From Chroococcus sp. CMT-3BRIN-NPC107 (lineage in GTDB: Bacteria; Cyanobacteriota; Cyanobacteriia; Cyanobacteriales; Chroococcidiopsidaceae): DNA of 64,000 nt. Positions 1-64,000 of this stretch are shown piece by piece. Every line of letters starts with the position of its first letter. Position 1 is the stretch's first letter. The notes beneath the pieces were generated by a model that was not told the origin of the DNA, did no database searches, and saw only the letters and a program-made list of their open reading frames with translations. The stretch covers positions 1-64,000 of the forward strand of contig JAHHGY010000005.1 of NCBI GenBank assembly GCA_019359635.1. The letters are read 5' to 3'. A program made the position numbers and the translations under genes.

Positions 1-61
1 TCCCTCGAGATGTCCGAAAATCTCTAATCTCCTGCAATGATTGAATTAAATTGACCGCCAT
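1..61 (-). CDS. Transposase N-terminus (partial, ISAs1/H-repeat-like)
   Basis: Twenty codons run leftward from an ATG at 61-59 and leave the window. They begin MAVNLIQSLQEIRDFRTSRG. A short leading helix followed by the D-F-R-x-x-R-G pattern resembles the start of ISAs1-family DDE transposases, in which it precedes an R-H-P-L-W segment that would lie outside the window. The position, just inside a CAGGG terminal sequence, fits the first gene of an IS. With only 20 residues the family is provisional, and whether the transposase is intact cannot be seen. Confidence 0.5.
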   Translation of the reverse strand, partial: MAVNLIQSLQEIRDFRTSRG

Positions 62-126
62 CTTAGTTTTCAAAACTTATTTGTTTCAATCATTCTAATA
101 TTTTTTTAGTCAACGAATTATCCCTG
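1..126 (-). mobile_element. Terminal end of an insertion sequence (ISAs1-like), cut by the window edge
   Basis: Read inward from position 126, the boundary begins CAGGGATAATTCGTTGAC, followed by about 45 AT-rich bases and then the start codon of a transposase-like reading frame at 61. Immediately outside, from 127, an aldo/keto reductase reading frame starts in mid-protein. An abrupt loss of homology at a CAGGG-type end is what an IS insertion would leave. The family call rests on the short N-terminus of the transposase. The other end, any target duplication and the 5' half of the target gene lie outside the window. Confidence 0.55.
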
Positions 127-637
127 AGCTCAATCGCGTGGCTGGACTCCTTTTATTGCCACTCAAATTGAGTACAGCTTAGTAGAGCGTACTCCCGAAC
201 GCGAACTTTTACCAATGGCAAAAGAGCTTAATATTGGGGTCATTGCTTGGTCTGTATTAGCAAGCGGTATTCTTTTAAAAGAAAAAGCTGCTAACGAACA
301 TCCGCACAAAGCAGGGTTTGAGGAACTGACTAATTCTGAATTTGCGATCGCCAATCTCGTTGGGCAAATAGCCCATGAAACAGGCTACACTCCAGCCCAA
401 GTAGCGATCAACTGGGTACGCAGTAAAGGTATTATCCCCATTTTGGGTGCAAATAAGCTCTCGCAGTTGCAAGCTGACTTAGCTTGTCTCAATTTTCAGT
501 TATCCACCGAGCAATTACAAGCGCTAGATGATGTCAGCAGTATAGAGCTTGGCTTCCCTCACGATTTTTTAGCCATTACCAAAGAATCGACTTTTGGTGG
601 AATGTATGACTTGATTGGCGATCGCTCCAACAATTAA
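127..637 (+). pseudogene. Aldo/keto reductase, 5' half removed by the IS insertion
   Basis: From 128 the frame reads AQSRGWTPFIATQIEYSLVE and continues to the stop at 635-637. This is the C-terminal half of an aldo/keto reductase, covering the later barrel strands and the NADP-binding loop region (GANKLSQLQADLACL resembles the usual G-A-x-K-x-x-Q-L-x-x-N motif). The N-terminal half, with the catalytic Asp-Tyr-Lys-His residues, is absent: a stop in the same frame and the IS end lie directly upstream. An internal ATG at 215 could start a 140-residue product, but it would lack the active site. The remaining frame is uninterrupted, which suggests a recent insertion. Confidence 0.75.
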
Positions 638-645
638 TTTATTGT

Positions 646-670
646 AGAGACGTTGCAGCGCAATGTCTCT
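646..670. terminator. Hairpin between convergent genes (interspersed AGAGACGTTGC palindrome)
   Basis: AGAGACGTTGC (646-656) pairs with GCAATGTCTCT (660-670), with one G-U pair and a three-base loop. It sits between the aldo/keto reductase remnant and the convergent peroxiredoxin gene, so it could end transcription from both sides. There is no long T-run. A sister copy with the same core lies at 58319-58343, which suggests a dispersed genomic palindrome family used as a terminator. Confidence 0.55.
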
Positions 671-678
671 TTACTACT

Positions 679-1413
679 CTACGAAGCGTGTAGATAAGCG
701 GCTAATGCCTCAGAGTCGCCGATTAGTTTGCTATTGATAAACACTTGAGGAACAGTTATCGCTCCCGTTACAGCCCGCAAAGAACGGTTAGTAATATCTT
801 TACCCAATACTATTTCTTCGTACTCCATACCGCGTTCGGCAAGCATTTCTTTAGCACGAGCGCAGAAAGGGCAACCTACTTTTGTAAACAAAGACACTAC
901 TTTGGGTTTTACAGCTTCGGCATTGATGTAATTTAGCATCGTATCTGCGTCTGATACTTCAAAGGGATCGCCGGGTACATTTGGCTCGATAAACATTTTT
1001 TCAATTAAGCCATCTTTTACCAACATCGAATAGCGCCACGAACGCTTACCAAAGCCTAAGTCTGTTTTATCTACCAGCATTCCCATACCTTCGGTAAATT
1101 CGCCATTACCGTCGGGAATTACAGTTAGATTGTTTGCCTGTTGATCTTTCATCCATTCGTTCATCACGAAGGTATCGTTAACAGAAATACAGACAATGTC
1201 ATCTACACCATTTTCCTTGAAAACTGGCGCTAATTCGTTATAACCAGGAAGGTGAGTTGACGAACAAGTAGGAGTAAACGCACCGGGTAATGAAAATACA
1301 ACTACAGTCTTACCTCCAAATAAATCACTGGTGGTTACATCCATCCATTCATTATTTTTACGAGTACGGAAGGTAACAGCAGGCACTCTTTGCCCTTCTT
1401 TAGTGGTCAACAT
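679..1413 (-). CDS. Peroxiredoxin-glutaredoxin fusion (hybrid Prx5)
   Basis: This 244-residue protein reduces hydroperoxides using glutathione, its own glutaredoxin domain recycling the peroxidase. Residues 1-160 are a Prx5-type peroxiredoxin with the peroxidatic cysteine in PGAFTPTC (Cys50). Residues 170-244 are a glutaredoxin with the CPFC active site at 181-184 and the TVPQVF cis-proline motif. I chose the ATG at 1413 rather than the in-frame TTG three bases upstream because a GAGGAG ribosome-binding site sits eight bases before the ATG. It lies 104 bases downstream of msrA on the same strand, an antioxidant pairing that suggests co-expression. Both active sites look intact. Confidence 0.93.
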
Positions 1414-1517
1414 CAATTTGGCTCCTCAGTCTTAAAAGCTATTCATAAACTTATATAAAGCGTACTCATTATGAATACGCTTGTCAATGTTTTTACTATT
1501 TTTAGCCAAAGATAGGC

Positions 1518-2168
1518 TTAGACTTGAACGCCAATTGGACAAGAAACATTTGTGCCACCTAAGCCGCAATAGCCGCCGGGGTTTTTGGCAAGATACTGTT
1601 GATGATCGCCTTCAGCAAAGTAAAATTCAGGAGCATCAACAATTTCGGTAGTAATTTCTTTGTAGCCTGCGGTAGTTAGTGCTTCTTGATAAGTTGCTTT
1701 AGATGCTTCGGCAGCTTGCTTTTGACTATCGCAATAAGTATAAATTCCCGAACGGTATTGAGTGCCAACATCATTCCCTTGACGCATTCCTTGAGTAGGG
1801 TTGTGGCTTTCCCAGAAAACTTTAAGCAAAGTTTCGTAGCTAATAACATTGGGATCGAAAACAACTAACACTACTTCATTATGCCCAGTCATCCCCGAAC
1901 AAACTTCCTCGTAGGTAGGATTGGGAGTAATGCCACCAGCGTAGCCCACTGCCGTTGTATAAACGCCTTCTAACGTCCAAAATTTGCGCTCCGCTCCCCA
2001 AAAACAGCCGAGTCCAAATACTGCCGTTTCCATACCATCAGGGTAAGGAGCTTTAAGAGGATTCCCGTTGACGAAATGAGTGTTAGGTACTTGCATAACT
2101 TGCGATCGCCCTGGCAGTGCTTTATCGGCGGTAGGAAGGGTTGTTTTTTTGCCAAGTCCAAATATCAT
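1518..2168 (-). CDS. msrA: Peptide methionine sulfoxide reductase MsrA
   Basis: MsrA reduces methionine-S-sulfoxide in free or protein-bound form, repairing oxidised proteins in the cytosol. The 216-residue product has the family motif GCFWGAE with catalytic Cys55, the downstream Y-A-G-G segment, and C-terminal residues around [14 protein letters not shown] that can supply resolving cysteines. The frame is open further upstream to 2213, but the ATG at 2168 (protein start MIFGLG) is preceded by a GGAAAA purine run and matches the usual length of cyanobacterial MsrA. It precedes the peroxiredoxin-glutaredoxin gene on the same strand. Confidence 0.95.
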
Positions 2169-2274
2169 TAAGATTTTTCCATAGCGTTCTACTATCCGAA
2201 TATAACTTACCAACTTATTATCAAGGGTCGTAATTATGGGCGGTAAAGCGATCTTATAGTATCGTAATTATTAA

Positions 2275-2394
2275 GTTGCTAGGGTCACGAGACGAGGTTA
2301 TTTAGGCGGCGATCGCTCTATTGAGGCTCTTATAGAATCGGCAGAGTACAAATACTACAACAATGTTTTAGAAATCCTAGTACTACAGCTATAG
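2275..2394 (+). pseudogene. Possible 3' remnant of a coding sequence (39 codons)
   Basis: Within the msrA-kinase spacer one frame reads GYLGGDRSIEALIESAEYKY with a HIP1 octamer in codon register (GGC GAT CGC), then ends at a TAG at 2392-2394. A stop lies just upstream at 2272-2274 and no start codon is present. The GGDRS...SAEY pattern is faintly like phycobilisome linker repeats, but the match is too short to rely on. It may be a gene tail or chance. Confidence 0.2.
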
Positions 2395-2494
2395 TCGACC
2401 GCAAGACAATTATGTCAGACTGGCAATAAATGGTGGCGATCGCCTAACCTACGAGCGATCGGCAATTTTCTTATAAGTAATGCGACTAAAGTAG

Positions 2495-4633
2495 ATGATA
2501 CATAGCCAACAATTTAATTTTGGAGAAAATGCGATCGCCCTATTTGATAAGTCGCAGCATTTAATTTTGTTTAATCAAAGACTTGTCTCGTTATGGGGTC
2601 TATCGGCAGATTGGCTCAAACAAAAGCCAGACTTGCGATCGTTTTTCGCCGAAGTTGTCAGCCTTGGTCATTGGTCTCAAGCTCAATACTTACAAATGGT
2701 TGCGGAGTTTGAATCTACTCAAACTGAAAAGTCAAAATACATTAAACAAACTAGCGGTGTCTGCTTAGAAATATACGTTAGCATCACTTCCGAGCAAGGA
2801 TACATATTTACCTTTCGCGATGTGACTGAAGATCGCTCTTTCCAAACTAATATAAATGCTCAAGTAAGACAACAAGCTTTTATTTTAGGGTTAATGGAAC
2901 GGCTACAGCCTGCCAGCGAATTGCGAGAAATTGGGGAATTTGCCCTTAGTTATTTAGTCGAGGCAATGAGTGCGGCTTTTGGTGATATCAAAGTAATTAC
3001 TGGCGAAGGGTTTAACGCAGTTGCTCATGTGCTGACAAATCAAGTCGGCGCAAAATTTATTGCTGTTTGTGGTGAAGTGGCGGTAGGAGAAATGGAAGCC
3101 TTGCTAAATACGGGCATTCCCTACGGTCAAGGTTTGCTGTGGCAAGTAGTTACTACAGGTAAGCCTTTATTTATTAATGACTACAAAAATCATCCTAGCG
3201 CCGTACCCGCCTTTAGACATCCCAACGTTGGCGACTTGGGTATTTTTCCAATTCCGGCGGCTAATGGCAATATTATCGGCGTACTAACTTTAGAGTCGCG
3301 CAGTTCTCAAAAATTGCAAGATGCGCCCCAACAAAATATGCTCTTAGCCGCTTGCCGAATGATGGGCGTAGCAATTGAGCGGGCGCAAAACCAGGTGCGA
3401 TTGTACGAAATTAATCACGACTTAGAGCAGGCTTCTCAGCTAAAATCAGAATTTCTCACTTCTATGTCTCACGAACTGCGAACTCCGCTCAACAGCATTT
3501 TAGGGTTTGCCAACTTACTACTACAACAAATTGCTGGTTCTTTGACCCCGCGTCAGGTCAAATATGCCCGAATAATCACCGAAAGCGGCGAGCATTTGTT
3601 GCAGCTAATCAATGATATTCTTGACCTTGCCAAAATTGAATCTGGCAAAGCCGAGCTAGAATTACAGCCTGTAGAAATCGCCGAATTATGCAATCAATGC
3701 CTGGAGATGATTGAACATCGTGCCGAAAAGAAACGATTGATAGTATCCCAGAAAATCGACCAGCATTTAGGACAATTAAATCTAGACGAGCGTCGCGTCC
3801 GTCAGATGATAATTAATTTGCTTTCCAATGCAGTCAAGTTCACACCCGAAGGCGGACAAATCAAGTTTGGGTGTAGCATAGCTTATGGCAGTCAGTTACA
3901 AAAGCAATACAGGCCCGATCGCAGTCCTGTTAATCCCAGCACTCCTTACTTATGTTTTGAAGTTCAAGACACGGGAATTGGCATTGCTCAAGATAAGTGG
4001 AATTTATTATTTCGACCTTTTCAGCAGGTAGATTCGTCGCTAACAAGGCAGCATGAGGGTACGGGGCTAGGACTAGCGCTAACCAAACGTTTAGCAGAAT
4101 TGCATGGCGGTACAGTCTCTTTTGAATCGGTTGAACACCAAGGTAGCACCTTTCGGATCTGGCTACCGCTTACAGAAATGCGTAAGCAATTAGCAACTAA
4201 TTCCTTAACTACGCAGCCAATTTTAGAAGGAAGTAAAGTTGAAGTAACTACAAATACTAAACGGATCTGGGTTGTAGAAGATCAACCTTACAACCAGGAA
4301 TTGATTATAGAAGTCTTAGAACTAGAAGGTTATACTATTGACTTAATTTCTGATGGCGGCATGATGATGGAGGCAATTCAAGCAGTAGCAACATCGGAGC
4401 TTAGACCAGATTTAATTTTGCTAGATATTCAATTGCCAAAAATAGATGGGTTTGAAATTGTCCGTCACCTCAAAGCTAGTCCTGACTGGAGGGATATTCC
4501 GGTAATTGCCGTTACAGCAATGGCAATGAAGGGCGATCGCGATCGTTGTTTGGCGGCGGGTGCTAATGCCTACATGAGCAAGCCTTTAGACCTTTCCTTA
4601 TTAAAGGAAACACTGCGAATGATGTTGCCTTAA
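2495..4633 (+). CDS. Hybrid sensor histidine kinase (PAS-GAF-HisKA-HATPase-receiver)
   Basis: This 712-residue cytosolic signalling protein has no membrane segment. Residues 1-115 look like a PAS sensor domain ending in TFRDVTEDR. Residues 125-310 are GAF-like. The dimerisation/phosphoacceptor helix follows, with SHELRTPLNS placing the acceptor at His326. The ATPase domain shows the N box (LSNAVKFTPEGG), G1 (DTGIGIA) and G2 (GTGLGLALTKRLAELHGG). A C-terminal receiver (about 595-710) has the acidic pair in VVEDQ, the phosphoacceptor Asp644 in LLDIQLPK and the conserved Lys in MSKPLD. It likely autophosphorylates and passes phosphate to its own receiver; the signal and final partner are not visible. 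It is divergent from msrA and convergent with the PRC-barrel gene. Confidence 0.93.
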   Translation: MIHSQQFNFGENAIALFDKSQHLILFNQRLVSLWGLSADWLKQKPDLRSFFAEVVSLGHWSQAQYLQMVAEFESTQTEKSKYIKQTSGVCLEIYVSITSEQGYIFTFRDVTEDRSFQTNINAQVRQQAFILGLMERLQPASELREIGEFALSYLVEAMSAAFGDIKVITGEGFNAVAHVLTNQVGAKFIAVCGEVAVGEMEALLNTGIPYGQGLLWQVVTTGKPLFINDYKNHPSAVPAFRHPNVGDLGIFPIPAANGNIIGVLTLESRSSQKLQDAPQQNMLLAACRMMGVAIERAQNQVRLYEINHDLEQASQLKSEFLTSMSHELRTPLNSILGFANLLLQQIAGSLTPRQVKYARIITESGEHLLQLINDILDLAKIESGKAELELQPVEIAELCNQCLEMIEHRAEKKRLIVSQKIDQHLGQLNLDERRVRQMIINLLSNAVKFTPEGGQIKFGCSIAYGSQLQKQYRPDRSPVNPSTPYLCFEVQDTGIGIAQDKWNLLFRPFQQVDSSLTRQHEGTGLGLALTKRLAELHGGTVSFESVEHQGSTFRIWLPLTEMRKQLATNSLTTQPILEGSKVEVTTNTKRIWVVEDQPYNQELIIEVLELEGYTIDLISDGGMMMEAIQAVATSELRPDLILLDIQLPKIDGFEIVRHLKASPDWRDIPVIAVTAMAMKGDRDRCLAAGANAYMSKPLDLSLLKETLRMMLP

Positions 4634-4652
4634 ATGAAAGTCTCAATTTAAA

Positions 4653-4697
4653 AACCAGCATCTTAAAACCAGCATCTTATTTATATGGTTGCTGGTT
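4653..4697. terminator. Hairpin with duplicated left arm between convergent genes
   Basis: AACCAGCA occurs twice in tandem (4653-4660 and 4667-4674) and either copy can pair perfectly with TGCTGGTT at 4690-4697. The structure lies between the convergent histidine kinase and PRC-barrel genes and is followed by an AT-rich stretch. It could end transcription from both directions, with two alternative stems. Confidence 0.5.
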
Positions 4698-4734
4698 AAA
4701 TTTATTGTACAATTTGGATTTGTAAGATAATTTC

Positions 4735-5703
4735 TTAGTAACCGCCTTCTTCTTCCTCATACTCTGGAGCTTTGGTTTTCTTGGGAATATTAATTGGTTT
4801 TGGATCGTCATCCCAAGCATCGTCCTTTAACTCGTCATCGTCATAATTAGCGTTAGATCCTGTTTCCACAAACTTTTTTGGTTCGTAACGTTCGGGCGCT
4901 GTTGCTTCGCTCCAGTTATCTTCTTCTAAATCTTCTTCGTATTGAATCGACTCGTACTGACGCTGACGCAGTTGTTGGGGTGGAACACGTTCTTCTAATT
5001 CATACTCGTAATCGTCTTCATCCCAAGTTTGCTCTACTACTGGGCGATTGGTACGCAATGGCTGTTTTGGCGCTTGTAAAGGCACTCCCGTACCCAACTG
5101 GTTTTCGGCTTTAGTTGTTGTGGGTGTATAGTATGCGTCGTCCTCGTCGCGCTCCCAAGGGGCTTTACCGATACCTAGACGCTCTAATAACCCCACCGTT
5201 AACTGATTTAACCTTTCTTCGGCTCCCTCTACTACAATCAGCCTATTTGCGCCGCTACTGATAATTTCGTCAATCGGCAATTCGTAGGTACTCAATACTT
5301 GTTCGGGAATTTGGGGAATCCCCAGAGAAGCGATAATTAACGAGGCTATTTTGCCAGTTTCGGGATTAAATACAAAGCTGCGTACTCTACCTAAAAGTTC
5401 GCCTGTCTCGGTAATTACTTCGTAGTTAATTAAATTGCTATAAATTTCAACGTCTATATCTTCAACGACATCTTCGTTGTCTACTAGCAGCACGTCGCCG
5501 ATTTTGCGGATGCTACTGAGATACATATATCTTGGCACACCGGAGAAAGCGATTAGGTTGTCTCGCAAGCTTAGAGCTACAACCTCGCGTTGGTCGATAT
5601 CTACCCACAGTTGACTTACTAAGCCTAATTGCTTGGCGTTGTCGTCTGTAATTACTTTGGTGTTTAAGATGTCGGAACGTCTAATAATTTGTTCGGAGGT
5701 CAT
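4735..5703 (-). CDS. PRC-barrel domain protein with acidic C-terminal tail
   Basis: The 322-residue protein begins with two PRC-barrel-like units (about residues 5-75 and 90-165, the second containing GELLGRVRSFVFNPETGKI). A linker and a tail from about residue 185 follow, very rich in Asp, Glu, Pro and Tyr and ending EYEEEEGGY. PRC barrels are small beta domains found in photosynthetic reaction centre H subunits and in RNA-processing proteins such as RimM. They usually mediate protein contacts. The tail is probably disordered. The gene lies 81 bases downstream of smc on the same strand and may be co-transcribed with it. The exact function is unknown. Confidence 0.85.
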   Translation of the reverse strand: MTSEQIIRRSDILNTKVITDDNAKQLGLVSQLWVDIDQREVVALSLRDNLIAFSGVPRYMYLSSIRKIGDVLLVDNEDVVEDIDVEIYSNLINYEVITETGELLGRVRSFVFNPETGKIASLIIASLGIPQIPEQVLSTYELPIDEIISSGANRLIVVEGAEERLNQLTVGLLERLGIGKAPWERDEDDAYYTPTTTKAENQLGTGVPLQAPKQPLRTNRPVVEQTWDEDDYEYELEERVPPQQLRQRQYESIQYEEDLEEDNWSEATAPERYEPKKFVETGSNANYDDDELKDDAWDDDPKPINIPKKTKAPEYEEEEGGY

Positions 5704-5784
5704 TCTTTGCCGAGTCCTGATCTCGAAATCCGGTTATTTCAATACTATTAATAGCAAATTCTCACCCATTAAGATGTTCGGCTA

Positions 5785-8700
5785 TTACAACTTGATTCCC
5801 AACACTTGAGTATACGCCCCTCGTGCTTGAGTTACGCCTATAGTACGTTCGGCTGATTCTATCATTGGTCGGCGCAAACTAACGACTATAAATTGCGCTA
5901 GAGTAGCTTGTTGTTTAATCATTTTAGCTAATCTTTCTACATTTGCCCCATCTAAAAACATATCTACTTCATCAAAAGCATAAAAAGGCGATGGACGGTA
6001 GCGTTGCAAAGCAAAAATAAAGCTTAAAGCAGTAAGAGATTTTTCTCCCCCAGACATGGAAGCTAGACGTTGGACTGGTTTACCTTTGGGGTGAGCGACT
6101 AGGTTTAGTCCGCAATTATTGGGTTCTTCATCAATATTGTCTAGTTGCAAGTAACCGTCACCCTCAGAAAGGGTAGCAAAAATACTTTGAAAGTTCTCGT
6201 TTACAGCATCGAAGGCTTCTTTAAAAGCTCTTTGGCGCAAGGTTGTAAAGTTTTCTATTCGCAGTAATAATTCTGTACGCTCGGCTACCAGCGTTGCTAA
6301 TTTTTGCGTGAGTTCTTCTAAGCGAGTATTAGTGCGATCGTATTCTTCTAATGCCAGCATATTTACAGGTTCCATTGCTTCTAAGCGTTTAGTAGTTGCT
6401 TTCAACTCTTTTTGCAGTTGCTCTAAATCTATTTGGGTTGAGACTTCAGGCAATGGTTCGGGCAATTCTAATTCTTGTAATGCTGTTTTTAGTGCTATTA
6501 GTTCTTGTTGCTTTGCTGCTTGGTTTTCAATTTGTTTTTGTTTTTGCCATTCAAGTTGACTGTAAACCAAATGTTGTTCGCGCAATTGTTGTTCTGTGCG
6601 ATCGCGCTCTGCTTTTTCGGTTGTCAATTGTTGGCTTACTTGGCTTAAAGCTGTTTGAACTTGGGTTATTTGGGCAGCAATTGCTAGAAGTTGGTTTTCA
6701 ATTTCGGCAATTTGACTTGTGGTGACAGTTTTTTGTTGTTGATATTCTTCTTTTCTAGCAATACTAGCGGCAATTAAAACTTGCGATCGCGACTTTTGGT
6801 TTTCGAGGTCTTTAATTTTCCCTTCTGCTTGTCTCAAAGCCTGTTCTTTAGATTGCAACTGTTGTTCGTTGGCTTTAATTATTGCTTGGATTTCTTGCCA
6901 TTGACTATTTGTTTGAGATTGCTCTAATTCTATTAATGCTAATTTTTGGTGTTGTAGTGTAGCTTCAAGGGGCGGTAATTTTTGCTCTAATAGTTCTAGT
7001 CGAGATTGAGCGTTTGCTAATCGTTCGGTAGTTTGAGTATTTTGAACTTTTATTTGTTCTAGTTGCTGGGTTAAATTATGAATTTCTTTGCTAAGTTGTT
7101 CGCTTTGAAGTTGCTTTTCTCGCCTTTGTTGACGCATTTCTGTTAATTGTTGACTTAATTGCTTGGTTTTGGCTAAAAGTGTATTAATTACTAAATTACA
7201 GCGCTCTAATACTTGCATAATCTCTTGCAAGCGGGTTTTTAGCTGAGTCATTTCCTGAGATTCTGCTGCGTCTCCTCTCCCAAAATGCAAGCCCGAACGC
7301 TGGTCAGTCATTCCTCCAGTCATTGCGCCGCTAGTTTCTAATAACTCACCGTCTAAAGTTACAATGCGATGCTGTCCCAAATAACCCCGCGCTGCTTCTA
7401 AAGTTGCAAATACTACCGTGCTACCAAACACATAGGCAAATATGTTTTGATATTTGACTTCGCATTCTACTAAATTGATTGCGTAATCGATAAATCCATT
7501 GGCATACCGCAAAGCTACCGTAGGCGAAAACCGCCCGGATTGAATCTTATTTAAAGGTAAAAATGTTATTCTTCCGGCTTTTTTTTGTTTCAATAACTCA
7601 ATAGCTGCGGCAGCCACAAGATCGTCTTCTACAACTAACTGCCCTAATCTACCTCCGGCGGCGGTTTCTAGAGCTAATTGATAGCGCGAGTCAACGCTGG
7701 CTAATTGAGCTACCAAACCACAGATACCACTTAAACCAGACTGCAAAATAACTTTGGTTGCGTAAGTTCCTTGAGTTTCTTGAACTGCTTGAACTTGAGC
7801 CTCTAACTTATCTAAATTGCGTTGTTTTTCTCGCTGTTCTAAAACTAATCGGTTTTGTGTTTGCTGCTGAACTTGCAATTCTTGCTCCCCCGCAGCTAAA
7901 GATTTTACTAAAAATTCAACTTCGCTATTAAATGTTAGTAATTCAGTTTCTAGCTGACAAAGCTGGCTTTGTTTTGCAGCTATTTGCGGCAATAGCGTCG
8001 AAATTAATTGATTTTGTTCGTCAACTTGTGTAGTTAGCTGATTGTGACGCTCGTTCAACTTAGCTTGTTCGGTACGTTGAGGTTCAATACTTTGCAGTAA
8101 AGTTTCAATTTGACGGCTTAAAGCTGCTTGTTGCTGCACCCACACATCCGAGGCATCAGCGATCGCATTTGCTGCTTCTCGGCTTTGGTTTAAGGTAATT
8201 TCTGCTTGGTTTTGTGCTTGACGTAAGGCACTAATATCTTGAGTTTCTAATATTTCTTGTTCTTCTATAACTTGGCTTAAAAGTTGCTGATGAGTATTGA
8301 TTTCTCGATCTTTTTGCGATATATTAACTGTGATATTGTTTGCAGCGTGTTCTAACTCTTGCTGGCGTAGCTGTAGTTGTTTCTGTTCGGCTAAGTGGGT
8401 AGCTAGGGTAGACTGTAAAGCTAAAAGATCGGCTTCTCCCAAGGCTTTGACGCGCTCGTTGAGTAAGCCAAGATTAGTAGTAGAGTGTTGAATTTGCAAT
8501 TGTTGGTCGGCAAGCTTGGTAGTGAGTTCGGCAATAGTGCGATCGCCTTGTTGAATTTGAGCGATAAAATGCTCTTGACGATCTTGGAGATGTCGCCACT
8601 GTAGTACCTTTTCCCACTGTTGTTTTTGGTGAAATTCAAGGCGGAGTTTTTGGTATTTTTCAGCTTTGATTTTGTCAGAGGACAAGCGATCGCGTTGAGT

Positions 8701-9303
8701 GATTAATTCTTTTTCGACAATTTGACAGCGCTCGATGCGATCGCGCACTTCTTCCAAAGTGTCTTTGGCTTGAATAATTTTGCGATCGAAGTTGGCAACT
8801 CCTGCTAATTCGTCAATAATTTCTCGGCGCTCTTTAGCATTCATCGAAATAATGCTAGTTACATCTCCTTGCAGCACTACATTGTAGCCTTCAGGATAAA
8901 CCCGCAATTGCGCTAACTGGGCGTGTAAGTCTGTCAGCGTACAAGCTTCGCCATTGATATAGTAATTTGAGGTATAAGTGTCTTGTTTGGTAACTCTTAG
9001 TCGGCGAGTAACGCTCCATTCTGTACTATCTTGCCCTTCGTCGCTAATATCAAAAGTAACGGTAACACTCGCTTCAGTTTTACCGCGACTGCCCTGATTA
9101 TGGTTAACTAGATCGGGTAAGCGATCGGCTCTCATCCCTTTAGAACTAGAAAGACCAAGAGCAAACAATAAAGCGTCGAGAATATTTGATTTACCCGAAC
9201 CATTAGGGCCCGAAACCACTGTAAATCCTGGCAGTAAAGGAACTGTTGTTGTACCACCAAAGGATTTAAAGTGCGATAGTTCCAGTCGCTTGACATACAC
9301 CAT
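5785..9303 (-). CDS. smc: Chromosome segregation ATPase SMC
   Basis: SMC organises and segregates the chromosome as a dimeric ring with kleisin partners. The 1172-residue length is standard. The N-terminal head has Walker A GPNGSGKS at residues 32-39. Long heptad-rich coiled coils, heavy in Gln, Glu and Leu, flank a hinge around residues 510-670 (glycine-rich segments such as TSGAMTGGMTD). The C-terminal head carries the ABC signature MSGGEKSLTALSF and Walker B with YAFDEVDMFLD. The ATG at 9303 begins MVYVKRLELSHFKSF, typical of the family. The PRC-barrel gene follows on the same strand. Confidence 0.97.
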   Translation of the reverse strand: MVYVKRLELSHFKSFGGTTTVPLLPGFTVVSGPNGSGKSNILDALLFALGLSSSKGMRADRLPDLVNHNQGSRGKTEASVTVTFDISDEGQDSTEWSVTRRLRVTKQDTYTSNYYINGEACTLTDLHAQLAQLRVYPEGYNVVLQGDVTSIISMNAKERREIIDELAGVANFDRKIIQAKDTLEEVRDRIERCQIVEKELITQRDRLSSDKIKAEKYQKLRLEFHQKQQWEKVLQWRHLQDRQEHFIAQIQQGDRTIAELTTKLADQQLQIQHSTTNLGLLNERVKALGEADLLALQSTLATHLAEQKQLQLRQQELEHAANNITVNISQKDREINTHQQLLSQVIEEQEILETQDISALRQAQNQAEITLNQSREAANAIADASDVWVQQQAALSRQIETLLQSIEPQRTEQAKLNERHNQLTTQVDEQNQLISTLLPQIAAKQSQLCQLETELLTFNSEVEFLVKSLAAGEQELQVQQQTQNRLVLEQREKQRNLDKLEAQVQAVQETQGTYATKVILQSGLSGICGLVAQLASVDSRYQLALETAAGGRLGQLVVEDDLVAAAAIELLKQKKAGRITFLPLNKIQSGRFSPTVALRYANGFIDYAINLVECEVKYQNIFAYVFGSTVVFATLEAARGYLGQHRIVTLDGELLETSGAMTGGMTDQRSGLHFGRGDAAESQEMTQLKTRLQEIMQVLERCNLVINTLLAKTKQLSQQLTEMRQQRREKQLQSEQLSKEIHNLTQQLEQIKVQNTQTTERLANAQSRLELLEQKLPPLEATLQHQKLALIELEQSQTNSQWQEIQAIIKANEQQLQSKEQALRQAEGKIKDLENQKSRSQVLIAASIARKEEYQQQKTVTTSQIAEIENQLLAIAAQITQVQTALSQVSQQLTTEKAERDRTEQQLREQHLVYSQLEWQKQKQIENQAAKQQELIALKTALQELELPEPLPEVSTQIDLEQLQKELKATTKRLEAMEPVNMLALEEYDRTNTRLEELTQKLATLVAERTELLLRIENFTTLRQRAFKEAFDAVNENFQSIFATLSEGDGYLQLDNIDEEPNNCGLNLVAHPKGKPVQRLASMSGGEKSLTALSFIFALQRYRPSPFYAFDEVDMFLDGANVERLAKMIKQQATLAQFIVVSLRRPMIESAERTIGVTQARGAYTQVLGIKL

Positions 9304-9426
9304 AGGCGCTGGTTAAATTTTTGCTTACTAGAGGTACAAGCATATTAGTAGTTAAACAGATTAGCACGGTCTGTTAAATGGAGCTAGACATTAATAGAGG
9401 GGAAGTGATATCTAGTGGCAAAAAGT

Positions 9427-10068
9427 TTAAGCCTTACGTTCATGTAAATAAGTAAATACTGATTTGTCGCCAATGTCTGGGGGAATTGGTTGTAAGGCTT
9501 TACGCAAGGCAAATACAGCAAATAAAATAGCCCAACTAGTAAGCGCGCTCTGCTCCAACTGTGGCGGGAAAATACCTAACATATGTCCTAAAAGCAAAAC
9601 TGGAATTAAAAAAGTTAGAAATTTTGTTTCTAAACGTTGAAAACAAAAAGCTTCTTTAAAAAAAATCCCTGTTAGAGCGGCAAAAATAAACCCAACACTA
9701 AATAATGCTACTGGTTGACGATAAAGAGTTATAGCTAAAGGTGAGTTGCTAGAAATTGTCCAAAAAACTGCGGCAGTAGTACCAATTGCCCAAAAGATTT
9801 GTAATACTCTATGCAGTACAGCTAGATAGATATGTATTGTTAGCAAACTAATACCTAAACCCAAGCTAAAACAAAAAAACAAGGGCGTTAGTAACGAAAT
9901 ATAATTAGTATTTGTTAGCGCGATCGCACTACCCAAAGCAAAACTAATCGCTGAGATCGCTAAACCAATGCGGTAAATAATTACACCAGTGCGATCGCTG
10001 CGCTCGATAGTAAAATTGCCAAACTGTCCTTGATAAATAATGGATTCTGGCGCTAGTTGTTCCGTCAT
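9427..10068 (-). CDS. DUF2301-type integral membrane protein
   Basis: The 213-residue protein has a short hydrophilic N-terminus (YQGQFGNFTIERSDRTGVI) followed by about six hydrophobic helices and a short charged C-terminus. This layout matches the uncharacterised DUF2301 membrane family seen across cyanobacteria; the assignment is from pattern recall. There are no catalytic motifs. The gene begins 20 bases downstream of the SpoIIE-type phosphatase on the same strand, so the two are probably one transcript. Its biochemical role is unknown. Confidence 0.75.
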   Translation of the reverse strand: MTEQLAPESIIYQGQFGNFTIERSDRTGVIIYRIGLAISAISFALGSAIALTNTNYISLLTPLFFCFSLGLGISLLTIHIYLAVLHRVLQIFWAIGTTAAVFWTISSNSPLAITLYRQPVALFSVGFIFAALTGIFFKEAFCFQRLETKFLTFLIPVLLLGHMLGIFPPQLEQSALTSWAILFAVFALRKALQPIPPDIGDKSVFTYLHERKA

Positions 10069-10088
10069 AGCAGGTATTTAAGATAATT

Positions 10089-11468
10089 TTATTGAATTTG
10101 CATGACAACCAAAGTCATATCATCATTATTTTGACTTGCCGTACCGATAAATTGGCGAACTTTATCAAACAAATATTCTAAAATTGACTGAGGTTCTAAA
10201 GAATGCTTACAAGCCCAGGCAAAAGCGCGAATCAAGTTTTCTTCGTCAAAGCGATCGCCATTTTGACTAGCAGCATCGGTAAATCCATCCGTGTAATAAA
10301 TAATTGTGTCTCCACTGCGTAGTTGAACTTGAGCATTTTCATACTGATTGTGAGCATCAAGCCCAATTAGCATTCCCAATGTATCAAGCCGCTTAATAGT
10401 TTTAGTTGCCGCGTGCCACAATAATGGTGGATTATGAGCCGCATTACTATAAGTTAAAATCTGCGTGTCGGGATCGTACTCCGAACAAAATAGCGTCACA
10501 AACCGATGAGAATTTTCTAAGTCTGCATACATGACCCGATTTAAGTGTTGCAAAATTCGGGCTGGAGAGTGACCGTTTAGCACTTCACCTCGTAACATTC
10601 CCCGCGTCATGGTCATAATTAACCCCGCAGGTACGCCCTTTCCCATCACGTCACCAATTACTAGCGCCCAGCGCGGAGAAGCTTGGGAAGCTAAACTTTT
10701 TTGTTTATCGCGATCGGTAGGAATAAAATCATAATAATCTCCTCCAACTCGATTGGCAGGTTGACACAAAGCTGCGAGATTTACACCAGGAATAGTTGGA
10801 CATTGACGCGGGAGTAGTTGCAATTGAATTTCCGCGCCAATTTCTAGTTCCCGATCTAAACGTTCTTTTTTACGTAATTCTACAGTAAGTTCGCCATTTT
10901 CAATGGCTACGGCCGTTTGGTCGGCAATCAGACGTACGAGCTTTTGTCTGTCTTCAGTCCAGGTGTATTGGGGATTACCGCTAAAAACGTATAACCTGCC
11001 TCTTTCTGCGTGTTTGACCAAAATACTCGTACCAAACAACTGCATCTCGCCTCCCAATAGGCTGCTAACTTGAGCATCTAATACAGTGGTGGCGGGTACT
11101 AATTGAGCCGCAGTTAGAGAGGCTGTAACTACACTGGTTGCGGTTTCTAAGGCTTTACGAATCGTTTTTTGCTGGCTGCTATCTTGGCAATGCAGTTGTT
11201 CTAACTTTACTTGACCGTTGGCTTTATATAAAATTAGTGCGCCACCGTCGGCATCTGTTACCCGCGTTGCCATGAGCGGAATCAACTCTAAAAATTGGTT
11301 GAGGTTGTTGAAGCTTCTGAGCGCAAAACCCAAAGAGCTTAGTAAGTCTTGAATTTTGTGTTGTTCTCGATGCAGACGTGCCACCAATTCTTTGAGAGCC
11401 AAAACTGGGTTAATGTCTGTAGAAGCATTGTTGCGATCGCTAGGTTGTTGAGAGGGCGGTTGAGGCAC
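10089..11468 (-). CDS. GAF-domain SpoIIE-family protein phosphatase (PP2C type)
   Basis: This 459-residue cytosolic protein has a GAF-like sensory domain at about residues 40-200 and a metal-dependent PPM/SpoIIE serine phosphatase at 225-458. Visible phosphatase motifs are GGDYYDF, GDVMGKGVPAGLIM, YYTDGFTDA and NDDMTLVV, which provide the metal-binding aspartates. Such RsbU-like enzymes usually dephosphorylate anti-sigma-factor antagonists. No partner kinase or antagonist is next to it. Its stop is 20 bases before the DUF2301 membrane protein, so the pair may work together. Confidence 0.92.
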   Translation of the reverse strand: MPQPPSQQPSDRNNASTDINPVLALKELVARLHREQHKIQDLLSSLGFALRSFNNLNQFLELIPLMATRVTDADGGALILYKANGQVKLEQLHCQDSSQQKTIRKALETATSVVTASLTAAQLVPATTVLDAQVSSLLGGEMQLFGTSILVKHAERGRLYVFSGNPQYTWTEDRQKLVRLIADQTAVAIENGELTVELRKKERLDRELEIGAEIQLQLLPRQCPTIPGVNLAALCQPANRVGGDYYDFIPTDRDKQKSLASQASPRWALVIGDVMGKGVPAGLIMTMTRGMLRGEVLNGHSPARILQHLNRVMYADLENSHRFVTLFCSEYDPDTQILTYSNAAHNPPLLWHAATKTIKRLDTLGMLIGLDAHNQYENAQVQLRSGDTIIYYTDGFTDAASQNGDRFDEENLIRAFAWACKHSLEPQSILEYLFDKVRQFIGTASQNNDDMTLVVMQIQ

Positions 11469-11674
11469 AGAAGTTATGCTTCCATTTAGAATGCTGTTTT
11501 GATTGTGGTGACGCTGGGGATGTCAAGTTAGGGAGGTTTTTTAAACTTAACTTCCTGCGGTGTTAAATCAAAGATTATAGCGTAGGGTGTCTGTCTTGGC
11601 ACTTTTTTTTATCGCGTTGCTATGCCAATTAATTATCTAAATAAAGCAATCTAAGTTTTTGCAGCCAAATAATT

Positions 11675-12313
11675 TTAAATACTTTCGGTTTGCCCTACTA
11701 TGGTTGGACCATCTACTACTAAATTTAGGCGATCGCTATGAATTGTTAATATCGTCGGCTGACTAATATTTAAGTCAGCAAATGGGCTAGTTGTGGGAAT
11801 TTCTAATTTAGCACTAACTAAACCAAAGCTCGATTGGGCAAAAGCTGGAAATATTAACAAATTGCTGTCTTTACAACTAAAAGCTGAAGCGCTCAGTTTT
11901 AAAGGCAAACCAAAGCTTTGACGGTTGTAATTTAATTTACAGAGCAATTTGTCTGCTTGACTTACTGTAACGCTATGTTCTGTCCAGGCAAATTGAGCTA
12001 GTTCTTTGGGTAATCCCCACACTTCTCGTCCACCAGCAACCGAATTAGGATTATCTACATAAATATGAGAAACCCAGCCACCAAATTTACCTTTGTAGCT
12101 CAAAAATCCAGCAATAATAATTAATTCGCTATACTCTAATACCGAACCAGAACTGTACTTAGATAAATAAACTCCACCGACAGTTTTACCCGGCAGTACA
12201 GAAACTATATTTAGCTCTGACGGAATGAGTGGACGCACTCGCGCAGCATCTAATAACTGTAAAGAAACAAAAGCATCGCCTTTTAATGTCCAAGGAGGCT
12301 GGGGATAAGTCAT
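11675..12313 (-). CDS. Acetoacetate decarboxylase-family protein
   Basis: The 212-residue product begins MTYPQPPWTLKGDAF. It contains the family-like segments YLSKYSSGSVLEYSEL and GGREVWGLPKELAQF, the second carrying a lysine at the place typical of the catalytic Schiff-base lysine loop in acetoacetate decarboxylase-like folds. Cyanobacterial members have no proven substrate, so true decarboxylase activity is uncertain. I chose the ATG at 12313; an in-frame TTG lies six bases upstream. It is the last gene of a same-strand run after rpoZ and a secreted hypothetical protein, 23 bases downstream of the latter. Confidence 0.8.
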   Translation of the reverse strand: MTYPQPPWTLKGDAFVSLQLLDAARVRPLIPSELNIVSVLPGKTVGGVYLSKYSSGSVLEYSELIIIAGFLSYKGKFGGWVSHIYVDNPNSVAGGREVWGLPKELAQFAWTEHSVTVSQADKLLCKLNYNRQSFGLPLKLSASAFSCKDSNLLIFPAFAQSSFGLVSAKLEIPTTSPFADLNISQPTILTIHSDRLNLVVDGPTIVGQTESI

Positions 12314-12336
12314 TATCAATATTTTTAGGTTTCAAG

Positions 12337-12936
12337 CTATTTCAATCTCTGTGCGTCTCCTGGACGCGGCGATAGTGGGGAATTAGAGCGATTGGTTGAA
12401 TTAGTAGTAGAACTTGTATTTGGCGATGTAGTATTAACTGGCGATCGCGTATTTTGATTGAATAAGCTAACTAAAGCTTGGACTAAATCGTTACGCTCTT
12501 TGCGGCTGAGGCGACTAATTGCCGCGCGATCGCTCTCTATTGGATTAGTATTTAAAGTGCTACTTCCTGGATAAGCGGCTTCGTCAATAATTTCGTTAGC
12601 ACCTAAATAATCAGCCAAAGTTAGTTTCCAATCAAGCCGATAACCCGGTGCGCGTCCTTTGACATACAAATGATATTGCAACAAACGAGTAATTAAGGTG
12701 CTATTTTCATCTACTTTTCCCGTTTCTTTGTTGATATATTTGTTTTCTAATGGTAAATTTGGCATTCCTTGATACACTCGCCGCCAAAGCTCTTGAGGTC
12801 TAGCCGTTTGAGCAAAGCTAGGCAATGTATTGATGGCAGTTAAGAAGCTAGGACTATGTAACCCGGTTCCTAAAACTATTAGACCTGCTATACAGGCGAT
12901 TGTAGATAGCTTTATAAATTGCTTTTGCCTGTTCAC
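12337..12936 (-). CDS. Hypothetical secreted protein downstream of rpoZ
   Basis: I do not recognise a named domain. From a GTG start at 12936 the 199-residue product begins MNRQKQFIKLSTIACIAGLI, a positively charged then hydrophobic stretch that looks like a signal peptide ending near SFAQT. The mature part has a globular region (LWRRVYQGMPNLPLENKYIN, then a Y-R-L-D-W-K-L-T-L-A-D-Y segment), and a Ser/Thr/Asn/Pro-rich tail likely to be disordered. The frame is open further, to 13047, but that would overlap rpoZ by 50 bases and bury the signal peptide. The start lies 61 bases after the rpoZ stop. It is probably periplasmic. Confidence 0.7.
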   Translation of the reverse strand: MNRQKQFIKLSTIACIAGLIVLGTGLHSPSFLTAINTLPSFAQTARPQELWRRVYQGMPNLPLENKYINKETGKVDENSTLITRLLQYHLYVKGRAPGYRLDWKLTLADYLGANEIIDEAAYPGSSTLNTNPIESDRAAISRLSRKERNDLVQALVSLFNQNTRSPVNTTSPNTSSTTNSTNRSNSPLSPRPGDAQRLK

Positions 12937-12997
12937 AATGATTATTAGTAATTTACCTAAGACTTTTGCTTGATTATTACCAAAGAGGAGTAGCTTT

Positions 12998-13234
12998 TTA
13001 AGGTTCGCCAATAATTTCTGGCTGATTGAGTTCGTCAGACATTTCAATAATTGCTCGCAAAACTGGTTTCATCATCGGATCGTCCATCGTATCAAAGTCT
13101 TCGTAGCGGCGGCGTTTGGCGCGATTGGCTACTTGAACGGTAATGCGATAGCGATTTGAGGCGGCGCTAATTAACTCTTCCGACCGCTGGATAACTTCGC
13201 TGTGGGGTGTCTCGAATTTAGGACGTTTGAGCAT
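12998..13234 (-). CDS. rpoZ: RNA polymerase omega subunit
   Basis: The 78-residue protein is the omega subunit, which helps assemble and stabilise the core RNA polymerase. The core motif [20 protein letters not shown] is the cyanobacterial form of the conserved omega region, and the C-terminus [16 protein letters not shown] is also characteristic. Length is normal. It heads a same-strand cluster with a secreted hypothetical protein and an acetoacetate decarboxylase-like gene. Confidence 0.95.
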
Positions 13235-13383
13235 GAAACCTATTGGTTAGGGTCAACTCTAGTTTACAACACCCTACACAAATCGGGCGATCGCCTCCAA
13301 AAAAACTTGCAAGTAACCCTCTGTTGATAGATGTTTTTCTTTTGGGTTTCCAATTAATAATATATTTTTACCCAATTATTTTT

Positions 13384-13800
13384 ATGGCTGATATTATCGA
13401 AACTGCTGTTGATGCCGGAAACTTTACCACATTAGTAAAAGCAATTGAAAGTGCTGATTTGGTGGAACTTCTCAAAAGCGAAGGATCTTATACAGTTTTT
13501 GCTCCTACCGACGAAGCATTTTCTAAGTTACCCCAAGAAACTTTAGATGAGTTACTTCAAGATGTTCCCAAGCTCAAAAGAATTCTCACTTACCATGTAG
13601 TGTTCGGAGACGTTAGAGAAGAAGATTTAAAGCAAATTGAAGAAGCCGCCACTGTAGAAGGCTCGATAGTTGCGATTGAAACTACTAATGGCATTAAAGT
13701 TAATGATATCACGGTTATAAAAACAGATATTATTGCTGATAATGGTGTAATTCATGTTATTGATGGCGTTTTGATACCTACTTTGGTAGCGGCAGAATAA
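13384..13800 (+). CDS. Fasciclin (FAS1) domain protein
   Basis: This 138-residue protein is a single FAS1 domain, an adhesion-type fold. It shows both conserved boxes: YTVFAPTDEAFSKLP, and NGVIHVIDGVLIP near the end, with LTYHVV between them. The frame is open upstream to 13243, but the ATG at 13384 gives MADIIETAVDAGNFTTLV, the usual beginning of this cyanobacterial family. No signal peptide is visible with this start, so export is unclear. It is divergent from rpoZ. Confidence 0.9.
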   Translation: MADIIETAVDAGNFTTLVKAIESADLVELLKSEGSYTVFAPTDEAFSKLPQETLDELLQDVPKLKRILTYHVVFGDVREEDLKQIEEAATVEGSIVAIETTNGIKVNDITVIKTDIIADNGVIHVIDGVLIPTLVAAE

Positions 13801-13829
13801 AGATTGGCGTAAATAGATAGATGACTTTT

Positions 13830-13866
13830 TTAAGTAAAGTAGAAGTTTTTAGTCTGCTTTACTTAA
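13830..13866. terminator. Hairpin after the fasciclin gene
   Basis: TTAAGTAAAG (13830-13839) pairs perfectly with CTTTACTTAA (13857-13866). It starts 30 bases after the fasciclin stop. The right side is AT-rich but lacks a clean T-run, so termination strength is uncertain. Confidence 0.45.
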
Positions 13867-14025
13867 CTATTTAAAACCCCTGCATCTGCTAAAAGAAATA
13901 TTTTTATCTAGAAATAGATTATTTTTGAAATTTTAAAAATATTTAAACTCAAATTAACCTACTATTACCCCACAAACTTGTAAAGCTTGCTACAGTAATA
14001 GAGTAATATTTCAAAGTAGAAAATC

Positions 14026-14340
14026 ATGGCAACAGCAGACCTCAACTCAACTATCTCTGCTTTGAAAGGTGGATTAACATCACTTCCTGCTGAAGCAGCA
14101 GTAGCAAATATTGAAAGCTGGCACTCACAACTAAAAGATGCAGCGCCTGAAGTTGCAAGCACTCTTGCCGAACTAAAAACTGCTCTTACAAGTGGTAGTG
14201 CATCTGGTTCTTCAATCGGTGCATTGTTAAAGAAACTTGGCGAACAAGCCTCTGGCGCTGGTGCAAGCGCTGGTGGTGATGCTGGTTCACAACTACAAGA
14301 ATTAGGCAAAATGCTTACGTCTGCTGGTGGCTCACTCTAA
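14026..14340 (+). CDS. Small Ala/Ser/Gly-rich helical protein of unknown function
   Basis: The 104-residue protein has no signal peptide, membrane helix or cysteine. It starts MATADLNSTISALKGGLTSL. Alternating amphipathic helical stretches (ESWHSQLKDAAPEVASTLAE, then LQELGKMLTSAGGSL) are split by a flexible Ser/Gly/Ala segment. A strong terminator lies 48 bases after the stop, supporting its reality as a separate transcription unit. I know of similar unnamed small proteins in cyanobacteria but no function. Confidence 0.75.
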   Translation: MATADLNSTISALKGGLTSLPAEAAVANIESWHSQLKDAAPEVASTLAELKTALTSGSASGSSIGALLKKLGEQASGAGASAGGDAGSQLQELGKMLTSAGGSL

Positions 14341-14387
14341 TTCATTAATTGTTTGGCACTGACATCTAAAACTTTGCCGAAACACTA

Positions 14388-14426
14388 ACAAGAGGCATCT
14401 AATTTATAGATGCCTCTTGTGTTGTT
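14388..14426 (+). terminator. Strong intrinsic terminator, possibly bidirectional
   Basis: ACAAGAGGCATCTA (14388-14401) pairs perfectly over 14 bases with TAGATGCCTCTTGT (14407-14420) around a five-base loop, then GTTGTTTT follows. It separates the small helical protein from the convergent GH13 gene, which starts its stop codon at 14427. Confidence 0.85.
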
Positions 14427-15881
<1,455 letters not shown>

Positions 15882-16297
15882 GATTACTTTTTAGTGCAAC
15901 ACTCGTTAAGTTACATATATTTACAGTTTTCTGGTTCTAACTTGGGGTTGAATGTAATGAATTTTTAGAGATTAAGTCAAGAATTGGTGAATAAATTGGC
16001 TGAATTTAAAAAAATGTACTTTAAATTACAATTTACTACATAAATATAGTTTCTTCGATCTAGGTAATGCGATCGCTTCAAGTCAGAAAACTTCCAATAC
16101 CTTTCGGTTAAGCTCCTTTCCTCAAAAATCAGATTAAAAAAAGTAGCTGAATCTATTGAAACTTCGTGAACGCAATTCATGCCGAAATACTTAACCGAAA
16201 AGTATTGAGAAAACTTCTGTTCTTTTGCTAATTTTTTAGACATTGGAAGTACATACTTTTTTGTCAGTGTCTATAGGGTGATTTGGAGGTAATGAAG
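15882..16297. other. Gene-poor spacer upstream of the GH13 and mod genes
   Basis: This AT-rich stretch holds one minus-strand open frame of 88 codons (15977-16243) that I do not accept as a gene: it resembles no family I know and shows no ribosome-binding site. A single HIP1 octamer lies near 16070. At the right end a GGAGGT sequence (16285-16290) precedes a short plus-strand reading frame listed separately. Confidence 0.5.
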
Positions 16298-16393
16298 ATG
16301 TCAGAACAGACTGAAAGCACTCAATATGTGCAAGCGACACTGACTTACGGCAACAGTTTTAGATTATCGAAATTTCCAATTGGTCAGGCGTAA
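16298..16393 (+). CDS. Possible 31-residue small protein
   Basis: A full consensus Shine-Dalgarno GGAGGT (16285-16290) stands seven bases before an ATG at 16298; another in-frame ATG lies at 16292. The frame reads MSEQTESTQYVQATLTYGNS and ends with TAA at 16391. I do not recognise it. The sequence looks protein-like (polar N-terminus, then alternating beta-type residues), and it could also be the broken 5' end of a longer gene. It is convergent with modBC, 21 bases from its stop codon. Confidence 0.35.
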   Translation: MSEQTESTQYVQATLTYGNSFRLSKFPIGQA

Positions 16394-16414
16394 GACTAAA
16401 CTTTGAGACTGGTA

Positions 16415-18226
16415 TTAACTCATTAAAATTAGCCGTAGCGGCTCTAAACATAGAAACCAAGGCGAGGGACGGTCTTTGAGTACAGCCCATTTTTCTTTAA
16501 ACACCTCGGCTTGCAAATGGTAGTCAGAGCGATCGCGCGGCGGATGTTGCAGCTTGAGATATAAAGTCATGCGGTGGGGTGTTTCACTGGTTTGTACTAG
16601 CCAGCAACGAAAGGTGTTTTCTTGGGTTAAGTCGTTGGGAAAAGTCAATTGATGGGCGCGAATGCCTACATAAGCAAGCTGGCTGGGTATCGGCTCAATA
16701 GTGCGCAGAGTACAACCCCAATCGGTAGCTTCAACTATTTGAGGTGAAAGCATACGGGCGCGCGAGAAGTTTTTGCACCCAGTTAGTTGAGCAATGCTTA
16801 CAGTTTGGGGATGCTCAAAAATGCTTTCTTTAGAACCATAAATAGATATTTTGCCTTCGGACAGCACCAAGAGATTTTTGCAGACACGATAAACTTCTTC
16901 TAAGTTGTGAGTAACAAACAAACTGACACCTTGGTAAGTAGAAAGAGTTTCAATTAGCTGCTTTTCTAACTGGCTACGCAGATGAGTGTCAAGGGCAGAA
17001 AAGGGTTCGTCAAGCAATATCGCCTCTGGTTGAATAGCTAAAGCTCTAGCCAACGCGACTCGCTGCTGCTGACCGCCCGATAATTGTTGAGGATAGCGGT
17101 TTTCCAGTCCTGACAACTGCATGAGAGCAATTTGGGTGTTTACCCGCCGTTCGCGTTCTAGTTTGGGTAGCTGCTGCAAGCCAAAGCCAATGTTTTGCAA
17201 GACATTTAAGTGCGGAAACAGAGCATAGTTTTGAAACAAAAAGCCAATGTGGCGCTCGCCTGAAGGCAAATTAATTCCCTTTATGGAGTCAAATAATACC
17301 CGTCCGTTGAGAACAATTCGACCGCAATTAGGAGTTTCTAACCCCGCAATACACCGAAGAATCATACTTTTACCCGCACCCGAAGCCCCCAACACTCCTA
17401 AAGTGTCCGACTCGGTTGTAAAGGATGTTTGTAGAGAAAAGCTTTTTAGTTGCTTGTGAATGTCTACAACCAAACCCTTATTGTTAATAACTGATTCTAA
17501 AGGCGATACTCTTAGAGGGTCGTCGGGTGGGAGCGATCGCGTAGCACTTTTAGCTCTAACACTAAAGGAGTTAGAGAAATCTGACCAAAAATAAAGAGCG
17601 AAAAGAATAGCAAAAGTTATTGCCAAAATTACTAGCACCCAAAATACCGCTTGCTGCCTATCCCCCGATTCCACCGCAAAATAGATAGCAATGGGAATAG
17701 TCTGCGTTTGTCCTGGAATATTGCCCGCCAGCATCAAAGTAGCGCCAAATTCGCCCAAGGCACGGGCAAAAGTTAAAATAGTTCCAGCAATAATTCCAGG
17801 ATTTGCTAAAGGTATAACAACTTGCCAGAAAATCGTCAGTTCTGATGCTCCAAGAGTGCGCGCAGCTAGGAGCAAGTTACTATCAACTTGGGCAAACGCA
17901 CCTTGAGCCGTTTTGTACATTAGCGGAAAAGCAACTACAGTGGCGGCGATGACCGTAGCCGACCAGGAAAAAATAACTGTTACTCCTAATTGTTCTAACA
18001 ACTGTCCCAGAAAACCGTTTCTACCCAACAGCAACAGCAATATAAATCCGACTACTGTAGGCGGCAAAACCAAGGGAGAAATCAGTAGTCCTTCAATTAG
18101 GGCTTTACCTTTACCGCGATAGCCCTGCATCCACTGGGCGGCGGCAATTCCCAAAAAGAAGGCAATAATAGTAGCCGCAAAGGCTGACTTAAGAGATATC
18201 CATAAAGGCGATAAATCAAATTCCAT
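16415..18226 (-). CDS. modBC: Fused molybdate ABC transporter permease-ATPase (ModBC)
   Basis: One 603-residue protein combines two subunits of the high-affinity molybdate importer. Residues 1-235 are the permease, with about five membrane helices and the EAA loop around ASELTIFWQVVIPLANPGI. Residues 250-480 are the ATPase: Walker A GASGAGKS, signature LSGGQQQRVALARAL, Walker B ILLDEPFSALD and switch histidine in FVTHN. The C-terminal 120 residues resemble the regulatory/TOBE-like region of ModC. ModB-ModC fusions are known in cyanobacteria. modA lies 33 bases upstream on the same strand, completing the transporter. Confidence 0.93.
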   Translation of the reverse strand: MEFDLSPLWISLKSAFAATIIAFFLGIAAAQWMQGYRGKGKALIEGLLISPLVLPPTVVGFILLLLLGRNGFLGQLLEQLGVTVIFSWSATVIAATVVAFPLMYKTAQGAFAQVDSNLLLAARTLGASELTIFWQVVIPLANPGIIAGTILTFARALGEFGATLMLAGNIPGQTQTIPIAIYFAVESGDRQQAVFWVLVILAITFAILFALYFWSDFSNSFSVRAKSATRSLPPDDPLRVSPLESVINNKGLVVDIHKQLKSFSLQTSFTTESDTLGVLGASGAGKSMILRCIAGLETPNCGRIVLNGRVLFDSIKGINLPSGERHIGFLFQNYALFPHLNVLQNIGFGLQQLPKLERERRVNTQIALMQLSGLENRYPQQLSGGQQQRVALARALAIQPEAILLDEPFSALDTHLRSQLEKQLIETLSTYQGVSLFVTHNLEEVYRVCKNLLVLSEGKISIYGSKESIFEHPQTVSIAQLTGCKNFSRARMLSPQIVEATDWGCTLRTIEPIPSQLAYVGIRAHQLTFPNDLTQENTFRCWLVQTSETPHRMTLYLKLQHPPRDRSDYHLQAEVFKEKWAVLKDRPSPWFLCLEPLRLILMS

Positions 18227-18259
18227 TGATTTTTAGTGGGAATATATTAATTGCAGATG

Positions 18260-19054
18260 TCAGCTATTTATCCCAAAGCCATACTTTTGAAACACCGCTT
18301 TTGCTTGAGTGCTAGACAAAAATTGAATAAAGTTCCTAGCCGCAGCGACATTTCTACTGCCTTTGAGGGCGGCGACGGGATAGACAATCGGTGAATGTAA
18401 ATTGGATGGTGCTGTGGCTCCCACCCTCACAGAGTTAGAGGCTTTAGCATCTGTAGTATAGACAATGCCTGCATCAACATCACCTGTCTCAACGTAGGTT
18501 AATACTTGACGAACATTGTTGCCGTAAACAAGTTTTGATTTGAGTAAGTTAAATAGTTTCAAATTAGCGAGCAGTTCTTGAGCATACTGCCCCGCCGGGA
18601 CACTTCTCGGTTCGGCGATCGCAATTCTTCTTACTTGAGAATTAGTCAAGTTTCTAAAGCTCGTCAAAGGGGGAGCATTTTTAGGGGTAATCAAGACTAA
18701 GCGATTGGTTAGTAAAGTTTTCCGAGTTCCTGGAAGGAGGAGATTTTCTTGCTGCAAAACATCCATTTGTTTAGCGGCGGCAGAAAAAAATACATCAACG
18801 GGCGCTCCCTGGACAATTTGTTGTTGCAAAGCACCGGAACTTGCGAAGTTATAGTTAATGCTGACATTCAAATTAGCATTTTGGTAGATAGTTTTAATCT
18901 CTTGCAGGGCGTTAGTCAAACTAATTGCCGCCGATACGGTTAATGATATGGGTTGGGCGCAGACTGGGGATGTTTTTATAGCGCCAAAGCTGATAGTAAA
19001 TAATATTGCCGCAGTTATTCCAGCAATTAAGGTGAGGATGCGTCTTCTGCCCAT
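18260..19054 (-). CDS. modA: Molybdate-binding periplasmic protein ModA
   Basis: ModA captures molybdate or tungstate in the periplasm and delivers it to ModBC. The 264-residue protein starts MGRRRILTLIAGITAAILFT, a signal peptide cleaved near VCAQ. Mature-domain features include AAISLTNALQEI near the N-terminus, the substrate-binding FASSGALQQQIVQGAPVDVF segment, VETGDVDAGIVYTTDA, and a C-terminal FIQFLSSTQAKAVFQKYGF. All are standard for the ModA family. Length is normal. It is the first gene of the two-gene molybdate operon. Confidence 0.95.
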   Translation of the reverse strand: MGRRRILTLIAGITAAILFTISFGAIKTSPVCAQPISLTVSAAISLTNALQEIKTIYQNANLNVSINYNFASSGALQQQIVQGAPVDVFFSAAAKQMDVLQQENLLLPGTRKTLLTNRLVLITPKNAPPLTSFRNLTNSQVRRIAIAEPRSVPAGQYAQELLANLKLFNLLKSKLVYGNNVRQVLTYVETGDVDAGIVYTTDAKASNSVRVGATAPSNLHSPIVYPVAALKGSRNVAAARNFIQFLSSTQAKAVFQKYGFGINS

Positions 19055-19119
19055 TAGAGATAACTCTTAAGTTTTTAACTTTGACTTGCGATGGTTAGCT
19101 GCAAGTTTTGGCAACCTAA

Positions 19120-19293
19120 CTATTGTGCCAGTCCTTGATAGATTATCTGGTAGTGTAACGAAAGCAACAATAATTGCTCAAGTATGAACAGTTGGTGTTG
19201 TCTAGTGATATCTAATGTCGAACTGCCCAAGGCGATCGCATCTTCTAAGTTAAATATCTCGTTGTAGTTGTTCTGGGCTGTGATTTGGGCATC
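19120..19293 (-). pseudogene. Possible gene remnant upstream of modA (57 codons)
   Basis: The 311-base spacer between modA and the divergent lipoprotein gene contains a minus-strand frame open for 57 codons up to a TAG at 19122-19120. It reads as ordinary protein (NLEDAIALGSSTLDITRQ, then a leucine-rich helix), with a HIP1 octamer in the codon register GAT GCG ATC GCC, as is common in real cyanobacterial genes. No start codon is present and a stop precedes it. It is probably the 3' end of a lost gene; its family is not recognisable. Confidence 0.3.
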
Positions 19294-19365
19294 CTACAGT
19301 ACAGGGAACTAGCTACTTCTTGCCAGGGGCATATTTATATAAAAAATTACTGCAACTGCGCTCTT

Positions 19366-21057
19366 ATGAATCGCCAACATTATATTTTTGTTCTCTTAAT
19401 TGTTCTTTTGTTAACCGCTATAGCCTGTAGTAACCCTAAATCTTTGGCTGAAAATCATTTAAGTTTGCTTGAGTCTAGTAATCCTAGCAAAGCTAACGCA
19501 CAATACTGTACACCTGGCGAAACTTTAAAATTGCATTCAGTTAAATCGTTTCAAATTCTTAGCTCTAGGAATAAAACCGATAACAGTCTTCCTTATACTG
19601 AAGTTGTTGCCAAGCTTGACACTGAGCAGTTTAACTTCAAACGAGTACGCAGAGGTGGTATTCCTGAAAAAGATGCGCTGAAGCAAGTTACTTTGGAAGT
19701 TTGGAAATCTAAAGACTTCTACCAAAAATCAGTATTATTTGTTGACGAGCTTAATAACTTACTAAAATCATTTTTGCTACCTGGATATTTTGAGGATGCA
19801 AAACTCGCAACGCCCAGTCGCGAACAGTTTAATAAACAGAGTTTATGCGTTTTTATACCCTTAGAGCAGTTTGAGTCTAAATTAGTAACAACAACTAGCC
19901 CAATTATTCATCCCCAAGCTACAGCCAAGCAACTCACTGGTGTAAAGATTAAAAATTTATTTAATGTATCTAATTTAATAATTTTTCTGAAAAACTTGTA
20001 CTTAATTGGTAATAAAAAATCAGTAAATCCAATATTTGACTCCTTACCACCCTTACCACTAGCGAGCATTAAGAGTGATTTCCCATTGATAGAACAGGCA
20101 ATAACTGAATCCTTTGAATCATCAGAATTATGGAAATATGATGGCAATTTACTCTCTGCGATTACCGATGATAATTTTCAATCTCAACCTAGCAATTTAG
20201 TAGTTTTTCAGAATGCCCTCTATTTTACAATTAATGATAAAGAGTACGGTAATGAATTATGTAAGTTTGATGGCAAAAAGGTTAATGTAATAATAGATAT
20301 ACAACCAGGTATATTAGGTTCAAATCCTAGTTCGCTGACTGTTTCTAAAAATAATCTTTATTTTCTTGCTAATACCAATAAAACTGGTAGAGGATTATGG
20401 AAATATGATGGTTTAAAGCCTACTTTTTTAGCAACTACAAAATCATCTCCTGATTATGGTAGTTCTTTTATAGAGTTTAATCATCAACTTTATTTTAGTG
20501 CTATAGATACAGAACATGGCAGTGAGCTATGGAAATATGATGGTGAGAAAATCTCCTTAGTTGCTGATATAAATCCAGGTGAAGAAAGTTCTAGCCCATT
20601 TTATTTTGCTATTTATAAAAACCAACTATTTTTCTTTATTAATAATGGCTATGAACTCTGGAAATATGATGAAAATGAAACATCATTGGTTACAAAAATA
20701 GCAGGAAGAAGCTATGAAACAGCAGCTATTGTAATTGTTTTTAAAAATGAGCTTTATTTCAAAGCTTATAAGGAAACAAGTGGTTGGAGACTATGGAAAT
20801 ATGATGGAGAAAAAACTTATTTAGCAGTCGATGAAGTTCATAGTCCAGATCATTTAACAGTTTTTGACGGTCAGCTATATTTTGTAGGTTCACCTCGTAG
20901 AAAAAGAATGTTATGGAGATATGATGGTAAAAATACTACTTTAGTAGCAGAGGATATCTTTAACCCTACAGACCTTACTATGGGAAACAACGCACTTTAT
21001 TTTATGGGTGAAAACAAAGATAAAATAAATATATTGTGGAAAATATCGGCAAAATAA
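19366..21057 (+). CDS. Lipoprotein with repeated L-W-K-Y-D-G motifs (beta-propeller-like)
   Basis: The 563-residue protein starts MNRQHYIFVLLIVLLLTAIA followed by Cys, a lipoprotein signal peptide. I chose this ATG at 19366 over the longer open frame from 19285. Residues 270-563 hold about seven repeats of roughly 40 residues, each containing [E/L]LWKYDG or a variant and a LYF strand, as in the ELW-x-x-DGT beta-propeller-like repeats of bacterial surface proteins. Residues 30-230 are unrecognised. The gene is markedly AT-rich, and I see no HIP1 octamer in its 1.7 kb, unlike its neighbours, which hints at transfer. It is probably membrane-anchored and exposed to the periplasm or surface; function unknown. 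Confidence 0.75.
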   Translation: MNRQHYIFVLLIVLLLTAIACSNPKSLAENHLSLLESSNPSKANAQYCTPGETLKLHSVKSFQILSSRNKTDNSLPYTEVVAKLDTEQFNFKRVRRGGIPEKDALKQVTLEVWKSKDFYQKSVLFVDELNNLLKSFLLPGYFEDAKLATPSREQFNKQSLCVFIPLEQFESKLVTTTSPIIHPQATAKQLTGVKIKNLFNVSNLIIFLKNLYLIGNKKSVNPIFDSLPPLPLASIKSDFPLIEQAITESFESSELWKYDGNLLSAITDDNFQSQPSNLVVFQNALYFTINDKEYGNELCKFDGKKVNVIIDIQPGILGSNPSSLTVSKNNLYFLANTNKTGRGLWKYDGLKPTFLATTKSSPDYGSSFIEFNHQLYFSAIDTEHGSELWKYDGEKISLVADINPGEESSSPFYFAIYKNQLFFFINNGYELWKYDENETSLVTKIAGRSYETAAIVIVFKNELYFKAYKETSGWRLWKYDGEKTYLAVDEVHSPDHLTVFDGQLYFVGSPRRKRMLWRYDGKNTTLVAEDIFNPTDLTMGNNALYFMGENKDKINILWKISAK

Positions 21058-21075
21058 ATCTTTATTTTTGTCTCC

Positions 21076-23607
21076 CTATTTACCAACAATAATTATCCAC
21101 AAACTAGCGCCTACAAAAATAGTCGCAAGATGTTGGGGTAAGAGACTTCGCAATGATTGACGAGCAATGTTTTGAGTTAAAAGAATTGACAAGAAAACAG
21201 AACCAATCAGCGTAACTCCTTGCAAAAATGCTGTAACGGCTGGATGCGCTACCAGAACAGGCATTGATGAGCTACTATAACCGAAAGTTGCAAAAGTGAC
21301 TGGTATTATCCGCCCTGCTTCTCCTAATCCCAAACGCAGATAGTGAGCTAAATTTGCTCCCAGTACCAAAGGCAAATATCCATAGGCGAGTTCTACAAAA
21401 CTTCGCGGTCTGGTATTTTTTAGTTTATAAACTAGCTTTATTAAAATGTAGCCAGCTATAGGAGCTATTACCGGAACTGTTAAAGCTATTACAGAGGCGA
21501 CTAAATGAGGGAAAAACGGCTTTATATCTACATTTTCTAAACCCATTGCTTGAATTTCGGGTAAGCGGTGCAGAAATACACCTCCTAAAAGCAAAAATAA
21601 TAAAGCAACTTCGTAGAGATGAGGTACGTGAGTTGTCCATAATTCAATCCCTGGGGGACGCAAATTGAATTCTACCGAGCGATGGGGACAAGCTTTAAGA
21701 CAAGTCATGCACAGTACGCAATCTTTATTATCTTCTAGTTGGGCTGGATGAGAGTACAAAGGACACCCATTAGTTTCCATACCTTCACCTTTTTGCGGGC
21801 CACCTTTGTAGCATTGATAAGTAGTGCATTCTGCTGAACAAGTGCCTTGCTGCGCTCGTAATTCTGTCATCGATAGCTTGGCAAATAAGCCATTCATTCC
21901 CCCAATTGGACAAAGATATCTACACCAAAATCTTCGTTCAAAAATGGCAGAGAAAATCATTGCTCCGGCGGTGATTAAGAGCAGCAAACAAGCAGATAAA
22001 TAAGCTGTATCTTCCAAATTCCAGAGTTCTTCCCACAGAAAAATTAAGACAAATAAACCAAATAAAAACCAACCTCCCCATTTTTCTGCTTGTTCTCTAG
22101 GCCAGCGTTTCAACTGTCTGGGAACCAACCACAGCGAGAGTTGTTGTGTAACTTCTCCATAAATCATGAAGGGACAAACAGCACACCATACCCGCCCAAC
22201 AAAGGGAAATCCTAGTAGTATTAAGGGCCACCACCAAGCCCAAAATAAATTTAAAGCGACATTTTCGCTGCGATGTTGCGGGCCAACAAATAACATCCCT
22301 ACAACGATCGCAAAGGCAGTTAAAGTAAAACCATAATTAATTTTGTCGGGCCACCAATCGCTCCGCAGAAACCGCCGCAATTGGGGATATAGATTCAACA
22401 AATTCACCCGAAACCGCTTTTTCTTAGCCTCGGCTGACCAAAATATTTCTTCGGTTAATTCTGGTGCGCCTCCAGATTGAACAATTGCTCTTTCTACTAA
22501 ACTTTTCAACTCTTTTAAGTTTCCCGGAAAATCGTAAGCTTGCAATCGGCGGATAGCTTCGGGAACAACTTTAGGTTTAGGTAAGCTTCGAGCTTGACAA
22601 TAAAGGCTGATATAGTAATCTACCTGCGCTTTAATATCAGTTTTTCGCACTCGTAAAGGTGGAACTTTGATATTGTGACCAATACAGCGTTCAATTGTTG
22701 GCTGAGTGGTTTCCGAAACAATCAAAATACGGGCGCGAGAAGTTAGTGCATCAGTTGCTTCATCATTGCGACTAACGGGGGTATAAGTATTAGTTCTTAA
22801 TAACTGCGCTAAAGTTGGGACTAATTCGGGAGGGAGTTCTTGAATATTATTGAGAATTAAAGTGCCATTTCCCAACCATTCTAGCAATCCAGGCTTACCA
22901 TTAGCGCGTCCAAACAAGTCTGCGCCGCTAGTTTGCAAAATACCGCAATTAACTTTAATAATTGGTTCGCGCCGTTGAGGTGAACCAAAATGAATTAGAG
23001 AAGCAATGTTATCTTTTTCTAAACCTGGTTCTCCAAATATTAATACCGATTTGCGATCGCTCGCAGCTTGTCTAATTTGTTGGCGCAAACGCACCGCGTA
23101 GCGACTTGTCCCTACAATTCCCCGTTGCGCCTTGGTGACAACATAAGGACGTAAGGCGACGGTGCGCTCTTGTTCGTAACTAAAAGCTGTAGTTAGCTCG
23201 GCTAATTCTTGAGCAAGTTGGCGGGAAAAAGCTTGAGTGATTTCTGGATACTGGGCGACTAATTGCCTAAAGGTGGCGGCGGGAATAGCCCACAAACGAC
23301 ATTGACTTAAAGTAGTTACAGTTTGCGTTGTTTGTTGCTCTAATAGCAATTCTTGCAGATTAATAACTGCTCCAGGCAAAAAACCATAGGGAGCGGTGGG
23401 AGTTGTTTTGTTAATGCGATCGCTTTCTAGCTGTCCTTGAATGAGAATATATAATCCAACGGGAGTCGTATCTTCTGCAATCAGGCGCGTATTTGCGGGA
23501 ATTGTTTGTTCTTCAATCACTGCGGAAATCGATTCTAGTACCTTTGGCGAGAGAATACCTAACGCTGTTCTTTCTTGCAGCCACACCAATAAGTCTGGAG
23601 ATGTCAT
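21076..23607 (-). CDS. cNMP-binding / degenerate sigma54-type AAA+ / NapH-like polyferredoxin membrane protein
   Basis: Three modules are fused in 843 residues. Residues 15-130 are a cyclic-nucleotide-binding-like domain. Residues 165-390 match sigma-54 activator AAA+ domains but are degenerate: the Walker A is GEPGLEKD (residues 192-199, glycine before the lysine lost), Walker B is LILNNI instead of a Asp-Glu pair, and the GAFTGA loop that contacts sigma-54 is missing around residue 233. Residues 430-843 have several membrane helices, CxxxCP motifs (WCAVCP, CRYLCPIGG) and a ferredoxin-like CVLCMTCLKACP, as in NapH/NosR-type electron-transfer proteins. No helix-turn-helix is present. It is likely a membrane redox protein with cytosolic regulatory domains, not a transcription activator. 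Confidence 0.8.
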   Translation of the reverse strand: MTSPDLLVWLQERTALGILSPKVLESISAVIEEQTIPANTRLIAEDTTPVGLYILIQGQLESDRINKTTPTAPYGFLPGAVINLQELLLEQQTTQTVTTLSQCRLWAIPAATFRQLVAQYPEITQAFSRQLAQELAELTTAFSYEQERTVALRPYVVTKAQRGIVGTSRYAVRLRQQIRQAASDRKSVLIFGEPGLEKDNIASLIHFGSPQRREPIIKVNCGILQTSGADLFGRANGKPGLLEWLGNGTLILNNIQELPPELVPTLAQLLRTNTYTPVSRNDEATDALTSRARILIVSETTQPTIERCIGHNIKVPPLRVRKTDIKAQVDYYISLYCQARSLPKPKVVPEAIRRLQAYDFPGNLKELKSLVERAIVQSGGAPELTEEIFWSAEAKKKRFRVNLLNLYPQLRRFLRSDWWPDKINYGFTLTAFAIVVGMLFVGPQHRSENVALNLFWAWWWPLILLGFPFVGRVWCAVCPFMIYGEVTQQLSLWLVPRQLKRWPREQAEKWGGWFLFGLFVLIFLWEELWNLEDTAYLSACLLLLITAGAMIFSAIFERRFWCRYLCPIGGMNGLFAKLSMTELRAQQGTCSAECTTYQCYKGGPQKGEGMETNGCPLYSHPAQLEDNKDCVLCMTCLKACPHRSVEFNLRPPGIELWTTHVPHLYEVALLFLLLGGVFLHRLPEIQAMGLENVDIKPFFPHLVASVIALTVPVIAPIAGYILIKLVYKLKNTRPRSFVELAYGYLPLVLGANLAHYLRLGLGEAGRIIPVTFATFGYSSSSMPVLVAHPAVTAFLQGVTLIGSVFLSILLTQNIARQSLRSLLPQHLATIFVGASLWIIIVGK

Positions 23608-23737
23608 ACTTTTTTCTCATCTAGCTATTCAACTTGTACCAAATTTAGGTTGCTTATTGTGTTGCTAGGGTTAGGTGCAGTTTGATAGATGTGAGAATAA
23701 CTTTTTCTGGTTGAAAATACCTCAAACTTCTTTCTAA

Positions 23738-24124
23738 CTATGCTTTTGAGTCTTCGACAGATTTTTTTTCTCTTTTTATTCTATATATTTTTGAAACTAC
23801 CTTTACACCCCTTGTTTGAGCTTGAAAATCAGAATTAGGCTTCGCTGTTATACGAATTTCTACATCGTTACCAAGTGCATTTAAAAATCGAAATAGACGT
23901 TCTGTTGAGAAACCTGAAAGCTTGCCACTTAATAAAGCAGAGACTTTTGGCTGATCGACTCCAAGCATTTGTGCTGCTTCTGTCTGGGTCATTTTGCGTG
24001 CAGTAATTATTTTGCTAATTTGCCTAACAAGTTCCGCTTTAATTAATAATTCATCAGGATTTTGCAGTCCCAAATCGGAAAAAACATTACCACTACTAGA
24101 TTGCACTTTAATCTCATTAGTCAT
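23738..24124 (-). CDS. XRE-family antitoxin (HigA-like)
   Basis: The 128-residue protein has a helix-turn-helix at about residues 35-90 (KMTQTEAAQMLGVDQPKVSA, then LSGKLSGFSTERLFRFLNAL) and a short basic C-terminus. It matches the antitoxin/repressor of HigBA-type toxin-antitoxin modules. Its start codon overlaps the end of the upstream toxin reading frame by eight bases, the toxin-first order usual for HigBA. It would bind its own promoter and neutralise the toxin. The toxin is frameshifted here, so the antitoxin may now be solitary. Confidence 0.85.
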   Translation of the reverse strand: MTNEIKVQSSSGNVFSDLGLQNPDELLIKAELVRQISKIITARKMTQTEAAQMLGVDQPKVSALLSGKLSGFSTERLFRFLNALGNDVEIRITAKPNSDFQAQTRGVKVVSKIYRIKREKKSVEDSKA

Positions 24125-24493
24125 TATTATTTGCCTCTAGATTTTGCATATAGTGTTCTTTAGCTCTTTTAAATCGCGCTTTAATCAGTTCGATATCTTG
24201 ATTAGATGTGGCGATTCCATGCTTAGACTTTTTCTGGAAGGCGTGCAATACATAGACAACGTTCTTAAACTTTACGGTGTAGACTGCTCGATATGTATCG
24301 CCGTCAAAATCTTCAACTACCTCTAAAACCCAGCACCTTTGAATCCTTTAAATGGCTTTGCGTTTGGGTGTTTTTCACCGCATTGGGCTAGATATAAAGC
24401 ATAACCTACCGCTTGCTTGACTTCTTCGGGAAAGTCTTTTAGATCGTCAAGGGAACTTGCGATCCATTCAACTAAACTTAGAGGCGGACTCAT
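24117..24493 (-). pseudogene. RelE/HigB-like toxin (phage Gp49-like), frameshifted
   Basis: From an ATG at 24493 the frame begins MSPPLSLVEWIASSLDDLKD and continues to FKGFKGAGF, then stops at a TAG. If one G is restored in the GGGTTTT run (24325-24331 on the plus strand), translation continues as LEVVEDFDGDTYRAVYTVKF, then VLHAFQKKSKHGIATSN, ending at 24117. That gives a 125-residue protein with the signature core of Gp49/HigB-like RelE-superfamily toxins, which cleave mRNA on the ribosome. The rest of the gene is intact, so the lesion is either recent or a sequencing error. It overlaps the antitoxin start by eight bases. Confidence 0.8.
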
Positions 24494-24705
24494 TTCTTCA
24501 TTATGCTAATTTAGGCATAATCGGTCAAGTTTAACCTTGCTTGAAGAATTACTATATAAAACCGATCGCTATCAATCTTATATCTTTTTGTTTTTTAGAT
24601 ATTCTGCGATCGCATCAGCTACGTTGTCGTCAGGTTTATTTACCCCTCACTTGCTCTCAACTCCAAAGTTACACTAGAAAAATGTAAACAAGTGTAAAGG
24701 TAATA

Positions 24706-25656
24706 ATGGAAATAATTACATTAGGGCAAAGTAGCATAACTGTACCTCCATTATGTATTGGTACGTGGGCATGGGGAGATAAGCTATTTTGGAACTATGG
24801 CAGCGATTACGACGAAAAACAGCTAAAAGAAGCCTTTAACGCCGCTTTAGAAGCGGGTACAACTTTCTTTGATACGGCGGAAATTTACGGGTTGGGGCTA
24901 TCGGAGGAACTTTTAGGGAAATTTATGCAGCAGAGCGATCGCGCCGCTATAATTGCAACTAAGTTCGGTCCTTTACCTTGGCGCTTTACCGCTCAATCTC
25001 TCTCCGATGCGCTTACAGATAGCCTAAAACGCCTGCAATTACAGCAAGTAGCTTTGTATCAAGTCCATTGGCCTTTTAGCTTTTTGATGAGCCAAGAAAC
25101 TCTCATGAATGCCTTAGCTGATGAAGTTCAACGCGGTAGAATTGGCGCTGTGGGTGTAAGCAACTACTCTGCCCGGCAAATGCAAGAAGCACGCGAAACT
25201 TTAGCTCGTCGCGGCGTACCTCTGGCGGTGAATCAAGTTCGTTACTCGCTGCTAACTAGACAAATTGAAAGTAGTGGCATAACTGCTACAGCCAAACAAT
25301 TAGGCGTGACTCTGCTTGCTTACAGTCCTTTAGCGCAAGGAAGATTGACCGGAAAATATCGCCCCGATAGTTCCGAAAAACCTACAGGCGCTAGAGCTTT
25401 CGATCCCCAATTTAGTAAAGCGGGATTAGAAAAAATTGAGCCTGTAGTAGCGTTATTAAGACGAATTGGTGACTTGCGCGATCGCACTCCTGCCCAAGTA
25501 GCCCTAAATTGGGTAATTAGTCAAGGTAACGTCGTCGCAATTTCAGGCGCAAAAACAGCCCAACAGGTACAGCAAAATGCTGGCGCGTTGGGCTGGAAAC
25601 TAGACAATGATGAAATTGCCGAACTAGAACAAATTAGCCGTCCTTGGCTCAATTAG
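24706..25656 (+). CDS. Aldo/keto reductase
   Basis: This complete 316-residue NADPH-dependent oxidoreductase folds as a TIM barrel. The catalytic tetrad is visible: Asp and Tyr in FDTAEIYG, Lys in IATKFG and His in YQVHWP. The cofactor-binding end shows the S-G-A-K-T-A-Q-Q-V-Q-Q-N motif. The ATG at 24706 is preceded by an AAGG sequence. It is divergent from the toxin-antitoxin pair and convergent with the helicase gene. The carbonyl substrate cannot be predicted. It is one of three aldo/keto reductase genes in the window, alongside the truncated one at the left edge and the partial one at the right. Confidence 0.93.
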   Translation: MEIITLGQSSITVPPLCIGTWAWGDKLFWNYGSDYDEKQLKEAFNAALEAGTTFFDTAEIYGLGLSEELLGKFMQQSDRAAIIATKFGPLPWRFTAQSLSDALTDSLKRLQLQQVALYQVHWPFSFLMSQETLMNALADEVQRGRIGAVGVSNYSARQMQEARETLARRGVPLAVNQVRYSLLTRQIESSGITATAKQLGVTLLAYSPLAQGRLTGKYRPDSSEKPTGARAFDPQFSKAGLEKIEPVVALLRRIGDLRDRTPAQVALNWVISQGNVVAISGAKTAQQVQQNAGALGWKLDNDEIAELEQISRPWLN

Positions 25657-25691
25657 CAGGTATAGGGGAAGAAATTAACCTTCTTCCCTCC

Positions 25692-27086
25692 TTAGCTATT
25701 TTGAGGTACTGAAGGCTGCCCAGAACGCTTGATTAAAACTGGTTTCGGTGAAGAAACTCTTTCTTCTTCAGCATTAGCTTCAGACTGCATCCAAGTAGGA
25801 CGAGTTTTATCGTAAGCCATTTGTAAAGCTGCCGCCGCGATCGCATGAGCATCGTATTCTTCGCTCAATTCGCGGATAATTGGTAAAAATGATGCCAATC
25901 TTTCGCCCGATAACGCTTCTTTTACTTGTACCTGTAGCTTCTCAATTTGGCGAGACTCAATTTGCGCTCTAGTAGGAATTGGGTTAATTCTCCAATTTTG
26001 GCGGACGTGGCGCTCAATTTGCTGCTGTTTGCGACGCTCAAAAGGCTGCACTACAGAAATTGCGGTTCCTTCATTACCCGCTCTCCCAGTACGTCCAATG
26101 CGGTGAACGTAGGTTTCTACGCTGTCAGGTAAATCGTAGTTAATTACATGGCTCAACTGGTCTACATCCAAGCCTCTAGCAGCAATATCGGTAGCAATTA
26201 CCCATCGTACTTGCTTGTTGCGGAAACGACTTAATAGCCGCTCTCTAGCTTGTTGTGTCAAGTCTCCATGATACTCATCAGCGCTATGACCAGCATTTTG
26301 TAATTGATTGGTCAATTCTGCCGCCGTGCGTCGGGTACGAACAAAAATTAGCGCTGATTCTGGATCTTCTAGTTCCAAAATTGCTTGTAAAGCTCTAGCT
26401 TTTGTCCAATTACGAGGTACTAAGTAAGCTACTTGATTGATTTTGGTAGGTGCAGCTTTTGGTTGTTCTACTGTAATTGTTACGGGAGACTTCAAAAACC
26501 TAGCAACTAAGTGGCGAATAGTTACGGGCATTGTTGCCGAGAATAACGCCGTTTGGCGCTCTTCTGGGGCAGACTTGAGGATTTTTTCGACATCATCAAT
26601 AAAGCCCATGCTTAACATTTCGTCGGCTTCATCTAACACAAACCATTTAATCGACTCTAGTTTTAAGTTTCCCCGCTCTAGTAAGTCGATTACTCGTCCG
26701 GGTGTACCGACAACTATTTGTACGCCGCGCTTGAGTTGCATCATTTGACGGTCAATAGATTGTCCGCCATAAATTGCTGCTACTCGGATGTCTTGATTGC
26801 CTACAAAGCTACTAATTGCCGTGCAAACTTGAACCGCAAGTTCGCGGGTAGGAGTCAAAATTAAAGCTTGCACGCCTTTTTGAGTGCTATCAATTTGCTC
26901 TAATATTGGTAGGGCAAAAGCGGCGGTTTTGCCTGTTCCGGTTTGAGATTTTGCTACTACATCGTTTCCCTTGAGTATTTCGGGAATGGCTTGGGCTTGA
27001 ATGTTGGTAGGCTCGGTGAATCCTAGGCTTTCTAATTGGCTAACACGAAATGCCGAAAGTCCTAAGCTTTCAAAAGAAAGAGTCAT
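25692..27086 (-). CDS. DEAD-box ATP-dependent RNA helicase
   Basis: This 464-residue protein unwinds short RNA duplexes using ATP. Motifs are in order: Q motif near FTEPTNIQAQAIP, Walker A SQTGTGKTA, Ia PTRELAVQ, the DEAD box in VLDEADEML, SAT in LFSATMP, and HRIGRTGRAG in the second RecA domain. A short charged C-terminal extension (about 370-464) may bind RNA or partners. It is a generic DEAD-box paralogue. Bacterial relatives act in cold adaptation, ribosome assembly or RNA turnover. It lies 67 bases downstream of rimO on the same strand. Confidence 0.95.
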   Translation of the reverse strand: MTLSFESLGLSAFRVSQLESLGFTEPTNIQAQAIPEILKGNDVVAKSQTGTGKTAAFALPILEQIDSTQKGVQALILTPTRELAVQVCTAISSFVGNQDIRVAAIYGGQSIDRQMMQLKRGVQIVVGTPGRVIDLLERGNLKLESIKWFVLDEADEMLSMGFIDDVEKILKSAPEERQTALFSATMPVTIRHLVARFLKSPVTITVEQPKAAPTKINQVAYLVPRNWTKARALQAILELEDPESALIFVRTRRTAAELTNQLQNAGHSADEYHGDLTQQARERLLSRFRNKQVRWVIATDIAARGLDVDQLSHVINYDLPDSVETYVHRIGRTGRAGNEGTAISVVQPFERRKQQQIERHVRQNWRINPIPTRAQIESRQIEKLQVQVKEALSGERLASFLPIIRELSEEYDAHAIAAAALQMAYDKTRPTWMQSEANAEEERVSSPKPVLIKRSGQPSVPQNS

Positions 27087-27153
27087 TTATTCTCCTAATG
27101 TTTACGTTTTAGATAATGATCTTTGTATGAGTGTCTTACGGGATGTCAAGGTT

Positions 27154-28479
27154 TTAGTTATAACTATTAACTATTTGCCCGTATAAGTCGTATATGTCAG
27201 CGTCCGAGATTGCGACTGGCACAATCGAACCTAAAGCGGCTTCTCCCTGGACGTAAACTAGACCATCTACTTCTGGGGAAAATCGGGCGGAGCGTCCAAT
27301 CAATTCTCCAGTCTCAGGATTTTCTTGCTCAAGAAGTACCTCTACTACTTGACCAATTTCCTGCTGGTTTTTTTGTAGCGAAATTGGTTGCTGGAGTTCC
27401 ATTAACTCATCTCGCCTTGCCTCCATCAGTTCTTGGGGCAATTGATTGGGTAATTTGTAAGCAGGGGTTTCTTCTTCTGGTGAAAAAGTAAATACTCCTA
27501 CATGATCGAATTGATGGCGCTTTACAAACTGTAACAAATGAGTGTAATGTTCGTCTGTTTCTCCAGGAAATCCCACAATAAAAGTTGTCCGCATGACAGC
27601 ATTGGGCAAAGCTGCTTTGAGCTTTTCGACGATCGCATCGTTAACCGAACCTTGCCAAGGTCGATTCATTGCCCGTAAAATTTCTGGATGGGAGTGCTGT
27701 AAGGGCAAATCTAAGTAAGGTAAGACGTTGGGGGTTTGCGCAATTGCCTCAATTACTTTTTGTGTCAGCCCTGTAGGATAGGCGTAGTGCATCCGAATCC
27801 AAGGAACATCTACTTTGCCAAGTTCTCTTAACAACTGGGCTAACTTAGGTTCGCCATACAAATCTAAGCCATAGTTGGTAGTAATTTGGGAAATTAAAAT
27901 AATTTCCTTTACGCCTTGGCTTGCTAGTTGTTTTGCTTCGGTAACGATTGATTCAATAGAACGCGATCGCTGAACACCCCGCAAATGAGGAATAATACAA
28001 AAAGCACAGCGATAATCGCAACCTTCGGCTATCCGCAAATAAGCTACACCTTCTGTAGTTGTTCGATAGCGGGGGGTTGTCTCGTCGGCGATATAGGTTG
28101 GTTCGGGGGAAACTAGCTTTACTCTCTCTCCTGCCTGTACCCGCGAGATTACATCGACAATTTTGTTATAGTCTCCAGTGCCTACAACCGCCACGGCTTC
28201 TGGTAATTCGTCTAGTAGTTGTTCTTGAAAATGCTGCGCCATGCAGCCTGTAATCACAATTTTCTTATCTGCTTCAGCTAGTTCTACCAAAGTCCTTACA
28301 GATTCTTCTCTTGCTGATTGAATAAAGCTACAAGTGTTGACAATGACATAGTTTGCTAACTCTTCATTGCTATCTACGCTGTAACCTGCTTCTACTAGCA
28401 GTCCTAGCATATGTTCGGTATCGATTCGGTTTTTCTCGCAACCTAGATGTGAAATTGCTATGGTTGGCTTATCTCCCAT
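27154..28479 (-). CDS. rimO: Ribosomal protein S12 methylthiotransferase RimO
   Basis: RimO is a radical-SAM enzyme that adds a methylthio group to a conserved aspartate of ribosomal protein S12. The 441-residue protein has the N-terminal UPF0004 domain ([24 protein letters not shown] supplying three cysteines for the second cluster), the radical-SAM CxxxCxxC in [13 protein letters not shown], and a C-terminal TRAM domain. [12 protein letters not shown] and the CSF motif separate it from MiaB. Length is standard. The DEAD-box helicase gene follows on the same strand. Confidence 0.95.
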
Positions 28480-28540
28480 AAAGTGAAATAACGCTCGTAT
28501 GAAGTTAACAATGTTTTCCTAGGACGACTTTATTTGTGAA

Positions 28541-28556
28541 GAAGGATTAATCCTTC
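28541..28556. promoter_or_regulatory. Perfect 16-bp palindrome in the rimO-btpA spacer
   Basis: GAAGGATTAATCCTTC is a perfect palindrome 62 bases upstream of the rimO start codon and well upstream of btpA. It has no loop, so it suits a dimeric DNA-binding protein better than a terminator. No regulator can be named. Confidence 0.35.
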
Positions 28557-28689
28557 ATAACTGTATAATCAACTTAGGAAGCTAAAAAATGCCGTTTGTA
28601 GCGGGGCTTAGTAAATGAAACTATATTTCTTTAAACTTTATAATTTTTAAACTTTAAAGCACCAAATGGAATTTTGGTATAATCGCTAC

Positions 28690-28791
28690 CTTACTTTACC
28701 CTAGAGATAGGCTCATCTCACAGTAACGCTTGGCGTAGTAGTGGTAAGCCTTTAATTTGCAGGAGTGGCATCCTGTGATTGCATCGTTTTT
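28690..28791 (+). ncRNA. Candidate structured small RNA upstream of btpA
   Basis: The 446-base spacer between rimO and btpA contains an extended -10 element (TGG then TATAAT at 28678-28683). Downstream are two short hairpins (GAGAT/ATCTC at 28704-28719 and CAGGA/TCCTG at 28760-28775), enclosed partly by a possible CTTAC/GTAAG pairing (28690-28694 with 28744-28748), and a TTTTT run ends the unit. I do not recognise the sequence as 6S, SRP, tmRNA or Yfr1. It could also be the 5' leader of btpA. The remainder of the spacer shows nothing else beyond the palindrome listed separately. Confidence 0.3.
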
Positions 28792-28925
28792 ATCTTAACA
28801 TAACTTATGGGTACTTTACGGCTAATTTTTCCATTTTGGGAAAAAAGCATAAAAAGTCCTGTTTGTGTAAAAATTTAGCGGAACTTTAGCTAACTATTAT
28901 TTGGCTGAATTCAGATAGGAAAGAA

Positions 28926-29771
28926 GTGGACTTAAATCGGCTATTTAAAACCCCAAATCCGATCGTTGGTGTCGTTCATTTACTGCCTTTGCCTACAGCG
29001 CCCCGGTGGGGAGGTAGTCTTAAAGCGGTAATCGATCGCGCAGAGCAAGAAGCAACGGCTCTAGCTAGTGGCGGAGTTAATGGCATTATTGTCGAAAATT
29101 TTTTTGATGCGCCGTTTACAAAAGGTCAGGTCGATCCGGCGGTGGTTAGTGCAATGACCATTGTTATCGATCGCTTAATGAATTTGGTAACTTTGCCGAT
29201 AGGGATCAATGTTTTACGCAATGATGCCCACAGCGCGATCGCGATCGCCAGTGTGGTAAAAGCTCAATTTATCCGCGTCAACGTGCTGACGGGGGTAATG
29301 GCGACCGATCAAGGGCTAATTGAGGGAGCGGCGCACCAATTGCTGCGCTATCGTCGAGAGTTGGGTAGCGATGTGAAAATATTTGCCGATGTTTTGGTTA
29401 AACACGCTAGACCCTTAAGTTCTCCAAACCTTACGGTGGCGGTGCAAGATACTATTGAGCGGGGTTTGGCAGATGGGATTATTCTATCGGGTTGGGCGAC
29501 GGGTAGTCCACCAAATCTTGAGGATTTGGAGTTGGCAAGTGCTGCGGCTAAAGGTACGCCAGTTTTTATTGGTAGTGGCGCAAATTGGGAAAATATCTCT
29601 ACGCTGATGTCCGCCGCCGATGGGGTGATTGTTTCTAGTTCTCTTAAGCGTCACGGGCGAATAGAGCAACCGATAGATCCCAATCGGGTTAGTCAGTTTG
29701 TGGAGGCTGCTATCAGTGCTAAGTCTCCTTTGCCTTCGGTAACGGTCGATCCTGTTACCCTCCGCGCATAA
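28926..29771 (+). CDS. btpA: Photosystem I biogenesis protein BtpA
   Basis: BtpA is an extrinsic thylakoid protein that in Synechocystis is needed for stable accumulation of photosystem I reaction-centre proteins. The 281-residue product is a TIM-barrel-like protein with the family segments GVVHLLPLPTAPRWGG near the N-terminus, GGVNGIIVENFFDAPF, and VLVKHARPL. The start is GTG at 28926 (protein MDLNRLF), preceded by AGGA. No signal peptide is visible, consistent with a cytosolic-side protein. It is preceded by a long leader that may carry a small RNA or regulatory region. Confidence 0.93.
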   Translation: MDLNRLFKTPNPIVGVVHLLPLPTAPRWGGSLKAVIDRAEQEATALASGGVNGIIVENFFDAPFTKGQVDPAVVSAMTIVIDRLMNLVTLPIGINVLRNDAHSAIAIASVVKAQFIRVNVLTGVMATDQGLIEGAAHQLLRYRRELGSDVKIFADVLVKHARPLSSPNLTVAVQDTIERGLADGIILSGWATGSPPNLEDLELASAAAKGTPVFIGSGANWENISTLMSAADGVIVSSSLKRHGRIEQPIDPNRVSQFVEAAISAKSPLPSVTVDPVTLRA

Positions 29772-29985
29772 TGAAATATAGGATGACGTATTTGATTATT
29801 CTGCTCTAAGAAAAACCAAAAATTGGGAAGTTGTCTCCCCAAACCCCCTGCAAAAGGGTACTGTGTTGGTGAACGGAAGATTTTGGGGGAATATCTTTTA
29901 ATTGGGCTTTTTGTGGGGCAAATTAGGTAAATCTTAATTATCGTAGTTTTAATTACTGTAGTTTTTTAAATATAGGGTTAATTTA

Positions 29986-30945
29986 ATGAGTCGCCGCCGT
30001 TCTATTCCTTGGATTCATCGCTGGTCACGTCCCATAATTGGCGCGATCGCACTCTTTGGAGCTTTAACTACTGCTTATCTTACTTACGTCAAATTTTCCC
30101 TCAATCCTGCCGCTTGTCCTACCAAAAGCTGCGATCTCGTCCTTTCTAGCCCTTACGCGGAAATTTTTGGGCAGCCTTTAGCTTTGTTTGGTTTTCTAGC
30201 TTATGTCAGTATGCTAATTTTTGCTTTAGCTCCTTTGGCTATTGATAGCACCAAAAACAAAGAGTTACATAACAAGCTTGAAAATACAACTTGGCTATTG
30301 CTTCTAGCTGGCGCGATCGCAATGACGGTTTTTAGCAGCTATCTTATGTATCTGCTGGCTTTTGAGCTTAAAGCTTTTTGTATTTACTGTCTGGCTTCGG
30401 CACTATTTTCCCTTAGCTTGCTTGTATTAACTATCCTTGGTCGCACTTGGGAAGATATTGGACAAATTTTCTTTACGGCGATCGTTGTCGGTATGATAAC
30501 TCTAATTGGTACTTTAGGCGCTTATGCTGGCGTAAATGGCGCTGCGGCTACTGCTCCCTCTGGCCAGGTAGCGATTAGACCCATAACGCAACCAAGTCCT
30601 GGCTTTGGCTGGGAAATTACAACAATTTCTGGACAATCAGAAATCGATCTAGCACGTCACTTAACTAAAGTCGGCGCAAAAGAATATATTGCTTGGTGGT
30701 GTCCTCATTGTCACGAGCAAAAGTTATTGTTTGGTAAGGAAGCTTACAAAGAAATTAATAGTGTAGAATGCGCCGAAGGTGGCATCGATCCCCGCCCAGA
30801 TTTATGTAAAACGGCAAAAATAGAAAGCTTCCCTACTTGGGAAATTAACGGCAAGTTGTATCCTGGGGTGAAGTCTTTAAACGAACTTGCCGACCTTTCT
30901 GGTTATACAGGCGATCGCAATTTTGCTATTCTAGCCGCTCCCTAA
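29986..30945 (+). CDS. VKOR-thioredoxin fusion (disulfide-forming membrane protein)
   Basis: This 319-residue protein couples a vitamin K epoxide reductase domain to a thioredoxin-like domain, a cyanobacterial and plastid alternative to DsbB-DsbA. Residues 15-190 have about five membrane helices. The loop cysteines are in CPTKSC and the quinone-linked pair in FCIYCLAS. After a linker, residues 215-319 carry the thioredoxin-like site WWCPHCHEQ, expected on the lumenal or periplasmic side. It would oxidise cysteines in exported proteins and pass electrons to quinone. Its stop overlaps the 3' end of convergent nadB by 15 bases. Confidence 0.94.
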   Translation: MSRRRSIPWIHRWSRPIIGAIALFGALTTAYLTYVKFSLNPAACPTKSCDLVLSSPYAEIFGQPLALFGFLAYVSMLIFALAPLAIDSTKNKELHNKLENTTWLLLLAGAIAMTVFSSYLMYLLAFELKAFCIYCLASALFSLSLLVLTILGRTWEDIGQIFFTAIVVGMITLIGTLGAYAGVNGAAATAPSGQVAIRPITQPSPGFGWEITTISGQSEIDLARHLTKVGAKEYIAWWCPHCHEQKLLFGKEAYKEINSVECAEGGIDPRPDLCKTAKIESFPTWEINGKLYPGVKSLNELADLSGYTGDRNFAILAAP

Positions 30946-32610
30946 TAATGCCGATCTCCATACCTTAGCTTTCTCTACTAAAGTATGAACTTGCCACTCT
31001 TTCTCAGTTTGCAGATAGTCTTGGCGATAATGTCCGCCTCGGCTTTCGGTACGAAATAAAGCGCTTGCCAAAATTAAATAGGCAATGTCTAGTAAATTAC
31101 GAGTTTCTCCCCACAAAAATAATTGTTTGTGGGGAGTTTCTTTGTCAAAACTCCCTATTTGAGCGGTAGGTAAGTTAAATAGAAATTTACTTAAAGGTAA
31201 CTCGGCAAATTGGGAGCGCCATATTTCTAATTGCTCAATTCCTGTCTCTAAGCTTTTTTGCTCTCGACAAATTCCTGCACTTTGCCACACTAGACGCGGT
31301 AATTGTTTCCGGAGTTTGGCTAAAATTTCCTGTTGAGAGTTCCAATCAGTTGTACTCAGTTTAAATACCGATTCTGTACTGGGTTGTTCTCCAAAATCTA
31401 CGTCTTCTAGCTCTAAATTCGCCATCTGAGCGCCAAATACAATACACTCCAATAAAGAATTACTCGCCAAACGATTAGCGCCATGCACCCCGGTACTAGC
31501 GGTTTCTCCTACGGCGTACAATCCTGGTAACGATGTGCGATTCATTAAGTCTGTGACAATTCCACCCATCCAGTAATGCGCCGCCGGAGCAACGGGGATC
31601 GGTTCAGAAAAAACATCTAAACCCCAGCGTTTGCACGCTTGAATAATATTTGGGAAGCGATGACGAATTTTATCGGCGGGGATCGATCGCAAGTCTAACC
31701 AAACATTCGCCTTAGTGGGATCGATAGCAGTATTTTGTAAATGAGTAAAAATAGCCCGACTAACTACGTCTCTTGACGCTAATTCTCCTTTGGGGTGATA
31801 ATCAAAGGCAAAACGCCTACCCAGATCGTCAACTAAATGCGCTCCTTCTCCCCGCACGGCTTCGCTAATTAAAAAGCTATTTGCGCCCGGAATAGTTAAG
31901 GCTGTAGGGTGAAATTGGACAAATTCTAAATCTCGAAGTACAGCGCCACTACGCCAAGACATTGCTACTCCATCCCCCGTACTTACCGCCGGATTGGTTG
32001 TATGAGCAAAAACTTGACCGCCGCCACCCGTTGCTAAAACTACCGCTTTGGCTCGTAGCCAAATTACCCGATGTTCATAAATTAGGCTAATTCCCTGACA
32101 GCGACTTTTTGGGGAATCTAACCACAAACTTAATACTAAGGTTTGTTGAAGAATTGAAATATTTTTACGTTGCAATACTTGGGCGGTAAGAGTTGTAATT
32201 ACTTCTTTTCCCGTTGTATCGGCGGCGTGTAGCACTCGGCGGCGAGAATGAGCGGCTTCTAAAGTTAAGGCTAATTGCTCTCCTTGGCGATCGAAGGCTA
32301 CTCCCATACCCACTAACGATTGAATGCAGCTTGGGGCTTTTTGAGCTAAAAAATTCACCGCTTCAACGTTACACAAACCCGCCCCCGCCGCGATCGTATC
32401 TTCTACGTGCAAGGAAGGAGAATCTTCAGGAGACATCGCCGCCGCAATCCCTCCTTGCGCCCAATCGCTGGCAGATAAAGAAATTGTATCTTTAGTAATT
32501 AAACCAACAGAATAGGTTTCTGGAAGACAAAGCGCGGTATACAGACCTGCTGCACCCGCGCCTACTACTAAAACATCAAAGGATTGAGAGAGATTTTGTA
32601 ACTGAATCAA
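30931..32610 (-). CDS. nadB: L-aspartate oxidase NadB
   Basis: NadB oxidises L-aspartate to iminoaspartate with FAD, the first step of de novo NAD synthesis. The 559-residue protein has the FAD-binding VVGAGAAGLYTA, the DWAQGGIAAA segment, the HAADTTGKEV region, and the active-site-region motif GGIVTD followed by LYAVGETASTGVHGANRLAS, all typical of the succinate dehydrogenase/aspartate oxidase family. The likely start is a TTG at 32610, since no early ATG exists in frame. It ends inside the 3' end of the convergent VKOR gene. psbU lies 83 bases upstream on the same strand. Confidence 0.95.
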   Translation of the reverse strand: MIQLQNLSQSFDVLVVGAGAAGLYTALCLPETYSVGLITKDTISLSASDWAQGGIAAAMSPEDSPSLHVEDTIAAGAGLCNVEAVNFLAQKAPSCIQSLVGMGVAFDRQGEQLALTLEAAHSRRRVLHAADTTGKEVITTLTAQVLQRKNISILQQTLVLSLWLDSPKSRCQGISLIYEHRVIWLRAKAVVLATGGGGQVFAHTTNPAVSTGDGVAMSWRSGAVLRDLEFVQFHPTALTIPGANSFLISEAVRGEGAHLVDDLGRRFAFDYHPKGELASRDVVSRAIFTHLQNTAIDPTKANVWLDLRSIPADKIRHRFPNIIQACKRWGLDVFSEPIPVAPAAHYWMGGIVTDLMNRTSLPGLYAVGETASTGVHGANRLASNSLLECIVFGAQMANLELEDVDFGEQPSTESVFKLSTTDWNSQQEILAKLRKQLPRLVWQSAGICREQKSLETGIEQLEIWRSQFAELPLSKFLFNLPTAQIGSFDKETPHKQLFLWGETRNLLDIAYLILASALFRTESRGGHYRQDYLQTEKEWQVHTLVEKAKVWRSALLGSG

Positions 32611-32693
32611 GGTGTTGAAAATAGTTTTAAGCTAAACATATATTTATAGCTCAAAACTTACCTAACTTGAGGAAGTCGCCTTTACAGATTTGG

Positions 32694-33143
32694 TTATCTG
32701 TAAATACCGTTGTTGTAGCGATCGTCGCCTTCGTTAAATACTGAATCAGATTCCGTTACAGTGAAATTATCCAAGTTGCCTTGGAGGATTTCTTTTTGGC
32801 GATCGCTTAATCCGATAATCTTCAATACGTCTTCTACTTGGTTGTAGGGCGCATTTTGAATGATTGCTTTAGCTAAAGTTGGATACATCCCCGGATAGCG
32901 TTGGAAAGCTCGGACGTTGGTATTGTTTAAGTCGATTTTTTTGCCAAACTCTGTGTCTAGCTTGTCATCGGCTTTGTTACGTAGTTTGGTAGGCATTTCT
33001 ACTTTAGCTAAAACCGTTAGGGGTGTATGAAAGCTCGTGCTAGGAAAAGCTAGGGCGGTTTGGTGGGAGGAAACGCCATCTAATAATCCCCAGCATCCTA
33101 CTACCATTAGCAATATTGTTAATCGACGTAAAAAAATTCTCAC
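32694..33143 (-). CDS. psbU: Photosystem II extrinsic 12 kDa protein PsbU
   Basis: PsbU stabilises the oxygen-evolving complex on the lumenal face of photosystem II; it occurs in cyanobacteria and red algae. The 149-residue precursor starts at GTG 33143 with a twin-basic hydrophobic signal sequence ([19 protein letters not shown]) and a cleavage region near ALAF. The mature domain shows [20 protein letters not shown] and [15 protein letters not shown], the conserved PsbU helix-hairpin-helix-like core. Length is normal for the family. nadB follows on the same strand. Confidence 0.95.
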
Positions 33144-33413
33144 GGTTTATATTTACCTCTTGTTTGGGCGTGGCTGAGATCGATACAGCACTTATCAGAA
33201 ACTAATATACAGCGATGCGCGACCCCTAATATTTACAATGCTGTTAAGGAATGCTGCTTTTAAAATTCGCCCTAGCTAGAAGGGATAAATTAGCTCTAAA
33301 TTCGCTATAGTCTAGGCTAGAACGTAAAACATAACGTTTAGTTCAACTTTTGAACAGATAGCCAGGGCTAGAGAGTGTAGATAGTATTTAAGCGCAATTA
33401 TTAATTTTTAAGT

Positions 33414-35537
33414 ATGAGTTCTTCGTCCTCAAAACAGGGAAACTTTACCAAACTAGCTTCATCGCTCTTGAGTGGGACGGTGATTGTTGCTAGTCTTGCA
33501 GTTTCAGCGCTAGTAATCGGTGCAAAGCAACTTTCACTTTTAGAAGGATGGGAATTAAGTTTTGCCGATACCTTAGTTCGCCTGCAACCAGATAAAGGTA
33601 TCGATCCGCGCTTGTTGGTGGTAGCGGTTGACGAAGAAGATATCCGCAATTTAGGCAAGTGGCCTGCCAGCGATCGCGTAATTAATCAGTTGCTAGATAA
33701 GCTTAACCAAAATCAACCCGCCGCTATTGGTTTAGATATTTATCGAGATTTGCCTTTAGAACCTGGTAATGCGGAATTAGTCACAAATTTGCAATTAACC
33801 GATAATATTATTGCGGTATGCAAGTCTGGTCATGGCGATCGCGATCGCGGTGTTGCGCCACCCAAAGAAGTACCGCTCGACCGCTTAGGATTTAGCGATC
33901 TTGTCGTTGATAGTGATAGCGTGGTACGGCGCAATTTACTAACTTTAACTCCGGCTACAAATTCGGCGTGTCCGGCAGAATACTCTTTTAGTTTTCAACT
34001 TGCCTTGCATTATTTGGCAAAGCAAGGAATCAAATTAGAAAAAACTCCCCAAGAACACTGGAAGCTAGGCAACACTACCTTTACACCAATAAATAACGAT
34101 ACGGCAGAATATCAAAACGTTGATGCTAGAGGCTACCAAGTATTATTAAATTACCGCTCGCCAGGTAGAGTTGCAGATATAGTCAACCTAACCGATGTAC
34201 TGCAAGGAAATTTCGATCCAAAGCTAGTAAAGGATCGAGTGGTTTTAATTGGCGTAACGGCTAGTAGTGGCAATGATTTTTTGTATACACCCTACAGTAA
34301 AGGACAAAACCAAGATTTACGGATGCCTGGGGTAGTAGTTCACGCCCAAGCTGTCAGCCAGATATTAAGCGCCGCAACAGATAGTAAATCTCTCTTTTGG
34401 ACGATGCCAGGATGGGCAGAAATTCCTTGGATCTTGGTTTGGTCTTTGGTGGGAGGAGTAATAGTCTGGCGGCTGCGCAATCCTTTAATTATTGTAGGTT
34501 TGGAGGCGGCGGCGTTTGCTGGATTGTTGGGAATCGGCATAGTAATGTTTACTGGGCTGGGTAGAGTGCCATTAGTACCGCCAGCACTAGCTTTACTACT
34601 AACAGGTGCGAGTGTTGCTTCTTATAAAGGCTATAAAAATTCTTCTATAGTAGGATCGTTACTTGAACCCGCAAATTCTACTAACTACGAAGAAGACCAA
34701 ACTCAGCTACCCCAACTAGACGCTGTAGATAACAATTTACTCGACGGACGCTATAAAGTTGTCAGCAATATCGGTAAAGGTGGGTTTGGGGAAACTTATT
34801 TGGCTGAAGATACCAAAAGACCGGGAAATCCTTATTGTGTAGTTAAACAATTGAAGCCTACTCGCACTGATGAAAGATTTTTGGAAATTGCTAGACGTTT
34901 TTTTAATACCGAAGCAAAAACTTTAGAAACTGTTGGTAGAAACGATCGCATTCCTCAATTATTAGCTTACTTTGAATCAAACAAAGAGTTTTATTTAGTC
35001 CAAGAGTACATTAAAGGTCATTCTTTGAGCGACGAACTTACCCCCGGTAAAAAGCTATCAGAACCTTACGTTATAGCTTTACTCAAAGATGTCATCGAAG
35101 TTCTCCAATTTATTCATGGTTTTGGTGTAATTCATCGAGACATCAAGCCCGGTAATATCATGCGGCGCGAAGCCGATGGGCGGTTAGTTTTAATTGACTT
35201 TGGGGCTGTAAAACAGTTAGAAACGCAAATTGCTGATGTTTCTGAAAGTAATACGGTAGCGATTGGTACGTCTGGTTATGCGCCACCAGAACAACTATTA
35301 GGACAACCCGTACTTAGTAGCGATATTTATGCTTTAGGGATGATTGGAATTCAAGCCTTAGTTGGCATCCCTGCGGTACAAATTCCTAAAGAGCCAGAAA
35401 CTAAAGAAGTTATTTGGCGCGATCGCACTTCAGTTAGCGCTAAACTAGCAGCGATCTTAGACAAAATGGTTGCTTACCGCTATCAGGATAGATATCAATC
35501 GGCGATAGAAGTTGGCGTTGACTTACAGCTACTTTAA
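33414..35537 (+). CDS. CHASE2-domain serine/threonine protein kinase
   Basis: This 707-residue membrane kinase senses something outside the cytoplasm and phosphorylates Ser/Thr targets inside. An N-terminal helix (about 20-45) anchors a periplasmic CHASE2 domain (50-310, with GLDIYRDLPLE and VVLIGVTASSGNDF), followed by three closely spaced helices (about 320-405). The kinase (440-705) has GKGGFGETYLAED, an HRDIKPGNI catalytic loop, LIDFGAV and the activation-segment GTSGYAPPEQ. It is divergent from psbU. Forkhead-associated proteins at 55.3-57.9 kb could read its phosphorylations, but that is only a guess. Confidence 0.94.
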   Translation: MSSSSSKQGNFTKLASSLLSGTVIVASLAVSALVIGAKQLSLLEGWELSFADTLVRLQPDKGIDPRLLVVAVDEEDIRNLGKWPASDRVINQLLDKLNQNQPAAIGLDIYRDLPLEPGNAELVTNLQLTDNIIAVCKSGHGDRDRGVAPPKEVPLDRLGFSDLVVDSDSVVRRNLLTLTPATNSACPAEYSFSFQLALHYLAKQGIKLEKTPQEHWKLGNTTFTPINNDTAEYQNVDARGYQVLLNYRSPGRVADIVNLTDVLQGNFDPKLVKDRVVLIGVTASSGNDFLYTPYSKGQNQDLRMPGVVVHAQAVSQILSAATDSKSLFWTMPGWAEIPWILVWSLVGGVIVWRLRNPLIIVGLEAAAFAGLLGIGIVMFTGLGRVPLVPPALALLLTGASVASYKGYKNSSIVGSLLEPANSTNYEEDQTQLPQLDAVDNNLLDGRYKVVSNIGKGGFGETYLAEDTKRPGNPYCVVKQLKPTRTDERFLEIARRFFNTEAKTLETVGRNDRIPQLLAYFESNKEFYLVQEYIKGHSLSDELTPGKKLSEPYVIALLKDVIEVLQFIHGFGVIHRDIKPGNIMRREADGRLVLIDFGAVKQLETQIADVSESNTVAIGTSGYAPPEQLLGQPVLSSDIYALGMIGIQALVGIPAVQIPKEPETKEVIWRDRTSVSAKLAAILDKMVAYRYQDRYQSAIEVGVDLQLL

Positions 35538-35597
35538 AAGCTGTTAATTTTTTTACCGAGCAATAGTTCTATCAACGATCGCTTACGCTAAAAAGTT

Positions 35598-37217
35598 ATG
35601 AATCTCATTTATCTGCTTTTGCGTTCTTCGTGGCTAACCGTTGCGATCGCAATTTTTACGGGATTACTTAGCGGTGCGAGTAGTGCTTGGCTGATTGCTC
35701 TAATTAGTACGGCTGTTAGTAGCAACGGAAGTAATCGCCCTGACTTGGTTTGGCTATTTTTGGGGCTGATAATAGTTGTATTTATTACAGGTTTAATCTC
35801 GCAAATTTGGTTGATTCGTCTCGGTCAAAAAGTCATATTTGACTTGCAAATGAGTTTGAGCAGAAGAATTTTGTCAGCTTATTTACGCCACTTAGAAGAA
35901 TTGGGCGCTCCTAAGCTTTTGGCAACTTTGACAGATGATGTGCAATCTCTCTCCAACCTCGTCTTTGTAATTCCTTTGATAAGCGTCGATATTGCGGTCG
36001 TAGTTGGCTGTCTATTTTATCTTGGCTGGCTTTCGTGGCTAGTATTATTAGTAGTTTTCAGCTTTTTGTTTGTTGCTACTTTGAGCGTACAATTTTTGTT
36101 AGCTAGAGGCGAACGTTTATTAGGTTTAGCGCGGGAGGAGCAAGATCGATTATTCAAGCATTTTCGTACTATTACGGAAGGCACAAAAGAACTAAAGTTG
36201 AATCAAGCGCGTCGCCAAGAATTTCTGGAGGGGGAATTACAAAAGGCGGCGGAGTCTTCACAGCATTATAAAAATGTTAGCTTGAGTATTTTTGCTTTTA
36301 CTGCTAATTGGGGACAGATTTTATTTTTTCTAGCGATCGCGTTACTACTTTTTGGCTTGCCTCAAATAACAACTGTTGAAACTCCAGTTTTATCTAGCTA
36401 CATTCTAACTGTTACCTATTTAACAACTCCTCTGCGTAGCGTCTTAGAGTTATTGCCTAATCTCAGTAGAGCTAGTGTAGCGCTGCAAAAATTAGATAGG
36501 TTGGGGCTATCGTTAGTCGAGCAATCTGAAGAAATAAATTACCCGCAGCTTGACCTTAAATTTGCTTGGCAACAATTGAATTTAACAGCAGTTACTCACG
36601 CTTATCGTGGAGAAAGTGCCGAACATAGTTTTACTCTTGGTCCTATCGATTTAACTTTTCGCTCTGGAGAATTAGTATTTATAGTTGGTGGTAATGGTAG
36701 CGGTAAGTCAACCCTTGTTAAGTTAATTACTGGGCTTTATACTCCTGAAACTGGACAAATTCAAGTTGATAATCAACTTATAACTGAGCAAAATCGAGAA
36801 TGGTATCGCCAGCAATTTTCCGTTGTGTTTGCTGATTTTTATTTATTTGAACAGCTATTAGGTATAGATAAATCTAATTTGGAACAGGTGCAATATTACT
36901 TAAACTTGCTACAACTAGAACGCAAAGTTCAAGTTAGCGATGGCAAACTATCAACTACGGCTTTATCTCAAGGACAACGAAAACGTCTAGCTTTACTTAC
37001 TGCTTATTTAGAAGATCGCCCTATATACGTATTTGATGAATGGGCATCGGATCAAGATCCTGTATTCAAAGAGATTTTTTACACTCAGCTATTAGTGCAA
37101 TTGCAAAATCGAGGCAAAACAGTGTTAGTAATTAGCCACGACGACCGCTATTTTCATTTAGGAAGTCGCATTATTAAGCTTGATTATGGCAAAGTTGAGT
37201 ACGACAAATATATCTAG
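35598..37217 (+). CDS. ABC exporter of the cyclic peptide/siderophore type
   Basis: The 539-residue half-transporter has an N-terminal membrane domain (about six helices, residues 1-310) and a C-terminal ATPase (about 330-539). The ATPase shows Walker A VGGNGSGKST, a variant signature LSQGQRKRLALLTAY, Walker B with IYVFDEWASDQDP, and VISHDDRYF. The FDEWASDQDP sequence and the SQGQ signature are characteristic of SyrD/PvdE-like cyclic peptide exporters. No peptide synthetase gene is nearby, so the substrate is unknown. It starts 60 bases after the CHASE2 kinase and may be co-transcribed with it. Confidence 0.9.
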   Translation: MNLIYLLLRSSWLTVAIAIFTGLLSGASSAWLIALISTAVSSNGSNRPDLVWLFLGLIIVVFITGLISQIWLIRLGQKVIFDLQMSLSRRILSAYLRHLEELGAPKLLATLTDDVQSLSNLVFVIPLISVDIAVVVGCLFYLGWLSWLVLLVVFSFLFVATLSVQFLLARGERLLGLAREEQDRLFKHFRTITEGTKELKLNQARRQEFLEGELQKAAESSQHYKNVSLSIFAFTANWGQILFFLAIALLLFGLPQITTVETPVLSSYILTVTYLTTPLRSVLELLPNLSRASVALQKLDRLGLSLVEQSEEINYPQLDLKFAWQQLNLTAVTHAYRGESAEHSFTLGPIDLTFRSGELVFIVGGNGSGKSTLVKLITGLYTPETGQIQVDNQLITEQNREWYRQQFSVVFADFYLFEQLLGIDKSNLEQVQYYLNLLQLERKVQVSDGKLSTTALSQGQRKRLALLTAYLEDRPIYVFDEWASDQDPVFKEIFYTQLLVQLQNRGKTVLVISHDDRYFHLGSRIIKLDYGKVEYDKYI

Positions 37218-37393
37218 CAAAAATAGCGGTGGCAAGCTAACATCTTAATGCTGGGTTTGTAAAAGCGATCGCGTAAAATTTCGTAAATATTATATACGTT
37301 TATTTTACTTCTTACGCAATATTTGACTATATTCCACTAAACCCCTGTTAATTTTGAGCAAATACGAGTTTCGTAGGAATCTAGGCTTAGAAT

Positions 37394-40300
37394 ATGAAAA
37401 AAATTTGGGTAGGGTTATTTAGTGTTGTCGCAATTAGTAGCGCGATCGCTACTAACAATTGCGCTATTGCTCAAATTAGTCCCGATACCACATTAGGCAG
37501 CGAAAGTTCTTTAACCCAAGCTGATACTCAATTTCCTATAGATATAATCGAAGGCGGAGCAACTCGCGGAGCTAATCTATTTCACAGTTTTAGCGAATTT
37601 AATATTGAAGAAGGGCGAGGAGCTTACTTTTATAGTCCTAGCGCCGATATTCAAAATATTCTTGCTCGCGTTACAGGTAGCAATCCCTCCACAATTTTGG
37701 GAACTATTGGCACTTACGGCAACTCTATACCCAACTTATTTTTAATTAATCCCAACGGGATTATTTTTGGCGCAAATGCCAGTCTAGATATGGGGAATTC
37801 CGGTCTAGATGTTGGCGGTACGGGTGGCTCGTTTGTTGCCACGACAGCCAATGCCGTAATTCTTGGCGATACAGGCGGAATATTCTCCGCCTCCAATCCC
37901 GCCGCTAGTAATTTGCTTAATATTGCGCCTTCAGCGCTGTTTTTTAACAGTAATTCCCCCGCAGAAATTGTTAATCGCTCTAGCGCTACAACTTCGGTAC
38001 TTGAGTTTTTCACTAGTGGATTGCAAGTGCCAAATAGTCGCAGCTTGTTATTGGTAGGGGGAAAGGTCACTTTAGATGATGGAGAATTAGTGGCGGCTGG
38101 CGGTCGAGTTGAGTTAGCAGGAGTAACACAAGGAACCCTAGGACTAAATATAGATGGTAACGATTTGAGTTTAAATTATCCGGACGAGGTACAACGAGCC
38201 GATATAGTTCTCACAAATAATTCTGCTATTAGTGTACTTGGTAACAGTGGCGGCAATATTGTAGTCTATGCTCAAAACTTGGATGTTTTAGAGCAAAGCC
38301 AACTATATGGAGGAATATTAGCCGGACAAGGGGCTGTTGACGCTCAAGCGGGAGACATTACTCTAAATGCCACGGGTACAATTGCGATCGCAGGCAAGGA
38401 CAATTCTTTTTCTTCTGTTTCTGCCATATTCAATACTATAGGTTGGGGCGCGGTAGGACAAGGTGGCGATATTAATATAATTGCTGACTCGCTGTTTCTC
38501 AATGGCGCTGGTCTAAGTAGTATTAGTAGCGGACAAGGAAATGTTGGCAGCATATTTATTCAAGTTGAAAACTCAGCATCTTTTGTAAATAGCGGCATTT
38601 TTAGCAATTTGAGCGCGGAAGGGACAGGCAATGCTGGTAATATTGCTATTCAAGCTGAGTCTATCTTTTTTAGTGGAACCAATTTGAGTACAGGTACTAG
38701 CGGGCAGGGAAATGCTGGTAACATATTTATCCAAGCTGGGTTACTGTCTTTAAATGACTCATTATTGAGTGCAACTACTAGCGGTCAAGGAGATGCGGGT
38801 AGTATCTTTATCCAGGTTCCTAACTCGGTTTCTATAAATAGTAGCACCATAATTAGTGACGTAGATTCTGGAGCTATAGGCAAGGGAGGTAATATTGATA
38901 TTCAAGCTCGGTCGCTTGCCTTAATTAATAATTCTGGACTAAGCACCGGTACAAGAGGTCAAGGAGACGCAGGTAGCGTATTTATTCAGTCCAATGCTGT
39001 AGTTTTAGATAATAGCAGAATTTTTAGTAGTAATTTTGGTAATTTTGTAAGCATTCTTACTGGTAATGAAGAAGAAATAGCCCTAGGTAATGGTGGTGAT
39101 ATTCGGATTGTTACAGGCTCGCTTACCTTAAATAACGACGCTGCTCTAACTACTAGCACTTTAGGATTAGGAGATGCGGGCAATGTCTTTATTAGCGCTA
39201 CAGGTTCTGTATCTCTAGCAAGAAGTAGTATTTCCAGTGATGTTTTCAGCGGTACTCTTTTAGGTGTTGAAGGAGCCAACGGCGAAATTATAGATATTAT
39301 TGGCGCTACGGCGGTAGGTAATGGTGGTGATATTAATATTGACGCACAGTCTTTATCTCTTAGCGACGAATCTTTGCTGGCAACTGGCACTTTTGGACTA
39401 GGAGATGCAGGCAATGTAGCGATCCAGACTAGCGGGGCAGTCAGATTTACAAATAATAGTGGCATCTTAAGCGGTGTCATCAGTAATGCCTTTGTCGGGC
39501 TAGTGGGAGCCGAGGCTGTAGGTAAAGGTGGCGATCTAAGTATTGTGGCAGATTCCCTTACTCTCGATTCCTCTACTCTAGCTACTAACACTGCCGGAGA
39601 AGGAAATTCTGGGGCAATATTCATCCAAGCTAATGATATTTTTATAACCAATGACAGCCGGATTACTAGCGCCGTGCAGCAAGGCGGGATTGGGGATGCG
39701 GGAGATATTAATATTCAAGCGGGATCGCTTTATATAACAGGCGGCTCTCAAATCCGCGCTGCTGTTGAGCGAGAGAGAGACAATCTTCCTGGTGGTCAAG
39801 GCAAAGGCGGCAATATTTCAATTAATGCCAGCGAAACTGTAGACATTTCGGGTGTAAATGGCAACGGGTTTTCTAGTGCCTTAAGTACCAGTAGCGATCG
39901 CGGCGCAAGCGGTGAAGCTGGAAATATTATTGTAAATACCAGCAACTTCCGTATCGCTGATGGTGCAGTAGTGAACGCTTTAACGGCAAACTCTAGCAAT
40001 GCAGGCAATATTACAATTAATGCCAATAACTTTACAGCGACGGGTGGTGGGCAAGTCCTTACAACGACAAGTAGCGGTGGCAATGCAGGTAGTATCAACC
40101 TCAACGTTGCTAATAATGTCGATCTTAGTGGTAGCGATCCAAATTTTGCATCTCGCCAAGCCCAATTTGGCACAGATATAGTTACAAATCAAAGTCCCTC
40201 TAGCGGCTTGTTTGCAAATACAGCGCTCGGTTCCACGGGTAGTGGTGGTAGTATTTTTGTCAATTCTCAGGAGTTTAATATCTCTGAAAATGCGGGAGTG

Positions 40301-41086
40301 TCAGTAGATAGTCGAGGGCAAGGAAATGCAGGCAATTTACAAGTTACTGCAAGCTCGATTAGTCTCGATCGCGGCGCATTTATTTCCGCATCTACAGCAA
40401 GCGGAGAAGGCGGCGGTGTAGATATTCAAGCAGAAGAATTGCTATTATTGCGCCGCAACAGTAATATAACTACTGCTGCCGGAGGTACAGGTAACGGCGG
40501 CAATATTGAACTTGACGCTACATTTATTGTTGCCCCCGCCACCGAAGACAGTAATATTATTGCCGATGCGATCGCCGGAAATGGCGGAAATATTAATCTT
40601 ACTGCTCAAGGCATTTTTGGCATTGCCTCCCGCCCACAGCAGACACCCCTGAGTGATATTACTGCTAGTTCGGAACTAGGAATAGACGGCACGATCGCCA
40701 TTACAAACCCCGATGTCGATCCAAGTCAAGGTTTAATCGCTTTACCAGTAGAAGTAATTGATGCGACAAATCAAATTGCTGCTGGTTGTAGTAACGATCG
40801 CCAAGCAACACCAAATAAATTTATTGTTACTGGACGCGGCGGTTTACCACCAGACCCCGGCAATACCCTCGCCAATGATGCAGTGCTGACTGATTGGGCA
40901 ACTTTAGAGGGGACAGAAACTAATAACCAAGGTGGCATTTCTATAACTAAACAACCCCCGGCGGCAATTGTAGAGGCGCAAGGTTGGATGATGGACACTC
41001 ATGGTAGGGTAGTTCTCACGGCTCAAGTACCCCAAGTTACGCCCAATAGTTCTAAACCGATCGCTACTTCTTGCAATGAATTGTAA
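37394..41086 (+). CDS. TpsA-like filamentous haemagglutinin exoprotein (copy 1)
   Basis: This 1230-residue protein is the secreted partner of a two-partner (type Vb) system. It starts with a signal peptide (MKKIWVGLFSVVAISSAIAT, cleaved near AIAQ). The TPS secretion domain follows (about 30-270), containing NLFHSFSEFNI, ILARVTG and NPNGIIFGANASL. From about 280 to 1100 it is a long array of imperfect glycine/serine-rich repeats (G-Q-G-x-A-G-x-I-F-I-Q type) expected to form a right-handed beta-helix. The C-terminus has a conserved AAGCSNDRQATPNKFIVTGR segment. It has no obvious toxin domain. A paralogue follows 198 bases downstream, then the TpsB transporter. Confidence 0.9.
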   Translation: MKKIWVGLFSVVAISSAIATNNCAIAQISPDTTLGSESSLTQADTQFPIDIIEGGATRGANLFHSFSEFNIEEGRGAYFYSPSADIQNILARVTGSNPSTILGTIGTYGNSIPNLFLINPNGIIFGANASLDMGNSGLDVGGTGGSFVATTANAVILGDTGGIFSASNPAASNLLNIAPSALFFNSNSPAEIVNRSSATTSVLEFFTSGLQVPNSRSLLLVGGKVTLDDGELVAAGGRVELAGVTQGTLGLNIDGNDLSLNYPDEVQRADIVLTNNSAISVLGNSGGNIVVYAQNLDVLEQSQLYGGILAGQGAVDAQAGDITLNATGTIAIAGKDNSFSSVSAIFNTIGWGAVGQGGDINIIADSLFLNGAGLSSISSGQGNVGSIFIQVENSASFVNSGIFSNLSAEGTGNAGNIAIQAESIFFSGTNLSTGTSGQGNAGNIFIQAGLLSLNDSLLSATTSGQGDAGSIFIQVPNSVSINSSTIISDVDSGAIGKGGNIDIQARSLALINNSGLSTGTRGQGDAGSVFIQSNAVVLDNSRIFSSNFGNFVSILTGNEEEIALGNGGDIRIVTGSLTLNNDAALTTSTLGLGDAGNVFISATGSVSLARSSISSDVFSGTLLGVEGANGEIIDIIGATAVGNGGDINIDAQSLSLSDESLLATGTFGLGDAGNVAIQTSGAVRFTNNSGILSGVISNAFVGLVGAEAVGKGGDLSIVADSLTLDSSTLATNTAGEGNSGAIFIQANDIFITNDSRITSAVQQGGIGDAGDINIQAGSLYITGGSQIRAAVERERDNLPGGQGKGGNISINASETVDISGVNGNGFSSALSTSSDRGASGEAGNIIVNTSNFRIADGAVVNALTANSSNAGNITINANNFTATGGGQVLTTTSSGGNAGSINLNVANNVDLSGSDPNFASRQAQFGTDIVTNQSPSSGLFANTALGSTGSGGSIFVNSQEFNISENAGVSVDSRGQGNAGNLQVTASSISLDRGAFISASTASGEGGGVDIQAEELLLLRRNSNITTAAGGTGNGGNIELDATFIVAPATEDSNIIADAIAGNGGNINLTAQGIFGIASRPQQTPLSDITASSELGIDGTIAITNPDVDPSQGLIALPVEVIDATNQIAAGCSNDRQATPNKFIVTGRGGLPPDPGNTLANDAVLTDWATLEGTETNNQGGISITKQPPAAIVEAQGWMMDTHGRVVLTAQVPQVTPNSSKPIATSCNEL
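38062..38401 (+). repeat. Near-identical 340-bp tract shared by the two tpsA genes (copy 1)
   Basis: This tract matches 41904-42243 with no indels and only a handful of substitutions, including at silent positions, whereas the secretion domain just upstream has diverged strongly between the two genes. The pattern suggests recent gene conversion or a recent recombination, and makes the two genes prone to merge by deletion. Confidence 0.85.
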
Positions 41087-41284
41087 TTATTTACAATTTA
41101 GTGCGATCGCTAATAGTACCCCTTCTTAATACTTAGGCTTTCTATAGTTGTAGAAGTGCGATCGCAACTAGCTAGAGTAATTATTAAATCTTAATGAGTG
41201 CTTTTGTACTTTCAGTTTATTGTTTTAGAAATAATTGACTATTATTTATTACACCAATATTTATAAGAATAGGTAGGGTCACGG

Positions 41285-44200
41285 ATGGCTCAAAGCTTGA
41301 GGGGTGGGATTTGGAAATTAGGAATATTGAGTATTGTTGGGGTTAGTGGTGCGATCGCTTTTTCTGAAGATTGTGCTTTTGCTCAGATCGCTGCTGACGA
41401 GACTTTGGGCGGTGAAAATTCTATTGTCATACCTCAAGATCCTTTAGGCTTTCCTGTCCATCAAATCGAAGGCGGAGCGATTCGGGAGACAAATTTATTC
41501 CATAGTTTTAAGCAATTTTCTGTTCTCACTGGACGTGGAGCTTACTTTAACAATCCTTCAGGTATTGAGAATATTATTAGCCGTGTGACCGGCGGTTCGG
41601 TTTCAAATATTAATGGATTTATTCAAGCTAACGGTACTGCTAACGTGTTTTTGCTCAACCCAAATGGAATTATTTTTGGTAGTGGAGCCTCATTAAATAT
41701 TGGCGGTTCATTTTTGGCAACTACAGCCAGTAGCCTGCTCTTTACTGATGGCTCGACCTTCAGTGCAACAGCGTCTCAAACAACACCTTTATTAAGGGTG
41801 AGTGTACCGATTGGTTTGCAATTTGGAGGAAGTCCGGGAAATATTACTATTGCTAGTAATATTCTACAAGTTACAAATGGTAAAACCCTAGCTCTAGTTG
41901 GGGAAAAGGTCACTTTAGATGATGGAGAATTAGTGGCGGCTGGCGGTCGAGTTGAGTTAGCAGGAGTAACACAAGGAACCCTAGGACTAAATATAGATGG
42001 TAACGATTTGAGTTTAAATTATCCGGACGGGGTACAACGAGCCGATATAGTTCTCACAAATAATTCTGCTATTGATGTAAGGGGTAACAGTGGCGGCAAT
42101 ATTGTAGTCTATGCTCAAAACTTGGATATTTTAGAGCAAAGCCAACTATATGGAGGAATATTAGCTGCACAAGGGGCTGTTGACGCTCAAGCGGGAGACA
42201 TTACTCTAAATGCCACGGGTACAATTACGATCGCAGGCAAGGATAATTCTTCCTCCTCTCCTTCGATCGTAGATACTACTATAGGTTTGGGCGCAGTAGG
42301 ACAAGGTGGCGATATTAATATAATTGCTGACTCGCTGTCTCTCAATGGCGCTGGTCTAAGTAATATTAGTCGCGGGCAAGGGAATGTTGGCAGCATATTT
42401 ATTCAAGTTGAAAACTCAGCATCTTTCGTAGATAGCGACATTTTTAGCAACTTGAGAGCGGAAGCGACAGGCAATGCTGGTAACGTTGCTATTCAAGCTG
42501 AGTCTGTCTTTTTTAATGGAACCAATTTGGGTACAAATACTAATGGGCAAGGAGATGCTGGTAATGTTTTTATTCAAGCGGATAATTCCGTTTCTATAGA
42601 AAGTAGCCTGATTGAGAGCAGAGTAGATTCCGGAGCTATAGGCAAGGGAGGTAATATTGATATTCAAGCTGGGTCGCTTTCTTTAGCTAATAATTCTGCA
42701 CTAAGCACCAGTACAAGAGGACAAGGAAACGCAGGTAGCGTAATTATTCAGTCCAACGATGTATCGCTAGATAACAGCAGAATTGCTAGTAGTAATCTTG
42801 GTATTATCATATCTTCATCTGGCATTGAGGAAGCAGTAGCCTTAGGCAATGGAGGAGATATTCGGATCGTTACAGGTTCCCTTGCTTTAAACAACAATTC
42901 TGCTTTAGTTGCCCGCACTTTCGGGTTAGGAGATGCGGGAAATGTATTTATTAGTGCCAGTGGCGATGTGTCTTTGGCAGGGAGAAGTAGTGTCTCTAGT
43001 GATGTGTTTAGCGGTACTGTTCCAGATTTTGAAGAAGCTAATGGAGAAATTATCGACATCATTGGCATTGAGGCTGCGGGGAATGGTGGTGATATCAATA
43101 TTGACGCACAGTCTTTATCTCTTAGTGACGCGTCTCGGTTAATAGCTAGCACTTCTGGACTAGGAGATGCGGGAAATGTATCGATCCAGACTAGCGGAGC
43201 CGTTACATTTACAAATGATAGTAGCATCGTTAGTGGTGTTATTAATCTTAGCTCTCTTGGACGGGATGATGGAGCAGATGCCATTGGTCAGGGTGGCAAC
43301 TTAAGTATTGTGGCGGATTCAGTAAATATTGATTCCTCTAGGTTAATTACTAGCACCACCGGAGAGGGAAGTGCTGGGGCAATATTTGTCCAAGCTAATA
43401 GCATTTTTTTAAGCAATTATGGACGGATTACTAGCGCCGTACAGCAAGGCGGTGTTGGGGATGCGGGAGATATTAATCTTGAAACGAACTCGCTTTATTT
43501 AACTAGTGGCTCTCAAATCCGTGCCGCTGTAGAAAGAGAGCAAAACGATTTTCCTGGAGGTCAAGGGGAAGGTGGCAATATTTTAATTAATGCAAGTGTT
43601 AGTGTAGACCTTGAGGGAGTCAATACGGAGGGAATTTCTAGTACTATAAGTACCAGCACAAATCGCGACGCAATCGGTACTGCGGGAAATATAATCGTCA
43701 ATACAAACACCTTCCGTATTGCTGATGGTGCAGTAGTAAGCGCGTTAACAGCAAATTCTAGCAATGCAGGTAGCATTACAATTAATGCTAATAACTTTAC
43801 AGCTACTGGTGGCGGACAAGTGATTACGACCACAAGTAACAGTGGCAACGCCGGAAATATTAATCTCAATATTGCTAATAATATTGACCTTCGTGGTAGC
43901 GATCCAAATTTTGCATCTCGCCAAGCCCAATTTGGCACAGATATAGTAACAAATCAAAGCGCTTCTAGTGGCTTGTTTGCAAATACCGCCCTCGGCTCAA
44001 CCGGAGGTGGTGGAAGCGCGTTTATTAACGCTCAACAGTTTAATATTGCTGGCGGTGCGGGGGTATCGGTAAATAGTCGCGGACAAGGAAACGCAGGCAA
44101 TTTAAAAGTTACTGCAAGCTCGATTAGTCTTGACGATGGAGCATTTCTTTTGGCATCCACCGCCAGTGGAGAAGGTGGCAATATTGATATTCAGGCAGAG

Positions 44201-44857
44201 GAATTAGTATTATTGCGGCGCAATAGTAATATAAATGCGGCGGCCGGTGGTACGGGGAACGGTGGCAATATTGACTTGGATGCTACATTTATCGTGGCTA
44301 TAGCAACGGAAGATAGTAATATTATTGCCGATGCGATCGCCGGAAATGGCGGGAATATTAATCTTACTGCTCAAGGTCTTTTTGGCATCCAGTCCCGCTC
44401 AGAGCAAACTTCCAATAGTGACATTACAGCAAGATCGGAATCAGGTACAGACGGCGCGATCGCCATTACAAACCCCGATGTCGATCCAAGTCAAGGTTTA
44501 ACGGCTTTACCAATAGAAATAATTGATGCGACAGATCAAATTGCTGCTGGTTGTAGTAACGATCGCCAAGCAACCCCAAATAAATTTATTGTTACTGGAC
44601 GCGGCGGCTTACCACCAGACCCCGGCAATACCCTCGCCAATGATACAGTGCTGACTGATTGGGCGACTCTAGAGGGGACAGAAAATAATAACGTAAGCGG
44701 ATCTCGCGCTTCGACAAATAAACAACCCCCGGCGGCAATTGTAGAGGCGCAAGGCTGGATGATGGACACTCGTGGTAGGGTAGTTCTCACGGCTCAAGTA
44801 CCTCAAGTTACGCCTAATAGTTCTAAACCGATCGTGACTTCTTGCAATGGATTGTAA
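41285..44857 (+). CDS. TpsA-like filamentous haemagglutinin exoprotein (copy 2)
   Basis: This 1190-residue paralogue has the same architecture as the preceding gene: signal peptide (cleaved near AFAQI), TPS domain with NLFHSFKQFSVLTGRGAYF, IISRVTGG and NPNGIIFGSGASL, then a beta-helical repeat region, then the conserved C-terminal segment beginning AAGCSNDRQ. The N-terminal 200 residues differ clearly from copy 1, while the middle and C-terminal parts are similar, in places nearly identical at DNA level. Its last 11 bases overlap the start of the tpsB gene, so the two are probably translationally coupled. This copy may therefore be the principal cargo of that transporter. Confidence 0.9.
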   Translation: MAQSLRGGIWKLGILSIVGVSGAIAFSEDCAFAQIAADETLGGENSIVIPQDPLGFPVHQIEGGAIRETNLFHSFKQFSVLTGRGAYFNNPSGIENIISRVTGGSVSNINGFIQANGTANVFLLNPNGIIFGSGASLNIGGSFLATTASSLLFTDGSTFSATASQTTPLLRVSVPIGLQFGGSPGNITIASNILQVTNGKTLALVGEKVTLDDGELVAAGGRVELAGVTQGTLGLNIDGNDLSLNYPDGVQRADIVLTNNSAIDVRGNSGGNIVVYAQNLDILEQSQLYGGILAAQGAVDAQAGDITLNATGTITIAGKDNSSSSPSIVDTTIGLGAVGQGGDINIIADSLSLNGAGLSNISRGQGNVGSIFIQVENSASFVDSDIFSNLRAEATGNAGNVAIQAESVFFNGTNLGTNTNGQGDAGNVFIQADNSVSIESSLIESRVDSGAIGKGGNIDIQAGSLSLANNSALSTSTRGQGNAGSVIIQSNDVSLDNSRIASSNLGIIISSSGIEEAVALGNGGDIRIVTGSLALNNNSALVARTFGLGDAGNVFISASGDVSLAGRSSVSSDVFSGTVPDFEEANGEIIDIIGIEAAGNGGDINIDAQSLSLSDASRLIASTSGLGDAGNVSIQTSGAVTFTNDSSIVSGVINLSSLGRDDGADAIGQGGNLSIVADSVNIDSSRLITSTTGEGSAGAIFVQANSIFLSNYGRITSAVQQGGVGDAGDINLETNSLYLTSGSQIRAAVEREQNDFPGGQGEGGNILINASVSVDLEGVNTEGISSTISTSTNRDAIGTAGNIIVNTNTFRIADGAVVSALTANSSNAGSITINANNFTATGGGQVITTTSNSGNAGNINLNIANNIDLRGSDPNFASRQAQFGTDIVTNQSASSGLFANTALGSTGGGGSAFINAQQFNIAGGAGVSVNSRGQGNAGNLKVTASSISLDDGAFLLASTASGEGGNIDIQAEELVLLRRNSNINAAAGGTGNGGNIDLDATFIVAIATEDSNIIADAIAGNGGNINLTAQGLFGIQSRSEQTSNSDITARSESGTDGAIAITNPDVDPSQGLTALPIEIIDATDQIAAGCSNDRQATPNKFIVTGRGGLPPDPGNTLANDTVLTDWATLEGTENNNVSGSRASTNKQPPAAIVEAQGWMMDTRGRVVLTAQVPQVTPNSSKPIVTSCNGL
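41904..42243 (+). repeat. Near-identical 340-bp tract shared by the two tpsA genes (copy 2)
   Basis: Partner of the tract at 38062-38401, in the same orientation and with a constant offset of 3842 bases. Recombination between the copies would delete that length and leave one chimeric tpsA gene. Confidence 0.85.
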
Positions 44858-46568
44858 ACAAACTCAGTCTTGGTTATGGCTAATACCAATTTTAATAGCT
44901 ACTAGCAGTGTTTCTAGTTCGCTACACGCGCAAACACCGCCGTTACAAGTTCCTTCTCCCCAAGATGTTCAGCCTTTTCCTTCGCCAATTCCTTCTCCAG
45001 TATTGCCCCAACCTTTACCTCCTCCCGAAGAATTATTAGAGCCAACTTTACCCACTCCTACACCGTCAGAAAATATCCCTGACCGACTGCAAACAATTAA
45101 TGTAGAACGTTTTGAAGTTGTGGGTAGTACGGTATTTTCTCGCCAACAATTAGCAAAAGTTCTAGAACCTTTTACCAATAGACCGATTTCTTTTGCCGAA
45201 CTATTTCAAGCGCGATCGGCGATAACTCAACTTTACTTTGATAATGGTTATATTACGTCTGGCGCATATATTCCCCCCCAAACCCTCCAAGGCAAAGTAG
45301 TGACAATTACTGTTTTAGAAGGAGGATTAGAAAATATTCAAGTTACCGGGACGAAATATTTAAACACTAATTACATTCGTAAACGAATAGAAATTGCTAC
45401 CATTGCACCTATAAATCGCGATCGCCTTTTACAAGCGTTGCAACTATTGCAACTCAATCCTTTAATTAGAAACATATCCGCCGAACTATCGGCGGGAACT
45501 CGCCCCGGTCAAAGTATATTAGAAGTTCAAGTTACTGAAGCTAAAAGTACAACTATTCAAACTACGATTGATAACGGACGATCGCCAGCAGTGGGCAGTT
45601 TTCGCCGTAATATTCAATTAAATGAAGGAAATTTATTTGGCATAGGCGATCGCGTTACTCTTGCTTATACCAACACTGACGGTAGCAATGCGATCGATGC
45701 AAGTTATGCTTTGCCGCTCAATCCTCGCAACGGTACGCTCAACTTTGGTTATGGGACGACTTCTAGCAGCGTAATTGAGCCACCTTTTGACTTGCTAGAT
45801 ATAAATTCTGAATCTCGCTACTACGATATAACTCTGCGTCAGCCAATTATTCAAACTCCCAGTCAAGAGCTTGCTTTGGGTATCAGCGCTAGTCGCCTGG
45901 AAAGTGAAACTTCGTTGCTAGATATCCCTTCTGCCTTGTCTTTGGGTGCGGACGAGCAAGGAAGAAGTAGAATTTCGGCGATCAGATTTTTTCAAGAATG
46001 GACGCAAAGAGATACTCGTCAAGTAATTGCAGCGCGATCGCAATTTAACTTAGGAGTTGGCGCTTTTGATTCTACTGTTAATGCCGAACAACCAGATAGC
46101 CGCTTTTTATCTTGGCAAGGACAAGCTCAGTGGGTGCGCCTGTTAGCGCCAGAAACCTTACTTTTGGTGCGCGGCAACGTTCAGCTATCTGCTACCTCGC
46201 TTTTACCTTTAGAACAATTTAGTTTGGGCGGTTTGCAAAGCGTACGCGGCTACCGTCAAGACTTGCTTTTAACCGATAATGGTGCTTTTGCTTCGGCGGA
46301 GGTAAGGCTGCCTGTTTTGCGCGTTTCTGACTGGAATGCAGTTTTACAAGTAGCTCCCTTTGTCGATGTTGGTAGTACCTGGAACGCTGGTAGAGAGTCT
46401 CCAGAGCGCAATTCATTAGCTTCTGTAGGTTTGGGTTTAATTTGGCAACAAAGCGATCGCTTTACGGCGCGTCTCGATTACGGTATTCCTTTAATCTCTG
46501 TATCTTCTACTGAACGAACATGGCAAGAAAACGGTTTATACTTTTCCGTGTTTTACAACCCTTTTTAA
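44847..46568 (+). CDS. TpsB outer-membrane transporter (ShlB/FhaC family)
   Basis: This 573-residue Omp85-superfamily protein exports the TpsA proteins across the outer membrane. A signal peptide (ending near LHAQ) is followed by a proline-rich linker (about 32-75). POTRA domains come next (75-230, with VERFEVVGSTVFSRQQL and YITSGAYIPPQTLQGKVVTI). The rest is a 16-strand barrel ending in a terminal phenylalanine (YFSVFYNPF), as usual for outer-membrane beta-barrels. The SLGGLQSVRGYRQD motif is the conserved VRGY loop 6 element that inserts in the pore. It overlaps tpsA copy 2 by 11 bases and the CHAT gene by 49 bases. Confidence 0.95.
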   Translation: MDCKQTQSWLWLIPILIATSSVSSSLHAQTPPLQVPSPQDVQPFPSPIPSPVLPQPLPPPEELLEPTLPTPTPSENIPDRLQTINVERFEVVGSTVFSRQQLAKVLEPFTNRPISFAELFQARSAITQLYFDNGYITSGAYIPPQTLQGKVVTITVLEGGLENIQVTGTKYLNTNYIRKRIEIATIAPINRDRLLQALQLLQLNPLIRNISAELSAGTRPGQSILEVQVTEAKSTTIQTTIDNGRSPAVGSFRRNIQLNEGNLFGIGDRVTLAYTNTDGSNAIDASYALPLNPRNGTLNFGYGTTSSSVIEPPFDLLDINSESRYYDITLRQPIIQTPSQELALGISASRLESETSLLDIPSALSLGADEQGRSRISAIRFFQEWTQRDTRQVIAARSQFNLGVGAFDSTVNAEQPDSRFLSWQGQAQWVRLLAPETLLLVRGNVQLSATSLLPLEQFSLGGLQSVRGYRQDLLLTDNGAFASAEVRLPVLRVSDWNAVLQVAPFVDVGSTWNAGRESPERNSLASVGLGLIWQQSDRFTARLDYGIPLISVSSTERTWQENGLYFSVFYNPF

Positions 46569-49135
46569 GCAAAACTTGGCGCTTTGGGTTGATGACGGCG
46601 ATCTTTTGCGCGATCGCGTCTCCTAAGACAATTTCGGCAATTTCTACAGTTTTTGCCCCCACTCAAATGGTGCAACAAAGTAAAACTCTTTACGATACTG
46701 GACAATACAATCAGGCAATAGAAATATTAAAGCAAGCAACTAAAGAATTTGCAGCTAGAGGCGATCGCACAAGTCAAGCTTTGGCTTTAAGCAATCTTTC
46801 TTTGGCTTATCAACAACTAAGTAGCTGGGAAGAAGCAACTAAGGCAATTTCTGATAGTCTCCAATTGTTGCAAGACCCGACTTTAAATAAGCGATCGGCG
46901 GAAAGTTTGCGGGAGGCTGTGCCTTCCGTAAACCTTTCCAAGAGACAAGTTCTGGCGCAAGTTTTGGATATTCAAGGGCGCTTGCAATTTTTAACGGGGC
47001 AAACTCAACAAGCAATAGATAGTTGGCAACAATCGGGAGCAATTTATCGGCAACTAGGCGATGTCTCAAAAGCGCTGAAAAGCCGGATTAATTCGGTACA
47101 AGCATTGCAATCGTTAGGATTATTTAATCGCTCTTTAAGCGAACTAACAGAAATAGACAAAGCTCTAACTTCTACTCCCGATTCAGTGACTAAAGCTGTA
47201 GGATTGCGGAGTTTTGGCGATGTTTTGCAATTGGTAGGTGACTTTGAACGCTCTAAGAAAGTTTTACAGCAAAGTTTAGTAGTAGCGCAAAATTTATCGT
47301 CTCCTGAAAACATTAGCGGAGCTTTATTTAGTTTAGGTAATACCGCCCGCGCCCAGCAAAACACCTCTGAAGCGCTCAATTTTTATCAGCAAGCGGCATT
47401 AACAGCTAATCCAACTCTTAAATTACAATCTCAATTAAATCAACTGAGTTTATTAATCGACCTAGAGCAGTTTACAGAAGCGCAGAAATTATTACCGCAA
47501 ATTGAGACGCAACTTAAACAATTACCTAGTGGGAGAGCAACAGTTTATGCTCAAATCAACTTTGCCCAAAGTCTTAAGCGTTTAAAAGATGTTTCTAATC
47601 CGCCAAAAATTGCCGAACTTTTGACGGCGGCGATTAAACAAGCTCGAAGTCTTCAAGATCCGCGCCTAGAAGCTTATGCTTTAGGTAGCTTAGGGCAATT
47701 GTACGAACAAAATCAGCAAGTAACAGAAGCAAAGAATTTAACAGAACAATCTTTACTTATTGCTCAATCTATCAATGCACCAGATATTAGTTATCGTTTT
47801 CAATGGCAACTAGGAAGACTATTAAAAGCTGAGGGCAAGACAGAAGATGCGATCGCCTCTTATACTGAAGCTGTCAAATCTTTACAATCTCTCCGCAGCG
47901 ACCTTGTAGCCACTAATCCCAATATAGAGTTTTCTTTTCGTTCTAGCGTCGAACCTGTTTATCGGCAATTAGTTAGTTTGTTGTTGGAATCGGCGCAACC
48001 CACCGGAGAAATCGAGGATCTAGCTAAGTCTCAAAAAAACTTAGTTGCAGCGAGAAACATTTTTGAATCTTTGCAAGCAGCAGAATTAGTTAACTTTTTT
48101 CGTTCGGAATGCTTAACCGCAACCCCCGTACAAATAGACAAACTCGACTTGCAAGCGGCGGTTATTTATCCAGTAATTTTGGAAGACAGGTTAGAGGTAA
48201 TTTTGAGCTTACCTCAACAACCCCTGCGTCATTACACAACGGCATTAAAAGGTAGCGAAATTGAAAAGGTTTTAACTCAGTTGCGCCAATTGCTTGTAAC
48301 ACGCACTTCTAAAGCTTTTTTACCGCTTTCTCAACAAGTATACGATTGGTTGATTCGTCCGGCAGAAGCTGATTTAAACATAAATCAAGTTAAAACTCTA
48401 GTATTTGTCTTAGATGGCTCATTGCGAAATATTCCCATGGCTGCACTCCACGACGGCAAACAATATTTGCTAGAAAAATATAGTTTAGCTCTTACTCCAG
48501 GATTGCAACTTTTACCGCCAGAATCATTGCAAAAAACACAATTAAAGGTGTTGACGGCGGGACTTACTGAAGCCCGACAAAATTTTCCGGCTTTAGCTAA
48601 CGTGGGAGTAGAATTACAACAAATTCAGTCGCAATTACCTACGGTAGAGTTACTTAACGGGCAATTTACCAACCAAGCTTTACAAAAAGAACTAGAATCC
48701 GTGCCTTTTCCTGTAGTCCATATTGCCAGTCACGGACAATTTAGTTCTACAGCAGAAGATACATTTATTCTGACTTGGGATGGTCGAATTAATGTCAATC
48801 AGTTAGATAATCTACTTAGAAGTGGCGATCGCACTAGAAATATTGAGTTACTCGTCCTTAGTGCTTGTCGTACCGTAGCTAGCGACCGAAGGGCAGCCTT
48901 GGGGCTTGCAGGGGTGGCAATTAGGGCGGGGGCGCGCAGTACTGTAGCAGGTTTATGGTATGTCAGCGACGCAGCTACCGTCCCCTTAATGAGTAGATTT
49001 TACCAAGAACTAGCTAGCACTACTGTAACAAGAGCCGAAGCTTTGCGTCGCGCTCAATTAGCTTTGCTACAAAACCCTCTATACAGACATCCGGTATACT
49101 GGGCGGCTTACGTATTGGTGGGAAATTGGCTATAA
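46520..49135 (+). CDS. TPR-CHAT domain protein (caspase-like)
   Basis: The 871-residue protein begins with a basic, then hydrophobic segment (MARKRFILFRVLQPF, later LMTAIFCAIAS) that looks like a signal peptide or anchor. TPR-type helical repeats fill about residues 55-470. A CHAT domain occupies about 590-870. CHAT domains belong to the caspase/separase peptidase clan, and both catalytic residues are present: His738 in HIASHGQF and Cys783 in LSACRT. The ATG at 46520 lies inside the end of tpsB; a second in-frame ATG at 46592 would still overlap nothing vital. Position and overlap tie it to the two-partner secretion genes. It could process the exoproteins or act as an exported protease, but its target is unknown. 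Confidence 0.9.
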   Translation: MARKRFILFRVLQPFLSKTWRFGLMTAIFCAIASPKTISAISTVFAPTQMVQQSKTLYDTGQYNQAIEILKQATKEFAARGDRTSQALALSNLSLAYQQLSSWEEATKAISDSLQLLQDPTLNKRSAESLREAVPSVNLSKRQVLAQVLDIQGRLQFLTGQTQQAIDSWQQSGAIYRQLGDVSKALKSRINSVQALQSLGLFNRSLSELTEIDKALTSTPDSVTKAVGLRSFGDVLQLVGDFERSKKVLQQSLVVAQNLSSPENISGALFSLGNTARAQQNTSEALNFYQQAALTANPTLKLQSQLNQLSLLIDLEQFTEAQKLLPQIETQLKQLPSGRATVYAQINFAQSLKRLKDVSNPPKIAELLTAAIKQARSLQDPRLEAYALGSLGQLYEQNQQVTEAKNLTEQSLLIAQSINAPDISYRFQWQLGRLLKAEGKTEDAIASYTEAVKSLQSLRSDLVATNPNIEFSFRSSVEPVYRQLVSLLLESAQPTGEIEDLAKSQKNLVAARNIFESLQAAELVNFFRSECLTATPVQIDKLDLQAAVIYPVILEDRLEVILSLPQQPLRHYTTALKGSEIEKVLTQLRQLLVTRTSKAFLPLSQQVYDWLIRPAEADLNINQVKTLVFVLDGSLRNIPMAALHDGKQYLLEKYSLALTPGLQLLPPESLQKTQLKVLTAGLTEARQNFPALANVGVELQQIQSQLPTVELLNGQFTNQALQKELESVPFPVVHIASHGQFSSTAEDTFILTWDGRINVNQLDNLLRSGDRTRNIELLVLSACRTVASDRRAALGLAGVAIRAGARSTVAGLWYVSDAATVPLMSRFYQELASTTVTRAEALRRAQLALLQNPLYRHPVYWAAYVLVGNWL

Positions 49136-49145
49136 AAGATGTTAA

Positions 49146-49175
49146 AATCCCTCTCCCAGATTTGGCAGAGGGATT
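49146..49175. terminator. Hairpin between convergent CHAT and DUF928 genes
   Basis: AATCCCTCT (49146-49154) pairs perfectly with AGAGGGATT (49167-49175); inner CCCA/TGG pairs can extend it. It lies 10 bases after the CHAT stop and 17 bases before the DUF928 stop, a good position for two-way termination. The T-run is weak. Confidence 0.65.
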
Positions 49176-49192
49176 CTTAAAGCTTAGTTTCC

Positions 49193-50110
49193 TTAGTTAG
49201 TCGCCGTACAACAGGGAACTAAGGGTTCTCTAGCAATTTTATCCAATCCGACCGAATCTAATAAATCTGCCCACTCATTAATTAAAGCAGAATTATTTGG
49301 GCTAGATTTACGAGTTTCAAATAGCGCTGTAAGGCTATCATACCAAAGACCATTAACAGCATACAAAGAAGCGCGATCGCTTGCCGATACTTGTTGCAAT
49401 GCGCTTTGTAAGGCAGGATCGAGTTTAACTCTTTGTACCCATCCATCTACAAATATATCCGCCGAACGGTCTTGAGCATTACACACAATAGATAAGTACC
49501 AGTGGTAACTTTTGCCTACTTGCAAAGGTTTTAAACCAGGCAAACTAGCAAAATTGATACTAGCTATACCACCAGTTTTGTTTGGGGTAAGATTTTTTTG
49601 ATAAACTTCGTTATCGTTTTCGTCTAGTAACGATAGTTCTAAAATATCGGCGGAAGTTTGGGGTACGTAAAAGAAAACTACCGGATACTGCGATGTCGTC
49701 ATGCCTAAATTGTTAGCAGGAACTAAAGCTGTTAAAGTGCGATCGCTACTAGAACACCCTCCTCTAGTTGCACCGCCAATTCTCGTCCCTGGTGCGCCTC
49801 GGTTTGAAGCTATGAAAATATTTTTTGACGATCCCCGACGCGCGTAATTGCTCACATTATTGATGGCGGTAGTGGCATAAGCATCGCCGGGACGTACGCT
49901 TAAAGCTCGTCTAAAATTAATTAAAGCGTTGCGATAATCTCTTTTAGCTGTAGCTGAGTAGCCCAGACGCATATACTTGTTGTATTGCGATATGGTAGCT
50001 TGAGCAACGGTTATTGGTGCTTGGGGAGTCGCCAAAATTGGCGCTAAGGGCATCAAACAAGTTGTTGCTAAAATTGCAGGTAAGTATTTCGACCAAAGAT
50101 TGCGTTTCAC
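49193..50110 (-). CDS. DUF928-family exported protein with TPR-like N-terminus
   Basis: The 305-residue protein has a signal peptide (MKRNLWSKYLPAILATTCLM, cleaved near TVAQA). A single TPR-like segment follows (about 50-90, YRNALINFRRALSVRPGDAY), then a beta-rich domain (110-230) with QYPVVFFYVPQTSADILEL and KSYHWYLSIVCNAQDRSADI, which matches the uncharacterised DUF928 family. The C-terminal part (235-300) is helical and ends in a Cys-Cys pair. DUF928 genes are often beside CHAT or haemagglutinin-type genes in cyanobacteria, as here. It is expected in the periplasm and has no known biochemical role. Confidence 0.85.
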   Translation of the reverse strand: MKRNLWSKYLPAILATTCLMPLAPILATPQAPITVAQATISQYNKYMRLGYSATAKRDYRNALINFRRALSVRPGDAYATTAINNVSNYARRGSSKNIFIASNRGAPGTRIGGATRGGCSSSDRTLTALVPANNLGMTTSQYPVVFFYVPQTSADILELSLLDENDNEVYQKNLTPNKTGGIASINFASLPGLKPLQVGKSYHWYLSIVCNAQDRSADIFVDGWVQRVKLDPALQSALQQVSASDRASLYAVNGLWYDSLTALFETRKSSPNNSALINEWADLLDSVGLDKIAREPLVPCCTATN

Positions 50111-50359
50111 TGGGATCGCCTCTTATTTATTATTTTTGCTAGTTTTATTGAGATTATCTGTAATATTTTGTGGGGAAATATTGAGATTCAGTCTTACCTT
50201 GCTGTCATTATATCTGCTGGGGAAATTGAGAAGTTGGTGAATTATTAAGGTTAGTTGAGATCGTGATATTAAATTAAACATTATTGTTGAAGCAAATTTC
50301 GGACAATTGATAAATTTAATTAACTATAAATGCTTTAGGGAGGCGATCGCACCCATCTT

Positions 50360-52073
50360 CTATAGTCGATAGTTGAAACTAAAATAGAAGCCATCATCTT
50401 GAAGATTGTTCCCGCGATCGCTTAGGTTAATAAATAGGGGGGCATAGTCTAACCTTAAGTTGAGTTTTGGCAAAGGTTCCCAAATCAATCCCACTCCTGC
50501 ACCTAACAAAAACCTTTGAGTGGGCAAAAATTCATTATTCGGGTTATCTGTTACATTCCAGACTGCGCCCGCATCTACAAAATGGGGCAATTTGCAGTAC
50601 AGGGATTCCGGCTTCATTGCGTTGCAAAGCAATTTGGTCTTCAATTGATAATCTAAAGCCATTATCCCCCGCCCGAACATTTTGCCTGTAACCGCGTACC
50701 GATTGACCGCCCCCAAGCACAAATAATTGCGATGGAAGTAGACTGTCTGGTGTTAGTGGCACATCTACTTGCACAATTAACAGTTGGTTGTTACCTAGTA
50801 ATTGCACTCGCTGCACTTGACCTAACCAACTAAAAAAGAGTCCGTCGGCTTTTGGTGCAGGTCTACTTGTAGCGTCAAATAAGCCTGTACCGACGCTAAA
50901 AAGCGATCGCTATGACCAAGCTCCACGCGGATCTCGGCGCACGTAGTCTTGTCCAAATTTCACCACACTGGTACGGTTATCAGTGTTAAAAAAGTTTAAA
51001 GTATCATCACTAACAAAAGTTTTACCGTCCTCTAAAGTAAAACCTACTGATAAGGCAAATTCTTCGCGCAGCGACCTAATTAAAGGTTGGCGAAAACTAA
51101 TTTCATAGGATTCTTGTTCGCCTTGAAAGCCAAATTGATTAAAGGGTGCTTCAATAATTTGCGTCCGATTTGGTGCGGCTCTCAGTTGAATTGTCCCATT
51201 CATAGCATTAACGGGAACGCGATAAGCAAAATCAAAAATATCCGAGCCATTTTGCTGAGTAAAATAATAACTTGCTCTAATTTCGTCGCCAATTCCAGTC
51301 AAATTACGATAACCCAAGTTTAGCCAAATTCTTTCCGAGCCAATACTTGGAGGCGAATAATTATCAATCCCAACTGTGCCGTAAAATGGATCTGCTTCTG
51401 TAACTCTAACTGTAAGAATACTTTCCCTAATTCGCTACCAGCACGCAAACTTGCTTCAATATTTTGAATTAAGGGATCGAGACGTAATAATCTTAATTGT
51501 TCTTCAATTCCAGCATTATTTAAAGGGTTTATTCCTCCTAAATTTATACGACTGCGAATATAATTAGGATTTAACCTGCGCGTACCATCAATTTCAATTG
51601 CCGTTAAGCTACCTTCAATAATTCTAATTTGGACGATTCCATCCACGATTGTTTGATTAACTACAATTGCTCGTGATGTTAGATAGTCACGATTGAGATA
51701 AAGCTGAGTAATGGAGTCTGCAACACCTCTTAATTCTTCTAAAGATAAAATTTTTCCGGCAAAAGGTGCGGTGACTGCATTAATTTCTCCATCGCTAAAT
51801 ACGGTACTACCCGTAACTTCTATTTTTTTTACCGCAATTGTTAGTGAGCTTGTGGGCGTAAGAGTGGGCGCAGGTACTGGTGTAATAAGTATTTGGGGTT
51901 CTGGTGATGGTACGGGCGTAGGCAAAGGAGCAGGCTGTAAAAAGCGATCGCGGTTTGGATCGGTCGGTTTGTGGTTTTACTGCAGGTGTTTGTTGAGCAA
52001 ATAAACTAGAATTTTGCGCTTCAGGTAGATATTTAAAAATAGCGACTTCTGGCGGCGGTGTTAAGTGGGGCAT
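50360..52073 (-). pseudogene. Second TpsB (ShlB/FhaC) gene, inactivated by multiple lesions
   Basis: The reading frame pieces together into one full-length TpsB of about 570 residues. It has a proline-rich N-terminus, POTRA (VKKIEVTGSTVFSDGEINAV), the barrel with GGGQSVRGYRQN and a C-terminal YFSFNYRL. It needs four corrections: a frameshift near 51960-51975, a missing A in the GGGAAAGT run near 51423, an in-frame TAG at 50910-50912 within WS-stop-RSLFSVG where homologues have an aromatic residue, and an extra T near 50580. The rest is well conserved, so inactivation is recent. It is divergent from the broken haemagglutinin-CHAT gene, presumably its former partner. Confidence 0.85.
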
Positions 52074-52332
52074 CGGATGATACTAAAATTATAAAAAAAT
52101 AGGTTGCAATTAAACTGAATTTGTATCAACTTTATCAAATAATATAAACAAAAAAATAAAACTTTTTGTTAAGTTTGGCTTAAGAAATAATAGTAAATAG
52201 AAAAATGCTGTACTTTACAGAAAGCAATTAGTCTAACACTATAGATCGAAAGCAGGTAGAAAAATTGCTAACTTTAAAAATTGGAATTTCCTCGCGTAAA
52301 TTTTGTCATTAATAATTATTTATTGTTAAACT

Positions 52333-55007
52333 ATGTTTTATAGTCTTCCCCCTAATAACTCCGTAGGAATAGTCGTTTATCCTTCCTCAAATAAGGCAAA
52401 AGCTCCACAAAAACTTTTAGCCCAAACTATTACTCCCACCGCCGATGGTACTAATACCATAGTTAATCTTGATGGCAATCAGATAGATGTTAGTGGCGGT
52501 CAACTATCAAGCGATCGCGCTAATTTGTATCATAGTTTTGCCCAATTTGGTCTTAGTTCCGAGCAAATAGCTAACTTTTTATCCAACCCAGACATTAGAA
52601 ATATCTTGGCAAGAGTAACCGGAGGCGATGCCTCGGTAATTAATGGCTTAATTCAAGTTAGCGGCGGCAATTCCAACTTATTTTTAATGAACCCCGCCGG
52701 AATTGTATTTGGTGCAAATGCGAGTTTAAATGTCCCGGCGGCTTTTACAGCTACTACTGCAACAGGAATAGGAATTGATAGCAACTGGTTTGCAGCAACA
52801 GGCACTCAGGATTATGCAACACTTGTAGGTACTCCTAATAGTTTTGCCTTTACGAGTAGTCAGCCAGGAAGCATTATTAATGTTGGCAACCTTAGTGTCA
52901 GCCAAGGACAAAACTTGACTTTACTAGGGGGTACAGTTGTTAGTAGCGGCAAGTTAGCGGCTCCAGGCGGTCAAATTACCATCGCCGCAGTTCCGGGTAC
53001 AAGCATAGTCACAATTGGCGAACAAGGGCAGTTGCTAAGTTTAGATGTGCAAGTACCCCCAGCCAGTTCTCTAACCAACTGGACGCTACCAATTGCCTCT
53101 TTGCCACAATTACTCACCGGTGGTAATGTTAGTAGCGCTACAAACCTCACAGTCAACGAGCAAGGTCAATTAGTCTTAACTGGCGCTGGAATAGAGGCAT
53201 CACCTGGTAGTGCGATCGCATCTGGCACTATCGATACATCAGGTCAAATTGGCGGAAAAGTCCAAGTATTAGGTAATAAAGTTGGATTAATTGGCACAAA
53301 CATCAACGCTTCCGGGACAAACGGAGGCGGTAGCGTCCTCATCGGCGGCGATTATCAAGGTGCTGGGACTATACCAAGGGCTACTCGGACTTACGTGAGC
53401 CGTGACACTTCTATTGCTGCTAATAGTCTTGTTGATGGTAATCTAACAATTAATGGTGTTACCGCTACTCCCGGTACAGTCGTGACTTCTACAGATACAT
53501 TGACATTCACGCCGCCTGTAGATGCTACTGGTAATATTAATGCTTTTATTATTAGGGCAAGCGATCGCGTTTCATCTTCTACCCCAGTGCAGATAGCAAT
53601 TAATGTTGCACCAACCCTTACACCATCACCAACCCCTACACCAGACCCTACGGTATTAATTAGACCGCAACTGCCAGAGCGATCGCCAATAACTACCCCA
53701 AACAACCCACGTTTAGTTAGCAATCCTCTAGTTAACGTACTGCCACCGGAAGCCCAGTTTACCAGTGAATTTGAAAACTACTTAGGACTATCAAGTAGTG
53801 CAAGCTTGTCTAGCCAAGAAGATGAGCGCCAAATTGCCCGACGAATAGAGCAGAGCAGCAAACTGGAGCAAAACCAGCGTTTATCTATGTCAATTTTGTG
53901 CCGCCAGAAATTAATACTCTGGCAACGCCGCAAAAATCCACCAAAGTTTTAGAAAAAAATACAGATCAACTAGAGGTAATTTTAGTAATGCCTCAAGGGG
54001 AGCCAATTCGTAGGCGTATACCCGCAGCTACCAGAAAGGCGGTACTCGCCACCGCAACTAAACTCCGCAACGAAGTAACCAATACAAGAAGACTCCGCAG
54101 CACCAGTTATTTAGCTTCATCCCAGCAGATGTATAGCTGGCTAATTGCACCCATCAAGAGCGACTTAGAAGCTCAAAATATTACTAACTTAGTATTTTTG
54201 TTAAATGCTGGTTTACGTTCTATGCCTGCCGCTGCAATGCACGATGGCAAAGGCTTTTTAATCGAAAAATATAGTGTTGGTTTGATGCCAAGTATTAGCT
54301 TGACAGATACTCGCTATGTGAATATCAAAAATTCTCAAGTTCTAGCCTTGGGAATATCCGAAAGCACTCAAGGTCAAGTTCCTTTACCTGCCGTAAGTTT
54401 TGAATTATCTACCTTAGTAAACTACTTATGGACTGGGAGCAAATACATTAATCAATCCTTTACGCGGCAAAACCTCAAGTCATTGCGCCGCCAGCAACCA
54501 TATAGCATCGTTCACATGGTAACTCATGCCGATATTAGTTCGGGTGCGGTGGATAATTCTTATATTCAATTATGGAACGATCGCTTGCGTCTCAATCAAA
54601 TTCGTCAATTAGAACTCAATAATCCTCAAGTGGAAATGTTGGTACTAAGTGCGTGTAGAACGGCTTTAGGTAATGAAGATGCAGAGTTAGGTTTTGCCGG
54701 ATTAGCCGTAAATGCGGGGGTAAAAACTACGGTTGCGAGTCTCTGGTTTGTCAACGATACGGCAACGGCAGCCTTTATGACTCAGTTTTATCGGTATTTA
54801 AATACAGCATCAATTAAGGCGGATGCAATGCGACAGGCACAAGTAGCAATGGCTAAAGGAGAAATTTCGATTAAAGACGGCCGTTTGCAAGGTCTGGGAG
54901 CAGTAAAAGGTTTGCCAATTCCCCAAGCAATGGTTAACTTACCCAATCAAAACTTCTCTCACCCTTACTTTTGGTCTGGTTTTACTATGGTTGGCAATCC
55001 TTGGTAA
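52333..55007 (+). pseudogene. Filamentous haemagglutinin-CHAT fusion, split by one frameshift
   Basis: The 5' part (52333 to about 53860) encodes a TPS-like domain (NLYHSFAQFGLSSEQIANFL, ILARVTGG, NPAGIVFGANASL), then a short beta-helical region and a Pro/Thr-rich linker (TPSPTPTPDPT). The 3' part, in another frame, encodes a CHAT domain with the catalytic His codon at 54525-54527 (VTHAD) and Cys codon at 54654-54656 (LSACRT). Restoring one A at the AAA run 53860-53862 joins them as SSKTGAKPAFIYVNFVPPE, the usual linker of cyanobacterial haemagglutinin-CHAT fusions. The N-terminus lacks a clear signal peptide, so the 5' end may also be damaged. An internal ATG at 53898 could still express the CHAT part alone. 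Confidence 0.85.
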
Positions 55008-55133
55008 TCAAGGCTTTGGGCTAGGAATGGACAGATTACTGCGATTGGTAGCTATATACTTAACATTTAAACAAGATTTATTCAACTAGATAGGAGTATA
55101 TTTTTATTTTGTATGCTGTTGTACTTTGTTTGA

Positions 55134-55301
55134 ATGATTAAACCTTTAGGATTTGAGCAAAATGCTAAGACAACATCACAATTGTTGCTTTTAGAGAAAT
55201 GCGATCGCATTTTTGCCTCATTTCGGGAAAAGCTACTTACTCAGTTGAATAATTTAAATAGCGAACACTCAAGCAGTTCGGCTCGCTCGTTTACACTTTA
55301 A
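55134..55301 (+). CDS. Possible 55-residue protein upstream of the FHA operon
   Basis: An ATG at 55134 opens a frame beginning MIKPLGFEQNAKTTSQLLLL, then a HIP1 octamer in codon register (TGC GAT CGC) and a charged helix, ending at TAA 55301. It stops 26 bases before the FHA/zinc-ribbon gene, which suggests an operon. No good ribosome-binding site is seen and I recognise no family. The protein is predicted helical and soluble. The sequence is more protein-like than the surrounding spacer. Confidence 0.4.
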   Translation: MIKPLGFEQNAKTTSQLLLLEKCDRIFASFREKLLTQLNNLNSEHSSSSARSFTL

Positions 55302-55327
55302 ACCTAATTTTGGGAGCATCTCACATT

Positions 55328-55819
55328 ATGCACAAGATAGCCTTGGAATGGGTGGAAGAAGGTCGCAACCGTTCTCAAGCTTTTACTTTTGATAAGCCAA
55401 ACGAACAGCCAATTCGGATTGGCAGAGATGAAAGGCAGTGCGATGTCATAATTAAAGATTTAGCAAAAACTGTTTCTGGCTTGCACGTAGAAATATTTTT
55501 TGATACAGCAAAATACACTTTTTACTTACGTAACCTGACTAAAAATAGAGACAAGCCAAACCCTGCTTGGGTAAACGGACAAAAAGTTGTAGAAGAAGAT
55601 ACAGCGCTCAAACATCGCGCTATTATTCAACTAGGCAAAATGACACTAACAGCTAACGTCACCTCTGATATGCCAGAAGATACGCCCGTAAATGGATTAA
55701 AGTGCCATGTCTGCGGTCATGTTTCCCCCCAATCAAGTTTGTCTTTAGTATGTCAGTGGTGCGGAACTTCTTTAGCCTCAGCGCCTACTGCCGTCTACTT
55801 TCCCGACGAAAAACCATAG
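55328..55819 (+). CDS. Forkhead-associated (FHA) domain protein with C-terminal zinc ribbon
   Basis: The 163-residue protein starts MHKIALEWVEEGRNRSQAFT; I prefer the ATG at 55328 to an upstream in-frame TTG at 55310. Residues 25-110 form an FHA domain, which binds phosphothreonine peptides: the conserved GR is in IRIGRDERQ, the S-x-x-H in VSGLHVEIF and the N-G in WVNGQKV. Residues 120-150 hold two CxxC knuckles (CHVCGH and CQWCGTS) expected to bind zinc. It is the first clear gene of a plus-strand operon with a second FHA protein, 33 bases away, and a membrane protein. It is probably an adaptor in Ser/Thr kinase signalling. Confidence 0.9.
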   Translation: MHKIALEWVEEGRNRSQAFTFDKPNEQPIRIGRDERQCDVIIKDLAKTVSGLHVEIFFDTAKYTFYLRNLTKNRDKPNPAWVNGQKVVEEDTALKHRAIIQLGKMTLTANVTSDMPEDTPVNGLKCHVCGHVSPQSSLSLVCQWCGTSLASAPTAVYFPDEKP

Positions 55820-55852
55820 TTTTATCTTTGCTTTAATACCCAACACCCTCTT

Positions 55853-57856
55853 ATGGAAATTCAACTAAGCTGGGAAGACCCCACGTCCGGGGAGTTATTT
55901 GAACCACTTTTATCTGCACCTATAGCTTTTGGTAGAGAAGCAGGTCAAATTCCTTCCACAATTAACGATCAGCCAGTTTCGCCAATTATTCTTGCCAGCA
56001 AGCAAGTTTCGCGCTTTCATGCCTTAATTACTGTAAATAACGGGCAACTGACTATTGAAGATCGGAGCGCCAACGGGACGCTAATCAATGGCGATCGCCT
56101 AACCCAATCAACGCGTCTTTTAAATAGTGGCGACACTATCAAATTAGGCGCTTACGAAATTACGATCACTATCGAGTCGCAGACTAATAACATTGAGGCG
56201 ACAGAAGTTGTAGTTGGCGACCCGTCGGCGACGGAATTTGTAGTTCCTTCCTCAACAATTGTTTTTAACCCAGAAACGGACATTCTGGAAGCTCAAGCTA
56301 GTATCCCGCAAGAAATTAGCACCCCAGGACAAGCTTTCCCCCCCCCTTGTTTTGCTGCCGAAAGAGTATCCATTGCCGATATAAACGCCGCAGGTTTACC
56401 CATTGAAGAAACCGACTATGTGAGCTTAGGTGCTGGTATGGGGAGCTTTACTTGGGCAGATACAATGCGCTGCTTTGGGGTAAGAGCCGATCAAATTGTA
56501 GTTTTAGGAATTGAAAAAAAGCCCTACGGTCGCTATCAGCGTTTATGCCAAAACTCGCAAATTCCCGCTCACGAGCGGCTGCGATCGGGTTCTGACTCCT
56601 GCCCAGACAATATTTGGGGCTGGCCAGGCTATGCTTGGCGAGAGTCTTTTAAAGAGTTTTTTAGAGGACAAGTAAGTTCGGCAATTAAGCATCTGTGGCA
56701 AGTATTTTCCGAACCAGTGTTGGCAGATACCTACACGCCAAAATCGGGGGATGTATTTGCTTCAGTAGATCGAGAAGCGGCAAGAATTGGTTGGGACAAA
56801 ATGCTGCGTTACGGTCGTTTCCGGGCAATTCGCAAAACTGAAGATGGTCGCTACGTTATTGCTTATTCTCGCACTCAAGGCAATCGCCAAGATCGTCGCT
56901 TTTTGCTCGCTCGCTACATCCACATGGCTCCGGGTTATCCAGCTATTAAGTTTTTACCAGACTTGCAGGCTTACCGCGAAAAATACCGCGATTTTAAGTC
57001 GGTAGTTAATGCCTACGAAGAACACGAACACGTTTACAAGCATTTAACTACCTTTGGTGGAAGTGTAATTGTTCGGGGTAGAGGCATTGTTGCTTCCCGA
57101 ATTATTCAGCGCATATCAGAAATTCGCCGCCAAAACTCTAATATTACAATTTTGCATTTAATGCGATCGCCCAAACCGGAAGGTAACAAGTTTGGAGTCG
57201 CTCAACGCAAAACCGAAAACCAGTGGGAGTTTCAGCCCTACAACTGGCCCAAAGGAACGTGGGGGGGTGATATGAAGAAACGTTTAGAAGAAGGTAGCCC
57301 CGTCGAACGCCAGCGCCTGCTCACCGATTGGGGCGGTACGACTACCGCCGACCGCTCGGACTGGAAAAAGATTGTCAGTGGCGGATTGCAAGCAGGATGG
57401 TACACGATCGCTTTTGGTAAAGTAGACCGAGTAGAGCAAGACGATAAAGGGCGGTTAGTTACCTATTTAGAAACTAGCAATATTAAGGGCGAAAGCAAGC
57501 TCAACGCTGACTTTATTATCGATTCTACCGGACTTGATGCCAAGCCTGCGGAAAGTCCTTTTCTCAACGATTTGGTTACTCATTACAACTTGCCTCTCAA
57601 CCCTTTAGGACGGCTGCACGTCGCCAATGATTTTGAGCTTGTCGAGATGCGAAACGATCGCGCTCGGATGTATTGCGCTGGGGTAATGACTCTAGGCGGT
57701 CCTTACGCCCCTGTAGATACCTTTTTAGGGTTGCAGTACGCGGCGCAGTGTGCGGCGGATGGTCTGGCAAGAGCGCGCGCGCCAAAGGCAAGTCGCCTCA
57801 ATGGTTTGGGTTCTTTCATTCAATGGATTAAGTGGGCAACTAATCAAACACCATGA
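55853..57856 (+). CDS. FHA domain fused to a Rossmann FAD/NAD(P)-type oxidoreductase
   Basis: The 667-residue protein has an N-terminal FHA domain (residues 15-110: FGREAG, VSRFHALIT, RSANGTLINGDRL), a spacer, and a large oxidoreductase-like region (about 180-650). That region shows a dinucleotide-binding motif YVSLGAGMGSFTWADTMRCF (near 190) and a second, GSVIVRGRGIVASRIIQRIS (about 405-420), as in two-Rossmann flavin monooxygenases. It also has ADFIIDSTGLDA and a late MYCAGVMTLGGPYAPVDTF segment like the FAD-closing motif. The substrate is unknown. The FHA domain would target or regulate it through threonine phosphorylation. Its stop overlaps the start of the next gene by four bases. Confidence 0.85.
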   Translation: MEIQLSWEDPTSGELFEPLLSAPIAFGREAGQIPSTINDQPVSPIILASKQVSRFHALITVNNGQLTIEDRSANGTLINGDRLTQSTRLLNSGDTIKLGAYEITITIESQTNNIEATEVVVGDPSATEFVVPSSTIVFNPETDILEAQASIPQEISTPGQAFPPPCFAAERVSIADINAAGLPIEETDYVSLGAGMGSFTWADTMRCFGVRADQIVVLGIEKKPYGRYQRLCQNSQIPAHERLRSGSDSCPDNIWGWPGYAWRESFKEFFRGQVSSAIKHLWQVFSEPVLADTYTPKSGDVFASVDREAARIGWDKMLRYGRFRAIRKTEDGRYVIAYSRTQGNRQDRRFLLARYIHMAPGYPAIKFLPDLQAYREKYRDFKSVVNAYEEHEHVYKHLTTFGGSVIVRGRGIVASRIIQRISEIRRQNSNITILHLMRSPKPEGNKFGVAQRKTENQWEFQPYNWPKGTWGGDMKKRLEEGSPVERQRLLTDWGGTTTADRSDWKKIVSGGLQAGWYTIAFGKVDRVEQDDKGRLVTYLETSNIKGESKLNADFIIDSTGLDAKPAESPFLNDLVTHYNLPLNPLGRLHVANDFELVEMRNDRARMYCAGVMTLGGPYAPVDTFLGLQYAAQCAADGLARARAPKASRLNGLGSFIQWIKWATNQTP

Positions 57857-58293
57857 CACCTATTTTATTTGGACGTTGGCAAACTCGCCTATTTCTCCTC
57901 GCCACGATTGGATTAATCGTTAGCTTACCTTTCGCTTTGGGCATTATTGGCCCTAATCCCGACGGTAATTTTCACCCAATTTTCTTTTGGGTCATTTTTT
58001 GGGTAGGGGTTTTAGGCTTACTGTGGGATATTCTTTATAACTACTTGCAACAGTATTTATGGGATCACGACTGGCCCGGTGCGTTTCAGTTTTTTGCTTG
58101 TATTGCCGAAGGCATTGTTTTAGGATTGCTGCTCAAGTTTGTAGGTTTACCGTTTGTAGACCGCAACGTATTTGACCTGGGATGGTTTATCGTCCACTAT
58201 ACGGCAGTTTCGATAATTGCTTACTTCTTATCGTGGGCAGTGATGCGGATACTATTCCCCCGATGGCGCTTTAGGGGCGGTAAATGGATTTAA
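57853..58293 (+). CDS. Small four-helix membrane protein of the FHA operon
   Basis: The 146-residue protein has about four hydrophobic helices (for example LFLLATIGLIVSLPFALGII, FFWVIFWVGVLGLLWDIL, FFACIAEGIVLGLLLKFVGL and a final WFIVHYTAVSIIAYFLSW) and a basic C-terminus RWRFRGGKWI. No catalytic motif is visible. Its ATG overlaps the stop of the FHA-oxidoreductase gene (ATGA), which argues for translational coupling and a shared complex, perhaps a membrane anchor or quinone/electron partner. A terminator follows 25 bases after the stop, closing the operon. Confidence 0.85.
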   Translation: MTPILFGRWQTRLFLLATIGLIVSLPFALGIIGPNPDGNFHPIFFWVIFWVGVLGLLWDILYNYLQQYLWDHDWPGAFQFFACIAEGIVLGLLLKFVGLPFVDRNVFDLGWFIVHYTAVSIIAYFLSWAVMRILFPRWRFRGGKWI

Positions 58294-58318
58294 AAACAAA
58301 CTAATAGCACTTTTTTGT

Positions 58319-58345
58319 AAAGACGTTGCATGGCAGCGTCTTTTT
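58319..58345 (+). terminator. Intrinsic terminator closing the FHA operon
   Basis: AAAGACGTTGC (58319-58329) pairs with GCAGCGTCTTT (58333-58343), with one G-U pair and a three-base loop, and a T-run follows. It shares its core with the hairpin at 646-670. Confidence 0.8.
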
Positions 58346-58371
58346 CATGGTGAATGTCTACACGCTGATAT

Positions 58372-58387
58372 GTTAAGGAATCTTAAC
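58372..58387. promoter_or_regulatory. Inverted repeat upstream of the 34-residue membrane protein
   Basis: GTTAAG and CTTAAC flank a GAAT spacer. It lies 87 bases before the start codon of the microprotein gene, in an AT-rich leader. It could be a transcription factor site; it only partly resembles the cyanobacterial Pho box. Confidence 0.35.
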
Positions 58388-58474
58388 TAAATTAAAGTTT
58401 TTAGACTTTTATGTGTAGAGTTAAGAGCAATCTGATAAATTTAGTACATACAATAACTTCAATAAGATTCCATC

Positions 58475-58579
58475 ATGAAACCTACACAAAAATCAACTAA
58501 CTTAGGCTCCACAATAGCTATGGGTGTTGCAGTAGCTTTAACAAGCGTCAGTATTATTACGATCATGGCATCTTTTTAA
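58475..58579 (+). CDS. 34-residue single-helix membrane microprotein
   Basis: An ATG at 58475 encodes a basic N-terminus (MKPTQKSTNLGS) followed by one hydrophobic helix of about 20 residues ending in a final Phe before TAA at 58577. The topology is that of small membrane subunits common in cyanobacterial photosynthetic and NDH complexes, but I do not recognise it as any of these. It stands alone between a terminator and the convergent PHP gene. The charged start and uninterrupted helix argue for a real protein. Confidence 0.5.
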   Translation: MKPTQKSTNLGSTIAMGVAVALTSVSIITIMASF

Positions 58580-58662
58580 ATCTAAAGCAGTCTAATATTT
58601 TTAATATTGCTTTACGTTACCTGCTCAGAAATGAGGAGGTAAATTTTTTTTATGGCTGTATA

Positions 58663-59355
58663 TTAAAGGCGTTGAAGTAAGTTGCGTCCGTGAGTATCGG
58701 TACCGCAGGTACTTAACAAGCCATGAATAGCAGCTAAGTTTTGTACTTGTTGCGTTTCGATGGGGCTAGGCTTCCAGGGACTAGGATTATTGTAAGCATA
58801 GTAAGTTTCTACTCCATCAATACCCAATTGGGCGATCGCCGGAATGAGATCGAAGTGAGACTTTTTGTAACGTGCTGGGTGAGCGAGAACTGCAAGCCCT
58901 CCCGCCTCGTGAATCGAAGCAATAACGTTAGCCGCTTGGTAACTATCTCCTTTAGCTGCGCTTCTTTGCAAATAAATCTGCAAGCTAGAATGGGATGGTT
59001 CAAAACCGTAGCCAAGAATATGTACTTCAATATTGAGCAGACGGGCGTTAATTTCTACACCGCTCCAAAGTTGGGGGGCGGGTTTTTCGGTTTGGGGATG
59101 ACTCCATTTCCAATCTTCTAAATAACGTTGCGCCGTTTTGTAGCCTAGAATCGTATGATGATCGGTAATTGCTAACCCTTGCAAACCAATAGCAATAGCT
59201 CGATCTATTAATTCTTCTGGCTGAAATTTGCCATCAGAATATACCGTGTGCATATGAAAGTTGAAATGATGCGGACAACTTTCAGCATCGATACTCGCAA
59301 AAACTTGTTGCAAACGTTGAATTGAAGTAGAAGTTCGGGCAAAATTGACCGCCAT
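58663..59355 (-). CDS. PHP-domain metal-dependent phosphoesterase
   Basis: The 230-residue protein is a polymerase-and-histidinol-phosphatase (PHP) domain. Metal-binding motifs are visible: FHMHTVYSDG (motif I), ITDHHT (motif II), AHPARY (motif III) and GTDTHG (motif IV). Relatives include RNase AM/YciV-type 3',5'-nucleotide phosphatases and histidinol phosphatases. The phosphate substrate cannot be told from the sequence. It is convergent with the membrane microprotein and divergent from ackA. Confidence 0.9.
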   Translation of the reverse strand: MAVNFARTSTSIQRLQQVFASIDAESCPHHFNFHMHTVYSDGKFQPEELIDRAIAIGLQGLAITDHHTILGYKTAQRYLEDWKWSHPQTEKPAPQLWSGVEINARLLNIEVHILGYGFEPSHSSLQIYLQRSAAKGDSYQAANVIASIHEAGGLAVLAHPARYKKSHFDLIPAIAQLGIDGVETYYAYNNPSPWKPSPIETQQVQNLAAIHGLLSTCGTDTHGRNLLQRL

Positions 59356-59604
59356 AACCGCCTCTGAAGGAATAGATATTTCCCTCTACTAGCTCTAACA
59401 CTTTGCTGTCTTGGCAAAAGTTAAATACAAACAACTAAGTCATCTGAAAATGCGAAGTCAAGTATTAGGGTAAAGGTTTATATATGTTAATAACTATAAC
59501 TATTCTAAAAGGTCTCGTAAGCAACTTCTGAGGGCAGAGGTAAAAAATTATCAGTTTAAATAGCCTAGTGTCGGTATAGACAAGAGTTTTGAACTAAAAA
59601 AAAT

Positions 59605-60810
59605 ATGAAAATATTAGTATTAAATGCAGGCTCTAGCAGTCAAAAAAGCTGTTTATACCAAATAGATGACAATTTATCAGATTTGCTAGAACCAAAATGG
59701 GAAGCAAAGATTGATTGGACTTACGGGGAAGGAATAGCAGAACTAAAAGTTAAAACTTCTCGGAGCGAATTAAAACAAGAATTACCGACAAGCGATCGCA
59801 CGGCTGCAATGTCACAGCTACTTGATACTTTATACAAAGGCGATACTAAAGTAATTGACAATCTGGCAGAAATTGATATTGTCGGTCATCGGGTAGTACA
59901 CGGCGGGGATCGTTACCGAAAAGCAGTAATAATTACAAAAGATGTAACTGATGAAATCGCAAAGCTTGCTAGTTTTGCTCCTGCTCACAATCCGGTTAAT
60001 TTAGAAGGCATTACCGCTATTGAACAAATATTACCCGACGTGCCGCAAGTAGCAGTATTTGATACAGCTTTTCACAGTCAATTACCAGCTAAGGCAGCAG
60101 TTTATCCTATACCCTACTCATTTTTCGAGCAAGGTATTCGCCGCTATGGTTTTCACGGGATCAATCATGAATATTGCGCTAGGCGTGCTGCTCAGTTGTT
60201 GAATAAAAATATAGAATCTTTGCGGCTAATTACTTGCCATTTGGGTAATGGCTGCTCTATCGCTGCAATTCGCGGCGGGATTAGTATTGATACAACTATG
60301 GGGTTTACTCCGTTAGATGGGTTGATGATGGGTAGCCGTTCGGGTAGCGTCGATCCGGGGATTTTAATACATCTCTTACGACAAGGTTATGATGCGGATA
60401 AGTTAGATAAAATGCTTAATATTGCTTCGGGATTAAAAGGTATTTCGGGTTTGTCTAACGATATGCGCCAAATTGTTGCAGCTAAAGAAAGTAATGCTCG
60501 CGCTCAATTAGCTTTTGATATGTACGTACGATCGCTTTGTCAGCATATAGGCGCTATGTTAGTTACTTTGGGCGGACTAGATGCGATCGCTTTTACGGGC
60601 GGTGTGGGCGAACATCAGCCACCAATACGAGCTTCAGCTTGCGAAGCTTTGGAGTTTATGGGGGTAAAAATTGACTTTGCTAAAAATGCCAATTCGCCAG
60701 TTGATACAGATATTGCTACGGATGATTCTAGGGCGCGGGTTTTAGTTATTCAAGCACAAGAAGATTGGGCGATCGCTACAGAGTGTTGGAAACTAGCTAA
60801 AGTGCAATAA
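59605..60810 (+). CDS. ackA: Acetate kinase
   Basis: AckA interconverts acetate plus ATP with acetyl phosphate plus ADP. The 401-residue length is standard. Motifs include LNAGSSSQK at the N-terminus, VGHRVVHGG, FDTAFHSQLP, RRYGFHG, HLGNGCS and the AFTGGVGEH segment near the C-terminus, all in the usual order of the ASKHA-fold family. No phosphotransacetylase gene is adjacent. It may let the cell make acetyl phosphate or excrete acetate in dark fermentation. Confidence 0.96.
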   Translation: MKILVLNAGSSSQKSCLYQIDDNLSDLLEPKWEAKIDWTYGEGIAELKVKTSRSELKQELPTSDRTAAMSQLLDTLYKGDTKVIDNLAEIDIVGHRVVHGGDRYRKAVIITKDVTDEIAKLASFAPAHNPVNLEGITAIEQILPDVPQVAVFDTAFHSQLPAKAAVYPIPYSFFEQGIRRYGFHGINHEYCARRAAQLLNKNIESLRLITCHLGNGCSIAAIRGGISIDTTMGFTPLDGLMMGSRSGSVDPGILIHLLRQGYDADKLDKMLNIASGLKGISGLSNDMRQIVAAKESNARAQLAFDMYVRSLCQHIGAMLVTLGGLDAIAFTGGVGEHQPPIRASACEALEFMGVKIDFAKNANSPVDTDIATDDSRARVLVIQAQEDWAIATECWKLAKVQ

Positions 60811-60871
60811 ATTACAGCAGTGCTAAAAAGATTATTGCTAGGCTATTTATTAATGTTGCCAAAATAAACTC

Positions 60872-62266
60872 ATGCTCTGTACTCAAGAGTTGTTAAAGCT
60901 AGAGTTGTTTCAGGTTTTGCCCACTGAGCGTTTAAAGTGGGTATGCGATCGCGCTGAAGCTATTGATTTAAACCAAGGAGAAGTATTAGTTCGTGAAGGT
61001 GATGCAGCACTTGGCTTTTTAATTTTGACGGAGGGACGGATTGGGGTAACTCGCCAAAGTGACGGCGTGGAAATGCCCATCGGACAACATGAAGCACCAG
61101 CATTTTTTGGCGAAGTGCAGATCCTTACAGGTGAAGTAGTCCCCGTTACATTGCGAAGTTTGACTGATTGTCGGTTGCATCGACTTACTGATGATGATTT
61201 TTTGAACTTATTGCACGAGTGTCGGACTTTTGAGCGGATTATCTTTCAGTACGTGACTAAGCGATCGCGCGGGTTAGAATCTTTTATCCGCAGTCGAGAA
61301 AAAATGGCAGCATTGGGAACCTTGGCGGCGGGACTTGCCCACGAACTAAATAACCCCGCCGCCGCCCTTGTCCGCGCCCTTAAAGACGTGACTCCTGCCT
61401 TAATTGAATTGCAACGGATGAATTTAGTTACTGGGCGAAGTCAGCTAACGGAAACGGAGGTACAAAAATGGACTGGAGAGCGCGATCGCGGTTATGAGGC
61501 GATCGTTAATAGGTCGAGCGATCCTGTAACAATGAGCGATCGTGAAGATGAACTTTTAAATTGGCTGGAAGACTACGGAATTGAAGATGCTTGGAACTTA
61601 GCAACGCCCTTAGCCGAGGCAGGAGTTGAAATTAAAACTTTAGAGCAATTAACCGCTCCTTGGCGCAACGATTCTACCGAACTAAGAGACATGGGGGTAC
61701 GCTGGCTAGGGCTATCTTTTGAGGTGATGTCAACGATTAAGGGCGGCTTGCGGAGTGCGGAACGAATTTCTGAACTGGTGCAGTCGATGAAATCCTACAC
61801 TTATCTTGACCAAGGCGCGCAACAACTTGTAGATGTGCATCAAGGAATTGAAGATACAATCCGGCTTTTTTCTTGCAAGCTAAAACAAGGCGTGACGGTG
61901 AAACGGTCTTATGATGATACAATTCCCAAAATTTTGGCTTATGGCAGCGAACTCAATCAAGTATGGACAAATTTAATTGATAATGCCATTGATGCTATGG
62001 ATAACAAAGGCATTCTGGAACTTGCAACTAAAAATAAAGGCGATCGCCTAGTTGTAACTATTACCGATTCTGGCGCGGGAATTTCTGAAGATGCGCGATC
62101 GCGGATTTTTGAACCATTTTTCACTACAAAGCCTGTGGGAAAAGGTACGGGATTGGGTTTAGAGACGGTGCGGCGGATTGTAGAAAATCGGCATCGCGGC
62201 TCAATTTCTATAGACTCTAAGCCTGGTAGAACTTGCTTTTCGATCTGTTTGCCTTTACCTAAATAA
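60872..62266 (+). CDS. Cyclic-nucleotide-binding-domain histidine kinase
   Basis: This 464-residue cytosolic sensor kinase combines a cNMP-binding-like domain (10-125, with GEVLVREGDAALGFLILTEG and FFGEVQILTGE) with a kinase core. The phosphoacceptor His157 sits in AAGLAHELNNPAAAL. The ATPase domain has the N box NLIDNAIDA, G1 DSGAGIS, F box FEPFFTTKPVGKGTGLGL and a final SICLPLP. The canonical cAMP-contact residues are not clearly all present, so the ligand is uncertain. It is 61 bases after ackA. No response regulator is adjacent. Confidence 0.92.
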   Translation: MLCTQELLKLELFQVLPTERLKWVCDRAEAIDLNQGEVLVREGDAALGFLILTEGRIGVTRQSDGVEMPIGQHEAPAFFGEVQILTGEVVPVTLRSLTDCRLHRLTDDDFLNLLHECRTFERIIFQYVTKRSRGLESFIRSREKMAALGTLAAGLAHELNNPAAALVRALKDVTPALIELQRMNLVTGRSQLTETEVQKWTGERDRGYEAIVNRSSDPVTMSDREDELLNWLEDYGIEDAWNLATPLAEAGVEIKTLEQLTAPWRNDSTELRDMGVRWLGLSFEVMSTIKGGLRSAERISELVQSMKSYTYLDQGAQQLVDVHQGIEDTIRLFSCKLKQGVTVKRSYDDTIPKILAYGSELNQVWTNLIDNAIDAMDNKGILELATKNKGDRLVVTITDSGAGISEDARSRIFEPFFTTKPVGKGTGLGLETVRRIVENRHRGSISIDSKPGRTCFSICLPLPK

Positions 62267-62307
62267 GTTGAAATTGACATTTATAGCTAAAATTTATTAG
62301 TATCAAG

Positions 62308-62322
62308 TTAACGTTAACGTCA
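62308..62322. promoter_or_regulatory. Probable MerR operator, site 1
   Basis: TTAACGTTAACGTCA is a near-palindrome 19 bases upstream of the merR start codon. An inverted copy differing by one base lies at 62749-62763, between merR and the next gene. MerR-family proteins bind such short near-palindromes in the spacer of their target promoters, and autoregulation is common. Confidence 0.65.
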
Positions 62323-62341
62323 ATTTTGTTGACCAAGTAAA

Positions 62342-62731
62342 GTGACCGACAAAATGCGGATCGGAGAACTAGCAGAAATTGCTGGGGTAACTCCAAGAAC
62401 AATTCGCTACTACGAAAACTTAGGGCTATTAAGTCCTAACGAGCGGCAAGGTAAGGGGTTTCGGTATTATACCCAAACAGAACTTGCCAAACTGCAAAAA
62501 ATCCATTGTCTAAAGTCGCTGGGGTTGACCCTAGAAGAAATTACCACTGTTATTGACTTGTATTTTGAAGATTCTACAGGTATAAGGGGTAAACAAAAGG
62601 TGTTAGAAATTCTGCAATTTCATCTCAAAGAAACGGATGAAAAGATTTTGTCTTTAAAAGAGTTTCGCTCAGACTTAGAGGCAAATATTACTAAAATTCA
62701 ACAGCAAATTCAGGAAATTAGTAGCCACTAA
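62342..62731 (+). CDS. MerR-family transcriptional regulator
   Basis: The 129-residue protein has an N-terminal winged helix-turn-helix (RIGELAEIAGVTPRTIRYYE, then NLGLLSPNER) and a C-terminal dimerising coiled coil (about 85-127). It has no conserved metal-binding cysteine pair at the end, which suggests a non-metal signal. The start is GTG at 62342; an ATG at 62354 is possible. Matching operator-like sites lie before it and before the next gene, so it probably controls itself and the oxidoreductase/aldo-keto reductase genes downstream, perhaps in response to reactive carbonyls or quinones. Confidence 0.92.
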   Translation: MTDKMRIGELAEIAGVTPRTIRYYENLGLLSPNERQGKGFRYYTQTELAKLQKIHCLKSLGLTLEEITTVIDLYFEDSTGIRGKQKVLEILQFHLKETDEKILSLKEFRSDLEANITKIQQQIQEISSH

Positions 62732-62748
62732 TTTTTTTGACTACAAAC

Positions 62749-62763
62749 TGACGTTAGCGTTAA
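62749..62763. promoter_or_regulatory. Probable MerR operator, site 2
   Basis: TGACGTTAGCGTTAA is the reverse complement of site 1 with one base changed. It lies 17 bases after the merR stop and 23 bases before the oxidoreductase start, where a separate MerR-controlled promoter would sit. Confidence 0.65.
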
Positions 62764-62786
62764 GGTTAATAAAAGGTAAAACACTG

Positions 62787-63794
62787 ATGAAGGCATTTGA
62801 GATTCTTGATAGCTTTGGTTTAGATTCTCTAAAGCAGAGAGAACGTCCCGATCCTAGTCCTGGATACGGACAGATCCTGATTAGATTACGGGCAGTTTCC
62901 TTAAATTACCGAGATTTGATGGTAGTAAAGGGTTTATACAATCCCAACCTACCGTTACCGCGAATTCCCTTTTCGGATGGAGTAGGGGAAGTGGTGGCGC
63001 TGGGGGAAGGAGTAACGCGAGTAAAAATAGGCGATCGCGTAGCGGGGATATTCTTTCAAAAATGGCTTAGTGGCAGACTCACCGAAGCAAAAGCGCAATC
63101 GGCTTTAGGTGGGGCGACGGGTGGGTTACTAGCAGAATACGCAGTGCTGGACGAGGATGGAGTTGTTCATGTACCCGATCATCTCACCGATATTGAAGCG
63201 GCTACGCTACCTTGTGCGGCGGTTACAGCTTGGAATGCCTTAGTAACATCGGGGAATGTAAAAGCCGGCGATACAGTGCTAGTGCAGGGTACAGGGGGAG
63301 TTTCGATATTTGCTTTGCAGTTTGCCCAACTATTAGGAGCAAAAGTTATTGCAACCTCTAGCAGCGATGAAAAGCTAGAAAGATTGCAAAGCTTAGGAGT
63401 TACGGAGACGATTAACTACAAACAAACGCCAGATTGGGGTAAAAAAGTCGAAGAAATAACCGGAGGCGTTGGCCATGTGGTAGAAGTGGGCGGCGCGGGG
63501 ACTTTGAACCAGTCGTTAAAAGCAGTTGGGTATGGCGGACAAATTAGTTTAATTGGCGTATTGACAGGTGGAAAAGGAGAAATTAACACCGCCGCCATTT
63601 TGATGAAAAACGTGCGGGTACAGGGCATTTATGTAGGTTCGAGAGAGATGTTTGAGGACATGAATAGAGCCATCGCCTTACATAAAATTCGTCCAGTATG
63701 CGATCGCGTGTTTCCTTTAGAGTCTGCTAGAGCGGCTTTAGAGTACATGGAAACGGGCGAACACTTCGGCAAAATTTGTATTCAATTTTCATAG
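62787..63794 (+). CDS. NAD(P)-dependent MDR oxidoreductase (quinone/alcohol type)
   Basis: The 335-residue enzyme is a zinc-independent-type medium-chain dehydrogenase/reductase. The GroES-like N-terminal domain shows [13 protein letters not shown] and [15 protein letters not shown]. The Rossmann domain contains [20 protein letters not shown] and [12 protein letters not shown]. The catalytic-zinc cysteine of alcohol dehydrogenases (G-H-E region) is not evident, so quinone or enone reduction is more likely than alcohol oxidation. It follows merR and the second operator-like site, and an aldo/keto reductase gene starts 10 bases after its stop. The trio looks like an inducible detoxification operon. 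Confidence 0.92.
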
Positions 63795-63804
63795 GAGTAA
63801 ACTC

Positions 63805-64000
63805 ATGCAACAGCGCCAACTTGGCAACCAAGGATTGACCGTATCAGAACTAGGACTAGGATGTATGGGAATGTCCGAGTTTTATGGTACGGGAGACGAA
63901 GCCGAATCCATAGCAACCATTCACCGCGCCTTGGAAATAGGAGTAAACTTTTTAGACACCGCCGATATGTACGGACGGGGTGCAAATGAGGAACTTGTAG
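63805..64000 (+). CDS. Aldo/keto reductase, N-terminal part (runs off the window)
   Basis: An ATG at 63805 follows an AGGAGT ribosome-binding site at 63793-63798, directly at the stop of the MDR gene. The 65 visible codons begin [20 protein letters not shown], then [11 protein letters not shown], and [11 protein letters not shown] with the catalytic Asp and Tyr. This is a standard aldo/keto reductase start. The gene continues beyond the window. It belongs to the merR-MDR operon. Confidence 0.93.

Follow-up and report, generated by a model that had tools for sequence, protein, structure and literature searches.

On the enzymatic side, the closest described relatives of the system considered here are the ornithine N-hydroxylases SidA, PvdA and KtzI (Pfam PF13434), which are two-Rossmann FAD/NADPH enzymes, together with the group B flavin monooxygenases (FMOs), whose signature is FxGxxxHxxxW, and flavoproteins resembling YpdA or thioredoxin reductase. 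The disulfide reductases, such as thioredoxin reductase and dihydrolipoamide dehydrogenase, carry a redox-active CxxC or CxxxxC pair. The classical motifs of the N-hydroxylases are GxGxxN for FAD and GxGQSA for NADPH (PMC12498188). On the signalling side, FHA-containing Ser/Thr kinases are known from cyanobacteria, for example Anabaena alr0548 and alr4954 (PMC2176072), and the OdhI/GarA proteins of the Actinobacteria control metabolism through an FHA domain, by which GarA binds its own phosphorylated segment (PMC5448819). In the open-access literature we found no description of FHA domains in the company of cyanobacterial oxidoreductases or flavoproteins.

The locus described below lies near the end of the window (the whole 64,000-nucleotide stretch of DNA that was analysed). 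An earlier note on this DNA had recognized three co-directional genes closed by a terminator, encoding an FHA/zinc-ribbon protein, an FHA domain fused to a two-Rossmann FAD/NAD(P)-type oxidoreductase and a translationally coupled four-helix membrane protein, and had taken them for a plausible undescribed system of kinase-controlled redox chemistry at a membrane. The features of the locus are as follows.

55328..55819, plus strand: gene A, 163 aa, FHA domain and C-terminal zinc-ribbon-like tail
about 55412-55636, plus strand: FHA domain of A (Pfam FHA, E 6e-11)
about 55703-55777, plus strand: CxxC...CxxC zinc-ribbon-like tail of A (sequence motif)
55853..57856, plus strand: gene B, 667 aa, FHA domain fused to a predicted FAD/NAD(P)H two-Rossmann oxidoreductase
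55931..56149, plus strand: FHA domain of B (residues 27-99; conserved G27-R28, S53, H56, N74-G75 and N79)
56252..56278, plus strand: linker motif STIxFNPxT (B residues 134-142), a conserved island in an otherwise variable, low-confidence linker
56429..56446, plus strand: FAD-binding glycine motif GxGxGS (B residues 193-198), after the first beta strand
57074..57097, plus strand: putative NAD(P)H-binding motif RGxGIVAS (B residues 408-415), in the second Rossmann domain
57521..57535, plus strand: DxTGL motif (B residues 557-561), located where two-Rossmann flavoproteins have their ATG-like motif
57853..58293, plus strand: gene C, 146 aa, predicted four-helix membrane protein of an unnamed family
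58319..58343, plus strand: intrinsic terminator hairpin AAAGACGTTGCATGGCAGCGTCTTT, then a T run (-14.1 kcal/mol, z -5.1 against shuffles)

Genes A, B and C are real genes and not chance open reading frames (ORFs), since they are conserved at the protein level across dozens of genera; B itself is ~90% identical to its counterpart from Aliterella/Chlorogloea-type cyanobacteria. Gene A starts at the ATG at 55328 (an alternative in-frame TTG lies at 55310) and is separated from B by 33 bp, while B and C overlap by four bases (ATGA). The ORFs, their strands and this overlap agree with the three co-directional genes and the coupling of C to B that had been proposed. The closing terminator was likewise confirmed just past 58293; a simple consensus scan missed the hairpin, which was revealed by scoring its energy against shuffles.

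The region before gene A holds a two-partner secretion cluster (37394-53952), and a CHAT-domain gene ends 320 bp before A. These and one more distant gene of the window are listed here.

37394-41086, 41285-44857 and 52333-53952: three TPS-domain exoproteins
44847-46568: ShlB/POTRA transporter
46520-49135 and 53898-55007: CHAT-domain proteins, the second being the one nearest to A
50910-51317 and 51320-51925, minus strand: broken ShlB gene, in two fragments
21076-23607, minus strand: protein with cNMP-binding, sigma-54-activator AAA and 4Fe-4S (Fer4_5) domains

To our knowledge, cyanobacteria are generally said to be without sigma-54.

Relatives of B were found in 220 encoding stretches of genome contigs. 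No Pfam or NCBIfam model matches residues 171-667, and a PDB sequence search with the catalytic domain, alone or as a profile, gave no significant match. Structure prediction of the 667-residue protein, which the earlier note had put forward as a check, yielded a nucleotide-binding fold: the AlphaFold2 model, built from 20 relatives, has a mean pLDDT of 72.8, and parts of the insert in the NADPH domain (residues 443-500) are modelled with low confidence. Foldseek placed SidA, PvdA and KtzI at the top (E 1e-16 to 1e-14), and VIA-align gave Z scores of 19-23 against FAD/NAD(P)H enzymes, with YpdA at 22.6, bacterial FMOs at about 20 and PvdA at 19.5 over 348 residues. In a single hhalign comparison (E 4e-4, 377 columns) the B profile ran colinear with a cyanobacterial NMO-like protein from end to end, and the DxTGL motif fell on the corresponding segment of that protein; profile comparisons with true PF13434 enzymes and with Pyr_redox_3-type and TrxR-type proteins, in which the alignments are shallow, were weaker or partial. 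Within the model, residues 403-425 form a strand, a glycine-rich loop and a helix around RGxGIVAS. On the strength of the model it is very probable that B has the two-Rossmann fold, and the fusion named in the earlier note stands on Pfam for its FHA half and on AlphaFold2, Foldseek and VIA-align for its enzyme half. Its two dinucleotide-binding domains, with their glycine-rich loops in the order expected, place B in the two-Rossmann FAD/NAD(P)H flavoprotein superfamily, and B would use FAD and NADPH.

The glycines G193, G195 and G197 of the first motif reach at least 97% conservation among the cyanobacterial members. They are identical in an FHA-less relative from Nonomuraea gerenzanensis (L141:9911-11455, an unannotated stretch), the one record on which the actinobacterial comparison is based, which is 38% identical to B over the whole enzyme domain. 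This relative also keeps H391, Y395, GxGxGS, RGxGIVAS and DxTGL, which are conserved throughout the family, and 97 of the 163 B positions conserved at 97% or more. Because it has no FHA domain, B-type chemistry can do without phospho-control, a point against kinase gating.

Set beside the N-hydroxylases, B is alike in fold over about 350 aligned residues and in the order of its glycine loops and of the H/Y segment before the second loop, but it has GxGxGS instead of GxGxxN and GxGIVAS instead of GxGQSA, and it differs further by its N-terminal FHA domain and a family-specific insert of about 60 residues. PF13434 gave no match to B even at E 5, a PF13434 search of the source genome missed this locus, and no siderophore genes were seen near it. 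Because the classical motifs are absent, we place B in a new family of the superfamily and do not call it an N-hydroxylase. It shares its fold with the group B FMO-like and the YpdA/thioredoxin-reductase-like flavoproteins (the Z range given above) but differs from them in its fused FHA domain and the absence of a redox cysteine pair, and the FMO signature, in the form quoted above, was not seen in it.

These comparisons bear on the chemistry. YpdA, together with ferredoxin and thioredoxin reductases, stands among the best VIA-align matches, as would suit an NAD(P)H-dependent reductase of the quinone, thiol or ferredoxin type delivering electrons to C or to a membrane lipid carrier; the conserved Trp-rich C-terminal helix (SxxQWxKWxxNQxP) could then be an amphipathic anchor, and genes that, by eye, resemble heme A synthesis genes come after C in some Microcoleus-type loci. 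The cysteines, however, argue otherwise, for among 122 catalytic domains of the B family CxxxxC occurs in none and CxxC in one, so that B lacks the pair of the disulfide reductases, and C232 and C250 are not retained in Nonomuraea. The N-hydroxylases, moreover, lead the Foldseek matches and have the largest number of residues aligned. We consider a reductase unlikely, and oxygenase-type chemistry, which we put at about an even chance, would be likelier than reductase-type. A third reading makes B a catalytically altered flavoprotein, a redox or nucleotide sensor or a scaffold, leaving the work to the FHA domain and C, while bound FAD and NADPH would do no more than signal the redox state. FHA-bearing proteins are usually signalling scaffolds, and both the large insert in the NADPH domain and the departures from classical motifs would fit such a role; strong conservation over the whole catalytic domain (the 163 positions mentioned above) argues instead for a constrained active site, and we regard this reading as improbable.

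The FHA domains of A (residues 29-103, 43 bits) and B (residues 27-99, E 2e-14, 54 bits) both exceed the PF00498 gathering threshold (20.7) and possess the contact residues (G-R, S..H, N); those contacting phosphothreonine in B are conserved at 97% or more. In the A family alignment G32, R33, S50, H53, N78, C126, C142 and G146 are invariant. A thus answers to the FHA/zinc-ribbon protein of the earlier note, with the FHA domain above threshold and a CxxC...CxxC tail that Pfam zinc-ribbon models score only below threshold. Outside its own family, the FHA domains closest to that of A lie inside long proteins with HRD and DFG kinase motifs, five of these Ser/Thr kinases scoring E 4e-43 to 6e-35; A resembles the cyanobacterial FHA kinases in this domain but has no kinase domain and carries the zinc ribbon instead. 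PADLOC anti-phage profiles gave no convincing match to A, B or C, the only hit being a weak one of Cas10 on A (E 0.026).

Because the FHA residues are conserved and the FHA domain of A is nearest to those of Ser/Thr kinases, FHA-based phospho-control of B is probable on sequence grounds. No kinase or phosphatase gene was found consistently linked to the locus in gene order. A cluster-10 kinase occurs near 12 of about 110 loci, a number judged, without formal statistics, to be no more than expected because these genomes hold many kinases, and it was left unused.

Between the FHA domain and the enzyme of B lies a linker of variable length that is predicted to be disordered (pLDDT about 30), in which the conserved island, in its longer form STIxFNPxT[DN], stands out. 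Of 108 distinct linkers, 81 have its strict core, IxF[NDH]P, where shuffling of the linkers predicts 0.23; the remainder mostly have near variants, such as STIHFNANTN, and in Microcoleus-type members the motif is duplicated. GarA binds a phosphothreonine segment of its own, and on this analogy the island is a candidate phospho-switch or dock. The comparison with OdhI/GarA would thus include possible self-binding of a phosphorylated segment beside the FHA domain, but those proteins act as separate inhibitors and have their ETTS motif at the N-terminus, whereas in B the FHA domain is fused to an enzyme and the candidate motif lies C-terminal to it.

The FHA domain of B also resembles that of short membrane-anchored proteins adjoining MscS-DEP channels. 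In these conserved pairs (L225:1326-3996, L226:2090-4581, L227:1567-4107 and L229:3710-6193) a short protein with one membrane helix and a B-like FHA domain accompanies an MscS channel with a C-terminal DEP domain, and the channel pair is possibly another phospho-read membrane protein in cyanobacteria.

Gene C encodes what AlphaFold2 (pLDDT 78) predicts to be a four-helix protein (helices 3-28, 43-68, 75-96 and 109-134), and the four membrane helices, apparent in hydropathy as well, sustain the membrane protein of the earlier note. Its family signature is MTPxLxGRWQxR...WDxLYxxLQ..WDxDWP...RWRFRGGxW. No Pfam or NCBIfam model matches C, and a structural search with its model gave no significant match (best E 3).

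How the three genes travel together was followed in two samples. Of 80 B loci from genome contigs, almost every one from a different species, 78 have A immediately before B in the same orientation, at a median gap of 96 bp. C is found downstream of B within 400 bp in 18 of the 80 and within 4 kb in 43, and elsewhere otherwise; given the distance that often separates it from B, the pair will not always share a transcript. The three-gene order, whose conservation the earlier note had put forward as a check, is therefore nearly invariant for A and B, but the close succession of B and C is limited to those 18 loci. In the second sample, one set of 386 cyanobacterial genomes was searched for B and, independently, for C, and each was found in 61, with both in 60. 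The B-only exception (G334) is a draft assembly, and in the C-only exception (G438) C is a pseudogene broken by three stops. With A called at a profile E of at most 1e-15, it was absent, or present only as an FHA domain within a longer protein, in seven of the 61 B-bearing genomes (G137, G145, G163, G177, G217, G219 and G301). Since all seven have B and C, the core unit is B plus C, and A is dispensable. The association of the three genes across related genomes, as distinct from their strict order, is upheld.

Shared descent could also produce such a pattern, if A, B and C were unrelated housekeeping genes. All survey matches fall within one class of cyanobacteria, and pairs of genes can stay neighbours through descent. 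Against this, C co-occurs with B even when unlinked, whether some kilobases off or at another site of the genome; presence and absence of the two are concordant within several families (f1, f10, f14, f25 and f33); and in G438, where B is missing, C has decayed. Copy numbers match, in that all three genomes with two B copies (G235, G311 and G340) have two C copies. In trees of 33 B-C pairs the main clades agree, and paralogous C proteins group with the relatives of their cognate B (L145/L146 in G340; L009/L025 in Plectonema LEGE 06105), a matching within single genomes that shared species history cannot explain. Association by descent only is largely refuted and would be highly improbable, while a functional partnership of B and C is very likely; we infer physical contact between the two.

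Several neighbours were considered as parts of the system and rejected as lineage-limited. In Nostocales, genes read from their sequence as a GDSL esterase and a CPBP protease often lie between B and C, and an endonuclease V precedes A. The GDSL-type esterase is usually directly upstream of C in these loci (L013, L020, L032, L053 and others), an adjacency that holds even with C far from B (for example L161, L165, L167 and L169), and it persists without B. In G311, which also keeps an intact A-B locus, a truncated B is joined in frame to C as one ORF of 735 aa (L153:5579-7786); this was set aside as evidence of fusion, as its B lacks about the last 130 residues and the ORF is probably a decaying second copy.

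In the reading that we prefer to a reductase, a sensor or descent only, B would be an NADPH- and FAD-dependent enzyme most like the group B flavin monooxygenases (N-hydroxylases and FMOs), and C its dedicated partner, which might anchor B at the membrane or else present or receive its lipophilic substrate. The FHA domain of B would recognize a phosphothreonine made by a Hanks-type kinase, whether in a partner or in the linker motif of B itself, and thereby set activity or recruitment; A would be a second, accessory adaptor with an FHA domain, its zinc ribbon recruiting a further partner. Taken together, a FAD/NADPH flavoenzyme with a membrane partner, phospho-gating by FHA and an accessory A is a reading that we hold to be evenly poised, although its parts range from rather tentative to very probable, since those parts are themselves hedged. 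A membrane-associated substrate is among the tentative ones. So, too, is the fuller proposal of an undescribed, kinase-gated flavoenzyme-membrane module of cyanobacteria, in which the FHA domain may gate a new group-B-like oxygenase family through a phosphorylated linker, and an obligate four-helix partner, C, of a new family, may supply or receive the lipophilic substrate.

The earlier interpretation of the locus as a whole is partly supported, with the conservation, the predicted fold and the B-C partnership borne out and kinase control and a complex at the membrane proposed, and in the open-access literature no description contradicting its novelty was found. The domain types of the parts are known; what appears undescribed is the fusion, the families of the oxidoreductase and of the membrane protein, and their partnership. 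Few outputs are known for the dozens of Ser/Thr kinases of cyanobacteria, and a widespread enzyme with its own phosphothreonine reader and a matched membrane partner would give a testable endpoint of Ser/Thr kinase signalling. B would add a flavoenzyme family that has no Pfam model, and the neighbours of its Nonomuraea relative could reveal the ancestral chemistry. Through B and C together one could look for the membrane or lipid chemistry that phosphorylation switches.
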